64,000 nucleotides of DNA, from the NCBI RefSeq assembly GCF_009765865.1, contig NZ_LMUQ01000012.1, forward strand, positions 1 through 64,000, given 5' to 3'. Under the pieces are notes generated by a model, which was not told the DNA's origin, did not search any database, and saw only the letters and a program-made list of their open reading frames with translations. Of this stretch, positions 1-64,000 are shown piece by piece. Made by a program: the position numbers and the translations under genes. Position 1 is the stretch's first letter. Every line of letters begins with the position of its first letter. Origin of the DNA: Acidisoma sp. L85. Its GTDB lineage: Bacteria; Pseudomonadota; Alphaproteobacteria; Acetobacterales; Acetobacteraceae.

Positions 1-112
1 CTTCGGTGTCGCCACGCGTCGTCTCCTGCGCTGCCAGGAACTCAGCGAATCATAGCCACGCGAAGGTGTCTAGTTATTTCTCGGCCAGGACACTAGTGCT
101 GAACCACCACCC

Positions 113-240
113 AGATCCGTCATGGCACGCGAAGGCGGGGCGGCCCCCCGCGTGCCATTCACGCCTTTGCTTGCTTGACGAAGCCAAGGCGTGGATGCCC
201 GGCCTTCGCCGAGCATGACGTGGTGGAATGAGCGCGGTCC
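113..240. repeat. Intergenic palindromic repeat, CCTTCGCCGAGCATGAC family (copy A)
   Basis: This non-coding stretch shares long matching blocks with 54208-54331: AGATCCGTCATGGCACGCGA at its left end and GGCCTTCGCCGAGCATGACG followed by TGGTGGAATGAGC at its right end. Internally it can fold: TGGCACGCG pairs with CGCGTGCCA, and CACGCCTTTGCTTG pairs imperfectly with the segment ending CCAAGGCGTG. It resembles the long hairpin at 4618-4704. The remaining bases from 1 to 259 show no gene that I can support. Confidence 0.7.
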
Positions 241-259
241 AAACTGACGACATCCCGCC

Positions 260-1141
260 TCAAAGCTCCAAGACGCGCTCCGGCGCCATCCGTCCAGTCA
301 GCAAATCACGCAGTGCCAGAAGGTTTCCGCGCAGACGGCCTCGGCGATCGACGTATGGCTCGGGCCAGCCGGCGCGCGCGAGATTCTTGGCCATGTTCCG
401 CGCGATATGTTCGAGGGCGCGGCCCAGTGGATAGCCCGCGTGTTTGCCCGCCAGATATAGCGGATTGGCGACCTGCGAATAGCCGAGCTTGACGCCTGAG
501 CCACGCCCGCTCTTGACGCCGAGATGAACGCCCCTCGCCCCCTCGAGCCGCACGATATCGCCGAAGGCGGCTAGGCGCCGCGACAGATCGACATCCTCCT
601 GCCAGCCGTAAAGCGGCAGGCGATCGTCAAGATGGATGTCGTGTTCGCGCATGGGCGCGACGCGGAGCGCCATGTTGCAGCCATAGCCGGAGAAAGCCGG
701 TTTCACCTCGTCGATGTCTTCGTGTGCCGCGGCGACGATGGCGCGGCCTTCGGAGGGCGACAGGCCGGGACCGCCAATCCCGTCCGCCAGCACGCGCCCA
801 GTTGTGACGACAAGGTGGGGATCAGCCATCATGTGACGTTCGACATTCGCGAGATAGGTCGGGTCGGGAATGAAATCGTCGTCGAAGAAGACCAGGATAT
901 CGGCGTCGGCGGCAGCGTCGATGATGGCGTTGCGTTGTGTCGTGAGGCCGGGTTTGCTGGTGAGCAGGCTGACCGCCGGAAAGCTCTCGGCTACGCCCTC
1001 GACATCTGAGGCGTCCGCGCCGCAGACGATGATCGCATCAGCTTTGCGTGTCTGCCGTTCGAGGTCACTCAAGGTTTCGCGAAGAATAGTGGCCCGTCCC
1101 CGCGTGGGCAGACCAACCACAATCCTGCAACGGCTTTCCAT
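260..1141 (-). CDS. Family 2-type glycosyltransferase (tandem paralogue 1)
   Basis: A 293-residue cytoplasmic enzyme predicted to transfer a sugar from a nucleotide-sugar donor; the acceptor is unknown. The sequence opens with the GT2-like strand IVVGLPTRGR (residues 7-16), carries an FFDDDF acidic motif at 85-90 that fits donor-nucleotide and metal binding, and a WQEDVDLSRR segment at about 180-189 that fits the catalytic acidic site. No membrane segment is visible. It is collinear with and the same length as the next minus-strand gene at 1428-2309, and about three quarters of residues look identical, so the pair arose by duplication. An AGGAA Shine-Dalgarno element precedes the ATG. The genes probably serve surface polysaccharide or glycan synthesis, but no other polysaccharide genes are nearby. 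Confidence 0.85.
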   Translation of the reverse strand: MESRCRIVVGLPTRGRATILRETLSDLERQTRKADAIIVCGADASDVEGVAESFPAVSLLTSKPGLTTQRNAIIDAAADADILVFFDDDFIPDPTYLANVERHMMADPHLVVTTGRVLADGIGGPGLSPSEGRAIVAAAHEDIDEVKPAFSGYGCNMALRVAPMREHDIHLDDRLPLYGWQEDVDLSRRLAAFGDIVRLEGARGVHLGVKSGRGSGVKLGYSQVANPLYLAGKHAGYPLGRALEHIARNMAKNLARAGWPEPYVDRRGRLRGNLLALRDLLTGRMAPERVLEL

Positions 1142-1338
1142 TGGCTGGATTCCTGGAGTTCTACGAATTTCCTAGTGTTGCAATGGTGGTCATCAGCCGA
1201 TGACAGACCATAAGTGTTACCGATAAGTATTTCGGCCTGAACGAGTGCCTCGCGCAAGATCTTTGGTGTCATCCCTTTGGGCGCTTGGCCAAGTAGGGGT
1301 GTGGACAGCGCGGGAATCAGGCGGGCGCGGTTGGCATA

Positions 1339-1426
1339 GAACCCACCCCCAACCCCTCCCTTGCGGGGACGGGAGAAGGGACGCGGACTCCCCTCCCTGC
1401 AAGGGAGGGGTTTGGGGTGGGTTCGC
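1339..1426. repeat. Palindromic repeat between the two glycosyltransferases
   Basis: A large inverted repeat: GAACCCACCCCCAACCCCTC at the left is the near-exact reverse complement of GAGGGGTTTGGGGTGGGTTC at the right, with a second, shorter pairing (CCCTCCCTGCAAGGGAGGG) in between. Elements of this CCCCTCCCTTGC type are dispersed REP-like sequences in many high-GC alphaproteobacteria (established knowledge). It sits directly after the stop codon of the upstream glycosyltransferase and may also end its transcript. Confidence 0.75.
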
Positions 1427-1427
1427 G

Positions 1428-2309
1428 CTACAGCTCCAGCACGCGTTCCGGCGTCATGCGGCCTGCCGCGAGGTCGCGCAGGGCCAATAGGTTGCCGCGC
1501 AGGCGGCCGCGGCGATCGACGTAAGGCTCGGGCCAGCCGGCACGCGCCAGGTTCTTGGCCATGTTGCGGGCGATGTGCTCGAGCGCGCGAAACATCGGAT
1601 AGCCGGCGCGCTTGCTCACGAGATAGAGCGGATTGGCGACCTGCGAGTAACCAAGCTTGACGCCGGAGCCTCGGCCGCGCTTGACGCCCAAATGCACGCC
1701 ACGGGCGGCTTCCAGCTTCGCCACATCCCCGAAGACCGCGAGGCGCCGCGAGAGATCGACATCCTCCTGCCAGCTGTAGAGCGGCAAGCGGTCGTCGAAA
1801 CGGATCGCATGTTCGCGCATCGGCGCCATCCGCACCGCCATGTTGCAGCCATAGCCGGAGAAAGTCGGCTTCGTGCCGTCAGTGACTGTTCCCGCCGCCG
1901 CCAGGATCGCGCGGCCCTCGGCCGGAGACAGCCCAGGACCGCCGATGCCATCGGCCAGCACCAAGCCCGTTGCGACCATCAGCCGGGGGTTCGCGGTCAT
2001 GTGGCTCTCGATGGCGGCGAGATAGGCGGAATCCGCCAGGAAGTCATCATCGAAGAAGATCAGGATGTCGGCCTCGGCGGCCGCCTTGATGATGGCGTTA
2101 CGCTGCGTCGAGGCGCCGGGCGCGCTGGTGAGCACCGTCACGGCCGGGAAGGCTTCGGCGATCCCCTCGGAGTCGATGGCTTCCGCACCGCAAATGATGA
2201 TCTCATCCGCCAGCCGCGTCTGGCGGGCGAGTTCGGTCAGCGTCTCACGAAGAATAGGTGCCCGGCCACGGGTGGGAATGCCCACCACGATCCTGCAACG
2301 CGACGCCAT
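1428..2309 (-). CDS. Family 2-type glycosyltransferase (tandem paralogue 2)
   Basis: A 293-residue paralogue of the gene at 260-1141, with the same landmarks: IVVGIPTRGR at the N-terminus, FFDDDF at 85-90 and WQEDVDLSRR near 180. The last 90 residues, from about GVHLGVKRGRGSGVKLGYSQ onward, are almost identical between the copies, while the central region (about 140-150) and the segment after SGVK...PLYL differ more. The two genes point the same way and are separated by 286 bases containing a palindromic repeat. Start ATG has GGGGAA upstream. The function is inferred from the fold signature only; donor and acceptor are not predictable. Confidence 0.85.
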   Translation of the reverse strand: MASRCRIVVGIPTRGRAPILRETLTELARQTRLADEIIICGAEAIDSEGIAEAFPAVTVLTSAPGASTQRNAIIKAAAEADILIFFDDDFLADSAYLAAIESHMTANPRLMVATGLVLADGIGGPGLSPAEGRAILAAAGTVTDGTKPTFSGYGCNMAVRMAPMREHAIRFDDRLPLYSWQEDVDLSRRLAVFGDVAKLEAARGVHLGVKRGRGSGVKLGYSQVANPLYLVSKRAGYPMFRALEHIARNMAKNLARAGWPEPYVDRRGRLRGNLLALRDLAAGRMTPERVLEL

Positions 2310-2485
2310 AGAAAGGTTCCCCGAAAGTTACGACGACACACGCCATTGCCGAACGTTCCGGGAAAGAAAACTCATCCGCCGACGCGCGCAGTAACAGACT
2401 GCCTTATGTCGAGCATAGAGGGGGGCGGACACAAGCTCGCCAATGGCCTGACACCCTCATCCCTTAGTGGTTGCTGGAAAAAGGC

Positions 2486-3274
2486 TTACGCTTCTTGGCC
2501 GCTGAACTGTTCCCAGGCCCAAGGTACCAGCCGGATCAGCCGCTCGGCCCATTCGGCCTGGCCGGTGGGATTGGCGATGAGATCCTGGCGGATTTCGAGT
2601 TCAAGGTAAGGCAGACCACGCCGCTCCGCGTGGACGGGGATCGTGTAGTCGGTGAGGTCGCTGACGAAATACGGCTCGTTGACGCCGACCGTCAGGCCGC
2701 CTTCCGCCTCCAGCAGGTCCTTGAGGATTAGTGACAGTCTGGGCTGGCGGTTGAACAGTACGGCGACGTGCCAGGGCCGCACCTCCTCCTTGTAGACCGG
2801 CGTGAAGCTATGGACCGCCACCAGTGCGGTGGGACGACCAGCGGCGGCGCGGCGATCCAGGGCCGCCACTATGGCGTCGTGATAGGGCGCGAAGATTTCC
2901 CGCCGCCGGGCCTCGCGCTGTTCCGGCAGCAGATCTCGGTTGCCGGGAATCTCGGTGACTTCGCTGATCTCCGGGATGGAGCTGGGCACGGAGGGGTCGC
3001 GGTTGCAGTCGATCACCAGGCGCGAATAGGTCTGGCGGATCAGCGTGGCGTCGAGGCCATCCGCCATGCGCACGGCGACGGCGGAGGCGCCGATGTCGTA
3101 GGCGATGTGCCGCTCGTATTCCGGGGCCGGGACGCCGAGGTCGCCAAGCTTCGACGGGACACGGCGACCGGCATGATCGCAGACCAGGAAGATGTCGGAA
3201 CTTCCCTGCGGGTGGTCAATGGTGAAGGGGGATGGCTCGTCGGGGCCGAGGAGGCTGGAGGGTGCGGCGTTCAT
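2486..3274 (-). CDS. N-formylglutamate amidohydrolase family protein
   Basis: Predicted metal-dependent hydrolase of the FGase family, which releases formate and glutamate from N-formylglutamate at the end of one histidine-degradation route. Motifs visible are LVCDHAGRRVP near the N-terminus, YDIGA, RQTYSRLVIDCNRDP and ALVAVHSFTPVY, all family landmarks. The start is set at ATG 3274 (MNAAPSSLLGPDEP) because homologues begin near that segment; an ATG at 3310 is in frame with a better GGGGCGGG sequence upstream. No other hut genes are adjacent, so a role as a general N-formyl or related amidohydrolase is possible. It is divergent from the aminopeptidase at 3376. Confidence 0.85.
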   Translation of the reverse strand: MNAAPSSLLGPDEPSPFTIDHPQGSSDIFLVCDHAGRRVPSKLGDLGVPAPEYERHIAYDIGASAVAVRMADGLDATLIRQTYSRLVIDCNRDPSVPSSIPEISEVTEIPGNRDLLPEQREARRREIFAPYHDAIVAALDRRAAAGRPTALVAVHSFTPVYKEEVRPWHVAVLFNRQPRLSLILKDLLEAEGGLTVGVNEPYFVSDLTDYTIPVHAERRGLPYLELEIRQDLIANPTGQAEWAERLIRLVPWAWEQFSGQEA

Positions 3275-3375
3275 GGTGGCGAGGATAGTCGGCCAAGACG
3301 CGTCCGTCATCCCGCCCCGGCTTGACCAAGGCCGCATCTTGCTTTGGATGGGCGACGGATAGAGGGGTTCGGAAA

Positions 3376-4605
3376 ATGGATTTCGCGGCGAAGCTCGACC
3401 GGCTTGGCGAGGTGGCGGTGCGCATCGGCCTCGGCCTGCGCGAGGGGCAGGAGCTGGTGATGACGGCGCCGATCGAGGCGCTGCCCTTGGCCCGGCGCAT
3501 CACCGAACACGCCTATCGTGCGGGCGCTTCCCTCGTCACGACACTCTACGGCGACGACGTGGCGACGCTCGCACGGTTCCGCCAGGGCCATGATGGCGGC
3601 TTCGATACCGCCGCGGGCTGGCTCTATGAGGGCATGGCGAAAGCCTTCTCCAACAATGCGGCACGGCTGGCGATCGCGGGCGACGACCCGGCGCTGCTGG
3701 CGGCCGAGGATCCGGAGCGGGTGAGCCGCGCCAATCGCGCGCGCTCGAAGGCCTATCAGCCGGCGCTGCAGCGGATCGTGGATTTCCACATCAACTGGTC
3801 GATCGTGAGTTATGCGACCCCGGCGTGGGCTCGGAATGTGTTCCCCGATCTGAACGAGGCCGAGGCGGTCGAGGCGCTGTGGGAAGCGATCTTCGCGGCC
3901 TCGCGCATCAACGAAGCCGATCCGGTCGAGGCTTGGAAGGCTCACAACGCTCGGCTGCACGATCGCCGCCTTTATCTCAACGAGCGGCGTTTTTCGGCGC
4001 TGCGGTTCCGTGGACCGGGCACCGATCTCACGGTCGGCCTGGCTGACGATCACGAATGGGCGGGCGGGTCGGAATCGGCGCGGAATGGCATCATCTGCAA
4101 CCCGAATATCCCAACCGAGGAGGTCTTCACCACGCCCCATGCGCTGCGGGTGGATGGGCGTGTCAGAAGCACGAAGCCGCTGTCCTACCAGGGCACGCTG
4201 ATCGAGGGCATCGAGGTGCGCTTCGCCGAGGGTCGCATCGTGGAGGCACACGCGACAACGGGCGAATCGGTGCTCAAGCGCGTGCTGGAGACCGATGCGG
4301 GTGCGTCGCATTTGGGCGAAGTGGCGCTGGTGCCGGCCTCCTCGCCGATCGCGAAAAGTGGTGTTCTGTTCTACAACACGCTGTTCGACGAGAACGCGGC
4401 AAGCCACATCGCGCTGGGGCAAGCCTACAACAAGTGCATCCGGAACTATGAGGCGCTGAGCGAGGAGGAACTGGTCGCGCGCGGCGCCAACCGCAGCCTC
4501 ATCCATATCGACTGGATGATTGGTTCGTCGGAGATCGCTGTAGACGGGCTGGCGGCGGATGGCTCGGCGCAGCCGGTGATGCGAGGGGGTGAATGGGTTT
4601 TGTGA
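3376..4605 (+). CDS. M29-family metalloaminopeptidase
   Basis: A 409-residue thermophilic-type aminopeptidase (AmpS/AmpT/PepS family), which removes N-terminal residues from peptides in the cytoplasm using two metal ions. Recognisable features are the N-terminal AVRIGLGLREGQELV block, SIVSYATPAWA in the centre and the C-terminal metal-site region with LYNTLFDENAASHIALG-like spacing (FYNTLFDENAASHIALG) and SLIHIDWMIGS. Length is normal for the family. The ATG at 3376 is preceded by GAGGGG at good spacing; an upstream in-frame ATG at 3322 overlaps a repeat fragment and is rejected. A strong hairpin follows the stop. Confidence 0.88.
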   Translation: MDFAAKLDRLGEVAVRIGLGLREGQELVMTAPIEALPLARRITEHAYRAGASLVTTLYGDDVATLARFRQGHDGGFDTAAGWLYEGMAKAFSNNAARLAIAGDDPALLAAEDPERVSRANRARSKAYQPALQRIVDFHINWSIVSYATPAWARNVFPDLNEAEAVEALWEAIFAASRINEADPVEAWKAHNARLHDRRLYLNERRFSALRFRGPGTDLTVGLADDHEWAGGSESARNGIICNPNIPTEEVFTTPHALRVDGRVRSTKPLSYQGTLIEGIEVRFAEGRIVEAHATTGESVLKRVLETDAGASHLGEVALVPASSPIAKSGVLFYNTLFDENAASHIALGQAYNKCIRNYEALSEEELVARGANRSLIHIDWMIGSSEIAVDGLAADGSAQPVMRGGEWVL

Positions 4606-4617
4606 AGGCACTCCCAC

Positions 4618-4704
4618 GTCATCCTCGGCGAAGGCGGAGGATCTACGCCTTTCCTTGTGGCGGCGCTGCAAAGGCGTGGATGCTCGGCCTTCGCCGAGCA
4701 TGAC
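4618..4704. repeat. Long intergenic hairpin, CCTTCGCCGAGCATGAC family (copy C)
   Basis: Left arm 4618-4652 and right arm 4670-4704 are inverted copies of about 35 bases with only a few mismatches, built from GTCATsCTCGGCGAAGGC on the left and GCCTTCGCCGAGCATGAC on the right, around a 17-base loop. It lies between the convergent aminopeptidase and nrdR genes and could act as a two-way terminator. The right arm matches the repeats at 113-240 and 54208-54331. Confidence 0.8.
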
Positions 4705-4713
4705 AAGGCAGCG

Positions 4714-5184
4714 TCACACCGCCTGCGGATCCACCTTCTCGGTCAGCTCCCCAAGAAAATGCTCGAAATCCTTGGCCTCGCGGAAGTTGCGGTAGACGCT
4801 GGCGAAGCGGACATAGGCGACGTCGTCCACCTCCTTCAGCGTCTCCATCACCAGCTCGCCGATCTGCTTGCTGGGCACGTCGCTATCGCCGCTGCTTTCC
4901 AGTTTCCGCACGATGCTGTTGACGATACGGTCGATGCGCTCCTCCTGCACCGGCCGCTTGCGGAGCGCGATGCGAATGGAGCGGGCGAGCTTGTCGCGGT
5001 CGAAAGGCACACGCCGCGCATCAGATTTCACCACCACGAGTTCGCGTAGCTGCACCCGCTCGATGGTCGTGAAACGCTGGCTGCAGGAGCCGCAGAAGCG
5101 GCGCCGCCGGATCGCCGACCCATCCTCGCTGGGCCGGCTATCCTTTACCTGAGCGTCATCCTGACCGCAGAAGGGGCAGCGCAT
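4714..5184 (-). CDS. nrdR: Transcriptional repressor NrdR
   Basis: A 156-residue ATP/dATP-sensing repressor of ribonucleotide reductase genes. Cysteines C3, C6, C31 and C34 form the N-terminal zinc ribbon (MRCPFCG and [10 protein letters not shown]), followed by the ATP-cone domain over about residues 49-139 ([20 protein letters not shown] onward). Length is standard. It starts 9 bases after the stop of glyA and so is probably co-transcribed with it, an arrangement common in alphaproteobacteria. No ribonucleotide reductase gene lies in the window, so its targets are elsewhere. Confidence 0.97.
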
Positions 5185-5193
5185 GCGGTCTCC

Positions 5194-6498
5194 TCAGTGC
5201 GGGTAGATCGGGAAGCGCGCGCAGAGCGCCTGGACGCGCTTGCCGACCGCTTGCTCCACCAAAGCGTTGCCACCTTCCTCATTGGCGCCGGAGAGGCCGG
5301 TCAATACCTCGTCGATCATCCGGCCGATCTCGCGGAACTCCTCCGCCCCGAAGCCGCGCGTCGTGGCGGCCGGGGTGCCGAGGCGGATGCCTGAGGTGAT
5401 AGCCGGCTTCTCGGGGTCGAAGGGGATGGCGTTCTTGTTGGCGGTCATATGGGCGCGTTCCAGGCTCGCCTCGGCGGCCTTGCCGGTGACGCGCTTGGGG
5501 CGGAGATCGACCAGCATAAGATGCGTGTCGGTGCCGCCGGTGACGATGTCGAAGCCGCGCTCGACCAGGGTCGCGGCCAGAACCTTGGCGTTTTCGGCCA
5601 CGGCTTTCTGGTAGGTGCGGAACTCGGGCCGCAGCGCCTCGCCGAAAGCCACCGCCTTGGCGGCGATGACATGCATGAGCGGACCACCCTGCAGGCCGGG
5701 GAACATCGCCGAGTTGATCTTCTTGCCCAGCTCCGCGTCGTTGCTGAGGATCATGCCGCCGCGCGGGCCGCGCAACGTCTTGTGGGTGGTGGTCGTCACG
5801 ACATGGGCATGCGGCAGCGGGCTGGGGTGAACGCCGGCCGCAACGAGTCCGGCGAAATGCGCCATATCGACCATGAACAGCGCGCCGACCTCATCCGCGA
5901 TCTTGCGGATGCGCGCGAAGTCGATGACGCGGGGATAGGCCGAGCCGCCCGCGATGATGAGCTTCGGCTTGCCGTCCCGCGCTTTCTGCTCCAGCTCCTC
6001 GTAATCGAGCAGCCCGTCATCCTTCCGCACGCCGTATTGCAAGGCGTTGAACCATTTTCCAGAAAGATTGGGCGCGGCGCCGTGGCTGAGATGGCCGCCG
6101 GCGGCGAGGCTCATGCCTAGGAAAGTATCGCCGGGCTTGATGAGCGCCAGCATGACGCCCTGATTCGCCTGCGCGCCCGAATGGGGCTGCACATTGGCGA
6201 ATTCGCAGCCGAAGATCTCCTTGGCGCGGTCGATCGCGAGCTGTTCGGCGATATCGACCGCCGCGCAGCCGCCGTAGTAGCGGCGGCCGGGATAGCCCTC
6301 GGCGTATTTATTGGTCAGCACGCTGCCCTGGGCATCCAGCACGGCGCGGGAGACGATGTTCTCGCTGGCGATCAGCTCGATACCGTCCTGCTGGCGGGCG
6401 AGCTCGCGCCTGAGGGCATTGGCGAGTTCGGGATCGGTTTGCTCGACCGACGCGCTGAAGAAGCGGTCCAGGCTGGCGCGGGGAATCTGCTCATTCAT
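5194..6498 (-). CDS. glyA: Serine hydroxymethyltransferase
   Basis: A 434-residue PLP enzyme interconverting serine plus tetrahydrofolate and glycine plus methylene-tetrahydrofolate in the cytoplasm. Signature segments are [25 protein letters not shown], and the PLP-lysine motif [14 protein letters not shown] with the lysine at about residue 240. Full length. AAAGG lies upstream of the ATG. It leads a glyA-nrdR operon and is divergent from hemB, linking one-carbon and glycine supply with the first common tetrapyrrole step in map position, though co-regulation is not shown. Confidence 0.98.
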
Positions 6499-6657
6499 GG
6501 CGCGTTATACCTTTCGGGCGGGGCCAGGCCGTGGACGCGGGGCGACGCGGAAACTCAGGCGGGATCAGCCTCATAACACGGAGGTGCGGCCGCGGTGAAC
6601 AGTCGCGGCGCCAAGGCAGGACTGCCTGTGCCGTTGGATGTAGGAAGCTTTATATGA

Positions 6658-7677
<1,020 letters not shown>

Positions 7678-7689
7678 GCGGCCGGAGGG

Positions 7690-7725
7690 CTTGGCCGTTC
7701 GGTGCTCGCGGAGCATGACGTGGCA
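7690..7725. repeat. Degenerate half copy of the GAGCATGAC repeat
   Basis: The sequence TTGGCCGTTCGGTGCTCGCG followed by GAGCATGACGTGG resembles the right arm of the repeats at 113-240 and 4618-4704, including the GAGCATGACGTGG end. The left arm is missing. It lies downstream of hemB. Confidence 0.45.
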
Positions 7726-7821
7726 CCGTAAGGTGAACGGCAATCCAATGTTGGCGGCCGAGCTAACGTTGCGAAACCAGCCGCCCGCCCCAATTCCGAC
7801 CTCATAAGCCGAGAATCCCGC

Positions 7822-8805
7822 ATGCTCAAAGCCTATGCTTCGCAGGAAGGACGCCCGCTCGCCGATCTTGGGGCGGACGATGCGGCTATCGCCAAGGCTC
7901 AGTGGATCGATCTTTTCGAACCCACCGAGGAAGAGAAGGCCCGGGTCTTGCGCGCGACCGGCTTCACCATAGCCAGCGAGGATGATCTCGACGAGATCGA
8001 AACCTCGAGCCGCCTCTCCTATGACGGCCACGCCATCTACATGAGCATGCCGCTGACGATCGCGGCCAATGGCCCGCATCCGCATTCAAAGCCGGTGGGT
8101 TTCGTTTTGTCGCAGGAGCGGCTCATCACCATCCGCTTCCTCGATAGCCGGGCCTTCCGCGCTTTCCTCGAGGAGCAGCACCGCACGCCGATGGATGATG
8201 CGGGACCGGTCGGCATCTTCCTGACCATTCTCGAAGGGATCGTCGAGAAGCTCGCCGACCTGCTCGAGACGACGCGTGACGAGTTGGATCGCGTGTCCCG
8301 CACCATCTTCATGCATGATCCAGAAAGCGGGAAGCGGCCGGGACGGCAGGATCGGGAATTGCAGCTCACGATCAAGACGATCGGACGCGCAGGCGATCTC
8401 ATGTCCCATGTCCGGGACAGTCTTTTGGGGATCGACCGGATTTTGCCCTTTGTGACGCAGGCGGGCGATACCTGGATCAATAAGACCCACAAGGAGCGGA
8501 TGAAGTCGCTGCGGCGGGATGTGACCTCACTCACCGACTACGACAACAGCCTCAACAACAAGATGCAGTTCCTGCTGGATGCGACGCTCGGTCTTATCAA
8601 CACGGCGCAGAACAATATCATCAAGGTGCTGACCGTGGTGTCGGTGGTTGGTGTGCCGCCGACTTTGGTCGCCAGCATCTACGGTATGAACTTCAAAGAT
8701 ATGCCGGAGCTGAACTGGGCTTTCGGCTATCCCTATGGGCTGACGCTGATCGTGCTCTCCGCCGTGCTGCCGCTGGTCTGGTTCCGGTTCCGCGGCTGGC
8801 TCTGA
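7822..8805 (+). CDS. corA: CorA-family magnesium/divalent cation transporter
   Basis: A 327-residue inner-membrane protein. The long soluble N-terminal part is followed by two C-terminal membrane segments (about 275-295 and 305-325) with the family signature YGMNF in the loop between them, required for cation entry through the pentameric channel. The helical stalk segment DYDNSLNNKMQFLLDATLGL before the first membrane helix is also typical. Length fits CorA and the start ATG is unambiguous. Substrate could be Mg2+, Co2+ or Zn2+ (the ZntB branch also has GMN); Mg2+ is most likely. The GFA protein follows after 16 bases. Confidence 0.9.
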   Translation: MLKAYASQEGRPLADLGADDAAIAKAQWIDLFEPTEEEKARVLRATGFTIASEDDLDEIETSSRLSYDGHAIYMSMPLTIAANGPHPHSKPVGFVLSQERLITIRFLDSRAFRAFLEEQHRTPMDDAGPVGIFLTILEGIVEKLADLLETTRDELDRVSRTIFMHDPESGKRPGRQDRELQLTIKTIGRAGDLMSHVRDSLLGIDRILPFVTQAGDTWINKTHKERMKSLRRDVTSLTDYDNSLNNKMQFLLDATLGLINTAQNNIIKVLTVVSVVGVPPTLVASIYGMNFKDMPELNWAFGYPYGLTLIVLSAVLPLVWFRFRGWL

Positions 8806-8821
8806 CCCGAAAGGACGTTGA

Positions 8822-9313
8822 ATGCAGCTCAAAGGATCTTGCCACTGCGGTGCGGTGTCGTTCTCGCTGGAATCACCGCATCCCTACCCGTATCAGCGCT
8901 GCTATTGCTCGATCTGCCGCAAGACGGATGGCGGCGGCGGCTATGCCATCAATCTCAGCGGTGACAACGAGACGCTCAAGGTCAAAGGCCGCGAGCACAT
9001 CCGGGTCTATCACGCTAAAATCCGTAACCCCGAGGACAAGCGCACCCATACGAGCAATGCGGAGCGGAGCTTCTGCGGCGAATGCGGCTCCGGGCTTTGG
9101 CTGTACGATTCTCGCTGGCCGAAGCTGATCCACCCCTTCGCCGCGGTGATCGACACGCCCTTGCCTGCTGCGCCCGAGACGACGCATCTCATGCTCGAAT
9201 TCAAGCCGGATTGGGTGCAGGTGGAGAAAGGCGCGAAGGATCAGGTCTTCGACCGTTATCCTGAGGAGTCCATCGCGGATTGGCATAAGCGGTTGGGGCT
9301 CATGTCGACCTAA
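8822..9313 (+). CDS. GFA/CENP-V domain protein
   Basis: A 163-residue protein of the glutathione-dependent formaldehyde-activating (GFA) domain family. Zinc-binding cysteines are seen in GSCHCGAV (residues 5-12), RCYCSICRKT (about 27-36) and FCGECGSG (about 84-91). True Gfa enzymes condense formaldehyde with glutathione, but most family members have no known substrate, so the name describes the fold. It follows corA closely and may share its transcript. A distant paralogue is at 16775-17179. Confidence 0.85.
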   Translation: MQLKGSCHCGAVSFSLESPHPYPYQRCYCSICRKTDGGGGYAINLSGDNETLKVKGREHIRVYHAKIRNPEDKRTHTSNAERSFCGECGSGLWLYDSRWPKLIHPFAAVIDTPLPAAPETTHLMLEFKPDWVQVEKGAKDQVFDRYPEESIADWHKRLGLMST

Positions 9314-9352
9314 AAGAACATCCCGGATGACTTTGACGGACCCGACCTGCAA

Positions 9353-9405
9353 GTCATCATGCTCGGCGAACAGCGCCCCGCCAGGGGCCGGGCATCCATG
9401 TGTGG
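9353..9405. repeat. Degenerate half copy of the palindromic repeat
   Basis: The segment GTCATCATGCTCGGCGAA and the following GGGCATCCATGTGTGGAC resemble the left arm of the hairpin at 4618-4652 and its complement, but mismatches and rearrangement prevent a full fold. It marks the left side of the 463-base gene-free stretch between the GFA gene and the AsmA-like gene. Confidence 0.4.
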
Positions 9406-9594
9406 ACGGCCCTCGGGCGCAGGGTTGTGCGCGGAAAATCGCGGGCAGTGCGCGTGCGGACATGTGGTTTGCAGCGATGGCGCGACCTCATGGCCGCAGG
9501 CCCAGAGGGGTTCCGCAAAGGAGCCCCAAGCAAGTCTGCAACGTCGAAGCGAGCCGCTGGGGGCTGCGGGGTAGCTCCTCGTCGGTTCGACCGA

Positions 9595-9696
9595 AGGCCG
9601 ATAGACGTCCCCACGCGCCATCATGGTCCACACAACGTGGGCCATCTTCTTGGCCTGAACGACCGCGGCGGGTCCGCGCGGACGGCGCTCCAGCAA
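9595..9696 (-). pseudogene. Remnant of an IS110-type transposase C-terminus
   Basis: Read on the minus strand, this stretch gives LLERRPRGPAAVVQAKKMAH followed by VVWTMMARGDVYRP. That is the C-terminal pattern of IS110-family transposases (LLxRRPxxxxAVALANKMARxxWAxxxxxxxYRP). No catalytic DEDD or serine segment remains, and the frame upstream is unrelated. The rest of the 9314-9776 gap has no gene I can support. The identification comes from memory of the family and rests on about 34 residues. Confidence 0.55.
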
Positions 9697-9776
9697 TCCC
9701 AGAGGCCGCGAGTTAGTCTCTCGCAAAACCTCGCCTCCTCCCCATCTGCGCTGTTCACGCGCGGAAGGGGAGCGGC

Positions 9777-11840
9777 ATGACGCGTCGAGGCGGCAAGAAG
9801 CTCGCGATATTCCTCGGCGTGCCTATCCTCGCGATCGTGCTGCTTGTCATCTTCTGGCGCTGGGACTGGTTTATTCCGATCGTCGAGTCTCAGGCCTCCT
9901 CCGCCATCGGCCGCAAGGTGACGATCGCGCATCTCCATGTCCGCCTCGGCCGCACCACCCGGATCATCGTGGATGACGTGACGGTCGCCAATCCGGACGG
10001 CTTTCCCGCCGATGTGCCACCCCTGGCGAAGGTCGCGCATCTCGGCGTTCTCGTTGATGTGATGGCCTATATCCATCACCGGATCATCTCGATCCCGAAG
10101 ATCGACCTCGACCATCCGGTGATGGAAGTCCGCGCCCTGGAGGACGGAACCAACAACTATACGCTGAAGCTGAAAACTTCCGCGCCGCCGAAACCCGGCA
10201 CGCAGCCCTCGCCGCCTCCCAAGATTGGCCGGCTGACAATCGAGGAGGGGCAGCTTCACGCGCTCGTGCCCAAGATGAAGACCGACCTAACCGCGCAGAT
10301 CGCCACGCATGACGCCGAGGGCGTGATCGCGCAAAACGGCCAGACCGATGAGGTCGTGATCGACGCCAAGGGCACCTACGCGAAGCATCCCATCACCGCC
10401 AAGGCACTCGTCGGCGCGCTGCTCACCGTCACCGACAAGACGAAGCCCTTCCCGATCGACGTCAAGCTCGCCAATGGCGCGACCCATGTCTCACTCACCG
10501 GCACCGTGCAGGACCCGATGGCTTTCGAGGGCACCGATCTCGATCTGATGCTGAGCGGCGCCGATATGTCCGATCTTTATCCGCTGACGGGCATCCCGAT
10601 CCCCGCCACGCCTGCCTACAAGATCACCGGCAAGCTCAACTATGTTCGCGCCTCCGGCCGCATCCATTTCGACGATTTACGTGGCGTGGTCGGCAATAGC
10701 GACATCGAGGGCACGATCACCGAGCAGCCGCGGGACAAGCGCCCCGACGTCACCATGGATTTGCAATCCAATCGCATCGACCTGGCTGATCTCGGCGGCT
10801 TCATCGGCACCAATCCGGGCCGCGCGACCACCAAGAACGCCACGGCGGCGCAGCGGAAGACGGTGGCGAAGGCCGATGCCAGCAGCAACAACCTGCTGCC
10901 GACCAAGCCCTTCAACCTGCCCAAGCTGAATGCCGCCGATATCCACCTGAAATACAACGGCAAGCATATCGAGGGCCGCAGTGTGCCACTCGACAGCCTC
11001 ATCGTGACGCTGGATGTGGTCAACGGCGGCATCAACCTGCACCCCATCATCTTCACCATCGGCAAGGGGCGAGTGAACGGCGATATCAGCCTGGTGCCCC
11101 AGCCCGACAAGCAGATCGCCGCCAAGGCCGACATTCACTTCGAACAGGTGGATGTCTCGCGCCTGATGGCCGCGACCCATGCCTTCAAGGGTGCCGGCTC
11201 CATTGGCGGCCGGGCGGTGATCGATTCCACCGGCAATTCCGTGGCGACCTGGATGGGCAACGGCAACGGTGGTCTCACCCTCTATATGTCCGGCGGCAAT
11301 CTCAGCGCGCTGCTGGTAAACCTCGTGGGTCTCGAATTTGGCAAAGCGATCCTCTCGGCACTGGGTGTTCCAACCCGTACTGACGTGCAGTGCTTCATCG
11401 GCGATTTCGCCCTCAACCATGGCATCGTCGATACCCGCACCATGCTGCTCGACACCGGTGAGGCGATCATCGCCGGCCATGGCACCGTCAACCTCAAGAG
11501 CCAGACCATCGATTATGGCGTGCGGACGCAGAGCAAGAATTTCAGCGTCGGCAACCTGCCCACCCCCTTCACGATCACCGGCGCCCTCAAGCACCCGAGC
11601 ATAGGCGTGAACCCGGTGCCTCTCGTGACCCGAGGCGGTCTGGCGGTCGCGCTGGGCATCGTCGCCGCTCCGCTTGCTTTGCTCCCGACCATCGAGCTGG
11701 GGGTGAACGATCCCAATAAGTGCGGCGCGCTGGTGGCGCAGAGCCGCGCCAAGGTTCAGAACGGCACGCCGGGAGCCGCTCCGGTGAAGGCAGTTCCGCG
11801 CACGGTGCCGGCCCGCAAAGCTGTTCCGGCGAAGAAGTAA
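9777..11840 (+). CDS. AsmA-family protein
   Basis: A 687-residue envelope protein. An N-terminal membrane anchor (LAIFLGVPILAIVLLVIFW, about residues 9-27) is followed by a long periplasmic region rich in beta-strand patterns typical of AsmA/YhjG proteins, with the AsmA-2 type C-terminal block around LVNLVGLEFGKAILSALGV. The tail is Lys/Pro/Ala-rich. Related proteins affect outer-membrane assembly and lipid movement between membranes. It is followed after 46 bases by the dipeptidase; no clear functional partner is nearby. Confidence 0.85.
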   Translation: MTRRGGKKLAIFLGVPILAIVLLVIFWRWDWFIPIVESQASSAIGRKVTIAHLHVRLGRTTRIIVDDVTVANPDGFPADVPPLAKVAHLGVLVDVMAYIHHRIISIPKIDLDHPVMEVRALEDGTNNYTLKLKTSAPPKPGTQPSPPPKIGRLTIEEGQLHALVPKMKTDLTAQIATHDAEGVIAQNGQTDEVVIDAKGTYAKHPITAKALVGALLTVTDKTKPFPIDVKLANGATHVSLTGTVQDPMAFEGTDLDLMLSGADMSDLYPLTGIPIPATPAYKITGKLNYVRASGRIHFDDLRGVVGNSDIEGTITEQPRDKRPDVTMDLQSNRIDLADLGGFIGTNPGRATTKNATAAQRKTVAKADASSNNLLPTKPFNLPKLNAADIHLKYNGKHIEGRSVPLDSLIVTLDVVNGGINLHPIIFTIGKGRVNGDISLVPQPDKQIAAKADIHFEQVDVSRLMAATHAFKGAGSIGGRAVIDSTGNSVATWMGNGNGGLTLYMSGGNLSALLVNLVGLEFGKAILSALGVPTRTDVQCFIGDFALNHGIVDTRTMLLDTGEAIIAGHGTVNLKSQTIDYGVRTQSKNFSVGNLPTPFTITGALKHPSIGVNPVPLVTRGGLAVALGIVAAPLALLPTIELGVNDPNKCGALVAQSRAKVQNGTPGAAPVKAVPRTVPARKAVPAKK

Positions 11841-11886
11841 TCGTTGTGGGGTTGACGGCGGGGCCGCGCGGGCGAAGCCTGGGGGG

Positions 11887-12918
11887 ATGAGCGACACCCT
11901 AGACGCGGAGGCGCGTGCCCTGCACGCCGCCACGCTGACGATCGACAGCCATATCGACATCCCCTGGCCCAATGGCCCTAGCCCGTTCGAGGACGGGCCG
12001 CGCCGTGTCGACCTGCCAAAGATGCGGCGGGGCGGCATCGCGGCGGGCTGCTTCGCGGCCTATCTGCCGCAGGGGCCGCGAACGCCTGAGGGACATGAGA
12101 AGGCATTCCTAAGAGCGACCGCGATGCTGCAGTCGATCCGCGCCATGGGTGAGCCCTCCGAGGCCGGGCTATGCGGCCGGCTCGCCACCACGGTCGAGGA
12201 AATCGCGGCGGCACGGCTCGAGGGCGCGCCTGCTGTCATTCCAGTCGTTGAGAACGGCTACGCGATCGGCGAAGACCTGGAACGGCTGGTGCCGCTCCGG
12301 GCGCTCGGCGCGCGCTACATGACCCTGACCCACAATGGCCACAACGCACTGGCGGATTCCGCGGTGCCGCGGCGCGACCTTGGCGACGAGGCGGCGCTGC
12401 ATGGCGGCCTCTCCGATCTGGGCCGCGCCGCGATCGGCCGCATGAACGAACTCGGCATGATGATCGATGTCTCCCATGTCTCGAAGCCCGGCATGCTCGA
12501 GGCGGCCCACCTCTCCCGCACTCCGGTCATCGCGACACATTCCTCGATCCGTGCGCTCTGCGATCATCCGCGTAACCTCGACGACGAACAGCTTGAGGCG
12601 CTCGCGGAGACGGATGGGGTGGTTCAGATCACGCTCGTTTCCTTTTTCCTCAAGGCGGGACGGAAGGAGAGCGAGGTTACGGTCGCCGATTTCGTCGATC
12701 ACATCGATTATGCGACTGGCCGGATCGGCATCCGGCATGTCGGGATCGGCACGGATTTCGATGGCGGCGGTGGCGTGTCCGGATGGCGGAATGCCGGGGA
12801 GAGCCACGCCGTGACGGTGGAGCTTTTGCGGCGGGGCTATGACCGTCCCGCCATCGCGGCATTGTGGGGCGGAAACTTCCTGCGCCTGATGCGTCTCGCG
12901 GAGGAGGCAGCGGCATGA
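11887..12918 (+). CDS. M19-family membrane-type dipeptidase
   Basis: A 343-residue zinc dipeptidase of the renal dipeptidase family. Metal-ligand segments are TIDSHIDIPW (HxD near residues 21-23), VIPVVENGYAIG, THNGHN, MIDVSHVS and PVIATHSSIRALC, with GIGTDFDGGGG near the C-terminus. No signal peptide is visible, so it is probably cytoplasmic. Family members hydrolyse dipeptides, including D-amino-acid dipeptides and beta-lactam analogues. Its TGA overlaps the ATG of the next gene (ATGA), so the two are co-translated. Confidence 0.92.
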   Translation: MSDTLDAEARALHAATLTIDSHIDIPWPNGPSPFEDGPRRVDLPKMRRGGIAAGCFAAYLPQGPRTPEGHEKAFLRATAMLQSIRAMGEPSEAGLCGRLATTVEEIAAARLEGAPAVIPVVENGYAIGEDLERLVPLRALGARYMTLTHNGHNALADSAVPRRDLGDEAALHGGLSDLGRAAIGRMNELGMMIDVSHVSKPGMLEAAHLSRTPVIATHSSIRALCDHPRNLDDEQLEALAETDGVVQITLVSFFLKAGRKESEVTVADFVDHIDYATGRIGIRHVGIGTDFDGGGGVSGWRNAGESHAVTVELLRRGYDRPAIAALWGGNFLRLMRLAEEAAA

Positions 12919-13754
12919 GCACTTCGATCCGAACGGTGGCATTGCGCGATAATCGCGAAGTTCCTGCCCTCGGCTTGGGCACCTGGCGGATGGGAGACGA
13001 CGCCCGGCGTCGCGCCGAGGAGCTGCGGGTGATCCAGCGCTCCATCGACCTCGGCATGACTTTAATCGACACCGCCGAGATCTATGGCGACGGCAAGTCG
13101 GAACGGTTGGTCGGTGAGGCCATCGCCGGGCGCCGCGACGAGGTTTTCCTCGTGACCAAGGTCGCGCCGAGCCATGCCACGCGCGACGGAACCATCCGCG
13201 CCTGTGAGGCCAGCTTGAAACGCCTCGGCACCGAGGCCGTCGATCTCTATCTGCTGCATTGGATCGGCGGCACGCCTGTTGAGGAGACTATCGCGGGCTT
13301 CGAGAAGCTGCGCGCGGATGGCAAGATCCGGGGCTGGGGCGTGTCCAATTTCGACACCAGCGACATTATCGATCTACCGAAGAACGCGGCCTGCCTCGCG
13401 GATCAGGTGCTCTACAATCCGCAGTCCCGTGGTGTGGAGTTCAGCCTGCTGCCCGAATGCACCAAGCGGGGCATCGCGATCATGGCCTACACGCCGCTCG
13501 GCCAGAACGGACGCGTGCTGCGGTCGCCCGTTCTGGCCGCCGTGGCTGAGCGGCATGAGGCGACGGTGGCGCAGGTCGCCCTTGCCTGGGTGCTGCGGCA
13601 TCCCGATGTAATCGTAATTCCGAAAACCTCGACGCTCGCCCGGTTGGAGGAAAATCGCGGCGCGGCGGATTTGACGTTGAGCGACGCCGATCTTGCGGAG
13701 ATCGATCGCGGCTTTTCTCCCCCGCGTTCCAAGCGCGCGCTGGAGATGCTCTGA
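12915..13754 (+). CDS. Aldo/keto reductase
   Basis: A 279-residue NADPH-dependent carbonyl reductase. Catalytic residues of the AKR tetrad are visible: Asp and Tyr in TLIDTAEIYGDGKSE, Lys in VFLVTKVAPSH, and His in DLYLLHWIG. The nucleotide-binding end reads VIVIPKTSTLARLEEN. The ATG at 12915 overlaps the dipeptidase stop and has GAGGAGG upstream; a longer in-frame ORF from 12864 lies inside the dipeptidase gene and is not used. Substrate unknown; it belongs to a different AKR branch from the two paralogues downstream. Confidence 0.9.
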   Translation: MSTSIRTVALRDNREVPALGLGTWRMGDDARRRAEELRVIQRSIDLGMTLIDTAEIYGDGKSERLVGEAIAGRRDEVFLVTKVAPSHATRDGTIRACEASLKRLGTEAVDLYLLHWIGGTPVEETIAGFEKLRADGKIRGWGVSNFDTSDIIDLPKNAACLADQVLYNPQSRGVEFSLLPECTKRGIAIMAYTPLGQNGRVLRSPVLAAVAERHEATVAQVALAWVLRHPDVIVIPKTSTLARLEENRGAADLTLSDADLAEIDRGFSPPRSKRALEML

Positions 13755-14801
<1,047 letters not shown>

Positions 14802-14818
14802 TCGAATAGGAAAAACAT

Positions 14819-15679
14819 ATGTCACAGACAGAAACTCCCGTCTGGTTCATTACCGGCTGCTCCACCGGCTTCGGCCGCGAACTCGCCAAACTGCTGTTGC
14901 AACAAGGCTATCGCGTCGTGGCGACCGCGCGCGACGAGACCAAGCTTGAAGATATCGTCGAGGGTTTTGACACGCAGGCTCTCGCGCTGCCGCTCGACGT
15001 GACGGATGCGACAAATATCGCCGAGGTGGTGCGCGCGGCGGAGACGCGGTTCGGCCGTATCGACGTTCTGGTTAACAATGCCGGGTACGGCTATCTCGCG
15101 GCGATTGAGGAAGGCGAGGACGATGCCGTGCGGGCGATGTTCGACACCAATGTCTTCGGGCTGGTCGACGTGACCAAGGCGGTGCTGCCGGGAATGCGCA
15201 AGCGGCGCAGCGGCTTCATCGTCAATCTGTCGTCGATCGGCGGCCTGATGTCCTTCCCGGCGAGCGGCTACTACACCGCGACGAAACATGCGGTGGAGGC
15301 GATTTCCAAGGCGCTGTCGCTGGAAGTCGCGTCGCTCGGGATCAAGGTGCTCATCGTCGAGCCGGGTCCGTTCCGCACCGATTTCGCGGGCCGTTCTATC
15401 GGGCAGTCGCGGGAGCAGATCGCCGACTACGCCGAGACCTCCGGCAAGCGCCGGAGCGAGACTGCGGCGCGCCACGGCAATCAGCAAGGCGATCCGGTGC
15501 GTGCGGGCCAGGCGATCATCGACGTGGTCAATGCCGAGAACCCCCCGCTGCACCTGCTGCTCGGCGCGCCCGCTCTGCAACTCGCGCGCAAGCAGTTGGA
15601 ATCGATGACGAAGGATTTCGACACTTGGGAAAAGACCACGCTCGGCGCGGATTTTCCGGACGCTAAGGGCAGTTTCTGA
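14819..15679 (+). CDS. Short-chain dehydrogenase/reductase (classical SDR)
   Basis: A 286-residue oxidoreductase with the NAD(P) motif ITGCSTGFGRELA (TGxxxGxG), NNAG in DVLVNNAGYGYLA, the catalytic serine in VNLSSIGG and YxxxK in GYYTATKHAVEA. The C-terminal extension of about 60 residues is typical of the SDR5 subgroup often named oxidoreductase. AGGAAAA precedes the ATG. It lies between two related aldo/keto reductases, so the three may act on the same or related carbonyl compounds. Confidence 0.92.
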   Translation: MSQTETPVWFITGCSTGFGRELAKLLLQQGYRVVATARDETKLEDIVEGFDTQALALPLDVTDATNIAEVVRAAETRFGRIDVLVNNAGYGYLAAIEEGEDDAVRAMFDTNVFGLVDVTKAVLPGMRKRRSGFIVNLSSIGGLMSFPASGYYTATKHAVEAISKALSLEVASLGIKVLIVEPGPFRTDFAGRSIGQSREQIADYAETSGKRRSETAARHGNQQGDPVRAGQAIIDVVNAENPPLHLLLGAPALQLARKQLESMTKDFDTWEKTTLGADFPDAKGSF

Positions 15680-15721
15680 CCAAAACCGACCACCAAACGA
15701 CCTGGATCCAGGAGCTGACCG

Positions 15722-16708
<987 letters not shown>

Positions 16709-16774
16709 CATCCAGGCGGGTTCCGCGCGACCGAGCGCTTCTAAAACCCGCCCATCCCGTCTAACCTTCCGCCC

Positions 16775-17179
16775 ATGACACTCCTCACAGGCGGTTGCCT
16801 CTGCGGCGCGATCCGCTACGAGGCGGAAGGCGATCCGTTCCACGAGACCCTGTGCCATTGCGAGACCTGCCGCCGTGCGACGGGCGCTCCAGCGGTCGCC
16901 TGGCTGACGATGCCGCGCGCCAGTTTTCGTTTCACCAGCGGCACGCCCACGACGTTCGCATCATCTGATGAGGGGCGCCGCAGGTTTTGTCCCGCCTGCG
17001 GCACCGCGCTGACCTTCGAGAGCAGCGATTATCCGGACGAGACCGACCTCACCGCCGCAAGCCTCGACCACCCTGCCCTCGCCCCGCCGCGAGATCACAC
17101 CTGGTCGAACAGCGCCCTGGAATGGTTCTGGACGCTGCATCGCCTGCCGCAACGAGAGAAAGCGCCACCTGATCTATGA
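16775..17179 (+). CDS. GFA/CENP-V domain protein (second copy)
   Basis: A 134-residue zinc-binding protein of the GFA family. Cysteines are in GGCLCGAIRY (residues 6-15), LCHCETCRRATG (about 28-39) and FCPACGTALTF (about 71-81). It is shorter than the protein at 8822 and of the common Gfa-like type. The function within the family is undefined. Its stop overlaps the start of the antiporter by four bases (ATGA), so translation is coupled. Confidence 0.85.
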   Translation: MTLLTGGCLCGAIRYEAEGDPFHETLCHCETCRRATGAPAVAWLTMPRASFRFTSGTPTTFASSDEGRRRFCPACGTALTFESSDYPDETDLTAASLDHPALAPPRDHTWSNSALEWFWTLHRLPQREKAPPDL

Positions 17180-18429
17180 GCGGCTTCTCCTTCGTCGCGG
17201 TCCTCCTGTCCCTCGCGGCGATCTTCGGCTTCATCAACAACCGCTTCCTGCGTCTTCCCGCCTCAACCGGCGTCCTGGTCATCGCGCTGATCGTCTCCAT
17301 CCTGTTGCTCGCGGTCGATCCGCTGGTGACCGGCCACCCGCTCGGCGAGACCGCGCGGCAGGTGCTCGGAACCATGGACTTGCCGGGCGCGCTGATGAAC
17401 GGTGCCCTCGCCTTCCTGCTTTTCGCGGGCGCGCTTCATGTCGATATCCAGGAGCTGTGGAGCCGGAAATGGACGGTCGGCCTGCTCGCGACGACCGGCG
17501 TTGTTCTGGCCGTGTCGATCCTGGGCGGCACGATGTGGCTCGTCTTCCGTCTCGTGGGTCATCCGATCCCGTTCATCTGGTGCCTAGTGTTGGGATCAAT
17601 CCTGGCGCCAACCGATCCGGTTTCAGTCGTGGGCTTGCTCAAGCGCCTCGGCCTGCCGACGGGGCTGCGAACGATCTTTGCCGGCGAATCACTCTTCAAC
17701 GATGGCGTCGGCGTCGTCGTCTTCGGCGCGCTTTTGGGTATCGCGACCGGCGGGACCGGGATGTTCTCGGGCGCCAGCATCGCGACGACCTTCCTGACCG
17801 AGGCGATCGGCGGCTCCCTTTTGGGCTTCGTCACCGGCTGGGTTGCGCTCTGGATGATGCGGCGACTGGATGATGTGGATCTCGAACTCCTGATCTCGCT
17901 GGCGCTGGCGACCGGCACCTATAGCCTCGCCCATGCGCTTCATCTGTCGGGACCGATCGCCGTCGTCGTAGCCGGGCTCGCGATGGGCAGCGACCATGGC
18001 CGTAACGCGATGAGCGAGGCGACACATCGCCACGTCATGAAGTTTTGGGGGCTTATCGATGAGTTGCTCAACACGCTGCTGTTCCTGCTGATCGGCGTGG
18101 AGATCGTCGCGGTGCCTTTGGGCTGGTCCGCGCTCGGAGCCGCCGCACTCGCGATACCCCTCGCCCTTGCCGCGCGCGCCATCAGCATCTTCGTGCCGAG
18201 CCAGGTGTTTCGGCTGAAGGAAACCGCGTCTTTCGGGCCGATGGCCTTGCTGACCTGGGGCGGATTGCGCGGCGGTATATCGGTGGCGCTTGCCCTCAAC
18301 CTGCCGGAGGGCGAAGTGAAGTCGGTGCTGTTGCCGGTTTGCTATGCGGTCGTGATCTTCAGTGTCGTGGTGCAGGGCCTGACAATGCCGGCCGTGGTTC
18401 GCCGCGTGCTTCCCGATCTACCGCGCTGA
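17176..18429 (+). CDS. CPA1-family Na+/H+ antiporter
   Basis: A 417-residue inner-membrane protein with about 12 hydrophobic segments. Hallmarks of the NhaP/CPA1 group are LAPTDPVSVVGLLKRLGLP (the functional Asp-Pro helix), GESLFNDGVGVVVFG and the C-terminal WGGLRGGISVALAL. It exchanges protons for sodium or potassium for pH and salt balance. Length is that of short bacterial NhaP proteins without a large cytoplasmic tail. Translation is coupled to the preceding GFA gene. Confidence 0.92.
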   Translation: MSGFSFVAVLLSLAAIFGFINNRFLRLPASTGVLVIALIVSILLLAVDPLVTGHPLGETARQVLGTMDLPGALMNGALAFLLFAGALHVDIQELWSRKWTVGLLATTGVVLAVSILGGTMWLVFRLVGHPIPFIWCLVLGSILAPTDPVSVVGLLKRLGLPTGLRTIFAGESLFNDGVGVVVFGALLGIATGGTGMFSGASIATTFLTEAIGGSLLGFVTGWVALWMMRRLDDVDLELLISLALATGTYSLAHALHLSGPIAVVVAGLAMGSDHGRNAMSEATHRHVMKFWGLIDELLNTLLFLLIGVEIVAVPLGWSALGAAALAIPLALAARAISIFVPSQVFRLKETASFGPMALLTWGGLRGGISVALALNLPEGEVKSVLLPVCYAVVIFSVVVQGLTMPAVVRRVLPDLPR

Positions 18430-18453
18430 CGCTAGCGACGGGGCGACGGCAAG

Positions 18454-18978
18454 CTACGGCAGCACCTGCTCGATCCACTTCACGCCCCAGCTGCCAGGCG
18501 CCAGAAGCGCTGCCGACCACAGGACGCCCGACAGGATATTGGCGGCCTGGAAAGGCCAGAACCTCATATGCGCGATCCCCGCCGCAAGCGGCACCGTGGC
18601 GCGTAGCGGCCCGAGGAACCTGCCGACAAACACACCGCCGGTTCCCCAGCGTGCGAAGAAATCCTCAGCCCGGGGCAACAGTCGCGGGTACCGATTGAGC
18701 GGCCATAGGCGCAAAACGCCCTCGCCCCACCGCCCGCCAATCCAGAAGGAGAACCAGTCGCCGAGCACAGCGCCCGCTGCGGCACCAGCCCAAACCGGCA
18801 TGAAGTCGAGCGCCCCGGCGCCAATGAGCGCGCCGGCCCCGAACAGGATGGCGGAGGACGGCAAGACCAGAGAGATAACCGCCAGTGATTCCCCGAAGGC
18901 CAGCAGGAACGCGAGAGGCATCGCCCAGGATTCATGCTCCCGGATGAAGTTCAGCGCCTCGTGGATCACGCCTGTCAC
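18454..18978 (-). CDS. DedA-family membrane protein
   Basis: A roughly 174-residue inner-membrane protein of the DedA/VTT family, thought to move lipid carriers or phospholipids across the membrane in a proton-motive-force-linked way. Visible are several membrane segments, the motif GDWFSFWIGGRWG and the family signature FVGRFLGPLRATVPLAAG. The start is assigned to GTG 18978 (MTGVIHEALNF) with AGGA upstream; the open frame extends further up to 19230 but that part overlaps the ferritin-like gene and has no membrane-protein character. Confidence 0.8.
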   Translation of the reverse strand: MTGVIHEALNFIREHESWAMPLAFLLAFGESLAVISLVLPSSAILFGAGALIGAGALDFMPVWAGAAAGAVLGDWFSFWIGGRWGEGVLRLWPLNRYPRLLPRAEDFFARWGTGGVFVGRFLGPLRATVPLAAGIAHMRFWPFQAANILSGVLWSAALLAPGSWGVKWIEQVLP

Positions 18979-19063
18979 GGCGTAGTCCTGACCAACGGTC
19001 CGATGAAGCGGAGAAGTTGTGCCTTCACTATTGCGGCTGACCTGGACCTGGGGCGCCGAGAAC

Positions 19064-19993
19064 TCAGGCCGCGACGGCTGTCGCCGCCGGGCGCGGACGA
19101 CGCATAAAGAGGCGAGCGAACCGAACCATATTTGGCATTGTCGTGGGGCGAAGCAGGCGGCGATCGTAGCCCGCGAAGCGCCGGTCGTTTTCGGCGAGGC
19201 AGATATCCATGAGTTCGGCGATGCTGACATCCGCGTTGCTGACGGCCGCGCTGCCGGTCACGGTGAAATTGTTGTCCTGCGCCTTCTTGCCGTCATCCAG
19301 GCCGCGCGCCAGCCCGATGCGCTCGTAGCCAAGGAAGATCCACACGGCGGCAACCCGAAGCTCGAACCACGGGCGGCGCCAGAAGGGCATGTTGCGGCGA
19401 TGCCAGGCCGCCCAGTTCTGGAATAGGAGGATATGCCTCGCCTCCTCCTGGATCACCGGCTCGAAGGTGTCGACCAATTCGGGCGGGAAGTAGCCGGAGC
19501 GCTTGGCGAGCTCGAACAGGCCGAAGGCGAAGAAGCTATCGATGCACTCGCTGTAGCCGGTGACCATATAGGCCCATTCCGGGTCCTTCGGCTCAATATA
19601 CTCGGGCTCGGGCTCAAGCTTGATGCCGTAGGCCTCGACGAGGTTGGAGAGCACCTCCTTGTGGCGCCCCTCCTCCCAGCCGTTCAGCGCGACGGTTTTG
19701 TTCATATCCGGATCGAGACAGGACCGCGCATAGGAAAGCATTCTCAGGCGCGCCTTGCCCTCAGTCTGTACCGCGATGTCCCAGATCGGCAGATTGATGA
19801 TACGGTTGCGTGTTTCATCATCGAGCTTGGGCCAATCGATGACCGAGGGCTTGTACGGGTTGAAGGTCTCGTGGAACATGCGGCAGACGGCGGCCTTATG
19901 CGCCTCGCTCCCGAGCGGCAAGCTGGCATCCTCGGCGATCCAGTGCCGAGCGGCGCGGTCGGCGGCCTCTACGGTTGCGGCATCGGGCGGCAT
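19064..19993 (-). CDS. Ferritin-like diiron protein of unknown function
   Basis: A 309-residue soluble protein. Putative diiron ligands of the ferritin-like superfamily are seen in NGWEEGRHKEV (about residues 104-114) and VIQEEARHILLF (about 180-191), each an ExxH-type helix, with an acidic ECIDSFFAF helix between them. The spacing suggests a four-helix bundle oxidase or hydroxylase. The C-terminus is Arg/Pro/Ala-rich. I cannot assign a substrate. It is upstream of dedA on the same strand with an 85-base gap and divergent from tam. Confidence 0.65.
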   Translation of the reverse strand: MPPDAATVEAADRAARHWIAEDASLPLGSEAHKAAVCRMFHETFNPYKPSVIDWPKLDDETRNRIINLPIWDIAVQTEGKARLRMLSYARSCLDPDMNKTVALNGWEEGRHKEVLSNLVEAYGIKLEPEPEYIEPKDPEWAYMVTGYSECIDSFFAFGLFELAKRSGYFPPELVDTFEPVIQEEARHILLFQNWAAWHRRNMPFWRRPWFELRVAAVWIFLGYERIGLARGLDDGKKAQDNNFTVTGSAAVSNADVSIAELMDICLAENDRRFAGYDRRLLRPTTMPNMVRFARLFMRRPRPAATAVAA

Positions 19994-20100
19994 GGAGGAA
20001 CTTTCGCATCTGTCAGGTCAAGGCTTGCTGATCTGTGGAGCGACAGGCTTGGCCGGTCAAGATACAGCGACGTGACCGAGCGATGCGAAGGACGAACCAG

Positions 20101-20874
20101 ATGGCTGATTGGGATGCCGCGCTTTACCGGCAATTCGAGGACGAACGGACGCGCCCCGCGGCGGATCTGCTGCGGCGCGTGCCGCTCGACGCGCCAAACT
20201 CGGTCGTGGACCTCGGTTGCGGCCCCGGCAATTCCACGGAATTGCTGCGGGCACGATTCCCTCGTGCGGATATGCTCGGCGTCGATACCAGCGAGGACAT
20301 GCTGGCGAGTGCGCGGTCTCGCCTGCCCGGCGTGCGATTCGAGAAAGCCGATATCGCCGGCTGGCAGCCCGCGGCGCCACCTGATCTCTTGTACGCCAAT
20401 GCCTCGCTGCAATGGGTGCCGGATCATGAGCGCCTGCTGCCCCGGCTCGTCGGAACGCTCGCGCCCGGCGGCGTTCTCGCGGTTCAGATGCCCGACAACC
20501 TCGGAGAGTCGACGCATAGGCTGATGCGGGAAATCGCGGCTGATGGTCCTTGGGTCGGCTTGCTTACAGAGGCGGCGGCGAGACGGCAGCCGCTGCCCGC
20601 GATCCCGGCGCTTTATGATCTGCTGGCGCCGCACGCGGTGAACATCGACATCTGGCGGACCGCCTATCAGCACCCTCTCGCCTCGCCGCGCGCCATCGTC
20701 GATTGGGTGCGCGGCACCGGCCTCAGGCCGTTCCTCGATCCATTGCCTGAACCGCTGCGAGCGGATTTCCTCGCGCAGTATGAGGTTCGCCTCGCCGAGG
20801 CCTATCCGACGCGTGCGGATGGCCGAGTGCTGCTGGCGTTCCCACGCCTTTTCCTGGTGGCGCAACGCGGCTGA
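20101..20874 (+). CDS. tam: Trans-aconitate 2-methyltransferase
   Basis: A 257-residue SAM-dependent methyltransferase that methylates trans-aconitate, a spontaneous isomer of the TCA intermediate cis-aconitate and an aconitase inhibitor. The N-terminus [18 protein letters not shown], the SAM motif [15 protein letters not shown] (about 34-48), and [18 protein letters not shown] are characteristic of Tam. ATG 20101 is chosen because AGGACG lies upstream and homologues begin with (M)ADWD; the frame is open from 20035. Confidence 0.93.
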
Positions 20875-20911
20875 GTCTGCGGCGTCGGCCGCGCGCCGCC
20901 CACGAGGAGGT

Positions 20912-22258
20912 TCAGCGTCGCGAGCCGGGCGCCGCCACGTCTCCGGAGACGGCCGTTCGGTCAATGAGGGCGACCTGCGACGCGTTTTCACCGCGCCTCG
21001 GTGCAACCCAGTCGACCCGGCCCAACACGCCGCAGGCCGGACAAGCCGGGTGCCAGACCGCATGATCGGTACCGCAAGCCGTGCAATGCCAGCGAGGATC
21101 GGGCTGTGCCGCCGGGATCCGCCGCAGCGCCGTGCGAAGCGCGGCACCCTCCGCCTCACCCGTGCCGGCGAGTGGACCCTCCGACGCAGCCTCCTCGATG
21201 TCCGCCTTGAGCAGCCAGACCCGCCGCTGATCGAGGCCGCCTGCAAGAGCAAGATCGGCTTGGCGCCGCGCCTCGCCCACGAGCTTCGCGGCCAGAGCCG
21301 CGCGGGCCAGCATCAGGTGAGTCTCCGGATGAGCCGGCTTCGCGCCAGCGAGCTGCTCGGCGCGCTTCATGCGTACGATCGGATCTGTCTCGGTATCGAG
21401 GTAGAACTCGGCAAGTTCGGGATGCGGCGCGGCGGTCCAGGCTGTCACCACCACCTTGTCCGAGCGCCGTTCCTCGCGCGCCAGGCGCAGCCGCCGGGCA
21501 TAGGCGAGCGCCGCCGGGGTCAGGGACGAATCCGCGTTGAAGGCATCCTTGGCGAGGCGCAGCGCCTCGATGGGATCGGTCGCGGCCTCCGCTGCCGCAG
21601 TCGCCATGACGGCGCGGGGCGCTTCTGGCCCGGTCAGTGTCAGCGCCTCGGCCCAACTGCCGGTGCGCAAAGCGAGGCGAGCGCGTTCCGCGCGCAGCCA
21701 GGGGGCGCCGGGATGCGCCACCTCGGCCCGGCGTGCGAGGTCGGCGGCGAGCGGCCAGTCCTGCTGATCGATCGCCTGCCGGAGCAGCCCGCGATAGCCA
21801 AGGAAGGCCGAATCCTGCTGTTCGGTGAGGGTGCGAAACTCGGCCTCCGCCTCCTCCGGCCGTCCGGCGAGGCGATTGGCTTCGGCGGAAACCAGTCGCG
21901 CGAGCGGGGCCTGGGGCAATAGCCGGCGAGCCCGGTCCGATTCGCGCAAGGCGGTACGCGGGTCGGCGGCGGCAATTGCCACCATGGCGCGGGTGATGGC
22001 GCGATCGCCCTGGCGCTGCTGCCGCTCATGGCGGCCACGGCCGAAGCGGCTTGGGACGCTGAAGATCAGGCCGATCAGGCGCAGCACGAGATAGACGACG
22101 ATGATCGTCACCAGCAGCGCCAGGATCGCAAGCGGCAGCGAGAGCGAGATGGTCAGCGTGCCAACCGTCGCGACCAAGGTTCCTGGGATGGCGCCGATCG
22201 CGAAGGCGATCGCCAGCAGGATCGCGGCGAGGATCAGGAAGCCGAGAACGCGGCGCAT
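20912..22258 (-). CDS. hemY: HemY-like TPR membrane protein with C-terminal zinc ribbon
   Basis: A 448-residue protein of the HemY N-terminal domain family. Two N-terminal membrane segments (about 4-24 and 38-60, with LVLRLIGLIFSVPSRFGRGR following) precede a TPR-like helical region rich in Ala and Arg. Near the C-terminus WHCTACGTDHAVW and HPACPACG supply two CxxC pairs for a zinc ribbon or rubredoxin-like site. The true start is ATG 22258, overlapping the mitofilin stop as TGATG. It is last in hemC-hemD-mitofilin-hemY. The role in haem synthesis is by association; it is not the protoporphyrinogen oxidase also called HemY in Gram-positives. Confidence 0.85.
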   Translation of the reverse strand: MRRVLGFLILAAILLAIAFAIGAIPGTLVATVGTLTISLSLPLAILALLVTIIVVYLVLRLIGLIFSVPSRFGRGRHERQQRQGDRAITRAMVAIAAADPRTALRESDRARRLLPQAPLARLVSAEANRLAGRPEEAEAEFRTLTEQQDSAFLGYRGLLRQAIDQQDWPLAADLARRAEVAHPGAPWLRAERARLALRTGSWAEALTLTGPEAPRAVMATAAAEAATDPIEALRLAKDAFNADSSLTPAALAYARRLRLAREERRSDKVVVTAWTAAPHPELAEFYLDTETDPIVRMKRAEQLAGAKPAHPETHLMLARAALAAKLVGEARRQADLALAGGLDQRRVWLLKADIEEAASEGPLAGTGEAEGAALRTALRRIPAAQPDPRWHCTACGTDHAVWHPACPACGVLGRVDWVAPRRGENASQVALIDRTAVSGDVAAPGSRR

Positions 22259-23547
22259 CAGCCGCCCGCCATCTGCGCCAGGGCCGCTTGTGCATCGATC
22301 AGCGACTGCGCCTGCGCGACCCAACCCGCCATGGCAGCGGCGGCCGGTGCCGGCAACTGCTTCAGGGTGGCGACCGCGCCCGAGATGTCTCCGGCATCGA
22401 CAAGGCGACCTGCGTGGGCGAGCACGCCTGCGGCGGGATCACCGACCAACACCTGATCGCCGCGCCGCACGACGACGAGATCCGAAACGCGCAGCCAGAC
22501 GCGGTCCCAGAAGCGGGCTTGCGCGGGGGCTGGGCTCGCCAGTTCACCGGCTTTGCGTGCTGCATCCGTATAGCTGAGCCGCAGCGATGCGGCGGTTGGC
22601 GACGCCGTGGTGGCGAAGCGCGCGAGGGCCGGAGGCGCGTTTTGCAGCGTCCCAAGAGGCTGCCCCAGGCGGAGCTTGTCCCCGACCGCCACGAGTTCCG
22701 CGAGGCGGTCGGTTTTCGCCGCGAGCTTCGGCAGGGCGTCTTTCGCTTGCGCGAGCACGTCGGTCTGGCTCGTCAGCGTGGCGAGTTGTTTCTGCACGGT
22801 CTCCGCTTGCGTGTTCATCGCTTGCGCTTGCTGGCGCGTCGTCTCGCTGTCCTGCGACTGACGCTGGGCGAGCGCGTCGAGACGGGCCGCGAGCGTCGCG
22901 ACTTCTGTTGCAGACGGTGCAGCGTTCGACTGCTGCGCGGTCTGGCTGCTCAGGCGATCCAGACGCGCGGCCAGGGACGCAAGCTGTTTTTGCAGATCGG
23001 CAGTCGCAGCATCCGGAGCCGCGGAGGGAGCCAAGGGAGCCAAGGGAGCCGGCGGAGCTGAAGGAGCCGCAGCGGCCGAGCTGTTCGGCGTTACGGGCGT
23101 CGGCGCGGCGGAGAAGGCCGAAAGTTGATCGGCCGTGTGGTGAGCGAACGTCTCGACGCTCGCGATCTGCGTCTTCATGCCGGCGACCTCGCTTTGCAGT
23201 GCGGTGAGCGCGGGTTGAAGATCGGGCGCAGCCGGCGCCGGCGCTGCCGCGGCCGGCTGCGGTGGCGGCTGCAGATAAAGCTGGGCCACAGCCGCGCCCA
23301 GCACCACGACACCGAGCAGCGCAATGACCGCCAGAACAGTCGCCACGCGGGCGCCCCGCCTGCTCCGCCTGTCCTCGGCTGCGGCAGCAGCATAGGGCGG
23401 CGAAGATGCCGCCTCCGAGGAGGCCGTCGCAGCAGAAGCCGACGCGCCGTAGGGTGGGACGGACGAAGCCGGCGGGACAGTGTCCGCATGAGACGCGGGC
23501 GGTTCTGCCGCCGTGGGCGGGACGGCTGGAGGCTGGTCGTCACTCAT
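22258..23547 (-). CDS. Mitofilin-like inner-membrane protein (COG4223 type)
   Basis: A 429-residue protein with an Ala/Pro/Ser-rich N-terminal cytoplasmic part (about 1-65), one membrane helix (VATVLAVIALLGVVVLGAAV, about 68-87), a long Ala/Gln/Leu-rich coiled coil in the periplasm (about 105-290) and a C-terminal mitofilin-like helical domain. Alphaproteobacterial mitofilins, encoded beside haem genes, are the relatives of mitochondrial Mic60, which shapes cristae (established knowledge). Its start overlaps the hemD stop by 8 bases and its stop overlaps the hemY start, so translation is coupled through the block. Confidence 0.85.
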   Translation of the reverse strand: MSDDQPPAVPPTAAEPPASHADTVPPASSVPPYGASASAATASSEAASSPPYAAAAAEDRRSRRGARVATVLAVIALLGVVVLGAAVAQLYLQPPPQPAAAAPAPAAPDLQPALTALQSEVAGMKTQIASVETFAHHTADQLSAFSAAPTPVTPNSSAAAAPSAPPAPLAPLAPSAAPDAATADLQKQLASLAARLDRLSSQTAQQSNAAPSATEVATLAARLDALAQRQSQDSETTRQQAQAMNTQAETVQKQLATLTSQTDVLAQAKDALPKLAAKTDRLAELVAVGDKLRLGQPLGTLQNAPPALARFATTASPTAASLRLSYTDAARKAGELASPAPAQARFWDRVWLRVSDLVVVRRGDQVLVGDPAAGVLAHAGRLVDAGDISGAVATLKQLPAPAAAAMAGWVAQAQSLIDAQAALAQMAGG

Positions 23548-24238
23548 GAAGCAGGGCCAATACCGCAGTTTCCGTCGGCTTCATTGCCACACGGATGTCA
23601 CCCCAGGGCAAGTCCCCCACCGCGAGGGCAACCCCATTGCTTATCGCGGCAAGGTGGAGCCGGGAGAAACGCGTGGCCGAAGGGATTACCAGGCGCCGAA
23701 AGCAGTTGGCGGTCTCAGCCGAAAAAAACAGTACCCAGCCGTCGGATTCTTCGGCCAGGAAGGCGCTCGCGGCCTCCGGTAGACGGGCAACCGGCTCGGC
23801 CGCGTAGACGGAGCGAAGCAGAACGGTGAAGCCCTGGGCAGCAAGTGCCTCCGCCAGCCGCTGACCTTGACCTGTGCCGACAGCCAGCAGCAGCGGGGCA
23901 CCCGCCGGATCGAGGTCACGGCGCGCGAGATCCGCGAGGTCGATCGCATTGCCGTCCGCGCTCCAAACCCGCGAAAAGCCTTGGCGTCTCGCGCGTTCGG
24001 CCGTTGCGTCGCCAACGGCGAGGAGCGGCAATGCGGTATGGCACGCGGCAAGTGGCGGCAGGGCGTGGCCGCTGGTAACGAGCACTGCCTGAACCTCCGT
24101 CGCGGGCGGCAGGTTCGGCGCGGCAACCGGCCGAATGTCGAGAAACGGGGCAACGACCGGCGCGAAACCCAGCGCGGACAGGCGTTCGGCGGTGATCGAG
24201 GCGCCCGGCTGCGTCCTCGTGACAAGAACGGGCGTCAT
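23540..24238 (-). CDS. hemD: Uroporphyrinogen-III synthase
   Basis: A 232-residue enzyme that cyclises hydroxymethylbilane with inversion of ring D to uroporphyrinogen III. The family is poorly conserved; seen here are the N-terminal VLVTRTQPGASITAERLSAL, the inter-domain LLLAVGTGQGQRLAEAL and the C-terminal SNGVALAVGDLPW, FFSAETANCF and TETAVLALL segments. The start ATG 24238 is 31 bases after the hemC stop; the frame is open well upstream inside hemC, which is not coding. Context (hemC before it) makes the assignment secure. Confidence 0.9.
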   Translation of the reverse strand: MTPVLVTRTQPGASITAERLSALGFAPVVAPFLDIRPVAAPNLPPATEVQAVLVTSGHALPPLAACHTALPLLAVGDATAERARRQGFSRVWSADGNAIDLADLARRDLDPAGAPLLLAVGTGQGQRLAEALAAQGFTVLLRSVYAAEPVARLPEAASAFLAEESDGWVLFFSAETANCFRRLVIPSATRFSRLHLAAISNGVALAVGDLPWGDIRVAMKPTETAVLALLHE

Positions 24239-24269
24239 CGCATTCTCGCGAAAGCGGCGGCCGCGAGGC

Positions 24270-25271
24270 TCAATCGAGAAAGATGTCGACGGGCGAATCC
24301 GCCCGCAGCTCATCGCCGAGCGTCCGGCCCAAGGCCTCCGCTTCCCGCGCCGAACCCTGAATCTCACGCTTGAGCAGGAAAGAACCGTCTTCCCGTGCCA
24401 CAAGCCCGGTGAGAATAAGATGGCCATCCGGGAGCAGGCGCGCGTAACCGCCGATCGGGGTGCGGCAGGAACCGTCCAGCGCGGCGAGTAATCCGCGCTC
24501 GGCCGAGGACACCGCGCGCGCCTCCGGATCCTCGATCGCCGCCAATAACTCTCTGAGTTCCGTATCATCTTCCCGAACGGTGACGCCGACGATCCCCTGT
24601 CCGGCCGCAGGCACCATGATGGCGGGTGAGATCACCGCATCGGCCTCTCGCTCCAAACCCAGCCGGCGGAGGCCCGCGAGAGCAAGCAGGCTGCCGTCGA
24701 ACTCGCCGGCCCGGACACGGCCAAGGCGCGTCTGCACATTGCCGCGAATGGTGCGGACGACGAGATCCGGCCGTTCGTGCAGAAGCTGCGCCTGGCGCCG
24801 CACCGAGGCCGAGCCAACCACGGCATGCGGCGGCAAGGACGAAAACGGCGCATCCGGGTCGGGCTTCTCGACGCCAGGCCTCAGGATCATGACGTCGCGG
24901 GCATCTTCCCGCTTCAGCGTGCAGGCGAGCACGATGCCGGGCGGCAGATCGGTTTCGAGATCCTTAAGGCTATGCACGGCGAAATCGACACGCCGATCCG
25001 CCAGGGCCTCGTGGATTTCTTTCGAGAACAGTCCTTTGCCGCCAATGTCTGTAAGGCGACGATCCTGAATGCGGTCGCCCGATGTGGTGATCACATGCTC
25101 GTCGAAGACACTCATGGAATCCAGCACCGGGCAGAAGCGGGAAAGCTGGGTCAGGAAGGCGCGGGTTTGCACCAAGGCCAGCGGCGACCCGCGTGTGCCG
25201 ACGCGCAGCGGCAACGGCCGCGCATGGGGCTTCACCCGCGGTTCGTGCGACAAGATCTCCGAGGACTTCAT
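24270..25271 (-). CDS. hemC: Hydroxymethylbilane synthase (porphobilinogen deaminase)
   Basis: A 333-residue enzyme polymerising four porphobilinogens. Key segments are RVGTRGSPLALVQT, KGLFSKEIHEAL, FAVHSLKDLETDLP, VGSASVRRQAQLL and the dipyrromethane-cofactor cysteine in DGSCRTPIGGYA. Start is placed at ATG 25271 (MKSSEILSHEP); an in-frame ATG at 25295 shares bases with the tsaD start on the other strand. The sequence TATAAT (25281-25286 on the minus strand) lies just before 25271, so transcript and start position deserve care. First gene of the haem block. Confidence 0.95.
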   Translation of the reverse strand: MKSSEILSHEPRVKPHARPLPLRVGTRGSPLALVQTRAFLTQLSRFCPVLDSMSVFDEHVITTSGDRIQDRRLTDIGGKGLFSKEIHEALADRRVDFAVHSLKDLETDLPPGIVLACTLKREDARDVMILRPGVEKPDPDAPFSSLPPHAVVGSASVRRQAQLLHERPDLVVRTIRGNVQTRLGRVRAGEFDGSLLALAGLRRLGLEREADAVISPAIMVPAAGQGIVGVTVREDDTELRELLAAIEDPEARAVSSAERGLLAALDGSCRTPIGGYARLLPDGHLILTGLVAREDGSFLLKREIQGSAREAEALGRTLGDELRADSPVDIFLD

Positions 25272-25293
25272 CGACGGGTGATTATAGCTTGCC

Positions 25294-26391
25294 ATGACGG
25301 AAGAAAAGACCGCGCCGACGCTGATCGGAGCATGGAAGCGCGAAGGGCTCGCTGGTCCAATTCTTGGCATCGAAACTTCCTGCGACGAGACTGCTGTCGC
25401 GATCCTCGATCAGGACGGACGGATCCTTGCGGAACGGGTGCTCAGCCAGTTCGCGGAACACGCCCCCTTCGGCGGGGTGGTACCGGAGATCGCGGCGCGT
25501 GCCCATCTCGTTCATCTGCCCGCCATGGTCCGGGATGTGATGGCCGAAGCTGGGCTCGGCATGGCGGATCTCTCCACGGTTGCGGCGACCAGCGGTCCGG
25601 GCCTGATCGGCGGGCTATTGGTCGGCGCGGGGTTCGGCAAGGGCCTCGCCCTGGCGTCTGGGATTCCTTTCCTAGCGATCAACCATCTCGAAGGCCACGC
25701 ATTGACGGCCAGGCTTCCGGGGCTGGTCCCGGATGGCGCGCCTTTTCCCTATTTGCTGCTGCTGCTCTCCGGCGGTCACTGCCAATGTGTGGCGGTTGAA
25801 GGTGTCGGGCGATACCGGCGCCTCGGCGGCACGATCGACGATGCGGTCGGGGAAGCCTTCGACAAGGTCGGGAAACTGCTCGGCTTGCCGCTACCCGGCG
25901 GCCCGGCCATCGAGCGCCTGGCGGCGCACGGCGATGCCCGCCGCTTCCCTCTGCCGCGCCCGTTGCTCGGCAAGCCGGGCTGCGATTTCAGCTTCTCCGG
26001 TCTCAAGACGGCCGTGGCGCAGCTCGTCAGCCGACAACCGGCGGGCGCGCTGGACGAGACGGTCGCCGCCGGCATCGCCGCGAGCTTCCAGGCTGCCGTT
26101 GCCGAGATCCTGGCCGATCGTGCGGCTCACGCTCTGGCCGTGATGCCGGAGGCGACGCGGTTGGTGGTGGCGGGCGGTGTTGCCGCCAATCAGGCATTGC
26201 GCGCGGCTCTGAACGTGGTCGCCGAGAAACACGGCGTGCCGCTGATCGCACCACCGCTGCGCTACTGCACCGACAATGCCGTGATGATCGCCTGGGCGGC
26301 CTGCGAGCGACTCCACGCCGGATTAGCGAGGGACGGCATCGATCACCGCCCCCTTCCGCGCTGGCCCTTGGAAAATTTGAGAGCGGCCTAA
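25294..26391 (+). CDS. tsaD: tRNA threonylcarbamoyladenosine transferase subunit TsaD
   Basis: A 365-residue ASKHA-fold protein that, with TsaB and TsaE, places threonylcarbamoyl on A37 of ANN-decoding tRNAs. Landmarks are [30 protein letters not shown], the metal-binding [12 protein letters not shown] and LLSGGHCQ. The N-terminus has about 20 residues more than usual before [11 protein letters not shown]. It is head-to-head with hemC; the ATG at 25294 overlaps a potential minus-strand start. The gcp/hemC divergence is typical of alphaproteobacteria. Confidence 0.97.
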
Positions 26392-26493
26392 ATAACTCCG
26401 TATTTTCTGCGCATTACGTGTAAGACATGATATTGTCGATTAGATAGCATTCTACTCATTTTATCTTAAATCGGGCTCGTTATTGGGGTCACC
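26392..26493. promoter_or_regulatory. AT-rich intergenic promoter region of the L,D-transpeptidase gene
   Basis: About 100 bases that are far richer in A and T than the surroundings, with runs such as ATAACTCCGTATTTTC, GACATGATATTGTCG and CATTTTATCTTAAATC. GACATGATATTGTC is close to an inverted repeat (GACA-TGATAT-TGTC). It is the only upstream sequence for the L,D-transpeptidase gene and so probably carries its promoter; no defined regulator site is recognised. Confidence 0.4.
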
Positions 26494-27369
26494 ATGCTGC
26501 GCACCGCTACTCGCCTCGCGGGCCCGTTTGGTCTTGTCGTCATGCTCTCGGTGAATACGGGCGTCTTCGCACGGCCTGCTGGGCCCTTGCCTGACACCGC
26601 AGCCAAGCCCCTTAACGAAGCGGCCATCGCGGCCGAGGCCGCCGCAATTCGCTCGGCTTTGGCTCTAGTGGCGCCGAACGGACCCCACATGACCGCGGCT
26701 CGACAGGCGACGATGATCGCCTTGGGCAAGCGCATGGTGCTGGCGGGCAACCTCTTCTTCCTCCGCCCGCAGCTCCTGCTTCTAGTCGATCGCGCCGCGG
26801 CCACGCAGATCATGGCCGTAACCTTGGTTACGCCGGATGGGCTCTGGCAGATCCTCGGCACCAGCCATGTCTCGACCGGCAAGCCGGGACGCAAGGAACA
26901 CTACAAGACCCCCGTCGGCGTGCTGCTGAACAATGGCGCCGAACTCGGCTACAGGGCACAGGGCACGTACAACCAGAACCACATCCGCGGCCTCGGCGTG
27001 AAGGGTATGCGGGTCTGGGATTTCGGCTGGCGAACCACTGATGATTGGCGATACGCGAAATCGACGATCGAGATCCGGGTCGAGATGCATGCGACCGACC
27101 CCGCCATTCTCGCCCACCGTATCGGTCGGCCGGATTCCGAGGGCTGCATCCGGGTTTCGGCGGCGCTCAACAAATTCCTCGATCGCCGCGGGATCATCGA
27201 CGCGGATCTTCGGGCCTTCGCTGTGCGGGATATCAGCTACCGCGCCCTGCTGCCGGCGCATGCCGACCCGACACCGCTAGCGGGCGACGCCGTTGTGGTC
27301 ATCGACAGTTCCGAACCCTGGCTCCGCCCCCATCCACCTGCGCCGCCGGCGGTCGCCATGGGGGATTAG
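26494..27369 (+). CDS. L,D-transpeptidase family protein, secreted
   Basis: A 291-residue protein with an N-terminal signal peptide (about residues 1-26, ending GVFA-RP) and a YkuD-type catalytic region. The active-site signature is IGRPDSEGCIRVS (about 211-223), where the Cys is the nucleophile and the preceding HR lies in ILAHRIGRP. Such enzymes make 3-3 crosslinks in peptidoglycan or attach proteins to it, in the periplasm. LGYRAQGTYNQNHIRGLGVK upstream is the substrate-groove part. No LysM domain is seen. Confidence 0.85.
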   Translation: MLRTATRLAGPFGLVVMLSVNTGVFARPAGPLPDTAAKPLNEAAIAAEAAAIRSALALVAPNGPHMTAARQATMIALGKRMVLAGNLFFLRPQLLLLVDRAAATQIMAVTLVTPDGLWQILGTSHVSTGKPGRKEHYKTPVGVLLNNGAELGYRAQGTYNQNHIRGLGVKGMRVWDFGWRTTDDWRYAKSTIEIRVEMHATDPAILAHRIGRPDSEGCIRVSAALNKFLDRRGIIDADLRAFAVRDISYRALLPAHADPTPLAGDAVVVIDSSEPWLRPHPPAPPAVAMGD

Positions 27370-27472
27370 AGTTTGAGCGGCGTCAGCTTTGAGCGGGATG
27401 CCTCGCACGCCCCCGTCTCACCCACTCGGAGCATCCCGACTGGATGAGACCGATCAAGACGCTGGCGGAAGA

Positions 27473-28630
27473 CTAGACCACCTTGTCCGTCGCCGGATCG
27501 ATAAGGTGCATGTTGTTCATATCGACCGACAGTGTCAGCTTTCCGCCCGGAGGGGCGGTAACGTCCGGGTCGATGCGGGCGCAGAGCGGCGGCGCCACAT
27601 CGCCCGCGCCGTCCTTGCCTACTTCGCCCAAAGCGCCCGGAGCGCCACCGGCGAGGTAGAAGTAGATCACCGTCTCCATGCCCATCGGCTCGGTAATGTC
27701 GATATCAACATCGAGCGGAGCGAAGCCGGGGCGATTGTCGCCCGGAAGGACCGCCATATGCTCGGGCCGGATGCCCAGGATCATGTCCTTGCCCTGGAAC
27801 GGCATATAGCGCGCGGTACGCTCCGCCGGCACCGGCAGTGACACGCCGTTCGTCAGCTTGACCACAAGCTTTTCGCCTTCCTTGGCCAGCCGGCACGGAA
27901 TGAAATTCATTCCCGGGCTGCCGATGAAGCCGGCCACGAACTTCGTCTGCGGGTGGTGATAGAGCTCCTGCGGCGGCCCGACCTGCTCGATCAGCCCCTG
28001 GTTCATGACGACGACCCGATCGGCCAGGGTCATGGCCTCGACCTGGTCATGGGTCACATAAACCGTGGTGGTGCGGACGGTGTTGTGGACCTTCTTGATC
28101 TCGGTCCGCATCTGCACGCGCAGCTTGGCGTCCAGGTTCGACAGAGGCTCGTCGAAGAGGAAGACCTTCGGGTTGCGCACGATGGCCCGGCCCATCGCCA
28201 CGCGCTGACGCTGGCCACCCGACAGGGCGCGCGGCTTGCGGTTGAGCAGCGGGGTAAGATGGAGGATGCGGGCCGCATCATCGACGCGCCGCTTGATGTC
28301 TTCCTTGGGGAACTTCCGCAGCTTCAGGCCGAAGGCCATGTTGTCGAACACGCTCATATGCGGGTAGAGCGCGTAGTTCTGGAACACCATGGCGATGTCC
28401 CGGTCCCGCGGGGGGACGTCGTTGACAACGCGGCCGCCGATGTCGATCTCGCCCGAGGAGATGTCCTCAAGACCCGCGATCATCCGCAGGGTCGTGGACT
28501 TGCCGCAGCCGGAGGGGCCGACCAGCACGACGAATTCGCCATCCGCGATCTCGAGGTCGATGCCCTTCACGGCCAAGGCGTCGCTGTTCTCGTAGTTCTT
28601 CTTTAAGGTTCTGATCGAGACCTGGGCCAT
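27473..28630 (-). CDS. MalK/UgpC-type sugar ABC transporter ATPase (solo gene)
   Basis: A 385-residue ATPase of the CUT1 class. Walker A is [10 protein letters not shown] (about 39-48), the signature is [20 protein letters not shown], Walker B is [12 protein letters not shown], and a C-terminal OB/TOBE regulatory domain (about 240-385) follows. AGAGGAAACGA precedes the ATG. No permease or binding-protein gene of the CUT1 type lies nearby, so it likely serves importers encoded elsewhere, as shared MsiK/MsmK-type ATPases do; this is inference. A 16-base palindrome sits upstream. Confidence 0.92.
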
Positions 28631-28701
28631 TCGTTTCCTCTTTCCCTGCCGGCGACGTTACGCCAGCGGACACCAACCGGCAGCCGCTGGCAAGACTTTA
28701 A

Positions 28702-28717
28702 CCCAATTTCAATTGGG
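28702..28717. promoter_or_regulatory. Perfect 7-bp inverted repeat, possible operator
   Basis: CCCAATTTCAATTGGG: the arms CCCAATT and AATTGGG are exact inverted copies around TC. It lies in the 256-base region between the divergent solo ATPase and the Gfo/Idh oxidoreductase genes, in the least GC-rich part of it, where a repressor could control one or both genes. The regulator is unknown. Confidence 0.5.
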
Positions 28718-28886
28718 AAGAAGATTCCTTTCATAGCCTTCTCCATAGAGACGATAAAATGCTTGGCTGAGAGATTTGCTGCGACCCCGATCGGAGCGCG
28801 CTTTTCTAGCCACCGGCTCGGCCTTCGGAACCGTCTCCGGGGCCAGGACCCGAGATGCCTAGCGACGACAGAGTCAGGAGCTATCG

Positions 28887-30023
28887 ATGGCCGAACAGAT
28901 CCGCGTCGCCCTCATCGGCTATGGCTATGCCGGGCGCACCATCCACGCGCCACTCATCGGAAGCGTGGAGGGGCTGGAACTGGCTGTCATCGGCTCGCGG
29001 CAGCCCGAGGACGAGCTTCGCGCGCGGCTCCCTGGCGTCCGCCCCGTCGCCGACCCCCTCAAGGCGGCCACCGACCCAGATGTGGATCTGGTCGTCATCG
29101 CCACCCCGAACCAGAGCCACGCCCCGCTGGCCGAGGCGGCTCTGCGGGCGGGGAAGCATGTCGTCATCGACAAGCCCTTTACGGTGACGCTGGAGGAGGC
29201 GCGGCGGCTTGCCAAGCTGGCGAGTGAGACCGGGTGCCTGCTTTCGGTGTTCCAGAATCGTCGATGGGACAGCGACTTCCTGACCGTTGCCGGGGCCATC
29301 CGCGATGGCCGGCTTGGCGAGATAGCGCATGTCGAGTCTCGCATCGACCGCTTCCGGCCGGAGGTAAAGGATCGCTGGCGGGAAAGCCGCCAGCCCGGTG
29401 GCGGCCTATGGTGGGACCTCGGGCCGCATCTAGCCGACCAGGCGCTGCATCTGTTTGGCTTGCCGGAGCACGTGACGGCCCATATCGCGCTGCAACGCGT
29501 GGGTGCCAAGGCGGATGACTGGTTCCAGATCATGCTGACCTATCCCAAGCTGCATGTGATTCTGGGCGCGGGCATGCTGGCTTCCGGCGGGACGCAGCGC
29601 TTCACCTTGCACGGTTCGCGAGCCAGCCTGGTCAAGCGCGACGTCGATGTGCAGGAGAACCAGTTGCGCGCCGGCATGGTCCCTCGCGACCTCGATTGGG
29701 GCATCGACCTCGACGCCGCGACGCTCTTCGATGGTGCCACCGGGGAAACGGAGCTGGTCACCGCCATCGATGGTGACTATTGCCGCTTCTATGACGCCGT
29801 CCGAGACGCTCTGACGGAAGGCACGGCCAATCCCGTTTCCCCCGCCGAGGGCGTGGCGACGATGGCGATACTGGAAGCGGCTCAGGCCTCGGCACGGGAG
29901 GGCCGCAGCCTGCCGCCGCCCCTCCTCCCGGAGGAGGTCGCAGACTTCGAGACAGGCCGGGCAAACAGTCTCGCAGTGAGTGCCATGACTGCGCGCGACG
30001 CGGCGGCATCCGCTATCTTCTGA
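28887..30023 (+). CDS. Gfo/Idh/MocA-family oxidoreductase
   Basis: A 378-residue NAD(P)-dependent oxidoreductase, usually acting on sugars or polyols. The Rossmann motif ALIGYGYAGRTIHAPLI is at residues 8-24 and the family lysine is in VVIDKPFTVTLEEARRL (EKP variant). The C-terminal domain begins near FQNRRWDSDFLTV and contains GGGLWWDLGPHLADQAL, both typical of the YdgJ/YvaA-like subgroup. AGGAG precedes the ATG. It is divergent from a sugar-type ABC ATPase, which supports a carbohydrate role. Confidence 0.9.
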   Translation: MAEQIRVALIGYGYAGRTIHAPLIGSVEGLELAVIGSRQPEDELRARLPGVRPVADPLKAATDPDVDLVVIATPNQSHAPLAEAALRAGKHVVIDKPFTVTLEEARRLAKLASETGCLLSVFQNRRWDSDFLTVAGAIRDGRLGEIAHVESRIDRFRPEVKDRWRESRQPGGGLWWDLGPHLADQALHLFGLPEHVTAHIALQRVGAKADDWFQIMLTYPKLHVILGAGMLASGGTQRFTLHGSRASLVKRDVDVQENQLRAGMVPRDLDWGIDLDAATLFDGATGETELVTAIDGDYCRFYDAVRDALTEGTANPVSPAEGVATMAILEAAQASAREGRSLPPPLLPEEVADFETGRANSLAVSAMTARDAAASAIF

Positions 30024-30044
30024 TGCCGCCGCGACCGCTCCGGC

Positions 30045-30314
30045 CTAGATCGGCGTTTCCAGCGCCGCCTTTCGCGCGAAATCCCGCCCACGGGACGAGG
30101 CGAAGATCAGGTCGAGGCCGCCGCGATCCCGCTCAATAACCCGCACCAGGAGCGCGCACGACACCATGCGCGCTACCGCTCGTGCAACGACGGAGGGTGT
30201 CAGGTTGAGCTCCAATGCAAGCTGGCTACCGGTCAATCCCTGTGTCGACGAACTGCAAATCAAGAGGATCGCAATCTGACGCAGCGAGAGGTCAGCTGAA
30301 TAGGCCTTCCGCAT
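30045..30314 (-). CDS. MarR-like winged-helix regulator (start uncertain)
   Basis: The recognisable domain is an 89-residue winged helix-turn-helix: MRKAYSADLSLRQIAILLIC then LTGSQLALELNLTPSVVARA as the recognition helix region and a wing at RVIERDRGGLDLI. Similar short MarR-type regulators with the ADLSxRQLAxLLxC segment occur in Acetobacteraceae. The frame is open up to 30608, which would give 187 residues, but that extra part lies in AT-rich DNA and looks unlike a known domain. No DNA target is known; the gene is convergent with the Gfo/Idh gene. Confidence 0.55.
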   Translation of the reverse strand: MRKAYSADLSLRQIAILLICSSSTQGLTGSQLALELNLTPSVVARAVARMVSCALLVRVIERDRGGLDLIFASSRGRDFARKAALETPI

Positions 30315-30319
30315 GTTTC

Positions 30320-30610
30320 TGATCTGTGTACAAAAAACCAGACCAGAATCTGAACATAAAATCCCCTCGCGTGTCGCCACTATATCCTCCGCAATTGACG
30401 GCACAGAACGTGCTCTTTTGAATGTGCAGCTAAACCACGACAAAATGATATCGAAATGACATTTAAATTCAAAAAATTGTCCTGAGCGGAGGGGCTCCAA
30501 GCAAGTTTCGGTATCGGAACTTATAGGAAATTTACAGTGGCGGTCAAGAAAGTAATTTACCTGAAACAGATTCGTTACGTTTCGTTTAACAAAATGTGCG
30601 TCGCTCACAT
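30320..30610. other. AT-rich stretch upstream of the MarR-like gene
   Basis: This part is clearly lower in GC than the rest of the window, with blocks such as GACATTTAAATTCAAAAAATTG and AACAAAATGTGCGTC, so base composition changes abruptly on both sides. It can be read as an N-terminal extension of the minus-strand regulator, or as a promoter region or recently acquired DNA. I see no transposase or repeat ends. Confidence 0.4.
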
Positions 30611-31030
30611 CGAGTGCTGCCTCGTCCGCGCCCGACGCGACTCCGCGGTCCTTCTTGCCTCGGCGACCGGCGCAAGGCGCGCCTCAACCCGTTGCGAAGT
30701 GGCGAGGCCATAATTGGTTTTGCCCTGGCGTCATTTGCATAATTTCAGTCACGGACAGCAGATTTTCACGGCCGCCCGCAACCAAACGTTACGCCTCAGG
30801 TTCGTCTCTATTCTACAACAAACTTGTGAAATCGATACTTGGCCCGCCGGTGGAGATCGGCGCCACCCGTCCAGCGGCGGCGGCTCGACATCAGAGGGCG
30901 TGCGCGGCGGGCGTGACCGAGGGAACCCGGCGCAACGCGCGCCGGCAACCCCTGCGTGCGACATTCTTCGAGACGGACCGTATAACCTTGTGTTTAAAGG
31001 GCTCTACAGACGCGTTCTGAGGGAAAAGTG
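30611..31030. other. Gene-free region upstream of the glycine-zipper lipoprotein
   Basis: About 420 bases with no gene I can support. A plus-strand open frame (30655-31020) is Arg/Ala/Pro-rich in a way typical of out-of-frame translation and lacks a ribosome site. The last bases (GTTCTGAGGGAAAAGTG) provide the ribosome site of the lipoprotein gene, and the promoter of that gene should lie here. Confidence 0.4.
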
Positions 31031-31546
31031 ATGAGACGTCCAATCGCCGCAATGGCCGCCTTGACCGCGACAGGGGTTGCCCTCCTGCTCGCCGGCTGCG
31101 CGAGCACGCCTTTGGGTCCCACGGTGCAGATCGTGCCCGCGAAGGACAAGCCGTTCCAGCAATTCGCGACGGAGCAGGCCTACTGCAAGAACTACGCCGC
31201 AGGCCAGGTTCAGGGCGAGGCGGAGCACGCCAATACGATCGGTGCCGGCACCGCCGTGGTGGGCACGCTGCTCGGGGCTGGGTTAGGCGCGGCGGTCGGC
31301 GGCGGCAGCGGTGCGGCGATCGGCGCTGCCAGCGGTGCGGCCGTAGGCACCGGGCTCGGAGCAGGCAATTCTGCGAGCCAGCAGGGCGGCATCCAGGGCC
31401 AGTATGACAACGCCTATGCGCAGTGCATGGTGTCCTATGGCAACCAGGTCGTCGTGCCGCAGATCCTGGTGCAGCCTGCGCCGTATGTCGTGCAGCCTGC
31501 CCCTTACTACGCCCCGGCGCCCGCCCCCTACTATCAGGGCTATTGA
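31031..31546 (+). CDS. Glycine-zipper lipoprotein
   Basis: A 171-residue envelope lipoprotein. The signal peptide ends in the lipobox LLAGC (Cys at about residue 22), so it should be lipidated and anchored to a membrane. The middle (about 73-118) is a glycine/alanine zipper with repeating GAxLGAAVGGGSGAAIGAA-type helices, known in outer-membrane lipoproteins such as SlyB/Rcc01693-like proteins. The C-terminus is rich in Pro, Tyr, Val and Gln. GAGGGAAA precedes ATG 31031; a GTG one codon upstream is an alternative. Confidence 0.8.
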   Translation: MRRPIAAMAALTATGVALLLAGCASTPLGPTVQIVPAKDKPFQQFATEQAYCKNYAAGQVQGEAEHANTIGAGTAVVGTLLGAGLGAAVGGGSGAAIGAASGAAVGTGLGAGNSASQQGGIQGQYDNAYAQCMVSYGNQVVVPQILVQPAPYVVQPAPYYAPAPAPYYQGY

Positions 31547-31622
31547 GCCGACGTCCGCAGCGGCGCGGATCCGTGTCTCCCAGCCGTATTGCGGCGAGGA
31601 AGGCAGGGACGCGTCGCCGATT

Positions 31623-33221
<1,599 letters not shown>

Positions 33222-34592
33222 ATGAGCGAGGCGATTGACGAGGCACCAAGTGCCGATTTCGCCCCCTCCCCCTTGTCTCGCGAGGCGCTGGCCCATGCCT
33301 TCGCCGACCTCCACCCCCCCCTCTCCCATGACGCCGCCAAAGTCGAGGCGGAACGTTGCTATTTCTGCCACGATGCCCCTTGCGTGACGGCCTGCCCGAC
33401 CGCGATCGACATCCCAGGCTTCATCCGGGGTATCGTCACCGGAAATATGACTGGGGCTGGCCAGCGCATCCTCGACGCGAATATTCTCGGTGGAACTTGC
33501 GCGCGTGTTTGCCCGACGGAAATTCTTTGCGAGGGTGCCTGTGTGCGCACGGCGCAGCAGGGCAAGCCAGTCGAAATTGGTGCGCTGCAGCGGGTCGCCA
33601 CCGATCACGTTTTCGCGCAGGCGGCGCATCCATTTACGCGCCCCGCCGAGACAGGCCGGCACGTTGCCGTGGTGGGCGCCGGACCCGCCGGTCTTTCCTG
33701 CGCGCATGCCTTGGCGCGCCAGGGCCACGACGTCACAATTTTCGAGAGCCGGCCGAAGCCCGGTGGCCTCAACGAATTCGGGATCGCCGCCTATAAGATG
33801 GCCGATGACTTCGCCGCCCGCGAGGTTGAATTCGTGCTCGACATTGGCGGAATCACGATCGTCAACGAGCGGACACTCGGACGCGACCTGCATTTGTCGC
33901 AACTGCGTGTGGAATATGATGCGGTTTTTCTCGGCATCGGACAGGCGGGCGTAAAATCACTCGCGCTGGAGGCCGAGAGCTTGCCCGGCATTATGAACGC
34001 CGTGGATTTCATCGCGGCGCTTCGTCAGTCCGGCGATTTCGCGACTGTGCCGGTGGGGCGCCGTGTCGTGGTGATCGGCGGCGGCAATACCGCGATCGAC
34101 GCGGCGACCCAGGCGAAACGTCTCGGCGCCGAGGTCGTCACACTAGTCTATCGTCGCGGCCGCGCGGAGATGTCGGCGACGACGGCGGAACAGGATTGGG
34201 CGCAAACCAACAACGTCGCTTTCCGCTTCTGGGCCGCGCCGGTTGGCTTCGAGGGCGAAGATCACGTGCAGCGCGTGACGTTTGCGCGGATGGCGCCCTC
34301 GGTAGGCGGCGGCTTGCAACCGACGGGCGCGCAGTTCAGCCTGGAGGCCGATATGGTTCTAAAGGCCGTGGGACAGAACTTCCAGCAGGAGTTTCACGAC
34401 ATCGCGCCAGACATCAATTCCGGGCGCATCGTCATCGACCCCGTCAAGCGGCAAACCTCCATTCCGGGTGTTTTCGCTGGCGGAGATTGCGTCGAAGGCC
34501 ATGATTTGACGGTGCAAGCGGTCGAGGACGGCAAGCGTGCGGCGCGTGGGATTGCTGCATTCCTCGCCGAGGGAGTGACCGACCGTGGCTGA
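33222..34592 (+). CDS. preT: NAD(P)-dependent dihydropyrimidine dehydrogenase, subunit PreT
   Basis: A 456-residue flavo-iron-sulfur subunit that passes electrons from NAD(P)H to PreA. The N-terminal cysteine-rich part (CYFCHDAPCVTACPTAID, about 45-62, and GGTCARVCPTEILCEGACV, about 90-108) binds 4Fe-4S clusters. The FAD motif is VAVVGAGPAGLSCAHALA (about 148-165) and the NAD(P) motif VVVIGGGNTAIDAA (about 284-297). Its last 8 bases overlap the GTG start of preA, so the subunits are made together. GAGGT precedes the ATG. Confidence 0.95.
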   Translation: MSEAIDEAPSADFAPSPLSREALAHAFADLHPPLSHDAAKVEAERCYFCHDAPCVTACPTAIDIPGFIRGIVTGNMTGAGQRILDANILGGTCARVCPTEILCEGACVRTAQQGKPVEIGALQRVATDHVFAQAAHPFTRPAETGRHVAVVGAGPAGLSCAHALARQGHDVTIFESRPKPGGLNEFGIAAYKMADDFAAREVEFVLDIGGITIVNERTLGRDLHLSQLRVEYDAVFLGIGQAGVKSLALEAESLPGIMNAVDFIAALRQSGDFATVPVGRRVVVIGGGNTAIDAATQAKRLGAEVVTLVYRRGRAEMSATTAEQDWAQTNNVAFRFWAAPVGFEGEDHVQRVTFARMAPSVGGGLQPTGAQFSLEADMVLKAVGQNFQQEFHDIAPDINSGRIVIDPVKRQTSIPGVFAGGDCVEGHDLTVQAVEDGKRAARGIAAFLAEGVTDRG

Positions 34593-35871
34593 TCTTCGCA
34601 CCAACTTCGCCGGCATCCGCTCGCCCAATCCTTTCTGGCTCGCCTCCGCCCCGCCGACCGACAAAGCCTATAACGTGGTGCGCGCATTTCGCGCGGGCTG
34701 GGGCGGCGTAGTTTGGAAGACGCTGGGCGAAGATCCGCCGGTCGTGAATGTGAGCAGCCGTTATGGCGGCGTATCTTACAATGGCCAGAGGCTGGCTGGG
34801 ATGAACAATATCGAACTCATCACCGACCGGCCGCTCGAACTGAATTTGCAGGAGATCAAGGAGGTCAAGCGCGACTGGCCGGATCGCGCGCTGATCGTGA
34901 GTCTCATGGTGCCCTGCGAGGAAGACAGCTGGAAAGCGATACTCGCTCGTGTCGAGGATACCGGTGCCGACGGACTCGAACTGAATTTCGGCTGTCCGCA
35001 TGGCATGTCGGAGCGCGGCATGGGCGCGGCGGTCGGGCAGGTTCCCGAATACGTCGAGATGGTCACGCGCTGGTGCAAGCAATACTCGCGCTTGCCGGTG
35101 ATCGTGAAACTCACACCGAATATCAGCGACATTCTGCAACCGGCGCGCGCCGCGAAGCGCGGTGGCGCGGATGCCGTATCGCTCATCAACACGGTGCAAT
35201 CGATCGTCTCGGTCGATCTCGACCTCATGGCGCCGACGCCGGTGGTGGACGGCCTCGGCACCCATGGCGGCTATTGCGGACCAGCGGTCAAGCCGATCGC
35301 GTTGCGGATGGTGGGCGATATCGCCCGCGACGGGGAAACCGCCGGGTTGCCGATCTCCGGCATCGGCGGCGTCTCCACCTGGCGCGACGCGGCGGAATTC
35401 ATCGCGTTGGGCGCCGGTTCCGTCCAGGTCTGCACCGCCGCGATGCATCACGGCTTTCGCATCATTGACGATATGGTCGATGGTTTGTCGAATTGGATGG
35501 ACGAGAAAGGTTACGAGGACCTGCGCGCCTTCCAGGGTCGCGCGATTCCGAATTACGTGCATTGGCAAGACCTAAATCTCGACTGGCGTACCGTCGCGCA
35601 TATCGATCCCGACCTCTGCATCGGTTGTGGGCTGTGTCATATCGCCTGCGAGGATACCGCGCATCAGGCCATCGCCGCTTATGCCAAGGGCACCAACCGC
35701 GCCTATGAGGTGATCGACGCGGAATGCGTCGGTTGCAACCTGTGCCATCACATCTGCCCCGTCGAAGGCTGCATCACGATGGTTCCGGAATATAGCGACC
35801 GGCCGAAACTCACCTGGACGAACCATCCGAGCAATCCGATGCGCGCCAAGCCGGAAGTCGCCTCGGTATGA
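34585..35871 (+). CDS. preA: NAD(P)-dependent dihydropyrimidine dehydrogenase, subunit PreA
   Basis: A 428-residue FMN and iron-sulfur subunit that reduces uracil or thymine. The dihydroorotate-dehydrogenase-like barrel includes the catalytic Cys in LNFGCPHGMSERGMGAAVG and FMN-binding GIGGVSTWRDA. The C-terminal ferredoxin domain has CIGCGLCHIAC and CVGCNLCHHICP for two 4Fe-4S clusters. It starts with GTG inside the end of preT and its stop overlaps the next start (ATGA). Confidence 0.95.
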   Translation: MADLRTNFAGIRSPNPFWLASAPPTDKAYNVVRAFRAGWGGVVWKTLGEDPPVVNVSSRYGGVSYNGQRLAGMNNIELITDRPLELNLQEIKEVKRDWPDRALIVSLMVPCEEDSWKAILARVEDTGADGLELNFGCPHGMSERGMGAAVGQVPEYVEMVTRWCKQYSRLPVIVKLTPNISDILQPARAAKRGGADAVSLINTVQSIVSVDLDLMAPTPVVDGLGTHGGYCGPAVKPIALRMVGDIARDGETAGLPISGIGGVSTWRDAAEFIALGAGSVQVCTAAMHHGFRIIDDMVDGLSNWMDEKGYEDLRAFQGRAIPNYVHWQDLNLDWRTVAHIDPDLCIGCGLCHIACEDTAHQAIAAYAKGTNRAYEVIDAECVGCNLCHHICPVEGCITMVPEYSDRPKLTWTNHPSNPMRAKPEVASV

Positions 35872-37136
35872 CCAGTGTAGGCGCCGGTAATCTTCGCATC
35901 GATGCCGACCGGCTCTGGGCCAGCATCATGGAAACGGCGGCGATCGGCGCCACCGAAAAGGGTGGCATCAAGCGGCTGACGCTGACCGATCTGGATCGCG
36001 AGGTGCGGAACTGGTTCGTCGCCCGCTGCGAGAACGCCGGCTGCAGCGTCAGCATCGACACGCTTGGGAATATCAGCGCACGGCGCCCAGGGCGGGACAA
36101 TAGCCTGCCGCCCATCGCCATGGGGAGTCATCTCGATACCCAGCCGACCGGCGGCAAATTCGATGGCGTCATCGGTGTGCTGTCGGGTCTGGAAGTGCTG
36201 CGCAGCCTCAATGATGCGGGTGTCGAGACGAATGCGCCGCTCGAGGTCATCAACTGGACCAACGAGGAAGGCTCTCGCTTCGCCCCCGCCATGCTGTCTT
36301 CCGGTGTTTTCGCGGGTGCCTTCACGCCGGACTACGCCTATGACCGCGAGGATCGCGAGGGCAAGCGTTTCGGCGATGAACTTATCCGCATCGGCTACAA
36401 GGGCGACGAACCCTGCGGCGCCCGTAAACTCGGCGCCTTCTTCGAGCTGCATATCGAGCAAGGTCCCATACTGGAGGCCGAGGAACGCACGATCGGAATC
36501 GTCACCGGCGTGCAGGGCATGCGCTGGTATGAGGTGACGGTGACGGGCATGGATTGCCACGCGGGCAGCACGCCGATGCATCTGCGCCAGGATGCGCTGG
36601 TCGCGACTGCGCGCATGATCGCGGCGGTGCAATCGGTCGGGCTCGCTCATGCGCCTGATGCTGTGGCGACCGTCGGCCTGATCGAGGCTCGTCCGAATAG
36701 CCGCAACGTTATTCCGGGCGAAGTGTTCTTCTCGATCGACCTGCGCCACCCGCAGGATACCGTGGTCGCGGCGATGGAAGCCGACCTCCGGCATGCCCTG
36801 GACGAAACAGTCGCCGGCACCCGCATCACCTTTACCTTCGACCGCATCTGGGATTCGCCCGCGGTGCATTTCGACGAAGCCTGCGTATCCTCGGTCGCCG
36901 CCGCGTCGGAGGCGCTCGGCTATTCCTCGCGCCGCATCACTTCCGGCGCTGGACATGACGCGGCCTATATCGCGCGGGTCGCACCAACCACGATGATCTT
37001 CGTGCCGTGTGAAAAAGGCATCAGCCACAACGAGCTGGAAAAGGCGGAGCCCGGGGACGTCGCGGCGGGCGCCAACGTCCTGCTTGCGGCCGTGCTCGAC
37101 ACCGATGCGCGGCTCTACGGGCCACGCGATCGGTGA
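35868..37136 (+). CDS. M20-family N-carbamoyl amidohydrolase (beta-ureidopropionase-like)
   Basis: A 422-residue zinc-dependent amidohydrolase of the HyuC/AllC/AmaB group. Motifs are AMGSHLDTQPTGGKFDGVIG, WTNEEGSRFAP, ELHIEQGPILE and CEKGISHNELE. In this position, after preT-preA and opposite dihydropyrimidinase, it most likely releases CO2 and NH3 from N-carbamoyl-beta-alanine (third pathway step), as known for PydC-type enzymes. Allantoate or N-carbamoyl-L-amino-acid hydrolysis cannot be excluded from sequence alone. Both ends overlap neighbours by four bases. Confidence 0.9.
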   Translation: MTSVGAGNLRIDADRLWASIMETAAIGATEKGGIKRLTLTDLDREVRNWFVARCENAGCSVSIDTLGNISARRPGRDNSLPPIAMGSHLDTQPTGGKFDGVIGVLSGLEVLRSLNDAGVETNAPLEVINWTNEEGSRFAPAMLSSGVFAGAFTPDYAYDREDREGKRFGDELIRIGYKGDEPCGARKLGAFFELHIEQGPILEAEERTIGIVTGVQGMRWYEVTVTGMDCHAGSTPMHLRQDALVATARMIAAVQSVGLAHAPDAVATVGLIEARPNSRNVIPGEVFFSIDLRHPQDTVVAAMEADLRHALDETVAGTRITFTFDRIWDSPAVHFDEACVSSVAAASEALGYSSRRITSGAGHDAAYIARVAPTTMIFVPCEKGISHNELEKAEPGDVAAGANVLLAAVLDTDARLYGPRDR

Positions 37137-37948
37137 GCGAGGCCGAACTCGCCGCCCGCTCTCCGCCGCCGCAATCCGCCCCTGCCGCGCCTGTCGTCGT
37201 CGCGCGGGACCTCTCGATCGACTTCGGCAGCATGGTCGCGCTGTCGGATGTTTCCCTGAGTTTCACGCATGGCGACTTCGTGTCGCTGATTGGCCCTTCG
37301 GGCTGTGGCAAAACCACGCTGCTGCGTGCCGTCGCCGATCTCGTGCCGCCGAGCCGCGGCAGTCTGATGGTCAACGGCATGACTCCCGGCGATGCGCGAC
37401 GCGCCCGCAGCTACGGCTACGTGTTCCAGGCGCCGGCCCTCTACCCTTGGCGCAGCGTCGAGCGGAACGTGATGCTGCCTCTGGAAATCATGGGCCTGCC
37501 GAAAGCCGAGCAACGCCGCCGGGCCGCGCATTACCTGGGCCTCGTCGGTCTTGGCGATTTCGCGCGGAAGTTTCCCTGGCAGCTTTCCGGCGGCATGCAG
37601 CAACGCGCCTCCATCGCACGGGCACTCAGCTTCGAGCCCGCGCTACTGCTGATGGATGAGCCTTTTGGTGCGCTGGATGAAATCACGCGCGACGGCTTGA
37701 ACCTGCACTTGCACGAACTTTGGCGCCGCTCCGGCCTCACCTGCGTTTTCGTGACGCATTCCATTCCCGAGGCGGTTTTTCTGTCCACGCGCATCGTCGT
37801 GATGTCGCCGCGCCCCGGCCGCGTTATCGAGATCATCGAAAGCGACCTTCCCGCCGAGCGCGATCTCGACATGCGCGAGAGCGCGGAATTCTTGCGCGTC
37901 GCTCACCGGGTGCGGGAGGCGTTGAGGGCGGGACATTCCTATGACTAG
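37133..37948 (+). CDS. NitT/TauT-type ABC transporter ATPase
   Basis: A 271-residue ATPase of the nitrate/sulfonate/taurine importer class. Walker A is GPSGCGKTTLLRA, signature LSGGMQQRASIARAL, Walker B LLLMDEPFGALDEITR. The first 25 residues are Ala/Pro-rich and precede the ATPase fold. The GTG start overlaps the preceding stop (GTGA). With the two permeases and binding protein downstream it forms a complete importer within the pyrimidine operon. Confidence 0.92.
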   Translation: MSEAELAARSPPPQSAPAAPVVVARDLSIDFGSMVALSDVSLSFTHGDFVSLIGPSGCGKTTLLRAVADLVPPSRGSLMVNGMTPGDARRARSYGYVFQAPALYPWRSVERNVMLPLEIMGLPKAEQRRRAAHYLGLVGLGDFARKFPWQLSGGMQQRASIARALSFEPALLLMDEPFGALDEITRDGLNLHLHELWRRSGLTCVFVTHSIPEAVFLSTRIVVMSPRPGRVIEIIESDLPAERDLDMRESAEFLRVAHRVREALRAGHSYD

Positions 37949-37990
37949 TTCAGCAAAAGCTCTCACCCCCGGCGGCAGCGGCCGAAACTC

Positions 37991-38803
37991 ATGACGCGTG
38001 AGCAGAGCGGCCTGCGACGCGCAGTCGACACGGCCTTTCCCGTATTCGTTGTCGCTGTCGCGGCCGTTGTGCTTTGGTACGCGATCTCCGCCATCATCGG
38101 CACCGCGCTGCTGCCACGGCCGGACCAGGTCGCGGCCACATTGGGAACCAGCGTTTTCGGCTGGCCGGTCACCTCGCCGCGCAATCTGCTCTATCACGCA
38201 GGTGTAACCGCAGAGGCGGCGCTCGTCGGACTTGCCTTCGCGATTGTGCTGGGTGTCGCGATCGCTGTCGGCATCGTGCATTTCCGCGTGCTCGACCGTT
38301 CGCTGATGCCGTGGGTCATCGCTAGCCAGACCATCCCGATCCTCGCGATCGCGCCTATGGTTGTTGTGGTGCTTGGAAACCTTGGTTTGAGCGGACTACC
38401 ACCGAAAGCCGCGATCTCCGGCTATCTCGCCTTCTTCCCCATCGTTGTCGGCATGGTCACAGGGCTGCGCGCGCCGGACAGCATTCAGTTCGACCTCATG
38501 CGCACCTATTCAGCCTCGGGCCAGCAGGTCTTCGCCAAGCTCCGCCTCCCCGCCTCCGTCGCTTTCCTGTTCCCCGCACTGCGCGTTTCCGTGGCACTCT
38601 CCGTCATGGGCGCGATTGTCGCGGAATTGCCGACGGGCGCGCAAGCGGGCCTTGGCGCGCGGCTGCTGGCCGGAAGCTACTACGGTCAGACGCTCATGAT
38701 CTGGGCGACGTTGGTGATGGCGGCTCTGCTTTCGGCGAGCCTTCTTGGTGTGACGGCGCTAGCCGAAGCCGGATTGCGCGCCTGGCGAGGCGGACGGCTG
38801 TGA
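37991..38803 (+). CDS. ABC transporter permease (NitT/TauT type), first
   Basis: A 270-residue inner-membrane subunit with about six membrane segments. The cytoplasmic EAA-like loop is around MRTYSASGQQVFAKLRLPAS, which contacts the ATPase. The 42 bases before it carry no gene. The next permease starts with GTG overlapping this stop, so a heterodimeric channel is likely. Confidence 0.88.
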   Translation: MTREQSGLRRAVDTAFPVFVVAVAAVVLWYAISAIIGTALLPRPDQVAATLGTSVFGWPVTSPRNLLYHAGVTAEAALVGLAFAIVLGVAIAVGIVHFRVLDRSLMPWVIASQTIPILAIAPMVVVVLGNLGLSGLPPKAAISGYLAFFPIVVGMVTGLRAPDSIQFDLMRTYSASGQQVFAKLRLPASVAFLFPALRVSVALSVMGAIVAELPTGAQAGLGARLLAGSYYGQTLMIWATLVMAALLSASLLGVTALAEAGLRAWRGGRL

Positions 38804-39642
38804 CGATCGCACTCGTCAGCCTTCTCCTCACGATCGCGGCACTCTGGGCGATGGCCCGGCTATCGCGATCCGACACACGCACCGCCCGGCTAGCGACACC
38901 GGCGATTTTCGGACTGTTGCTGATCTGGCTTTGGCAAGCCGCCGTCATGGGCTTCCATATTCCACGCATCCTCTTGCCCGCGCCGACGGAAGTCGTCTCT
39001 GCCTTGTTTTCGCACACCGCGATGTTGCGGCGCGATTTCGTGCAGACCTTCGTGCGTTCCGTCATTCCCGGCTACGTGATCGGCTGTGGCTTCGGCTTTT
39101 TGGCGGCGCTCGCGATCGACCGCTCGGCTTTCCTCAAGCGCGGATTGCTGCCGCTTGGCGGTCTTATCAGCGCGATGCCCATTGTCGGTGTCGCGCCCAT
39201 TGCGGTGATGTGGTTCGGCTTCGGCTGGCAGTCCAAAGCCGCTGTTGTCGTCGCCATGACAATCTTTCCGATGCTGGTGAACACCACGGCCGGCCTCGCC
39301 GAAAGCGGCGCGCTGGAGCGCGACCTCATGACGAGCTACGCGGCCGGCTACTGGCTGACACTCCTGAAACTGCGGTTGCCGGCGGCGCTGCCGCATATCT
39401 TTACCGCACTCAAGTTGAATTCGACGTTGGCGCTGATCGGCGCCGTCGTCGCGGAGTTCTTCGGTTCGCCGGTTTTCGGCATGGGATTCCGCATCTCCAC
39501 CGCCGCCGCCAGCCTCAACCTCGATGTCGTCTGGGCCACCATCACCATCGCCGCGCTGACCGGTTCGCTATCCTTCGCGCTACTCGCGCTGGCCGAGCGG
39601 GCGGTCACGTTCTGGCACCCGTCCTTCCGCAACCCAAGCTGA
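38800..39642 (+). CDS. ABC transporter permease (NitT/TauT type), second
   Basis: A 280-residue inner-membrane permease with about six to seven membrane segments and the ATPase-contacting loop MTSYAAGYWLTLLKLRLPAA. It pairs with the preceding permease. The C-terminal part (AGHVFW-like, ERAVTFWHPSF) is cytoplasmic and basic. Starts at GTG in GTGA overlap; the binding-protein gene follows after 18 bases with AAGGAGA as ribosome site. Confidence 0.88.
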   Translation: MTIALVSLLLTIAALWAMARLSRSDTRTARLATPAIFGLLLIWLWQAAVMGFHIPRILLPAPTEVVSALFSHTAMLRRDFVQTFVRSVIPGYVIGCGFGFLAALAIDRSAFLKRGLLPLGGLISAMPIVGVAPIAVMWFGFGWQSKAAVVVAMTIFPMLVNTTAGLAESGALERDLMTSYAAGYWLTLLKLRLPAALPHIFTALKLNSTLALIGAVVAEFFGSPVFGMGFRISTAAASLNLDVVWATITIAALTGSLSFALLALAERAVTFWHPSFRNPS

Positions 39643-39660
39643 GTTCAAGGAGATCGTTCG

Positions 39661-40656
39661 ATGAAGAAAATCCTTCTCGCAGGCGTCATGGCACTGGGCC
39701 TCGCCGCCCAGGCACAGGCCGCGGACCATCTGACCTTGCAACTCAAATGGGTCACGCAGGCGCAATTCGCCGGCTACTACGTCGCGGCGGCCGAGGGCTA
39801 CTACAAGGCGGCCAATCTCGACGTCACGATCAAGCCGGGCGGGCCGGACATCAACCCGTCGCAGGTGATCGCGGCAGGTGGCGCGGATGTCATCGTCGAT
39901 TGGATGCCTGATGCCTTGGCGGCGCGGGAGAAAGGCGTTCCGTTAGTGAATATCGCTCAGGTTTTCGAGAATGCGGGACTGGAACTCCCCTGCCGGAAAG
40001 ATAGCGGCATCACCAAGCCCGCCGATTTCAAGGGAAAGACGCTGGGCGTGTGGTTTGCCGGCAACCAATATCCCTTCCTCGCCTGGATGGGAAAGCTCGG
40101 CTACACGACTGAGGGATCGAACCCAGATGTCACCGTCCTTAAGCAGGGCTTCAACGTTCAGCCGCTGTTGCAGAAGCAGGCTGCCTGCATCTCGACGATG
40201 ACCTACAATGAATACTGGCAGCTCATCGAGGCCGGCATGACGCCCGAGCAACTGTTGGTATTTAAATATCAGAACGAAGGCGTCGCGATGCTGGAGGATG
40301 GGCTTTATACCTCGGATGCAGAGCTCAAGGATCCGACAAAAGTGGATGCGCTCGCGCGGTTCGTGAAAGCGTCGATGCAGGGCTGGGAGTATGCCGCCGC
40401 CCATCCCGAGGAAGCCGTCAAGATTGTCATGGCGAATGACACAGCGGGTGTGCTCGACGCCGCGCATCAGACTCACATGATGAAGTCGGTGGCCGAGCTT
40501 CTTGGAACCGACAAGGCCAAAGCTGGCTATCTGAACGAGGCCGACTACGCGCGCACGGTTGATGTTCTGATGAGCGACAAGACGGATCCGGTGATCACGA
40601 AACAGCCGGTCGGCGCGTACAGTCACGTTGTTTGGGACAAGGCTTACGGGCACTAA
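39661..40656 (+). CDS. NMT1/ThiY-like periplasmic substrate-binding protein
   Basis: A 331-residue binding protein with a Sec signal peptide (about residues 1-21, ending AQAQA). The start of the mature protein, LTLQLKWVTQAQFAGYYVAAA, and the later FAGNQYPFLAWMGKLGY and TYNEYWQLIEAGM fit the NMT1/THI5 family, whose members bind pyrimidines such as thiamine precursors. At the end of a pyrimidine catabolic operon, uptake of uracil, thymine, dihydropyrimidine or related rings is the natural guess. No TPP riboswitch precedes the operon, arguing against a thiamine role. Confidence 0.88.
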   Translation: MKKILLAGVMALGLAAQAQAADHLTLQLKWVTQAQFAGYYVAAAEGYYKAANLDVTIKPGGPDINPSQVIAAGGADVIVDWMPDALAAREKGVPLVNIAQVFENAGLELPCRKDSGITKPADFKGKTLGVWFAGNQYPFLAWMGKLGYTTEGSNPDVTVLKQGFNVQPLLQKQAACISTMTYNEYWQLIEAGMTPEQLLVFKYQNEGVAMLEDGLYTSDAELKDPTKVDALARFVKASMQGWEYAAAHPEEAVKIVMANDTAGVLDAAHQTHMMKSVAELLGTDKAKAGYLNEADYARTVDVLMSDKTDPVITKQPVGAYSHVVWDKAYGH

Positions 40657-40681
40657 GACCGCCCTGACCTGGTCCGCACTT

Positions 40682-40716
40682 GCACCTCATGCTTGGCATA
40701 GCCCAGCATGAGGTGC
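40682..40716. terminator. Hairpin between convergent operons
   Basis: GCACCTCATGCT (40682-40693) and AGCATGAGGTGC (40705-40716) form a perfect 12-bp stem with an 11-base loop. It lies between the end of the pyrimidine operon and the end of the sugar ABC operon, where a two-way terminator is expected. No long T run follows on either side, so termination strength is uncertain. Confidence 0.65.
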
Positions 40717-40740
40717 CTCAGTGACTAAACCTACGAACGC

Positions 40741-42237
40741 CTAGTGCACTGCGGCGAACATGATGCGTTCCTCGGTCGCCTGGGCGATATCCAGTTCCTC
40801 AACCACCCGGCCTTGCCGAGCGACCAGCACGCGGTCGGAAAGTGCCATGATCTCTGGAAGATAGGATGAGATCACGACCACGGCGATACCGCGATCGGCC
40901 AGCGAATTGATGAAGCGGTGGATCTCGGCAATCGCGCCGACATCGACACCGCGTGTGGGCTCATCGAAGATGATGACCTTGGGTTCCTGGACAGCGGCCT
41001 TGGCAATGACGACCTTCTGCTGATTACCGCCCGAAAGCTCGATGATCTTCGCACTCGCATCGATCGCTCGCACACCAAGCCGCTCGGTCCATTGCCTGGC
41101 GAGAGTCCGCGCCTCCGTCATCGAAACCACAGCGAGCGGATTAAGACCGCGCGCAAGATTGCCGATCTGGATATTCTCCGCGATCGACATGGTCTCGAAG
41201 AAGCCTTCCACTTTGCGGTCCTCAGTAACATAGACTATGCCGTCGAGGATCGCCGGCCGTGGCGTTCTGTAGCGAACGAGGCGGTTGCCGAGTTCGATGG
41301 AGCCGCCATGGAAGAAGTCGCGCTTCAGCACGCCGCTTACGATCTTCATCGTCTCAGTACGACCGGCGCCGACCAGGCCGAAAAACCCTGTGATCTGCCC
41401 CGCGTAGATCGAAAACGATGTGTTTCGGACGATGCTGCCCATGGACAGGTTCTGCACACTCAATACCCTCTCGCCATAGGCTCGGGCACGCCGCGGCTTG
41501 TCCTGGTCGTAAAGCTCATGCGACAGGGTGCGGCCCACCATGCCATGCACGATACGCTCGCGGTCGAAATTGGCGGTAGCGTCCGTCACCACAAGCTCCC
41601 CATCGCGCAGGATGGTGATGCGGTCCGACAGGAGAAGCGCTTCTTCCAGAGCGTGGCTGATGAAAATGATGGAGGTGCCGCTGTCCTTGAGGCGACGTAC
41701 AAGATTGAAGAAGTGAAACTTCTCCTCGGGTGTTAGGCTCGCGGTCGGCTCATCAAAGATGATGAGCCGGGCTTCGTGATGCACCGCGCGCGCGATTTCG
41801 ACCATCTGCTTTTTGGCAGCGCCCAGCGACGAGACCAGCGCCATGGGATCGACGTAGAAATTCAGCGACAGCAGGAAGCGTTGCGCTTGGATATAGAGAC
41901 CGCGCAGCCGGTTGAAGATCTTCTCCTCGCCGAGATAGATGTTCTGTGCCACCGTCATCGACGGCACGAGGTTGGTTTCCTGAAACACCATCGCGACTCC
42001 GCGCTGCTTTGCCTCCGATGGCGAGGCAAGCGTGACGGCCGCGCCGTCGATCAGCATCTCGCCAGAACTTAACTGGTAGACGCCGGCGAGGATCTTCGTC
42101 AGCGTCGATTTCCCAGCGCCATTCTCGCCGACGATCGCGTGAATTTCACCGGCCTCGACATTGAAATCAATGTTGCGGATGGCGGGAACGCCCCTGAACT
42201 CTTTCGTGGCACGTCGCAGTTCCAGAACCTTCGTCAT
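40741..42237 (-). CDS. RbsA/XylG-type sugar ABC ATPase (two ATP-binding domains)
   Basis: A 498-residue CUT2-class ATPase with two tandem nucleotide-binding domains. Domain 1 has Walker A GENGAGKSTL and DEPTASLT; its signature is the degenerate form SLGAAKKQMVEIARA usual in this class. Domain 2 has a degenerate Walker A region (GLVGAGRTET) and LSGGNQQKVVIAKA with DEPTRGVD. It is the last gene of the operon starting at 47535 and its start overlaps the stop of the propeller gene by four bases (ATGA). Confidence 0.93.
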   Translation of the reverse strand: MTKVLELRRATKEFRGVPAIRNIDFNVEAGEIHAIVGENGAGKSTLTKILAGVYQLSSGEMLIDGAAVTLASPSEAKQRGVAMVFQETNLVPSMTVAQNIYLGEEKIFNRLRGLYIQAQRFLLSLNFYVDPMALVSSLGAAKKQMVEIARAVHHEARLIIFDEPTASLTPEEKFHFFNLVRRLKDSGTSIIFISHALEEALLLSDRITILRDGELVVTDATANFDRERIVHGMVGRTLSHELYDQDKPRRARAYGERVLSVQNLSMGSIVRNTSFSIYAGQITGFFGLVGAGRTETMKIVSGVLKRDFFHGGSIELGNRLVRYRTPRPAILDGIVYVTEDRKVEGFFETMSIAENIQIGNLARGLNPLAVVSMTEARTLARQWTERLGVRAIDASAKIIELSGGNQQKVVIAKAAVQEPKVIIFDEPTRGVDVGAIAEIHRFINSLADRGIAVVVISSYLPEIMALSDRVLVARQGRVVEELDIAQATEERIMFAAVH

Positions 42238-43355
42238 GCGGGATAGCCGCTCAAAAGCGGGTCGCGCGGCAGTCCGACCAGAACGCCCGAGCCCTGCGCA
42301 CCGACCATCAACGTGTCACCATGCTCCGCGAGAGACGTCACCCCATGCACCCGGCCATCCGCGCGGCTGTGGTAGCTCGCGATGGGCCGCATGCGTTCAT
42401 CGCAGCGCACGACGAGGCCATAGGACCAGGACGGCGACCACGGCTTCAGAGTGTTCAGCTTCTTGCGTGCGCCACCTTGGATCGGTTCCAGAAAAGTAAC
42501 GCCGCTGAAAAGCGCTGGCGCGATCCAGAGATCGGTGTCGATGGTGTCGATCATGCGGTCGCGATAGGCCGTCTCTTTCAGCACAAACTCCACGAGCTGG
42601 TTGCGCGGTGCGAACATCGCGAGCCAGAAGCCACCACCCTGCGCTGCCAAGATGCGACCCGGATAGGCGGGAAGCTTGCCGAGCGCGGTCACAATCGGCG
42701 TCGCCCGCGCAGCCTGCAGCATGACGACCCGGTGCCGCCAAGCCTCCGACACGAAAACCGCGCTATCCGCCCCCAATACCACGCCAGAGGGGAAGCAGAG
42801 ACCCGAGGCCAAAGCGATCGGCTTCCCGCCGTCAGTCAATGGAATACGCCAGAGTTTGCCGCTGGCACCCTTGGTCATGAGGTCGCGCTTCCACTCGGCG
42901 GCGGGCAGCATCGCGGAGCCATTCGCGAGGATCAATGTATCCGCACCGAGAAAAGCACCGGCGGTCGGACAATTCAGCCGTTCTCCTTCCACCTCAATCA
43001 GCATCCTCCCGTCGTGCCGACCACCAACCAGCAGCACACCCTCCCCGTCCTGTCCCACCGCGAGCACACCGCTCGGGCCAACCGCGAGAAAACTTACCGG
43101 CTTCGGACAGGTGCGGATGATGCGTGAGGTCCAACCTAAGTCACCGGCGGCCAGCGACACGATCTCCGAACCCTGCGATCCGATCAGCCCATCTGGCGTC
43201 GTGAGAAGATTGTCGAGGCGAGGAAAGCGGCCCAGGATCGGCGCTTGATCCAGCTGCGTATTGGGCGTGAGGGGACCATCCATCGCGGGCACTGCGGTTC
43301 CGGCCGTGTCGAAGCCACGAAATGACGCGTAGGCCCGGTGCAAAGCTCCGATCAC
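42234..43355 (-). CDS. Strictosidine-synthase/SMP-30-like beta-propeller protein
   Basis: About 373 residues forming a predicted six-bladed propeller related to strictosidine synthase-like lactonases. The segments CFPSGVVLGADSAVFVSEAW and LPAYPGRILAAQGGGFWLAM correspond in order to FANGVVTASDGQSFLFAESW and LPGYPDNINRSSDGNYWAAL of the preceding fused gene, so both belong to one superfamily. The start is taken as GTG 43355, which overlaps the preceding stop (GTGA); the longer frame begins at a TTG deep in that gene. With this start there is no signal peptide, so it should be cytoplasmic. The catalytic function is unproven. Confidence 0.75.
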   Translation of the reverse strand: MIGALHRAYASFRGFDTAGTAVPAMDGPLTPNTQLDQAPILGRFPRLDNLLTTPDGLIGSQGSEIVSLAAGDLGWTSRIIRTCPKPVSFLAVGPSGVLAVGQDGEGVLLVGGRHDGRMLIEVEGERLNCPTAGAFLGADTLILANGSAMLPAAEWKRDLMTKGASGKLWRIPLTDGGKPIALASGLCFPSGVVLGADSAVFVSEAWRHRVVMLQAARATPIVTALGKLPAYPGRILAAQGGGFWLAMFAPRNQLVEFVLKETAYRDRMIDTIDTDLWIAPALFSGVTFLEPIQGGARKKLNTLKPWSPSWSYGLVVRCDERMRPIASYHSRADGRVHGVTSLAEHGDTLMVGAQGSGVLVGLPRDPLLSGYPA

Positions 43356-45472
43356 GAGGGCGCCCCCCAATAGGCATCCTGCGCGCACCAATTCGGATCC
43401 GCGCCCGGAATCTTGTAGCGACCGATACGGTTGTTCGAGACGCCGCCGAGATAGAGATAGCCCCTGTGCTCGCGCATCGAGGTGATCATGGGATGGTTCT
43501 CACCACCTAAATCCCACAGGCTTTCGAGAATATCGCCACGTTCGTTGAAGCGGATGACGCAGCCCGTATTGATATTCGGATATAGCCAAAGATCGGGCGC
43601 CACACGCCGCGCCATGCGGCGGCGGAAACCTGGCATGGATAGCGCGAGATCGAGCGCGGGGGTCCGCATCCCTAGCAGCGCCGCCCAGTAATTGCCATCC
43701 GACGATCGGTTGATGTTGTCGGGATAGCCAGGAAGATTCGCCAGAACCGGCTCGCGCTTGCCCTTTTTAGGCCCATCGAACCAGTAGCGGCTGATCGAAC
43801 AGGTCCAGCTCTCGGCGAAAAGGAAAGACTGGCCGTCGGACGCCGTGACGACGCCATTGGCGAAAACCAGCTTGTGGATCTCGGTACGCGTGCTCCCGTT
43901 GCGCGGGTCGTAGCAAATCATTCGCCCATTGCCGCGGCTTTCCAGCGCGTCGGTCGCCCAATCCTCCTGCTCGTAACGGATCGTCGCCTCGCTGAAATAG
44001 ACCCGTCCGTCCGGCGCGATATCGAGATCATCGGCCAGACGCAGGCGCGAATCATCGACGACCGAGAGCAGGCTGCGGTTGGTCTCGTCGGTGAGCTTAC
44101 TCACCACTTTGTCGGGCGAAACCTGATATAGCCCCATGCCGCCGATACAGACGAGAAGATTGCCTGCTCGGTCGAAAGCCATGCCCAAAGGATGGCCGCC
44201 GATATGCGCGAAAACCTCGTGCCGCTTATGGTCCGGGCCGAAGAAGCGCACGATGTCGCCTTGGCGCGTGCCGCAATAGAGGTTGTCGGCGCGGTCGAGA
44301 ATCACGTCTTCCGGACCCTCGATCACGCCGAGACCGATAATCTCGACGTTGCGAAGCTTGTCGTTCAGCGCATAGGGCGAGCCGGGATCCGTGGTACGCG
44401 GCGGCGGCGGCAGCGTGAGATAGGCCGGAGACACGTAGATCTTCGACAGCCATTTCTCGCGGTTCTTCAGCCAGCGCATATCGATGAAAACCGCACCGAT
44501 CAGGACGCAGCCCAGAATCATCGAAGTCACCGGCCCGGTAACGCCGAAGTTGATGAGGCTATTGGTCAGAATGAGCACCAGCAACGCGCCCATGATGGCC
44601 TTGGAGACAGAGCCGCGCCCGCCGCCGAGCGAATTGCCACCTAGCACCACGGCCGTCAGCGCGGAGACCTCCAACCCGATGCCGGTATCGGAACCGGTGC
44701 TGCCAAGCCGGGCGGCGAACAGAAACCCCGCCAGCGCACAAAGCCCGCTCGACCACACATAGGCAAAGAACACCGTGCGGCGAACATTGATGCCGGCATT
44801 ATAGGCTGACCGCCGTGCGCCACCGACCGCCGTCAATCGCCACCCTGGCCGCATCCGCGACAGCACGATATGCCAGCCGATGGCGATGACCACCGAAAGG
44901 ATCAGCGAAAAGGGAATGGCGAAGACCGCGCCGGCACCAAGAAAGTCCCACAGATCGGAATCGACATTTCCGGAAACCAGCGCGGTCGAGAAATGGAGGA
45001 AAACCAGCTCGTAGATCGAGCGAAAGATGATGAGTGTGACGAGTGTCGTCAGGAAGGCGCGCAACCGCATGTAGCCGACGAGGAAGCCATTCAACGCGCC
45101 GCAGACCGCGCCCATTGCCAGGGTCGCGACCCAGACAACCGGAATAGGCCAGCCCAACACGTTGATACCGAGCAGTGCGAACAACACGGACAGCGAAAAG
45201 ACCGCACCGACGGAGAGATCGATGCCGCCCGAGATAACGACGATCGCAAGACCCAGAACAACCAGCCCGAATTCGGCGATCTGACGGCCGAGATCGGACA
45301 GATTCGAGAGTGCGAAGAAATCCGGCGTGATCGCGCCGAAAACAACGATCACCGCGATCAGCGCGATGAACGGAATGGCGTTGTCGATCCACCGCTTGGA
45401 CAGCAACTCCCCGACCAGATGGTCGGGGAGATAGCGGTAGCGCAGGCGCGCAAGGGTCTCGTTCTGGGGCAT
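43352..45472 (-). CDS. Fusion: RbsC-type ABC permease + strictosidine-synthase/SMP-30-like propeller
   Basis: A single 706-residue frame. Residues 1 to about 345 are a CUT2 permease with some ten membrane segments, including SGGIDLSVGAVFSLSVLFAL and the conserved VVLGGNSLGGGRGS loop. A basic segment (RWLKNREKWLSK) and a proline-rich linker (LPPPPRTTDPGSP) follow. From about 385 to the end is a beta-propeller with GPEDVILDRADNLYCGT, FANGVVTASDGQSFLFAESW and LPGYPDNINRSSDGNYWAAL, typical of the strictosidine synthase/APMAP-like branch. The positive residues after the last helix put the propeller in the cytoplasm. I see no frameshift or internal start that would split it. Confidence 0.85.
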   Translation of the reverse strand: MPQNETLARLRYRYLPDHLVGELLSKRWIDNAIPFIALIAVIVVFGAITPDFFALSNLSDLGRQIAEFGLVVLGLAIVVISGGIDLSVGAVFSLSVLFALLGINVLGWPIPVVWVATLAMGAVCGALNGFLVGYMRLRAFLTTLVTLIIFRSIYELVFLHFSTALVSGNVDSDLWDFLGAGAVFAIPFSLILSVVIAIGWHIVLSRMRPGWRLTAVGGARRSAYNAGINVRRTVFFAYVWSSGLCALAGFLFAARLGSTGSDTGIGLEVSALTAVVLGGNSLGGGRGSVSKAIMGALLVLILTNSLINFGVTGPVTSMILGCVLIGAVFIDMRWLKNREKWLSKIYVSPAYLTLPPPPRTTDPGSPYALNDKLRNVEIIGLGVIEGPEDVILDRADNLYCGTRQGDIVRFFGPDHKRHEVFAHIGGHPLGMAFDRAGNLLVCIGGMGLYQVSPDKVVSKLTDETNRSLLSVVDDSRLRLADDLDIAPDGRVYFSEATIRYEQEDWATDALESRGNGRMICYDPRNGSTRTEIHKLVFANGVVTASDGQSFLFAESWTCSISRYWFDGPKKGKREPVLANLPGYPDNINRSSDGNYWAALLGMRTPALDLALSMPGFRRRMARRVAPDLWLYPNINTGCVIRFNERGDILESLWDLGGENHPMITSMREHRGYLYLGGVSNNRIGRYKIPGADPNWCAQDAYWGAPS

Positions 45473-45482
45473 GAGCCGGTGG

Positions 45483-46481
45483 CTATTTCAGCTCGCTCAG
45501 CGACCAGCAATTGCGCGGCGTTAGGTTGTCCTTCGTGAGGATCGTCAGCGGCGTGTAGTAGGTATTCTTGACGGTTCCGGCCTTGGCGGGAGAGAGCAAC
45601 AGCTCAACAATCTGCTGGTTGAGGATATCGCCCTGCAGCGGCACATTGTAGCTCACGGTCATATCGAGCAGGCCTTTGCGGATATTGTCACAGCCATCCT
45701 TGGTGCCGCCGCCCGAGGTCACGACATAGACTTTTCCGGTCTTGCCGGCCTGCTGGATAGCCGCGCCGGCACCGACATCCTGGTTGTCCCAATTGCCGAC
45801 GACACCGCAGAGATCCGGGTTCTGTTGCAGAACCGTCTCCATGATCGCGCGTTCCTTGGCCGGATCGTAGTTCGCGGCCTGCTCGGAGACGATCTTCATG
45901 TTGGGATGCTTCCCGAAGACGTCGTGATAGGCGAAGAGCTCATAGAGGTTGGAGGCCGCCGTCGGCACGCCCTGCATGATGGCGACCTTGCCGGAGGTGC
46001 CGGGACCGCATTGCTTCACCAGCGCATCCGCCTCGACATAACCCACCTTCACCCAATCGGCGCCGACATAGGAATCCGTGGCGAGCGAGGATTCCAGATT
46101 GACCTGCAGCACCTTGATCCCAGCCTGCTCCAGACGCTTGATCGGCCGTGAATAGGACTGCACGTCTGGGTTATGGACAATGACGAGGTCCGGCTTTTGC
46201 GCGATCAGCGAGGTGAGCGCTCGTGTTCCGGCATCGGTACTCCAATTCGGGTCGCGGATTTCGAACTTGTAGCCGAGATCAGCGGCCTGGCGACGCATGA
46301 TGGCGGCCCAGCCTTCCGTCAGGTCGAAGCCCATGGCAAGCGGCACGAAGACCACAGTCTTGCCCTTGAGGCCATCGTAATAGGGCGCACGGCGAGCCGC
46401 ATTCGACAGCCCGACATCCTGCGCATAGGCCGTGCTGATCGCGAAGAAGGCGCTCAGCACGAAGGCGATGAGGCGAAGCAT
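45483..46481 (-). CDS. Sugar-type ABC transporter substrate-binding protein (periplasmic binding protein, RbsB-like)
   Basis: A 332-residue binding protein with a Sec signal peptide (about 1-20, ending STAYA-QD). The fold signature includes VVFVPLAMGFDLTEGWAAIM, LIAQKPDLVIVHNPDVQS, VGADWVKVGYVEADALV and CGVVGNWDNQDVGAGAAIQ, as in Peripla_BP_4 proteins for sugars and related ligands. Two pairs of cysteines may form disulfides. It lies between the two permease genes of the operon. The ligand is unknown; context suggests a sugar, lactone or aldonate-like compound. Confidence 0.88.
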   Translation of the reverse strand: MLRLIAFVLSAFFAISTAYAQDVGLSNAARRAPYYDGLKGKTVVFVPLAMGFDLTEGWAAIMRRQAADLGYKFEIRDPNWSTDAGTRALTSLIAQKPDLVIVHNPDVQSYSRPIKRLEQAGIKVLQVNLESSLATDSYVGADWVKVGYVEADALVKQCGPGTSGKVAIMQGVPTAASNLYELFAYHDVFGKHPNMKIVSEQAANYDPAKERAIMETVLQQNPDLCGVVGNWDNQDVGAGAAIQQAGKTGKVYVVTSGGGTKDGCDNIRKGLLDMTVSYNVPLQGDILNQQIVELLLSPAKAGTVKNTYYTPLTILTKDNLTPRNCWSLSELK

Positions 46482-46545
46482 GGGATCCTCCTATTCTTAT
46501 TGTTGGAGCGAGTGATGTTGAACCGGAGCGGGCTGCAGCGCCGCG

Positions 46546-47535
46546 TCAGATATCGCCCTGTTGCTGCTGCGCGGTTTGCTCGTCACGGGGGTTTATGACG
46601 CTGTCGGCAATCAGTGCCAGCAGCAGGATGATGCTCTTGACCAGATTTTGCTCGGTATAGGAGACGTTGAGGATGGTCATTCCATCCAGCAACACGCCAA
46701 CCAGAAGCGTGCCGACAAGCACGCTGCGTACATTGCCCCGCCCCCCGCTGAGGCTCACGCCGCCAAGCACGACGACGAGCAGCACGTCATAGATCATCGT
46801 CGAATTGTAAATCCGCGTGCTCATGCTGGCGACGGATGCGGCCATTACCAGCCCGGCCGCATAGGCGATCAGGCCGGTGACGACATATTGCGCGACGATG
46901 AGGTTGCGGACTGGAATGCCAGCGATACGGGCGGCTAGCAGATTGTCCCCGATCGCATAGACGAAGCGGCCAAAGCGCGTCCAGCGCAGGAGCAAATAGA
47001 CCATGGCCGCCAATATGGCGAAAGCGATGATCGGCACCGGCACGCCCAACACACGGCCGACGCCGAGGAAGGAGAACCAGCCGGCATTGTCGGGCACGTT
47101 CTGCACGTCGATCTTGAAGAAATACGCGCGCCCCACGCCATAGACCGCGAGGCCCATGGCAAGCGTCGTAAAAATCGCCGGAACATCGGCGTAGGCCACG
47201 AGGATTCCCGTGATACAGCCGACGACAATGACGAACCCCGCGCCGACCAGCAAAGCAAGGTCGAAGTTCATCCCGGTCTGTGCCAGGGAGAAAGCCCAAG
47301 AAACCGCGACCACCATCGTGGCGATCATCGCAAGATCGATCCCCCGCCCGATCACGACGAGGCCCATGCCCAGACCAAGCATGCCCAGGATCGAAACGCT
47401 GCGGACCAAAGCGATGATATTGCCGGAGGTTAGGAAGCCATGCAGGCTCGCGGCGAAGCCCAGGAAAAGGACACAGGCCAGCGCGAAGACGATGCCCTCC
47501 TGCGTAACCTTGAAGCGGCCTGCTAAGGCCCTCAT
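46546..47535 (-). CDS. RbsC-type ABC transporter permease
   Basis: A 329-residue inner-membrane permease of the CUT2 class, about ten membrane segments, with VVIGRGIDLAMIATMVVAVS and the ATPase-contact loop VVVLGGVSLSGGRGN. It is the first gene of the operon 47535 to 40741 and is divergent from the SDR at 47745. Together with the fused permease it should form a heterodimeric channel driven by the single two-domain ATPase. Confidence 0.92.
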   Translation of the reverse strand: MRALAGRFKVTQEGIVFALACVLFLGFAASLHGFLTSGNIIALVRSVSILGMLGLGMGLVVIGRGIDLAMIATMVVAVSWAFSLAQTGMNFDLALLVGAGFVIVVGCITGILVAYADVPAIFTTLAMGLAVYGVGRAYFFKIDVQNVPDNAGWFSFLGVGRVLGVPVPIIAFAILAAMVYLLLRWTRFGRFVYAIGDNLLAARIAGIPVRNLIVAQYVVTGLIAYAAGLVMAASVASMSTRIYNSTMIYDVLLVVVLGGVSLSGGRGNVRSVLVGTLLVGVLLDGMTILNVSYTEQNLVKSIILLLALIADSVINPRDEQTAQQQQGDI

Positions 47536-47744
47536 TTTCCTGTAGGTGCTCGCATTACCGATGGACCGGCGACTCCGTCGCTGGTCCCTCCCCCTGTTCC
47601 ATTATGGTTGAGCGACTGTACGCACAGCGTCACGCGGCCAGAAATAGCGTGGGCTGGCATAGCAGCTATAGTCACGACAATAGGCCATTCCGGCAGAGCG
47701 AAAGTCTATCCTCATGAAAATAAATCGTCGCAGGAGGAATTGCC
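47536..47744. promoter_or_regulatory. Divergent control region of the first sugar ABC operon and an SDR gene
   Basis: The 209 bases between two divergent genes hold an exact inverted repeat ATAGCAGCTAT (listed separately) that recurs in the LysR gene region. AGGAGGAA at 47734-47741 area is a strong ribosome site for the SDR. The rest carries no gene. Confidence 0.6.
47659..47669. promoter_or_regulatory. Operator-like palindrome ATAGCAGCTAT, copy 1
   Basis: A perfect 5+1+5 inverted repeat. It also occurs at 58150-58160. Around both copies further bases agree: GCCAGA lies about 20 bases upstream and TCAC with a nearby GACA downstream. LysR-type regulators bind short dyads of this kind (known), and the second copy lies just before a LysR gene, so this is probably its operator at a distant target promoter. 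Confidence 0.65.
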
Positions 47745-48485
47745 ATGTCCAGCCGGCTTGAGGGTAGCACACTCGTCACAGGCGGAGCCGGCGGAATTGG
47801 CCGCGCGATCGTTCAGGCACTGGCCGCGCGTGGCGAGAGGGTCATCATCGGGGATTTCGATGCCGCCGCCGCGAAGATCCTGGCCGACAGCTTAGGCCCC
47901 AAGGTTCTGCCACTCGCCCTGGACGTCACGGATGCCGCCGCCGTGGATAGCCTGCTCGATCGCATTCCCGCGGAATTCCTGCCGCTCCATACACTCGTCA
48001 ATAATGCGGGCCATGATGTTGGCGGCCGCACGCGTTTCGACCAGGGCTCGGCCGATGACTGGGCCAGCATCATCGACACCAACCTGAAAGGCATGATGCG
48101 CGTCACCCGCAGCGTCATCCCGGCGATGGTGAAGCGTGACGCCGGCGATATCGTCAATATTACTTCGGTGAGCGCGGTGCGGATGGTGCCTGATATGGCC
48201 GCCTACACGGCCAGCAAGGCCGGCGCCAAGGCTTTCACGGAAATGCTGCGTGCCGATCTCGCGGAAACCGGCCTCCGCATCACGGAAATTCAGCCCGGCC
48301 TTACCCGGACCGACATCATCGTCAAACGCTATCGTGGCGACCGCGAGGCCGAACGTGCGTATTTCGAGCAGTATCGCATGGCACTCGACCCCGCGGATGT
48401 CGCGAGGTCGGTGCTTTTCGCATTGGATCAACCGCCGCAGATGCAGATCGCCGAGATCCTTCTGCTGCCGGTCAACCGCTGGTAG
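47745..48485 (+). CDS. Short-chain dehydrogenase/reductase
   Basis: A 246-residue SDR with LVTGGAGGIGRAIVQALA (cofactor motif), NNAGHDVGG, the catalytic serine in NITSVSAV and Tyr-Lys in AAYTASKAGAKAFT. It resembles YdfG/serine-dehydrogenase-like SDRs in length and in the DRIPAEFLPLHTLVNNAG segment. It is divergent from the first ABC operon and shares its control region, so it likely oxidises the imported compound or a product of it. It is convergent with the MBL gene that follows. Confidence 0.9.
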   Translation: MSSRLEGSTLVTGGAGGIGRAIVQALAARGERVIIGDFDAAAAKILADSLGPKVLPLALDVTDAAAVDSLLDRIPAEFLPLHTLVNNAGHDVGGRTRFDQGSADDWASIIDTNLKGMMRVTRSVIPAMVKRDAGDIVNITSVSAVRMVPDMAAYTASKAGAKAFTEMLRADLAETGLRITEIQPGLTRTDIIVKRYRGDREAERAYFEQYRMALDPADVARSVLFALDQPPQMQIAEILLLPVNRW

Positions 48486-48500
48486 ACCGGCAGCAGAGAC

Positions 48501-49382
48501 TTAGGAGACGAGACTTACCGCGCCATCAGCCAGCGCGATCTCGCTGATTCGCAGGCCGGTTTCCTTGATGATTCGTGACGGGAAGAGGTTTCTGACCTCC
48601 TCGTCATGGATCGGAACGACGCGCTTGTAGTCTCCGCCAGCCTCTTTGATCATCGCATCGGTCGCGAAGAGCAGATTGGTGTGGCTGACCATGGCGAGGC
48701 CGACCGGCACGTAATACGGGTCGTCCGGTGTCTGGCTGGTCATGTTCTGGTAGCTGTAGACCAGATCGCCGGCCAGCACCCAGGTATCCTCGCTCTTGGT
48801 CGCGCCATCGTTGCGGACGGCGACATATTGGCAGCCCCAGGTATGGGTATCCGGCGCCGAGCGGATATCGATGTTCGGCAGGAAGTTCTCGCGGTCGCCA
48901 TCGAGTGCCACGAGGCGGCCCTGGCGCGCCAGATCAACGATCCGCATGATATCGGCGGGATCGGTCGCGACATTGAGCCAGCGGAATTTCCGGTCCAGCG
49001 CCATCGCCCAGATCCATTTCGAGAGCTCACGCTCCTGGATATAGAACTTGGCGTTCGGGAAGGCGTGAGTATTGCCGGCGTGGTCGAAATGGGCGTGGGT
49101 GAGCACGATGTGCTCGACCTCCTCCGGCTTCACGCCCGCTTCCTTCAGCACCACATCGGCGGGCTGCCAGCCATGGACGTTGAACAGCTTGCCTAGCGTC
49201 TCGCCATAGGCGTGATGGTCGTAGCCGACATCCACCAGGACCGTCGTGCCCTGGCCTTTGATGAGGACATAGCCATAGGGCATTTTCCGCGTGCCCTGGT
49301 TATGCGCGCCGTAGACGATGCCGGTAATCGGCGCCGTCGGCATATAGGCGTATTCCATAACCCAGATCGAATAATCCGCCAT
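48501..49382 (-). CDS. Metallo-beta-lactamase-fold hydrolase, N-acyl-homoserine-lactonase-like (first)
   Basis: A 293-residue MBL-fold enzyme. The metal motif is LTHAHFDHAGN (HxHxDH), with further ligands expected at APDTHTWG (His) and VLAGDLVYSY (Asp) and a C-terminal His in VPIHDEEV. Such enzymes open lactone rings; AHL-degrading members are one subset. Start ATG 49382 has GGGAGAAC upstream. It is last in an operon with an SDR, a sugar-type ABC importer and a Tat-dependent binding protein, which favours a sugar-lactone or similar metabolite over quorum-sensing signals. Confidence 0.8.
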   Translation of the reverse strand: MADYSIWVMEYAYMPTAPITGIVYGAHNQGTRKMPYGYVLIKGQGTTVLVDVGYDHHAYGETLGKLFNVHGWQPADVVLKEAGVKPEEVEHIVLTHAHFDHAGNTHAFPNAKFYIQERELSKWIWAMALDRKFRWLNVATDPADIMRIVDLARQGRLVALDGDRENFLPNIDIRSAPDTHTWGCQYVAVRNDGATKSEDTWVLAGDLVYSYQNMTSQTPDDPYYVPVGLAMVSHTNLLFATDAMIKEAGGDYKRVVPIHDEEVRNLFPSRIIKETGLRISEIALADGAVSLVS

Positions 49383-49432
49383 CGCACCGTTCTCCCGTTT
49401 TCTTTGCGCCGGCCTATTGGCCAGCTTCGGAC

Positions 49433-50209
49433 TCAAGCATTCGCGACGAAACCGCCGCCGTCAATAACGACCGCCTGCCCGGTGATGAAGGACGCGGCGT
49501 CGGAGCTCAGGAACAGCACCAGCTGGGCGATTTCCTTCGGGTCGCTGATGCGGCCCATCGGGATCAGGGGGATGACCGTGTCCTTGGCCCCCTGCTCGCT
49601 GCCGAACATATTGGTGAGCAGCGGCGTCATCACGGAACCGGGAGCGATGGCATTGACGCGGATATTTTTCTTCGCGACTTCCAGCGCCACCGAATTGGTC
49701 AGCCCAATCACCCCCCATTTGGACGCGCAATAAACCGCCGTGGTGGCAAAGCCCATGACACCGAACAACGACGAGGTATTCACGATCGCGCCACCGCCAT
49801 GCGCGAGCATGTGCGGCACCTGATATTTCAGGCCGAGGAAAATGCCCTTGAGGTTCACATCGACGATCTGGTCGAAATCCGCCTCGTCCAGCTCGTGAAC
49901 CAGTGCGGTCTTGCCGGGGATGCCGGCATTGTTGAAGGCGATGTCGATGCGGCCGAAACGGGCGGCGGCGCGCTCCACCAGCGCCTTGACCTCGGCATCG
50001 CGACGGACATCGACCTCGGAGAACTCGACCCCAACCTTGGTGGTGCGAGCAATTTCCTCCTTTAGGCTGGCACCCTCGGCGGCGCCGATGCCGGCGACGA
50101 AGACGTTGGCGCCAGCTTGGGCGAAGGCGAGCGACGTGGCGCGACCGATGCCGCTGGTGCCACCGATGATGAGCGCGGTTTTGCCCGAGAAGTCATAGGT
50201 CACATTCAT
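49433..50209 (-). CDS. Short-chain dehydrogenase/reductase
   Basis: A 258-residue classical SDR: ALIIGGTSGIGRATSLAFA (cofactor motif), DIAFNNAGIPGK, NTSSLFGVMG with the catalytic serine, and VYCASKWGVIGL with Tyr-Lys. The C-terminal SSDAASFITGQAVVIDGGG is typical of glucose-dehydrogenase/BacC-like members. It sits between the permease and the MBL gene in an ABC operon, so it probably oxidises a hydroxyl of the imported compound, perhaps to a lactone that the MBL enzyme opens (inference). Confidence 0.92.
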   Translation of the reverse strand: MNVTYDFSGKTALIIGGTSGIGRATSLAFAQAGANVFVAGIGAAEGASLKEEIARTTKVGVEFSEVDVRRDAEVKALVERAAARFGRIDIAFNNAGIPGKTALVHELDEADFDQIVDVNLKGIFLGLKYQVPHMLAHGGGAIVNTSSLFGVMGFATTAVYCASKWGVIGLTNSVALEVAKKNIRVNAIAPGSVMTPLLTNMFGSEQGAKDTVIPLIPMGRISDPKEIAQLVLFLSSDAASFITGQAVVIDGGGFVANA

Positions 50210-50243
50210 GCGGCTCTCCGAAGTTGTGGGGCACGCCGCCCCG

Positions 50244-51236
50244 CTATTTAACGATGCGGCTCAGCAGGCGATCCTGGCCGACCAGAACGGCGCCCACCAC
50301 GACCGCGCCTTTGATGACCATCTGCCAATAAGGCCCGACACCGAGCAGGTTGAGGCCGTTATTCAGCAGCGCGATAATCGCGACGCCGATAAAGGTGCGA
50401 TGCACGCCGCCGATACCGCCCGCCAACGACGTGCCGCCCACAACAATCGCGGCAATGGTGTTGAGCAGCAGATCCTGGCCCAAGGTCGGGCCGACTGCGC
50501 CTAGCCGTGACATGGCGAAAACCGCGGCGATGCCCGCCATCAGACCCGAGAAGGTGAAAGAGGCGATCTTGTAGCGCCCCACTGGCAACCCCGCCGTCCG
50601 GGCCACGATCTCCCCGCCGCCGATCACCAGCGCGAAGCGGCCGAACTTGGTCCAGATGCCGATCGCAACACAGATGAACCACAGCACCAAAGCGCAGAGC
50701 GCGATATTGGGCAGGTGGCGGATCAGTTGCCCGGTCGAGAGCGTATCGAGCACATCGGAATCGAACATGATCGCACGGCCGCTGAGGATGCTCAGCGCCA
50801 TGCCGGTGAAGATCGAGAGCGTGCCTAAGGTCACCACGAAACTCGGCACGCGCCCAGCGACGCAGATGGTGCCGTTCACGCCGCCACAGATCGCGCCGAG
50901 CAGCGCCGCCAGCGGCAAAATCATCAAGCCGTAATCGTGATTGGCGAGAAGGCTCACGCAGACCGAGCCGACCAGCAGCACGATCGCGCCCACGGAGAGG
51001 TCGATGCTGCCCATCAGGATCACGAAACTCGCGCCCAGCGAAGCGATGAGCAGTGTCGCGGCCTCGCCGGTGATGGCCGAGAAATTCCGCCAGCTCAGGA
51101 AGGGCGGCGACGCGATGCCAAAGACGACGATCAGCCCGACCACCACCAAAATCGGCAGCCACATGCCGCGATTGGCCCTGAGGGATTGCCAGACGGCATT
51201 CGGCGGCGTGGGGCGAGACGGGCTCGTCTGTGACAT
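50244..51236 (-). CDS. RbsC-type ABC transporter permease
   Basis: A 330-residue CUT2 permease with about ten membrane segments; IDLSVGAIVLLVGSVCVSLL and IVVGGTSLAGGIGGVHRT mark the family. ATG 51236 is chosen because a GAGAG ribosome site lies before it; the frame is open from a TTG at 51254 inside the ATPase gene. The permease follows the ATPase gene by 14 bases. Confidence 0.92.
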   Translation of the reverse strand: MSQTSPSRPTPPNAVWQSLRANRGMWLPILVVVGLIVVFGIASPPFLSWRNFSAITGEAATLLIASLGASFVILMGSIDLSVGAIVLLVGSVCVSLLANHDYGLMILPLAALLGAICGGVNGTICVAGRVPSFVVTLGTLSIFTGMALSILSGRAIMFDSDVLDTLSTGQLIRHLPNIALCALVLWFICVAIGIWTKFGRFALVIGGGEIVARTAGLPVGRYKIASFTFSGLMAGIAAVFAMSRLGAVGPTLGQDLLLNTIAAIVVGGTSLAGGIGGVHRTFIGVAIIALLNNGLNLLGVGPYWQMVIKGAVVVGAVLVGQDRLLSRIVK

Positions 51237-51250
51237 GCTCTGGGAATCTC

Positions 51251-52783
51251 TCAAGCGGCGCTGGGCAGCATATGCGGAATGAGGTCGTGTTCGGTGGGTT
51301 TCGCCTCGACCGGCGCGGCGATTTCGGCCACCACCCTCCCGCGCTGCATGATCAGGATGCGGTTCGAGAGGCCGATCAGCTCGATGAGTTCGTCGGTGAT
51401 CAGCACGATGCCAACGCCCTGCTCCGTCAGCCCGCGAATATGCGCGTAGATTTCCTCCTTGGCGCCGGCGTCCACACCGCGTGTCGGATTGTCGAGCACG
51501 AGCAGCTTGAGGTTCCGCTGCAGCCAGCGCGCGAGCACCACTTTCTGCTGGTTGCCGCCGGAGAGGTTGCGCAACGGCCCACCTGGCGAGCCGGAGCGTA
51601 TGCCCATTTCCCGCACAGCACGTTCAGCGGCGCGCCGCTCGCGCCGCAAGCGCCAGACACCAAGATGCGAGAAGCGGTCGGCGCTCGGCAGCGACAGGTT
51701 GATGGCGAGCGAGAGGTTCGGAATGATCCCCTCCACCAGCCGCTCGGCCGGAACGTAGCCGACGCCCTGGCGGATCAGCTGCGCGATGCGCGGCAGCCGG
51801 GCAGCGGCCCCGGCCAGCGCGATGGTGCCTTCCGCAGGCGGCTCGACTCCCGCGAGCGCCTTGCCGAAAGCGGATTTGCCGGAATCGAGCAAACCGCCCA
51901 GCCCGATGATCTCGCCCTCGCGGACATCGAAGGAGATCCCGTTGAAGCCGCGACCCTTGAGGCCCTTCACGCTGCAAAGCATGGGCTTGGCTACGGCCTG
52001 TTGCTGGCGTGCGACATGATAATAGTCGTCGGAGCGCTCCCGCCCGACCATCAGCGCGTAGATATCCGTCTCCCCGGTCGTCTTCGGGTCGAGCTTTTCC
52101 GAAAGCCTGCCGTCCCGCATCACATGCATGGCGTCACTCACCGCCCGCACTTCCGAAAGGCGATGCGAGACGAAAACGAAGGAGGCCTGGGCTTTCAGCC
52201 GCAGGAGCAGATCGAAAAAGGCCGTCTCGTCCTCGCGATCCAGCGCCGAGGTCGGCTCGTCCAGCAAAACGACCGGATCCTCGAGCCCGAGGAGATGGCG
52301 CGGCGCCAGACAGGCGCGCGCGATCTCGATCGCCTGGCGCTTGGAAAAATCGTAGCCGCTGGTGACGCGGCGGACATCGACATCGAGCCCGGCATCCTCG
52401 ACGATCTTCTCCGCCACCGCGATCATCGCCCGCTTGTCGAGAAACTGACCCAGCCGCGTGAAGCGATGCTCCTGTGACAGAACCAGGTTTTCGTAGACGG
52501 GAATATTCGCGACCAGCGCCTGCTCCTGAAAGACGCGCGTCACACCGCGCGCGAAGGCGTCAGCGAAACTCTGGGGCCGGTAGTCACTCCCCTTCAGCCT
52601 CATCGTCCCCGCATCGGCGCGCTCGAGGCCGGTGACGATATTGAACAGGGTCGATTTGCCCGCACCGTTTTCCCCGACCAGACCGATGATCGATCTGGGG
52701 GGCACGGCCATCGTCACGTCATGAAGCACCGGAATAGGCCCGAAGCTTTTCGACACGCCTTCGATGCGAAGCAGATCCGTCAT
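51251..52783 (-). CDS. RbsA-type sugar ABC ATPase (two ATP-binding domains)
   Basis: A 510-residue CUT2 ATPase. Domain 1: GENGAGKSTL, with DEPTSALDRED as Walker B. Domain 2: a degenerate Walker A (GLLDSGKSAF), LSGGNQQKVVLARWL and DNPTRGVDAG. The full-length signature of the class is present. It pairs with the binding protein before and the permease after it in one operon. Confidence 0.93.
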   Translation of the reverse strand: MTDLLRIEGVSKSFGPIPVLHDVTMAVPPRSIIGLVGENGAGKSTLFNIVTGLERADAGTMRLKGSDYRPQSFADAFARGVTRVFQEQALVANIPVYENLVLSQEHRFTRLGQFLDKRAMIAVAEKIVEDAGLDVDVRRVTSGYDFSKRQAIEIARACLAPRHLLGLEDPVVLLDEPTSALDREDETAFFDLLLRLKAQASFVFVSHRLSEVRAVSDAMHVMRDGRLSEKLDPKTTGETDIYALMVGRERSDDYYHVARQQQAVAKPMLCSVKGLKGRGFNGISFDVREGEIIGLGGLLDSGKSAFGKALAGVEPPAEGTIALAGAAARLPRIAQLIRQGVGYVPAERLVEGIIPNLSLAINLSLPSADRFSHLGVWRLRRERRAAERAVREMGIRSGSPGGPLRNLSGGNQQKVVLARWLQRNLKLLVLDNPTRGVDAGAKEEIYAHIRGLTEQGVGIVLITDELIELIGLSNRILIMQRGRVVAEIAAPVEAKPTEHDLIPHMLPSAA

Positions 52784-52805
52784 GCGCGCGTCCGGCGGGT
52801 TTGGC

Positions 52806-54134
52806 TCAGCCCTTCTTCATCGGCGAGGGGCCGAACATGTCGATCTTGTAGTGCGCCTTATATTCGTCCGCCACCGCCTGCGACTGGCCGTTTTGCCGCG
52901 CATCCATATAGGCCTTGGGATATTCCCAATTCGCCGGCTTCTTGATGCCCTGCCATTCGACATCCATGTCGAGCGGCGTCATCAGATCCTGCGGGTCCCA
53001 ATCCTTCGGATGCAAGACTTTAGACATCAGGCGATAGTCGAAGGGCGCGACATCGCCGTTGTTCACGTAACGCTCGAGATAGGTATCGACATTGTCGAGC
53101 GTCATCATCTTCGAACCCCAATGCATCATCCGCTCCGGGGCGCGGGGCTGCCAGCCATTCATGACGTCATAAAGTCGCGTCGTCATCATCGCGCCCATGA
53201 ACTGCGGGACATTCGCCGCCGTCGCCACCAACTGGCCGCGTTTGATGGCCGAGGCCGCTTCGGGATTGCCGTCTCCGGCGGAAACGATGAGCACGTCGTC
53301 GCCTGCTTTGAGCCCGGCGGTTTTGAGCGCGGCGATGGCGCCTGCGGCCTCCTCGTCATTGGCGGCGTAGATGCCGACCGCGTCGGGATGCCGGGTGAGT
53401 AGATCCTGCGCGGCCTTGTTTCCATCTTCCATGTTGAAGTTTCCGGGCAGGTCATCGACCAGCGTGAATTCCGGGAACGCCTTGAAGGCATCGTTGCGGC
53501 CCCGCGTGCGCAGAAGATCAGTGATGAAACCGGGAATACCGGTCAGGCCGATGATTTTGCCGCCCTTGCCAGTCTTCTTCTTGATCTCGGTCAGCAGCTT
53601 TGTGGTGACTTCAAAGGCCGCATGATAGTCGTCCGGATCCGCGTAGTAGGTGTAGTATTCGCTGGCATCGAAGGGCGTGAACCACGGCTCCGTCGCCCAG
53701 ACATTGGCGACCCAGGTTTTATTCTGTCCCGCCAGCTTCGCGATGCGTTTGATGTTGCTGCCGTCCGGCGCGTTGAGGATGACGCCGCCCAAACCACCGG
53801 CGGCTGCCAGTTGCTCGTATTGATCGAGCTGATGTTCGCTGTTCAGCTCTGCATCCGCCGAGGTGCTGCCGATCTTGAGAGCGGCCGTTGTGTCCTCGAC
53901 TGACTTCTTCACCGTCAGGCAATATTGCAGGCGAGAGGAGAAATACATATAGGCGATCTTGCCACTGGGCGCCGCGATCGCGGCCGTCGGCAGCCCAAGC
54001 GTGCGCGCGGCGGCACCGACCGCGACACCCGCCGTCACCAACTGCACAAAGTCCCGACGCGACACGCCACGCGTATCGAGACGATCGAGATGGCGATCGA
54101 TCAGCTTCTTGTCGGACAGGTCTGGAATGCGCAT
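52806..54134 (-). CDS. Sugar-type ABC substrate-binding protein with twin-arginine signal
   Basis: A 442-residue binding protein that begins with an unusually long N-terminal part: GVSRRDFVQLVTAGVAVGAA is a twin-arginine (SRRDF) signal with hydrophobic core and a cut near AIAA-PS. That implies export in a folded state through Tat instead of Sec. The mature domain matches the periplasmic binding protein type 1 (GGVILNAPDGSNIKRIAKLA, IYAANDEEAAGAIAALKTAG) with a C-terminal extension of about 100 residues. ATG 54134 has GGGGAAAC upstream. It heads the operon of five genes to 48501. Confidence 0.88.
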   Translation of the reverse strand: MRIPDLSDKKLIDRHLDRLDTRGVSRRDFVQLVTAGVAVGAAARTLGLPTAAIAAPSGKIAYMYFSSRLQYCLTVKKSVEDTTAALKIGSTSADAELNSEHQLDQYEQLAAAGGLGGVILNAPDGSNIKRIAKLAGQNKTWVANVWATEPWFTPFDASEYYTYYADPDDYHAAFEVTTKLLTEIKKKTGKGGKIIGLTGIPGFITDLLRTRGRNDAFKAFPEFTLVDDLPGNFNMEDGNKAAQDLLTRHPDAVGIYAANDEEAAGAIAALKTAGLKAGDDVLIVSAGDGNPEAASAIKRGQLVATAANVPQFMGAMMTTRLYDVMNGWQPRAPERMMHWGSKMMTLDNVDTYLERYVNNGDVAPFDYRLMSKVLHPKDWDPQDLMTPLDMDVEWQGIKKPANWEYPKAYMDARQNGQSQAVADEYKAHYKIDMFGPSPMKKG

Positions 54135-54207
54135 CGTTCGTTTCCCCAATTGACTGGCCGCCTTTCATTGGCGGCGCATATTGATTTAGTGCTTAACCGC
54201 GACCCAA

Positions 54208-54331
54208 AGATCCGTCATGGCACGCGAAGGCGTGCGGGGCACCCCGTGCCATCCACACCTTCTCTTTTCTAAGCAAGCAAGGCGCGGATGCGCGGCCTTC
54301 GCCGAGCATGACGTGGTGGAATGAGCACGGT
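54208..54331. repeat. Intergenic palindromic repeat, CCTTCGCCGAGCATGAC family (copy B)
   Basis: Matches 113-240 at both ends: AGATCCGTCATGGCACGCGA and GGCCTTCGCCGAGCATGACG with TGGTGGAATGAGC. Interior sequence has diverged and forms GGGGCACCCCGTGCC-type short stems. It sits between the SBP operon and the MBL/CMD/PrpD operon and may terminate transcription from the latter. Confidence 0.7.
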
Positions 54332-54352
54332 TCGAACCAAAGACACTCCGTT

Positions 54353-55165
54353 TCAGAAGGCACTCTGACGTGGCGGCACATCCAGGCGGGCGATGATGCC
54401 TTCGAGTTCGGGGCGCGGTGGCGGATAAAGCGCCATCACCAGAGGATCATGCCCGGGAATAATGTAGTCCCTTCCCGCTGCCTGGCGCCGCACGAGATCG
54501 AAAGCCTCAACGGCATCACCTGCATGGAAGACCGTCGTGAAGGGCCGCCCACTATCCATGTTCTCGAAATAGTGCAGAACATCGGAAGCCAGAACGACCC
54601 AGCCGCGCTGGGTATTGACCCGAAGAAATTGCAGCCCGCCCGAATGTCCGCTCGCGAGGTGCAAGGTAATGCCCGGCGCCAGTTCGTCATTGCCGCGATA
54701 GAAGGTCACCCGGCCGCCATAATTCAACCGCACGATGCCAACAACATCCTCGACCTCAAAGGCATGGTTGAGGAAGGGATGCCGCATATAGCGGCCGGTG
54801 GCGTAGTGAATCTCCGGCTCCTGGAGATGGAACTGCGCCACAGAAAACTTGTCGAAATTGCCGACGTGATCGTAGTGCAGATGTGTCAGCACCACATCCT
54901 TCACCGTCTCTGCGGAAAGCCCAACCAGAGATAGTGCCTCGATCGGATCGCGCAGAAATTCGCGTTTGCGCTTCACCGCCATTTCCGCGGTGAAGCCGGA
55001 ATCGATCACGAAGCTACGCTCCGCACCGATCGCCACCCACACGAAATAATCCATCCGCATCGGCCCATCATGCGGATCGCCGCCAAGGAAGTTATCGGCG
55101 CGACGGCCCTCGCGGGTCGCGTAGCGAATGGCGTAGAGTTCGTAGGTGGGCAGGCTATCGGGCAT
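54353..55165 (-). CDS. Metallo-beta-lactamase-fold hydrolase, N-acyl-homoserine-lactonase-like (second)
   Basis: A 270-residue MBL-fold enzyme with VLTHLHYDHVGNFD (HxHxDH), a His in ASGHSGGLQ and Asp in LASDVLHYFEN, plus IIPGHDPLVM near the C-terminus. It resembles the AttM/AiiA-like lactonase group. It is only distantly related to the gene at 48501. Encoded with CMD, PrpD and HIBDH-like genes, it probably hydrolyses a lactone or ester intermediate of a catabolic route; AHL degradation is an alternative. Confidence 0.8.
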   Translation of the reverse strand: MPDSLPTYELYAIRYATREGRRADNFLGGDPHDGPMRMDYFVWVAIGAERSFVIDSGFTAEMAVKRKREFLRDPIEALSLVGLSAETVKDVVLTHLHYDHVGNFDKFSVAQFHLQEPEIHYATGRYMRHPFLNHAFEVEDVVGIVRLNYGGRVTFYRGNDELAPGITLHLASGHSGGLQFLRVNTQRGWVVLASDVLHYFENMDSGRPFTTVFHAGDAVEAFDLVRRQAAGRDYIIPGHDPLVMALYPPPRPELEGIIARLDVPPRQSAF

Positions 55166-55185
55166 GCACCGCGCCTCGCTCTGGA

Positions 55186-55569
55186 TCAGCCCGCTTTAGC
55201 TTCTTCGGCGAAGACTTCGCGAGCGATGCGGAAAGCGTCGACGCCTGCGGGAATGCCGCAATAGACCGCGACCTGCAGAAAGACCTCCCGAATTTCGTCC
55301 TTCGAAACGCCGTTCTTCAGCGCGCCTTTCACATGCATCTTCAGCTCGTGCGGCCGGTTCAGCGCACTGATCATCGCGAGGTTGAGCAGGCTGCGTGTCT
55401 TGCGCGGCAGACCATCGCGGCCCCAAATCGCGCCCCAGCAATATTCGGTGGTGAGTTCCTGCATCGGCATGTTGAAGTCGTCAGCGGTCTTGAAGGAGTT
55501 CTCCACGAACTCCGCCCCCAGGATCGACTTGCGAATTTCGAGCCCGCGTTCGAAGACTTCGTTGGTCAT
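55186..55569 (-). CDS. Carboxymuconolactone decarboxylase family protein
   Basis: A 127-residue all-helical protein of the CMD/AhpD-like family. WGRDGLPRKTRSLLNLAMIS, HVKGALKNGVSKDEI and VAVYCGIPAGVDAFRIA are typical of PcaC-like 4-carboxymuconolactone decarboxylases. The usual catalytic Cys of AhpD (CxxC) is absent, so it is the CMD type. True PcaC function needs other protocatechuate genes, which are absent here; a decarboxylase or lactone-acting role in this cluster is inferred. Confidence 0.85.
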   Translation of the reverse strand: MTNEVFERGLEIRKSILGAEFVENSFKTADDFNMPMQELTTEYCWGAIWGRDGLPRKTRSLLNLAMISALNRPHELKMHVKGALKNGVSKDEIREVFLQVAVYCGIPAGVDAFRIAREVFAEEAKAG

Positions 55570-55585
55570 GGCTTTCTCCTTGATT

Positions 55586-56950
55586 CTAGCTCTGCGTCAG
55601 TGCTGCGATAACGCCGACATCGTCCAGCTTCTCCAGACGCGATACAGCCTCCTCCAGCGCCGCCGCCTTGCTGCCACCAAGGATCGCGGAGGCGGCATCG
55701 CGGAAACGCTGCACGACACCCTCTGGCGTCGCCGGCACGACATCGGGAAGGCTGCGCGTACGCTTGGTGCCGTCCTTCAGCGTTACTTCAACGGAGGCAC
55801 CCTGCCGGCCCGGATAGGCCGAAGTGAACTCCGCCCCCTCCTCGACCGTGAGTTTCTGCGCAAGTTGTATGATCGCCGGATCGTCAAGCCTGCGGTAGTT
55901 TTCTTCGGAGACGCCACCATGCACCAGAGCGGCGGCGACACCGAAATGGATGCTCATCTTCGCCTGCAGGATGCGGCCGAAGGGTCCCGCATAATCGCAG
56001 CCGGGGTACATCACCATGGCGCGGGTGCCGCGCACGCGAATGGCCTGCACATCGCCGGGGCGAACCCCGTCCTCGCGTGCCAATAGCAGCATCACCTGGC
56101 ACGGCGTTTGAGCGAAGTTACAGGCAGGAACCGGCTTGTTATAGACGCTCAGGATCTCCGGCGTATCATCCGCAAACAGCGTGATGGCGGGGATCGGGTT
56201 GCCCGGTCGATAGGCCGCGAAAAGCCCCGCCGCGCCGTCCAGCACGCGTTCGGAGGATCGCGCGCCGAGCGCCGCCAACTCGACCGAAGTCACGGAATTG
56301 CGCGCCGCGAAACCGGCATGGAAAAACATCTCGTCGCTACCCGTCGCAGGCCATTCGTTGAGGCCACTCAAGGTATTGACCGCGAGGGACAGTGCACTCG
56401 CCGTTTCCTCCTCGCTGAGCCCCATCATCCGCGACCCCGCGATTGCCGCCGCGACCGGCCCCGCGAACCCGGTCGGGCGGAAGAAGCGTGCGAATTCCGA
56501 GGTGATCAGCGCGCGGCCAAAACGCCCGCCCGCCTCATAGCCAAGAATTGCCGCCTCGATGAAGTCGCGCCCGCTGACAGGGCGGCGCGCCGCAAGCGCC
56601 AGCAATGTCGGCATGATGACGACGCCAAGGTGGCTGATGCTGCCGGTATGCATATCCTCCCGCACCAGCCCATGCCCCATCACCGCATTGGCGAAGGCCG
56701 CTTGCGGCACCGGCGCGCGATGCGCGGTGCCGAGAACCGGCGCCGCGCCCTGCTCCATGGTCGCGAATCGGATGGCCTGCACCGAAATCGGCAAATCCCG
56801 AGATTCCAGCGCGCAGGTGAGGAAATCGAGCAGGCAGATGCGCAGCTTCTCGGCCGCTTCGGCGGCGCGCGGAATTGTCGCGGTCAGAGCCGCATGCGCG
56901 ATGCCGCGACAAAGCGGAACGCCTGCATCAAATGTCTGCATGCCATCCAT
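55586..56950 (-). CDS. MmgE/PrpD family protein
   Basis: A roughly 454-residue protein of the 2-methylcitrate dehydratase (PrpD/MmgE) family. Landmarks are an all-alpha N-terminal domain, DFLTCALESRD, GTAHRAPVPQAAFANAVMGH near residue 80, FHAGFAARNSVTSVELAALG and the lid region toward the C-terminus. Family members dehydrate or isomerise tricarboxylic-type acids; several have unknown substrates. Start at ATG 56950 overlaps the preceding stop as TGATG; a GTG one codon upstream is possible. Confidence 0.88.
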   Translation of the reverse strand: MDGMQTFDAGVPLCRGIAHAALTATIPRAAEAAEKLRICLLDFLTCALESRDLPISVQAIRFATMEQGAAPVLGTAHRAPVPQAAFANAVMGHGLVREDMHTGSISHLGVVIMPTLLALAARRPVSGRDFIEAAILGYEAGGRFGRALITSEFARFFRPTGFAGPVAAAIAGSRMMGLSEEETASALSLAVNTLSGLNEWPATGSDEMFFHAGFAARNSVTSVELAALGARSSERVLDGAAGLFAAYRPGNPIPAITLFADDTPEILSVYNKPVPACNFAQTPCQVMLLLAREDGVRPGDVQAIRVRGTRAMVMYPGCDYAGPFGRILQAKMSIHFGVAAALVHGGVSEENYRRLDDPAIIQLAQKLTVEEGAEFTSAYPGRQGASVEVTLKDGTKRTRSLPDVVPATPEGVVQRFRDAASAILGGSKAAALEEAVSRLEKLDDVGVIAALTQS

Positions 56951-57843
56951 CACGCGCGCACCTCCACTCCCGCCCAGGTCTCGATATTCCGGACCATGGA
57001 TGTGAAATCGGACTCCGGCCCATAAACGGCATTCGTCACCGCCAGCATTTGCCGCACCATGGCGCCCACCGGCATCGGAATGCCCATCGCCTCAGCCTCA
57101 TCCAGGCAAAGGCGCACATCCTTGTAGGATAGCCCAGTCATGAAGCCGTAATCGAAAGTCCCCTCCAGCACGGATTTGGGGAACTTGTCCTGGATCGCGC
57201 TGTTGCGACCGCTGCTGACATTGATGACGTCGATCATCACCTTGGGGTCAAGCCCCGCCTTCATGCCCATCACCATGCCTTCGGCGGAGATCGCCATGGC
57301 ACAGGCCGCCAGAAGATTGTTGATCAGCTTGAGGGTCTGCGCCGAACCCGGCTTTTCGCCGATGTAGAAGAGATTGCCGAAAATCGCGAGCAGCGCTTCG
57401 ACCTCGCCATAGCTCGCCTTCGGGCAGGAAACCATCACCGCCAGAGTGCCGTTCTTGGCGCCCTTGATCCCGCCGCTGACCGGGGCATCGACCGAGATGA
57501 TGCCATGTTCGCGCAAACCCTCCGCGACGCTCGATGCGACGCGCGAGCCGGTGGTGGAGAGATCGACGAAGATCTTGGCGCGGCCGCCATGGGCCACACC
57601 GTCCTCGCCCAGTGCGACCTTCTGCACCACGGCCGGGCTCGGCAGGCTGGCGAAAACGATATCCGAGGCGGCGGCGACCTCTGCGGGAGAGCCGGCGCGC
57701 GTGGCGCCCTCTCTGACGAGCGCGTCCACCACAGCGGAGCTGGGGTCTGTGACGACTACGGCATGCCCCGCAGCGAGCAGCCGTTGCGTCATGAAACCGC
57801 CCATGCGGCCGACGCCGACAAAGCCTAGTTGCTGACCTGACAC
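56950..57843 (-). CDS. 3-hydroxyisobutyrate-dehydrogenase-like beta-hydroxyacid dehydrogenase
   Basis: A 297-residue NAD-dependent enzyme. Cofactor motif FVGVGRMGGFMTQRL (about 8-22), substrate-binding DAPVSGGIKGAKNGTLAVM (about 118-136) and catalytic Lys in TLKLINNLLAACAMA (about 171) define the beta-hydroxyacid dehydrogenase family. Substrate could be a tartronate-semialdehyde-, hydroxyisobutyrate- or related acid. It is first of the operon HIBDH-PrpD-CMD-MBL and divergent from the LysR gene. Confidence 0.9.
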   Translation of the reverse strand: MSGQQLGFVGVGRMGGFMTQRLLAAGHAVVVTDPSSAVVDALVREGATRAGSPAEVAAASDIVFASLPSPAVVQKVALGEDGVAHGGRAKIFVDLSTTGSRVASSVAEGLREHGIISVDAPVSGGIKGAKNGTLAVMVSCPKASYGEVEALLAIFGNLFYIGEKPGSAQTLKLINNLLAACAMAISAEGMVMGMKAGLDPKVMIDVINVSSGRNSAIQDKFPKSVLEGTFDYGFMTGLSYKDVRLCLDEAEAMGIPMPVGAMVRQMLAVTNAVYGPESDFTSMVRNIETWAGVEVRA

Positions 57844-58221
57844 TTCTACCCCCTGCGGCGCTTGCCGCCCCGGCCTATTCGCCTCTCGCCCGCATCACCA
57901 TCGCCACAAGCGGCATATCAGCCTGCGGCGGCGACGTATCCTGTCGCCGAGCCGCGGTCGCTGCGGCTTCTCCCGGAATCCTGCGCCAACGCCGGGCGGC
58001 GTGACGCATAATCCCATGCCCATTTGTCCAATCGGATGGAAATAGGCGCGAGATGCGCCTGCTCGAATGTTTCCCGGGCACTTAGCGGACCCTTGCATGG
58101 TCGGAAGGCTAGCGGCGCGGCTGGTCCCGTGCCAGATTGCGCGGCGGCTATAGCAGCTATGATCACCGCGACAGGAGTGGCGCGGATGGGCCAAGCTTAG
58201 CGTTTACCGACTGGAACCCGC
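57844..58221. promoter_or_regulatory. Divergent control region between the HIBDH operon and the LysR gene
   Basis: A 378-base gene-free stretch with two promoters expected. The palindrome ATAGCAGCTAT lies 61 bases before the LysR start. Open frames inside (57875-58081, 57895-58194) are Arg/Ala/Ser-rich shadows without ribosome sites and are not called. Confidence 0.6.
58150..58160. promoter_or_regulatory. Operator-like palindrome ATAGCAGCTAT, copy 2
   Basis: Identical to 47659-47669. Positioned about 60 bases upstream of the LysR start, where autoregulatory LysR sites normally lie (known of the family), and between the LysR gene and the divergent catabolic operon. Confidence 0.7.
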
Positions 58222-59136
58222 TTGGAACTGAAACAGCTCCGATATTTTCTATCCGTTGCCGATGCCGGCAGCTTCTCGAAGGCTGCAGTCAAGCTGTCGC
58301 TGACCCAGCCGGTGTTAAGCCGGCAAGTCAAGTTTCTCGAGGAGGAACTGGGTGAGGAGCTGTTTTACCGCAACGGCCGCGGCATCGTCCTCTCCGACGC
58401 CGGCGAGGTTCTCGCAACCCATGCCCGCAGCATGGTTGAAGTCGCCGACCGCATTATCGGCGAGATGGCCGCGCGACGGACTTCGCCGAGCGGCAAAGTC
58501 GCCATCGCGATGCCACCCTCGATCGGCTGGGTGCTGACGGTTCCTTTGGTGCAGCGCTGCCGGGAATTTTATCCGGCGATCTCCCTGCATGTCGTCGAGG
58601 GCTTCAGCGGCCATGTCCTGGAATGGCTGGCAAACGGACGCGTCGATATCGGCGTCGTCTACAACGCGCCGCGTCACCCAACCCTGCTAACCGAGCCATT
58701 GCTCGAAGAGGATTTGATCCTGCTCGGCCCGATGTCGGACCCGGCGGGCGTCGGCAACGGCTCCATCACCGCCGAGCGGCTGGCGCAGGTGCCCCTCATC
58801 ATGCCGGCGAGGCCGCATGGGCTGCGCATGCAGGTCGATCAGGCGATGAGCCGGCTCGGCGTCACGCTGCGCATCGAGCACGAGATGGATGCAATGGCCT
58901 CAACCCTAGGCCTGGTCGAGGCAGGCGTCGGCTACACCATCCTCTGCTATGCCGCGACCGAGCCGCGCATCGCAGCGGGCCGGCTACGCTGGTGGCGAAT
59001 CGCGGCGCCTACCCTCACCCGGCAGCTCATGCTCGCGACAGCGACGCAACGCCCGATGACCGCGGCGACGCGACTCGTCATCAAGATGATTCGCGACCAG
59101 GTGGCGGATCTGTCCTGGGGTCCGGCGACGGGTTAG
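58222..59136 (+). CDS. LysR-family transcriptional regulator
   Basis: A 304-residue regulator. The helix-turn-helix is ELKQLRYFLSVADAGSFSKA with SLTQPVLSRQVKFLEEELGE (residues about 2-46), followed by the effector-binding domain. The start is TTG at 58222 (first residues ELKQLRYFL); an in-frame TAG at 58198 rules out a start further up. It is divergent from the HIBDH operon and convergent, with 5 bases between, with the hydroxyacid dehydrogenase. The ATAGCAGCTAT sites suggest it controls that operon and the first ABC/SDR unit. Confidence 0.93.
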   Translation: MELKQLRYFLSVADAGSFSKAAVKLSLTQPVLSRQVKFLEEELGEELFYRNGRGIVLSDAGEVLATHARSMVEVADRIIGEMAARRTSPSGKVAIAMPPSIGWVLTVPLVQRCREFYPAISLHVVEGFSGHVLEWLANGRVDIGVVYNAPRHPTLLTEPLLEEDLILLGPMSDPAGVGNGSITAERLAQVPLIMPARPHGLRMQVDQAMSRLGVTLRIEHEMDAMASTLGLVEAGVGYTILCYAATEPRIAAGRLRWWRIAAPTLTRQLMLATATQRPMTAATRLVIKMIRDQVADLSWGPATG

Positions 59137-59141
59137 TCTGA

Positions 59142-60134
59142 TCAAGACTTCACCGCTTCCGGATTGACCATCCTGACCGGATGCCCATCGAGGAAAGCCA
59201 GCGCATTCTCCACGCTCTGCGGATAGAAAGCGGCCCAGGTCTCCGCGACGCCATAGCCGAGATGCGGCATCAGCACAGTGTTCTTCGCTCGGCGCAGCGG
59301 ATGGTCCGAGGGCAGCGGCTCCCGGTCGAAGACATCGAGCGCCGCGACGATACGCTTCGCGCTCACCGCTTCCATCAGAGCCTCCTCATCCACGAGCGGC
59401 CCGCGCGAGGTGTTGACGAGGATCGCGCCCGGCTTCATGCGGGCGATCTCCGCCGCCCCGATGATGCCGCGGCTCCGTGGTGACAAGACGAGATGCAGGC
59501 TGATCGCATCCGACCGGGCGAGCAGATCATTCTTCGTGGCGTATTCCGCCCCGGCCGCCTCCGCCGCTTCCGGGGTGAGGTTCTGGCTCCAGGCGAGGAC
59601 CGTCATGTCGAGAGCGCGGCCATAACGGGCCATGAGGCCGCCGAGCCGCCCAAGTCCGATCACTCCAAGCGTTTTGCCCGCAAGCCCAATCCCGACTGGC
59701 ACGCCTTCCTGAAAGCCACCCCGCCGCATCGTCGCATCTCCCACAGCGATGCCGCGTGCTGCCGCGATGAGCAGGCCAAGCGCGAGCTCGGCCGTTGCCG
59801 CTGCTCCCTTTCCATCGCTGACCGTGTTGCAGACCAAAATGCCGCGCGCCGTACAGGCATCGACGTCGAGTGACGCGTTCTTTGCCCCGGTGATTCCCAA
59901 CATCCGCAGCGCTGGCAAACGTGCGATCAGGGATGCGGGCATCGGCGTTCTCTCACGCATCGACAGGATGATCTCGAACTCGGCCAGCGCCGATACGGCG
60001 GCATCCTCGCTCTCGAAGGCTTCGGCGAAGAACACGACCTCGGCCTTTTCCGACAGGGCCGACCAGTCGGCGCTGGCCCGGGCGATCCGTTGCCAGTCGT
60101 CGATCACCGCTGCTTTGACCACACGTGCCTCCAT
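59142..60134 (-). CDS. D-2-hydroxyacid dehydrogenase family protein
   Basis: A 330-residue NAD(P)-dependent enzyme of the PGDH/2-hydroxyacid dehydrogenase family. The cofactor motif is GKTLGVIGLGRLGGLMARYG (about 152-171). Catalytic Arg is in VNTSRGPLVDEEAL, Glu in DVFDREPLP and His in LMPHLGYGVAETW. The C-terminal FYPQSVENALAFLDGHPVR is typical of the subgroup without an ACT domain. Substrate is a 2-keto or D-2-hydroxy acid, unspecified. It is divergent from the ArgE-like gene. Confidence 0.92.
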   Translation of the reverse strand: MEARVVKAAVIDDWQRIARASADWSALSEKAEVVFFAEAFESEDAAVSALAEFEIILSMRERTPMPASLIARLPALRMLGITGAKNASLDVDACTARGILVCNTVSDGKGAAATAELALGLLIAAARGIAVGDATMRRGGFQEGVPVGIGLAGKTLGVIGLGRLGGLMARYGRALDMTVLAWSQNLTPEAAEAAGAEYATKNDLLARSDAISLHLVLSPRSRGIIGAAEIARMKPGAILVNTSRGPLVDEEALMEAVSAKRIVAALDVFDREPLPSDHPLRRAKNTVLMPHLGYGVAETWAAFYPQSVENALAFLDGHPVRMVNPEAVKS

Positions 60135-60240
60135 TGCTTGCCCTCGCCCTGGCTAATGCCATCCCGCATCGGGCGGAAGCGTGGCATGCCACGAGAATGC
60201 GATGGTGTTAACGTGAGGCAAGGCTGTGAGGCACGTCGGA

Positions 60241-61395
60241 ATGAGAGATACGGTTGCGACGCTGGGTCACCTCGTCGGTTTCCCCAGCCTCAGCCGCCGC
60301 CCCAATGAGCCGATCGTCACGTGGGTGGCCGACTACCTGCGCGCGACCTCCGCCCGCATTCGCCTCATTCCCGGGGACGAGCCCGATAGAGTCAGTCTCC
60401 TCGCAAGCTACGGGCCGGACACACCCGATGGCATCGTGCTCTCGGCCCATTGCGACGTGGTTCCGGTTGAGGGACAGCCATGGACCAGCGATCCCTTCAC
60501 CCTCCGCGAAGAAAACGGGCGGCTGCATGCGCGCGGCGCCACCGACATGAAGGGCTTTCTCGCGGCGATGCTGACGGTCGGCGAGGCGGCCGGCCGGCGG
60601 AAGCTCGCCCGGCCCCTGCACCTCATGCTGTCGCATGACGAGGAAATCGGCTGCGTCGGCATCCGCTCCCTGCTGCGGGTTCTCGCGGCAGAAGGCTTCC
60701 GCGCCGCCGGTTGCATCGTCGGCGAACCGACCGGACTGCGGGTCGCGACCGGCCACAAGGGCAAGATCGCGGCCGAGGCCGTTTGCCGTGGCGAGGCCGC
60801 GCATAGCGCCAACCCTTTCCTCGGCTACAACGCGATCGGCATTGCCGCCGGTATCGTGAGTGAGATCGAGGCTTTGCAATCCTGGCTTTCGTCACAAGGC
60901 AGCCGGGACGAATCGTATGAGGTGCCTTTCAGCACGGTCCAAGTCGGCACCATCCAGGGCGGCACGGCGCTGAATATCGTGCCGGACCGCTGCGCGCTCG
61001 CCTTCGAATTGCGGCTGCTTCCCGGCGAGGACGGCGCCGCCTTGCTCGACCGTCTGCGCGACGGGGCGGAACAGCGGCTGCGCTCTCCGCGTGCCGAGGG
61101 TCATGCCGCCGCCATCGAGATTTCAGTGACAAGCGCATATCCCGGCCTCGCGGAGCCCGATCCGGATGCCGAAATCGTCGCTCTCGCCAAGGCAGCTACC
61201 GGCGACGCGAGCGAGATCCGGCTGGGTTTCGGCACCGAGGCCGGGCTGATCAGCGAGCAACTGAACTTGCCTACCGTTGTCTGCGGCCCCGGCTCGATCG
61301 ATCGCGCCCACAAGGCCGACGAATTCATCACCCGCCCCGAACTCGAGGCCTGCGACCGCTTTCTGGGGACGGTACTAGACCGACTCACCGCTTAG
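60241..61395 (+). CDS. argE: Acetylornithine deacetylase-like M20 peptidase
   Basis: A 384-residue dimetal hydrolase that removes acetyl from N-acetylornithine or a similar N-acyl amino acid. Motifs: LSAHCDVVPVEGQPW (metal His), RGATDMKGFLAAML, SHDEEIGCVG (general base Glu), CIVGEPTGLRVATGHKG and the dimerisation-domain Gly. The start at ATG 60241 is chosen with GAGG upstream; GTG 60226 is in frame. No other arginine-synthesis gene is adjacent, so another N-acyl substrate is possible. Confidence 0.85.
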   Translation: MRDTVATLGHLVGFPSLSRRPNEPIVTWVADYLRATSARIRLIPGDEPDRVSLLASYGPDTPDGIVLSAHCDVVPVEGQPWTSDPFTLREENGRLHARGATDMKGFLAAMLTVGEAAGRRKLARPLHLMLSHDEEIGCVGIRSLLRVLAAEGFRAAGCIVGEPTGLRVATGHKGKIAAEAVCRGEAAHSANPFLGYNAIGIAAGIVSEIEALQSWLSSQGSRDESYEVPFSTVQVGTIQGGTALNIVPDRCALAFELRLLPGEDGAALLDRLRDGAEQRLRSPRAEGHAAAIEISVTSAYPGLAEPDPDAEIVALAKAATGDASEIRLGFGTEAGLISEQLNLPTVVCGPGSIDRAHKADEFITRPELEACDRFLGTVLDRLTA

Positions 61396-61819
61396 GTCGC
61401 GTGCTGCGCGTAAACTTCTTTTTCGGCGGTCAATTTGTGCGAATCGAGGATCTCATGGGGGCGGATGAGGAGTTTGGCTCGACCACGGCCGCCGGGGTGG
61501 TGCCATGCTCCCGAGTCGGCAACATCGATGCAGGGGACAAAATGAGGGCCGATGGCCGCCCATGGCCGATCAGTGTGCGAATCAAGTCACTTTACTGGCA
61601 AAAGCATGCGGAAGGTTGGCATGGAACACCAGTTAACTGCGCGGATGTGGAAGCTCCTCTTGATTTGGTCGAGGGAATGGCCTGAGAAGGACTAGCTGGA
61701 TGCGCAGGCACAACCAGCTTGCTTTTCAAGCCCGAAGACACATCGCCGCGACGGAGGCTTGTTGCCGCCGCAATCGGGGTGAAGGATAAGGGCACACCAT
61801 TCGTCGATGAGGAAACTTT
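61396..61819. other. Gene-poor region before the SWIB gene
   Basis: 424 bases with no gene I can recognise. A plus-strand frame from a GTG at 61401 to 61685 (94 residues) has some mixed amino-acid composition but weak third-position GC and no ribosome site, so I do not call it firmly. Promoter signals of the SWIB gene should lie near its end; GAGGAAA at 61810-61816 is its ribosome site. Confidence 0.35.
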
Positions 61820-62149
61820 ATGCCAGACAAGACCGCCCCTAAGGCTCCCGCGAAAGCCGCTCCCAAGGCCGCCGCCAAGGCCGCGCCAGCCGCGGCCGCT
61901 GGAAAGAAGCCGAATGCGCTTCAGCAGCCACTCAAGCCTTCCGCTGAGCTGGCCGAGGTGGTCGGGCAGGGAACCCTCTCGCGCGGCGAGGTGGTGAGCA
62001 AGGTCTGGGAATACATCAAGTCCCATAACCTGCAGAACCCTGAAAACAAACGCGAAATTCTGGCCGACGACAAGCTTCGCAAGGTCTTCGGCAAGGACAA
62101 GGTGACGATGTTCGAGATGAACAAGCACCTCGCGCAGCATCTGAAGTAG
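61820..62149 (+). CDS. SWIB/MDM2 domain protein with Lys/Ala/Pro-rich N-terminus
   Basis: A 109-residue basic protein. The first 35 residues are KAAPKAAAK-type repeats resembling the tail of histone H1 and of bacterial histone-like proteins, and so are likely to bind DNA. The rest is a SWIB domain: PLKPSAELAEVVGQGTLSRG, KVWEYIKSHNLQNPENKRE and LRKVFGKDKVTMFEMNKHL. SWIB/MDM2 domains are eukaryotic-type chromatin or p53-binding modules also found in scattered bacteria (known). Function in bacteria is not established. Confidence 0.92.
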   Translation: MPDKTAPKAPAKAAPKAAAKAAPAAAAGKKPNALQQPLKPSAELAEVVGQGTLSRGEVVSKVWEYIKSHNLQNPENKREILADDKLRKVFGKDKVTMFEMNKHLAQHLK

Positions 62150-62155
62150 CTAATG

Positions 62156-62189
62156 GGCGGAGCTTTCTCAGACGAAGGGAAGCTCCGCC
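62156..62189 (+). terminator. Hairpin downstream of the SWIB gene
   Basis: GGCGGAGCTT (62156-62165) and AAGCTCCGCC (62180-62189) form a 10-bp stem with a 14-base loop, only a few bases after the stop. There is only a mild T-rich tail (TTCTTCCG), so this could be a terminator of moderate strength. Confidence 0.6.
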
Positions 62190-62350
62190 TGCCGATTCTT
62201 CCGATTTCCCGACAATCGCTGGTTCCTCGTTAAGCAACGGCGCCGTGAATACATGAGCGCTATGCCCGGTGGCTTGCGGTCGCGCATACGCGACCCGCGC
62301 CGGGGGTCAGAACGTGGGTCGCTTCGAGATGATCGCAGCGCGCGGTTGCC

Positions 62351-62587
62351 TCAAGACTCGCTTTGCACGTTCCGCAAATGCCATAGCCGTTCGTGAGCTG
62401 CGACAAGCGTATCCATCGATCTGCGCCGATCAGCCTTCACATGGATGGGGCGATGCACAAGGATGGTCTCCAAGATCTGAAGCAGTTGCTCCGCGATCTC
62501 GAATTCCTCCTGGTCGCAAGCCTGATGAAAGGCAATGAGGACCTTGTCAGACAGACGACGCGTGTAGCGTGGTTGTCCCGCGTTCAT
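62351..62587 (-). CDS. Short conserved alphaproteobacterial protein of unknown function
   Basis: A 78-residue protein, [20 protein letters not shown] followed by [21 protein letters not shown] recall similar small proteins with [19 protein letters not shown] in Rhodospirillales, of unknown role. A longer frame begins at 62707 but that extra part is not conserved in character. The bases upstream of the ATG contain GGAGGGTCCCTC, a short palindrome that could include the ribosome site. High helical content, no membrane segment. Confidence 0.6.
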
Positions 62588-62780
62588 GTAGCTCAGAGGG
62601 ACCCTCCTGCGTTCGCGTGACAGGTTGCATGCAAGCAGTGGCAGCAAAGTCCGTTCAGGGAAAGTTAACCATTCGGCGGATCGTCCAATTTTACGTCCGC
62701 AACGCACGAACTAAAAATGCGCGCGAGCAAACGATCGCGGCGCAATCACGGAACGTTATGAATGGGTTAAACCGGCGGAA

Positions 62781-62856
<76 letters not shown>

Positions 62857-62983
62857 ATCCCGCCGGGCGCGGAACATGGTCAGGTGCCGACCTGCTGTCA
62901 AGCACGCTCCCCGAGTGGCCGTGTTGCAGCCCCCGGTCAGGCTCGTTAGGGTCCGCCGCGACCGCTAAGGAAGACCGAGAACC

Positions 62984-63304
62984 ATGGGTGCCGACTTACT
63001 ATCCGACCTATACTGGCTCATCGAGAAGGTGATCAGCCTCTATATCTGGGCGATCATCCTGGCGGCGGTCTTCACCACCCTCGCCTCTTTTGGTGTCCTC
63101 GATACGCGCAACCGTTTGGTCTGGACGATCGGCGACTTCCTCAACCGCGTGACAGCGCCGGTTCTCAACCCGATTCGCCGGATCATCCCGTTTCTCGGCA
63201 GCATCGACATCAGCCCGATCGTCGCGATTTTGCTGCTGGGCGTCCTGCAACGCGTGATTACCCAGATCTATTTTCGTTTTGTGATGTCGGGCGGTGGCTT
63301 CTGA
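62984..63304 (+). CDS. YggT family membrane protein
   Basis: A 106-residue integral membrane protein with two hydrophobic helices (about 10-36 and 74-96) separated by NRLVWTIGDFLNRVTAPVLN, the family signature with the FLNRxTxPxLxPxRR pattern. YggT proteins affect osmotic tolerance in E. coli and chloroplast or cytochrome assembly in relatives, but no clear role is known here. The ribosome site is in AAGGAAGACC. Confidence 0.9.
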   Translation: MGADLLSDLYWLIEKVISLYIWAIILAAVFTTLASFGVLDTRNRLVWTIGDFLNRVTAPVLNPIRRIIPFLGSIDISPIVAILLLGVLQRVITQIYFRFVMSGGGF

Positions 63305-63338
63305 GCGGCAAACAGCCGCAGAGGTAAGCAGCCTCGCC

Positions 63339-64000
63339 CTAAAGGCCGCGCTCGCGCTTGATGCGGTCCCAGGCGGCGTTGATCCGGGCCGCCCGCTGTG
63401 TCGCCCGGGCGATGAACTCCACCGGCACACCACGCGCGGCCAGCCCGTCGGGGTGGAACTCCCGCATCAGCCGCTTCCGCGCTTCCCGCAGCTCAGCGTC
63501 GGTCGCGTTGCGGGTCAGGCCAAGCTCCGTATAGGGATTGCCGTCCTCCGAGGCACGGGCGCGATCCGAAGTGCCCCCCATCGCCTGGTCCCAGGAAAAC
63601 CGGTCGAGCCGGAACAGCCGGTGGACCTGGGCAAGGAAGGCGATCTCCTGCTGGTTGACCGCGCCATCCGCCCGCGCGATCGCGAAAAGCGCCCGCAGCA
63701 CTTCCTCCAGGACCACGCGATTGTCGGCCTCGAAGGCGAGTGTGAGTTCCTGCGCGAAGGGCTCGAACCCGGCCGGGCTTTTGCGGGCCGCATCGAACAT
63801 GCGTCCGACCTCCGCCACATTATGCGCCGGCACGTGGAAGGCGCGCTTGAAGGCGTCGATTTCCAGCCGGTTGACCGGTCCGTCGCATTTGGCGAGCTTG
63901 GCCGAGAGGGTGACGGCGCCGATGGCGAAAACTTGATCGCGGCGGCCTAGCATGGCGGCGAAGCGGGCCGAGCTAAGCGGGCTCGGGCCCGAATCACGCT
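63339..64000 (-). CDS. DjlA-like co-chaperone: TerB-like domain plus J domain (partial)
   Basis: The visible part gives a TerB-like helical domain (AIGAVTLSAKLAKCDGPVNR onward, through GAVNQQEIAFLAQ) and a C-terminal J domain with the HPD motif in REFHPDGLA, which stimulates DnaK. It reads in frame beyond the ATG at 63953 to the right edge (SPLSSARFAA before it), as homologues carry a longer N-terminus, so the true start lies outside the window. Related DjlA proteins are membrane-anchored, but no anchor is visible here. Confidence 0.85.
   Translation of the reverse strand, partial: RDSGPSPLSSARFAAMLGRRDQVFAIGAVTLSAKLAKCDGPVNRLEIDAFKRAFHVPAHNVAEVGRMFDAARKSPAGFEPFAQELTLAFEADNRVVLEEVLRALFAIARADGAVNQQEIAFLAQVHRLFRLDRFSWDQAMGGTSDRARASEDGNPYTELGLTRNATDAELREARKRLMREFHPDGLAARGVPVEFIARATQRAARINAAWDRIKRERGL

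Follow-up and report, generated by a model that had tools for sequence, protein, structure and literature searches.

A conserved 11-base palindrome as candidate operator of a LysR-type regulator in Acidisoma sp. L85

The window, meaning the whole 64,000-nucleotide stretch of Acidisoma sp. L85 DNA that was analysed, holds two intergenic copies of the palindrome ATAGCAGCTAT, at 47659-47669 (site 1) and 58150-58160 (site 2), as a first-pass annotation had placed them. That annotation proposed a LysR regulon, and the comparisons below bear it out: both palindromes very probably serve as operators for a single LysR-type regulator, encoded at 58222-59136. A docking site for one regulator is the most likely role, because relatives that have the regulator keep the word at the same genes. 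The reading is supported by exact retention in two other Acidisoma species, by enrichment upstream of lysR homologues, and by the occurrence of the motif at Perm1 loci only alongside LysR. Comparison between genomes shows the candidate box, with the consensus ATARCWGYTAT, to be conserved in front of both lysR and a sugar-type ABC operon, and to accompany the LysR lineage of 58222-59136 across several families. As bacterial gene switches go, this one is solid but ordinary.

The two sites and their neighbouring genes

The features are listed below; G002 and G004 are the genomes of Acidisoma cellulosilyticum and A. silvae.

40741..42237, minus strand: ABC ATPase, last gene of the ABC operon (Pfam; 84-87% identity in G002 and G004)
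42234..43391, minus strand: protein of 385 aa with no confident family assignment, conserved in the operon
43352..45472, minus strand: fusion of an ABC permease with a strictosidine-synthase/SMP-30-like domain (Pfam)
45483..46481, minus strand: SBP1, sugar-type periplasmic binding protein (Pfam; 90-93% in G002 and G004)
46546..47535, minus strand: Perm1, ABC permease, opening the operon that site 1 would control on its left (Pfam BPD_transp_2)
47644..47649, no strand: candidate half-site ATAGCG, starting 15 bp before site 1
47659..47669, no strand: site 1, candidate operator ATAGCAGCTAT, between Perm1 (minus) and SDR1 (plus)
47745..48485, plus strand: SDR1, right-hand candidate target of site 1 (Pfam)
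54353..55165, minus strand: MBL-fold hydrolase (MBL2), conserved
55186..55569, minus strand: carboxymuconolactone decarboxylase family protein (CMD), PcaC-like just below the NCBIfam cut-off
55586..56953, minus strand: MmgE/PrpD family protein (Pfam), conserved along with the cluster
56950..57843, minus strand: HIBDH-like dehydrogenase, opening the operon that lies to the left of site 2 (Pfam)
58130..58137, no strand: TGCCAGAT, block before site 2 that three Acidisoma genomes share without change
58150..58160, no strand: site 2, candidate operator ATAGCAGCTAT, 61 bases upstream of the start of lysR
58222..59136, plus strand: LysR-type regulator, 304 aa, TTG start (Pfam HTH_1 1.9e-22, LysR_substrate 2.3e-42)

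The lysR product combines an N-terminal HTH_1 domain with a C-terminal LysR substrate-binding domain, as is characteristic of LysR-type regulators, and its orthologues share 85-87% identity with it. Its best match among solved structures is OxyR (5.3e-23), a distant relative only. Among the target genes, Perm1 is 84-87% identical in G002 and G004, HIBDH is 83% identical in G002 and 57-64% near lysR in other genera, and alignment of the permease fusion spans about 700 aa in G004, G650 and G739. No close homologue of SDR1 was found in G002 or G004.

The first-pass annotation also argued from agreement between the flanks of the two sites. TCAC does stand at +2 in both, and the rest of this argument finds no support: GCCAGA starts 22 bases before site 1 and 19 before site 2, and GACA lies at +6 and +9, respectively, so that the spacing differs for each. 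Of these flank words, G002 and G004 retain GCCAGAT at site 2 and no other, and most of the flanks of the two sites are not conserved. The half-site before site 1 has a counterpart at equal spacing in both species, ATAGCG in G002 and ATAGAG in G004. In G002, ACAGCAGCTAT occurs 31 bp beyond the half-site on the other strand, a sequence observation without statistics. Simple scans of the site regions found no terminators.

In the source genome (6,376,414 bases, 85 contigs), ATAGCAGCTAT occurs exactly four times, sites 1 and 2 included; read backwards, it occurs five times. The third copy (C37:1696) has a Zn-alcohol dehydrogenase gene on one side and a sugar-binding-protein gene on the other, and the fourth (C46:53197) lies inside a predicted coding region. 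A transporter gene on another contig of the source genome is probably a further member of the regulon.

Conservation of the box with the LysR lineage

Orthologous control regions, whose comparison the first-pass annotation had recommended, retain both sites exactly and at the same genes in G002 and G004, while the gene blocks are rearranged. In both site alignments, which include the ends of neighbouring genes, the longest identical run is 14 nt and contains the motif; outside this run, identical columns number 121 of 328 and 68 of 203 (33-37%).

Beyond the genus, a degenerate form of the motif is enriched in the 150 bp upstream of the genes for 10 LysR homologues (44-62% identity), clearly so in seven. 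Their summed best match to ATAGCWGCTAT is 81, compared with 67.8 (sd 2.2) in shuffled sequences, a value reached in 0 of 300 shuffles. For 29 LysR genes at no more than 40% identity, a control group from which L024, L028, L030, L033 and L034 were omitted by no stated rule, the sum is 205 versus 201.0 (sd 3.8), reached in 47 of 300, which is no excess; at some of these loci the match begins at query residue 2-6, making "upstream" approximate. Two further loci at 39-41% (G002:C4 and G050:C12) were placed in neither group; both match the motif upstream, and counting them as controls would therefore weaken the contrast. Against the reading, 3 of the 10 distant homologues fall below 8 of 9 matches, and two control genes reach 8 of 9. 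The closest of the distant homologues, in G650 (62%), has 6 of 9 upstream of lysR, yet this genome carries ATAACAGTTAT between Perm1 and SDR1 homologues arranged as at site 1. A word search made without Acidisoma sequences placed CTGTTATGCCG first with a score of 91, where the maximum per shuffle averaged 86.9 and peaked at 90 in 40 shuffles. Plasmid relatives of LysR came to a single record, in Shinella sp. PSBB067 (45.8%), which lacks gene annotation there.

The Perm1 loci provide a second comparison. With a threshold of at least 10 of 11 matches upstream, LysR-bearing genomes show the motif at 6 of 9 loci and LysR-less genomes, 8 in number, at 0 of 10 (Fisher p = 0.003); three of the nine (G002, G004 and G739, one each) were directed look-ups with paralogues uncounted, and the placement of the 8 LysR-less genomes within the 385 searched is deduced from handle numbers and the same draw. 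The best match at a LysR-less locus is 9 of 11. Absence of the motif where the regulator is absent thus holds at Perm1 loci, with G001 as an exception: the enzyme operon and two sites are present, and a LysR orthologue was not found in this genome, whose contig begins within an SDR gene, the one that lies between lysR and HIBDH in G002.

The motif also precedes orthologous operons in other species. An SDR1 homologue (57-60%) diverges from lysR with the motif between them in G229, G400, G1037 and G838, which represent four genera (one mismatch in G838), and a one-mismatch motif separates divergent HIBDH and lysR in G994 and G739. Under a loosened pattern, 13 genomes gave 52 places, of which 18 fall in the clusters, about 0.8% of the sequence; the loosening followed inspection of the distant lysR sites, and the cluster limits (0.6 Mb) were set by hand, so that binomial values are only a guide. 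Gene calls around some of the sites rest on a simple script that uses codon usage, with 18 genes of the window as its training set.

Control of HIBDH fits the LysR reading less well. The gap between site 2 and HIBDH in the window spans 306 bases and is poorly conserved, G002 has another SDR gene in this interval, and HIBDH-PrpD lies downstream of lysR on the same strand in G229, G1037 and G838. Direct control of HIBDH in Acidisoma is the weakest link of the proposed regulon.

Box architecture and other explanations

The OxyR box is ATAG-n7-CTAT; the sites here share both tetranucleotides, ATAG and CTAT, at a spacing of 3 instead of 7. The placement typical of a LysR operator, near its own gene and with a divergent neighbour, is found at site 2 and in the SDR1/lysR and HIBDH/lysR gaps of other genomes. 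The centred T-N11-A of LysR-type operators occurs in only 2 of 26 collected sites, which were picked by motif likeness, making the conservation of their core partly a product of construction. The general LysR-type scheme, as given in PMC4834489, is matched in having lysR beside a divergent operon, a palindrome near lysR and catabolic targets. It differs in that the palindrome here is ATA-n5-TAT (11 bp), not centred T-N11-A, and that the second site, 10.5 kb away, would serve a separate operon. Gammaproteobacterial LysR boxes with the extended consensus CTATA-n9-TATAG (PMC5002191) resemble the sites in their ATA/TAT arms, odd-numbered palindrome and, possibly, nearby half-sites, but the arms are 9 bases apart there and 5 here, in a comparison by box alone.

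Less likely is a single regulon whose binder is another regulator encoded elsewhere (e.g., of the GntR type), with lysR itself a target. GntR-type boxes are short palindromes, and the 11-bp form, the rarity of T-N11-A, the apparent lack of LysR in G001 and a second, unrelated-looking LysR gene in the same stretch of G739 (L117:5555-6415) would all suit such a binder. Against it, the motif is enriched upstream of LysR homologues but shows no excess at the more distant LysR genes, Perm1 loci bear it only where LysR is present, and no other regulator family was detected among the 20 window and 10 G229 proteins scanned.

A main role of each site as a core promoter element is very improbable. The 3' halves do resemble a -10 box: in the window they read TATAGT at site 1 and TATGAT at site 2, and at site 2 in G002 and G004 the reading is TATAAT. 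However, conservation extends to both arms of the palindrome, in G002 and G004 the gene immediately right of site 1 points leftward, and simple scans found no sigma-70-like promoter in either region; in the LysR family, an operator that overlaps the promoter of lysR is expected (PMC4834489).

The first-pass annotation considered the shared word hard to explain by chance, which is unsupported if it rests on 11-mer identity alone; such identity is weak evidence by itself, and was rejected as such, because the window contains 2,691 identical 11-mer pairs (mean 1,688 in 40 shuffles). A chance repeat is nevertheless extremely unlikely, being contradicted by exact retention of both sites in two species amid poorly conserved DNA and by the enrichment upstream of distant LysR homologues. 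The two copies are the only window matches to ATAGCAGCTAT with 0 or 1 mismatch (four with both strands counted, reached in 0 of 100 dinucleotide shuffles; mean 0.27), and no other window site matches ATARCWGYTAT at 10 or 11 of 11. Repeated 5-1-5 palindromes number 10 different ones in the window versus 6.7 in shuffles, and repeats of one carrying 6 or more A/T are rare (0.05 in shuffles). Within 37133-61395, where 1,211 of 24,263 bases are intergenic, sites 1 and 2 are the sole 5-1-5 palindromes outside genes.

The proposed regulon

Under LysR control, protein bound at site 2 would cover the lysR promoter region, suggesting autoregulation, with possible leftward action on HIBDH-PrpD-CMD-MBL. 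Binding at site 1 would activate the ABC operon leftward and SDR1 rightward, presumably when a pathway compound binds the LysR effector domain. The regulon genes would then serve uptake and oxidation of one substrate; guessing from the families of the enzymes, this may be an oxidised carboxylic acid with lactone intermediates.

Searches of open-licence literature found no paper joining Acidisoma and LysR, none on a gene cluster of PrpD, 3-hydroxyisobutyrate dehydrogenase, carboxymuconolactone decarboxylase and LysR, and none combining the PrpD family with the two other enzymes; for the operator spellings, none of the matches listed concerned a LysR regulator by title. We tentatively suggest that this LysR lineage departed from T-N11-A to a compact ATA-n5-TAT palindrome in several alphaproteobacterial families, where it may run an undescribed catabolic regulon. 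The regulon would comprise ABC importers of two kinds, of which one has a permease-lactonase-like fusion, and HIBDH, PrpD, PcaC-like, MBL and SDR enzymes.

An unannotated catabolic region thereby becomes a testable regulon with a defined candidate operator. Its inducer would offer a route to the substrate and the motif a route to further target genes, and a LysR-type box with unusual spacing may be compared across families.

The two palindromes and their neighbours

The first-pass annotation placed one 11-base palindrome, ATAGCAGCTAT, in two distant control regions. Both copies are present as described, at 47659-47669 (site 1) and 58150-58160 (site 2), and both are intergenic.

Genes flanking the two sites
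46546-47535, minus strand: Perm1, ABC permease gene, left neighbour of site 1
47745-48485, plus strand: SDR1, SDR gene, right neighbour of site 1
56950-57843, minus strand: HIBDH gene, left neighbour of site 2
58222-59136, plus strand: LysR gene, right neighbour of site 2

Identity between 11-mers is weak evidence, since the window contains 2,691 identical 11-mer pairs and ten 5-1-5 palindromes that occur more than once. The unusual features are the repetition of an A/T-rich palindrome (one observed vs 0.05 in shuffles) and the intergenic placing of both copies, within a span having 5% intergenic bases. The genome count (four exact copies) is by itself unremarkable, as the reversed pattern occurs five times. 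The third copy (C37:1696; L038:1696), possibly a further target, is intergenic, with a Zn-alcohol dehydrogenase gene on one side and a sugar-binding-protein gene on the other; the fourth (C46:53197) lies inside a predicted coding region. The flanking agreement claimed for the two sites mostly falls away: GCCAGA and GACA stand at unequal distances, and TCAC, at equal distance, is yet not kept in relatives. The sole flank retained in A. cellulosilyticum (G002) and A. silvae (G004) is GCCAGAT at site 2.

Two further genes lie left of site 1. The minus-strand gene at 43352-45472 encodes a 706 aa fusion protein, with an ABC permease domain at 63-327 and a strictosidine-synthase/SMP-30-like domain at 366-601; its alignments in the relatives G004, G650, and G739 span about 700 aa. 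Inside the ABC operon, the minus-strand gene at 42234-43391 encodes a protein of 385 aa that has no confident Pfam/NCBIfam family and is kept at 63-67% in Acidisoma and at 38-53% in G650 and G739.

Conservation of the motif with LysR

The window's genome belongs with Acidisoma, since the named LysR proteins closest to its own come from A. cellulosilyticum (NZ_JAESVA010000008.1) and A. silvae (NZ_JAESVB010000053.1). Among the five genomes of the genus searched, LysR orthologues are 87% (G002) and 85% (G004) identical, and the sugar-type binding protein of the ABC operon (SBP1) is 93% and 90% identical; searches for both proteins in G001 and G003 gave remote matches only. Exact copies of ATAGCAGCTAT number three each in G002 and G004, one in G001, and none in G003. 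In both G002 and G004, two of the three are at orthologous places, and the third is in a predicted coding region with flanks alike between the two genomes. Comparison of the orthologous control regions bears out the proposal, as both sites are kept and the blocks around them are rearranged (reordered in G002, with the sites 14.7 kb apart; on separate contigs in G004). Outside the motif, 68 of 203 ungapped columns are identical at site 1 and 121 of 328 at site 2, and in both alignments the longest stretch of identity, 14 nt, holds the motif. Between the conserved blocks (48501-54149) lie MBL1, SDR2, Perm2, ATP2, and SBP2, which have no close orthologues in the examined G002 and G004 stretches (at most 35%). 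A. cellulosilyticum carries two HIBDH genes (L065:4356-5249 and 7282-8175), one either side of lysR, both about 83% to the window's.

LysR homologues were sought in overlapping sets of 60 relatives and 299 order, 385 class, and 398 phylum genomes, giving a near group at 44-62% (10 loci in 9 genomes). The 150 bp upstream were scored with ATAGCWGCTAT, a pattern defined from Acidisoma alone. The near group's summed score is 81, a value that none of 300 shuffles reaches (67.8, sd 2.2); a control set of 29 LysR genes (40% or less) scores 205, which 47 of 300 shuffles reach (201.0, sd 3.8). The later consensus TARCWGYTA has at least 8/9 matches upstream of 7/10 near-group loci and 2/29 control genes; lysR of G650, of G496, and one of the two G739 genes fall below 8/9. 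A word search without Acidisoma sequences ranks CTGTTATGCCG first (91 vs at most 90 in 40 shuffles), naming the same motif with a modest excess. The 19-kb stretch of G739 that contains its second LysR homologue also holds adjacent homologues of SDR2 (78%) and MBL1 (51%).

The motif also follows LysR at Perm1 loci. Among 16 Perm1 homologue loci from the class search (400 bp upstream scored), three have at least 10/11 matches, all in the LysR-bearing genomes G000 (the window's) and G650. Eight genomes in which LysR has no match at 1e-70 contribute 10 loci, none above 9/11; three paralogues from G000 and G650 do not exceed 9/11 either. With G002, G004, and G739 added through directed look-ups, at least 10/11 is found at 6/9 loci with LysR vs 0/10 without (Fisher p = 0.003).

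Probable targets of the two sites

In PMC4834489, LysR-type regulators are described as self-repressors that bind a palindrome near their own gene; they activate a divergent target from around -65 and have a second contact site. Between site 2 and the start of lysR lie 61 bases, and the 3' part of the site is similar to a -10 box; position and resemblance would both fit self-regulation of lysR. A sigma-70 promoter scan found none. Direct control of HIBDH is favoured by G994 and G739, where a one-mismatch form lies between divergent HIBDH and lysR. In Acidisoma it is the least certain part of the scheme, because HIBDH is 306 little-conserved bases from site 2 and gene orders among relatives are mixed (HIBDH-PrpD is downstream of lysR, on the same strand, in G229, G1037, and G838).

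Site 1 lies between Perm1 and SDR1, at distances of 123 and 75 bases respectively, which is compatible with activation in both directions. In G002 and G004 the right-hand gene points towards site 1, which makes the ABC operon its natural target there; the best SDR1 match in these two genomes is 38%, with no close homologue. SDR1 nevertheless belongs to the system: in four genomes, G229, G400, G1037, and G838, its homologue (57-60%) and lysR are transcribed divergently from either side of the motif, which has one mismatch in G838, and in G650 Perm1 (66-67%) and SDR1 (65%) flank ATAACAGTTAT, arranged as in the window.

Extent of the proposed regulon and type of box

Genome-wide scanning speaks against a common word, as the reversed form of the loosened pattern MTARCWGYTAT is commoner than the forward form in 13/13 genomes. 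The forward pattern occurs at 52 places in these genomes, 18 of them inside LysR/transporter/enzyme clusters, which, with limits set by hand, cover about 0.8% of sequence. The lysR/SDR1 region is its sole place in G229. Across G000, G002, and G004, 20 of 29 places are intergenic and nine are in predicted genes. The motif also accompanies a second kind of transporter, made up of a permease and a binding protein of branched-chain type: it is present there in G001, G002, and G739, and as a one-mismatch form in G004; on contig C59 of G000, ATAGCTGTTAG lies 81 bases before a permease gene of this type (77% identical). On contig C4 of G002, a LysR paralogue (39%) has ATAACAGTTAT upstream, at the centre of a longer palindrome.

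Extended palindrome in A. cellulosilyticum
L146:5537-5577 (G002:C4): perfect 41-bp palindrome, 20-base arms, core ATAACAGTTAT, between an amidohydrolase gene and the 39% LysR paralogue

The two palindromes are thus probably operators of one LysR regulon, as the first-pass annotation held, presumably bound by the LysR protein of 58222-59136. The usual LysR box is T-N11-A, with an extended form, CTATA-n9-TATAG, in Gammaproteobacteria (PMC5002191); the arms here are ATA-n5-TAT instead, and T-N11-A is centred on the palindrome at 2/26 collected sites. Either a compact palindrome is what this LysR lineage recognises, or its full site is longer and includes the palindrome as just one part.
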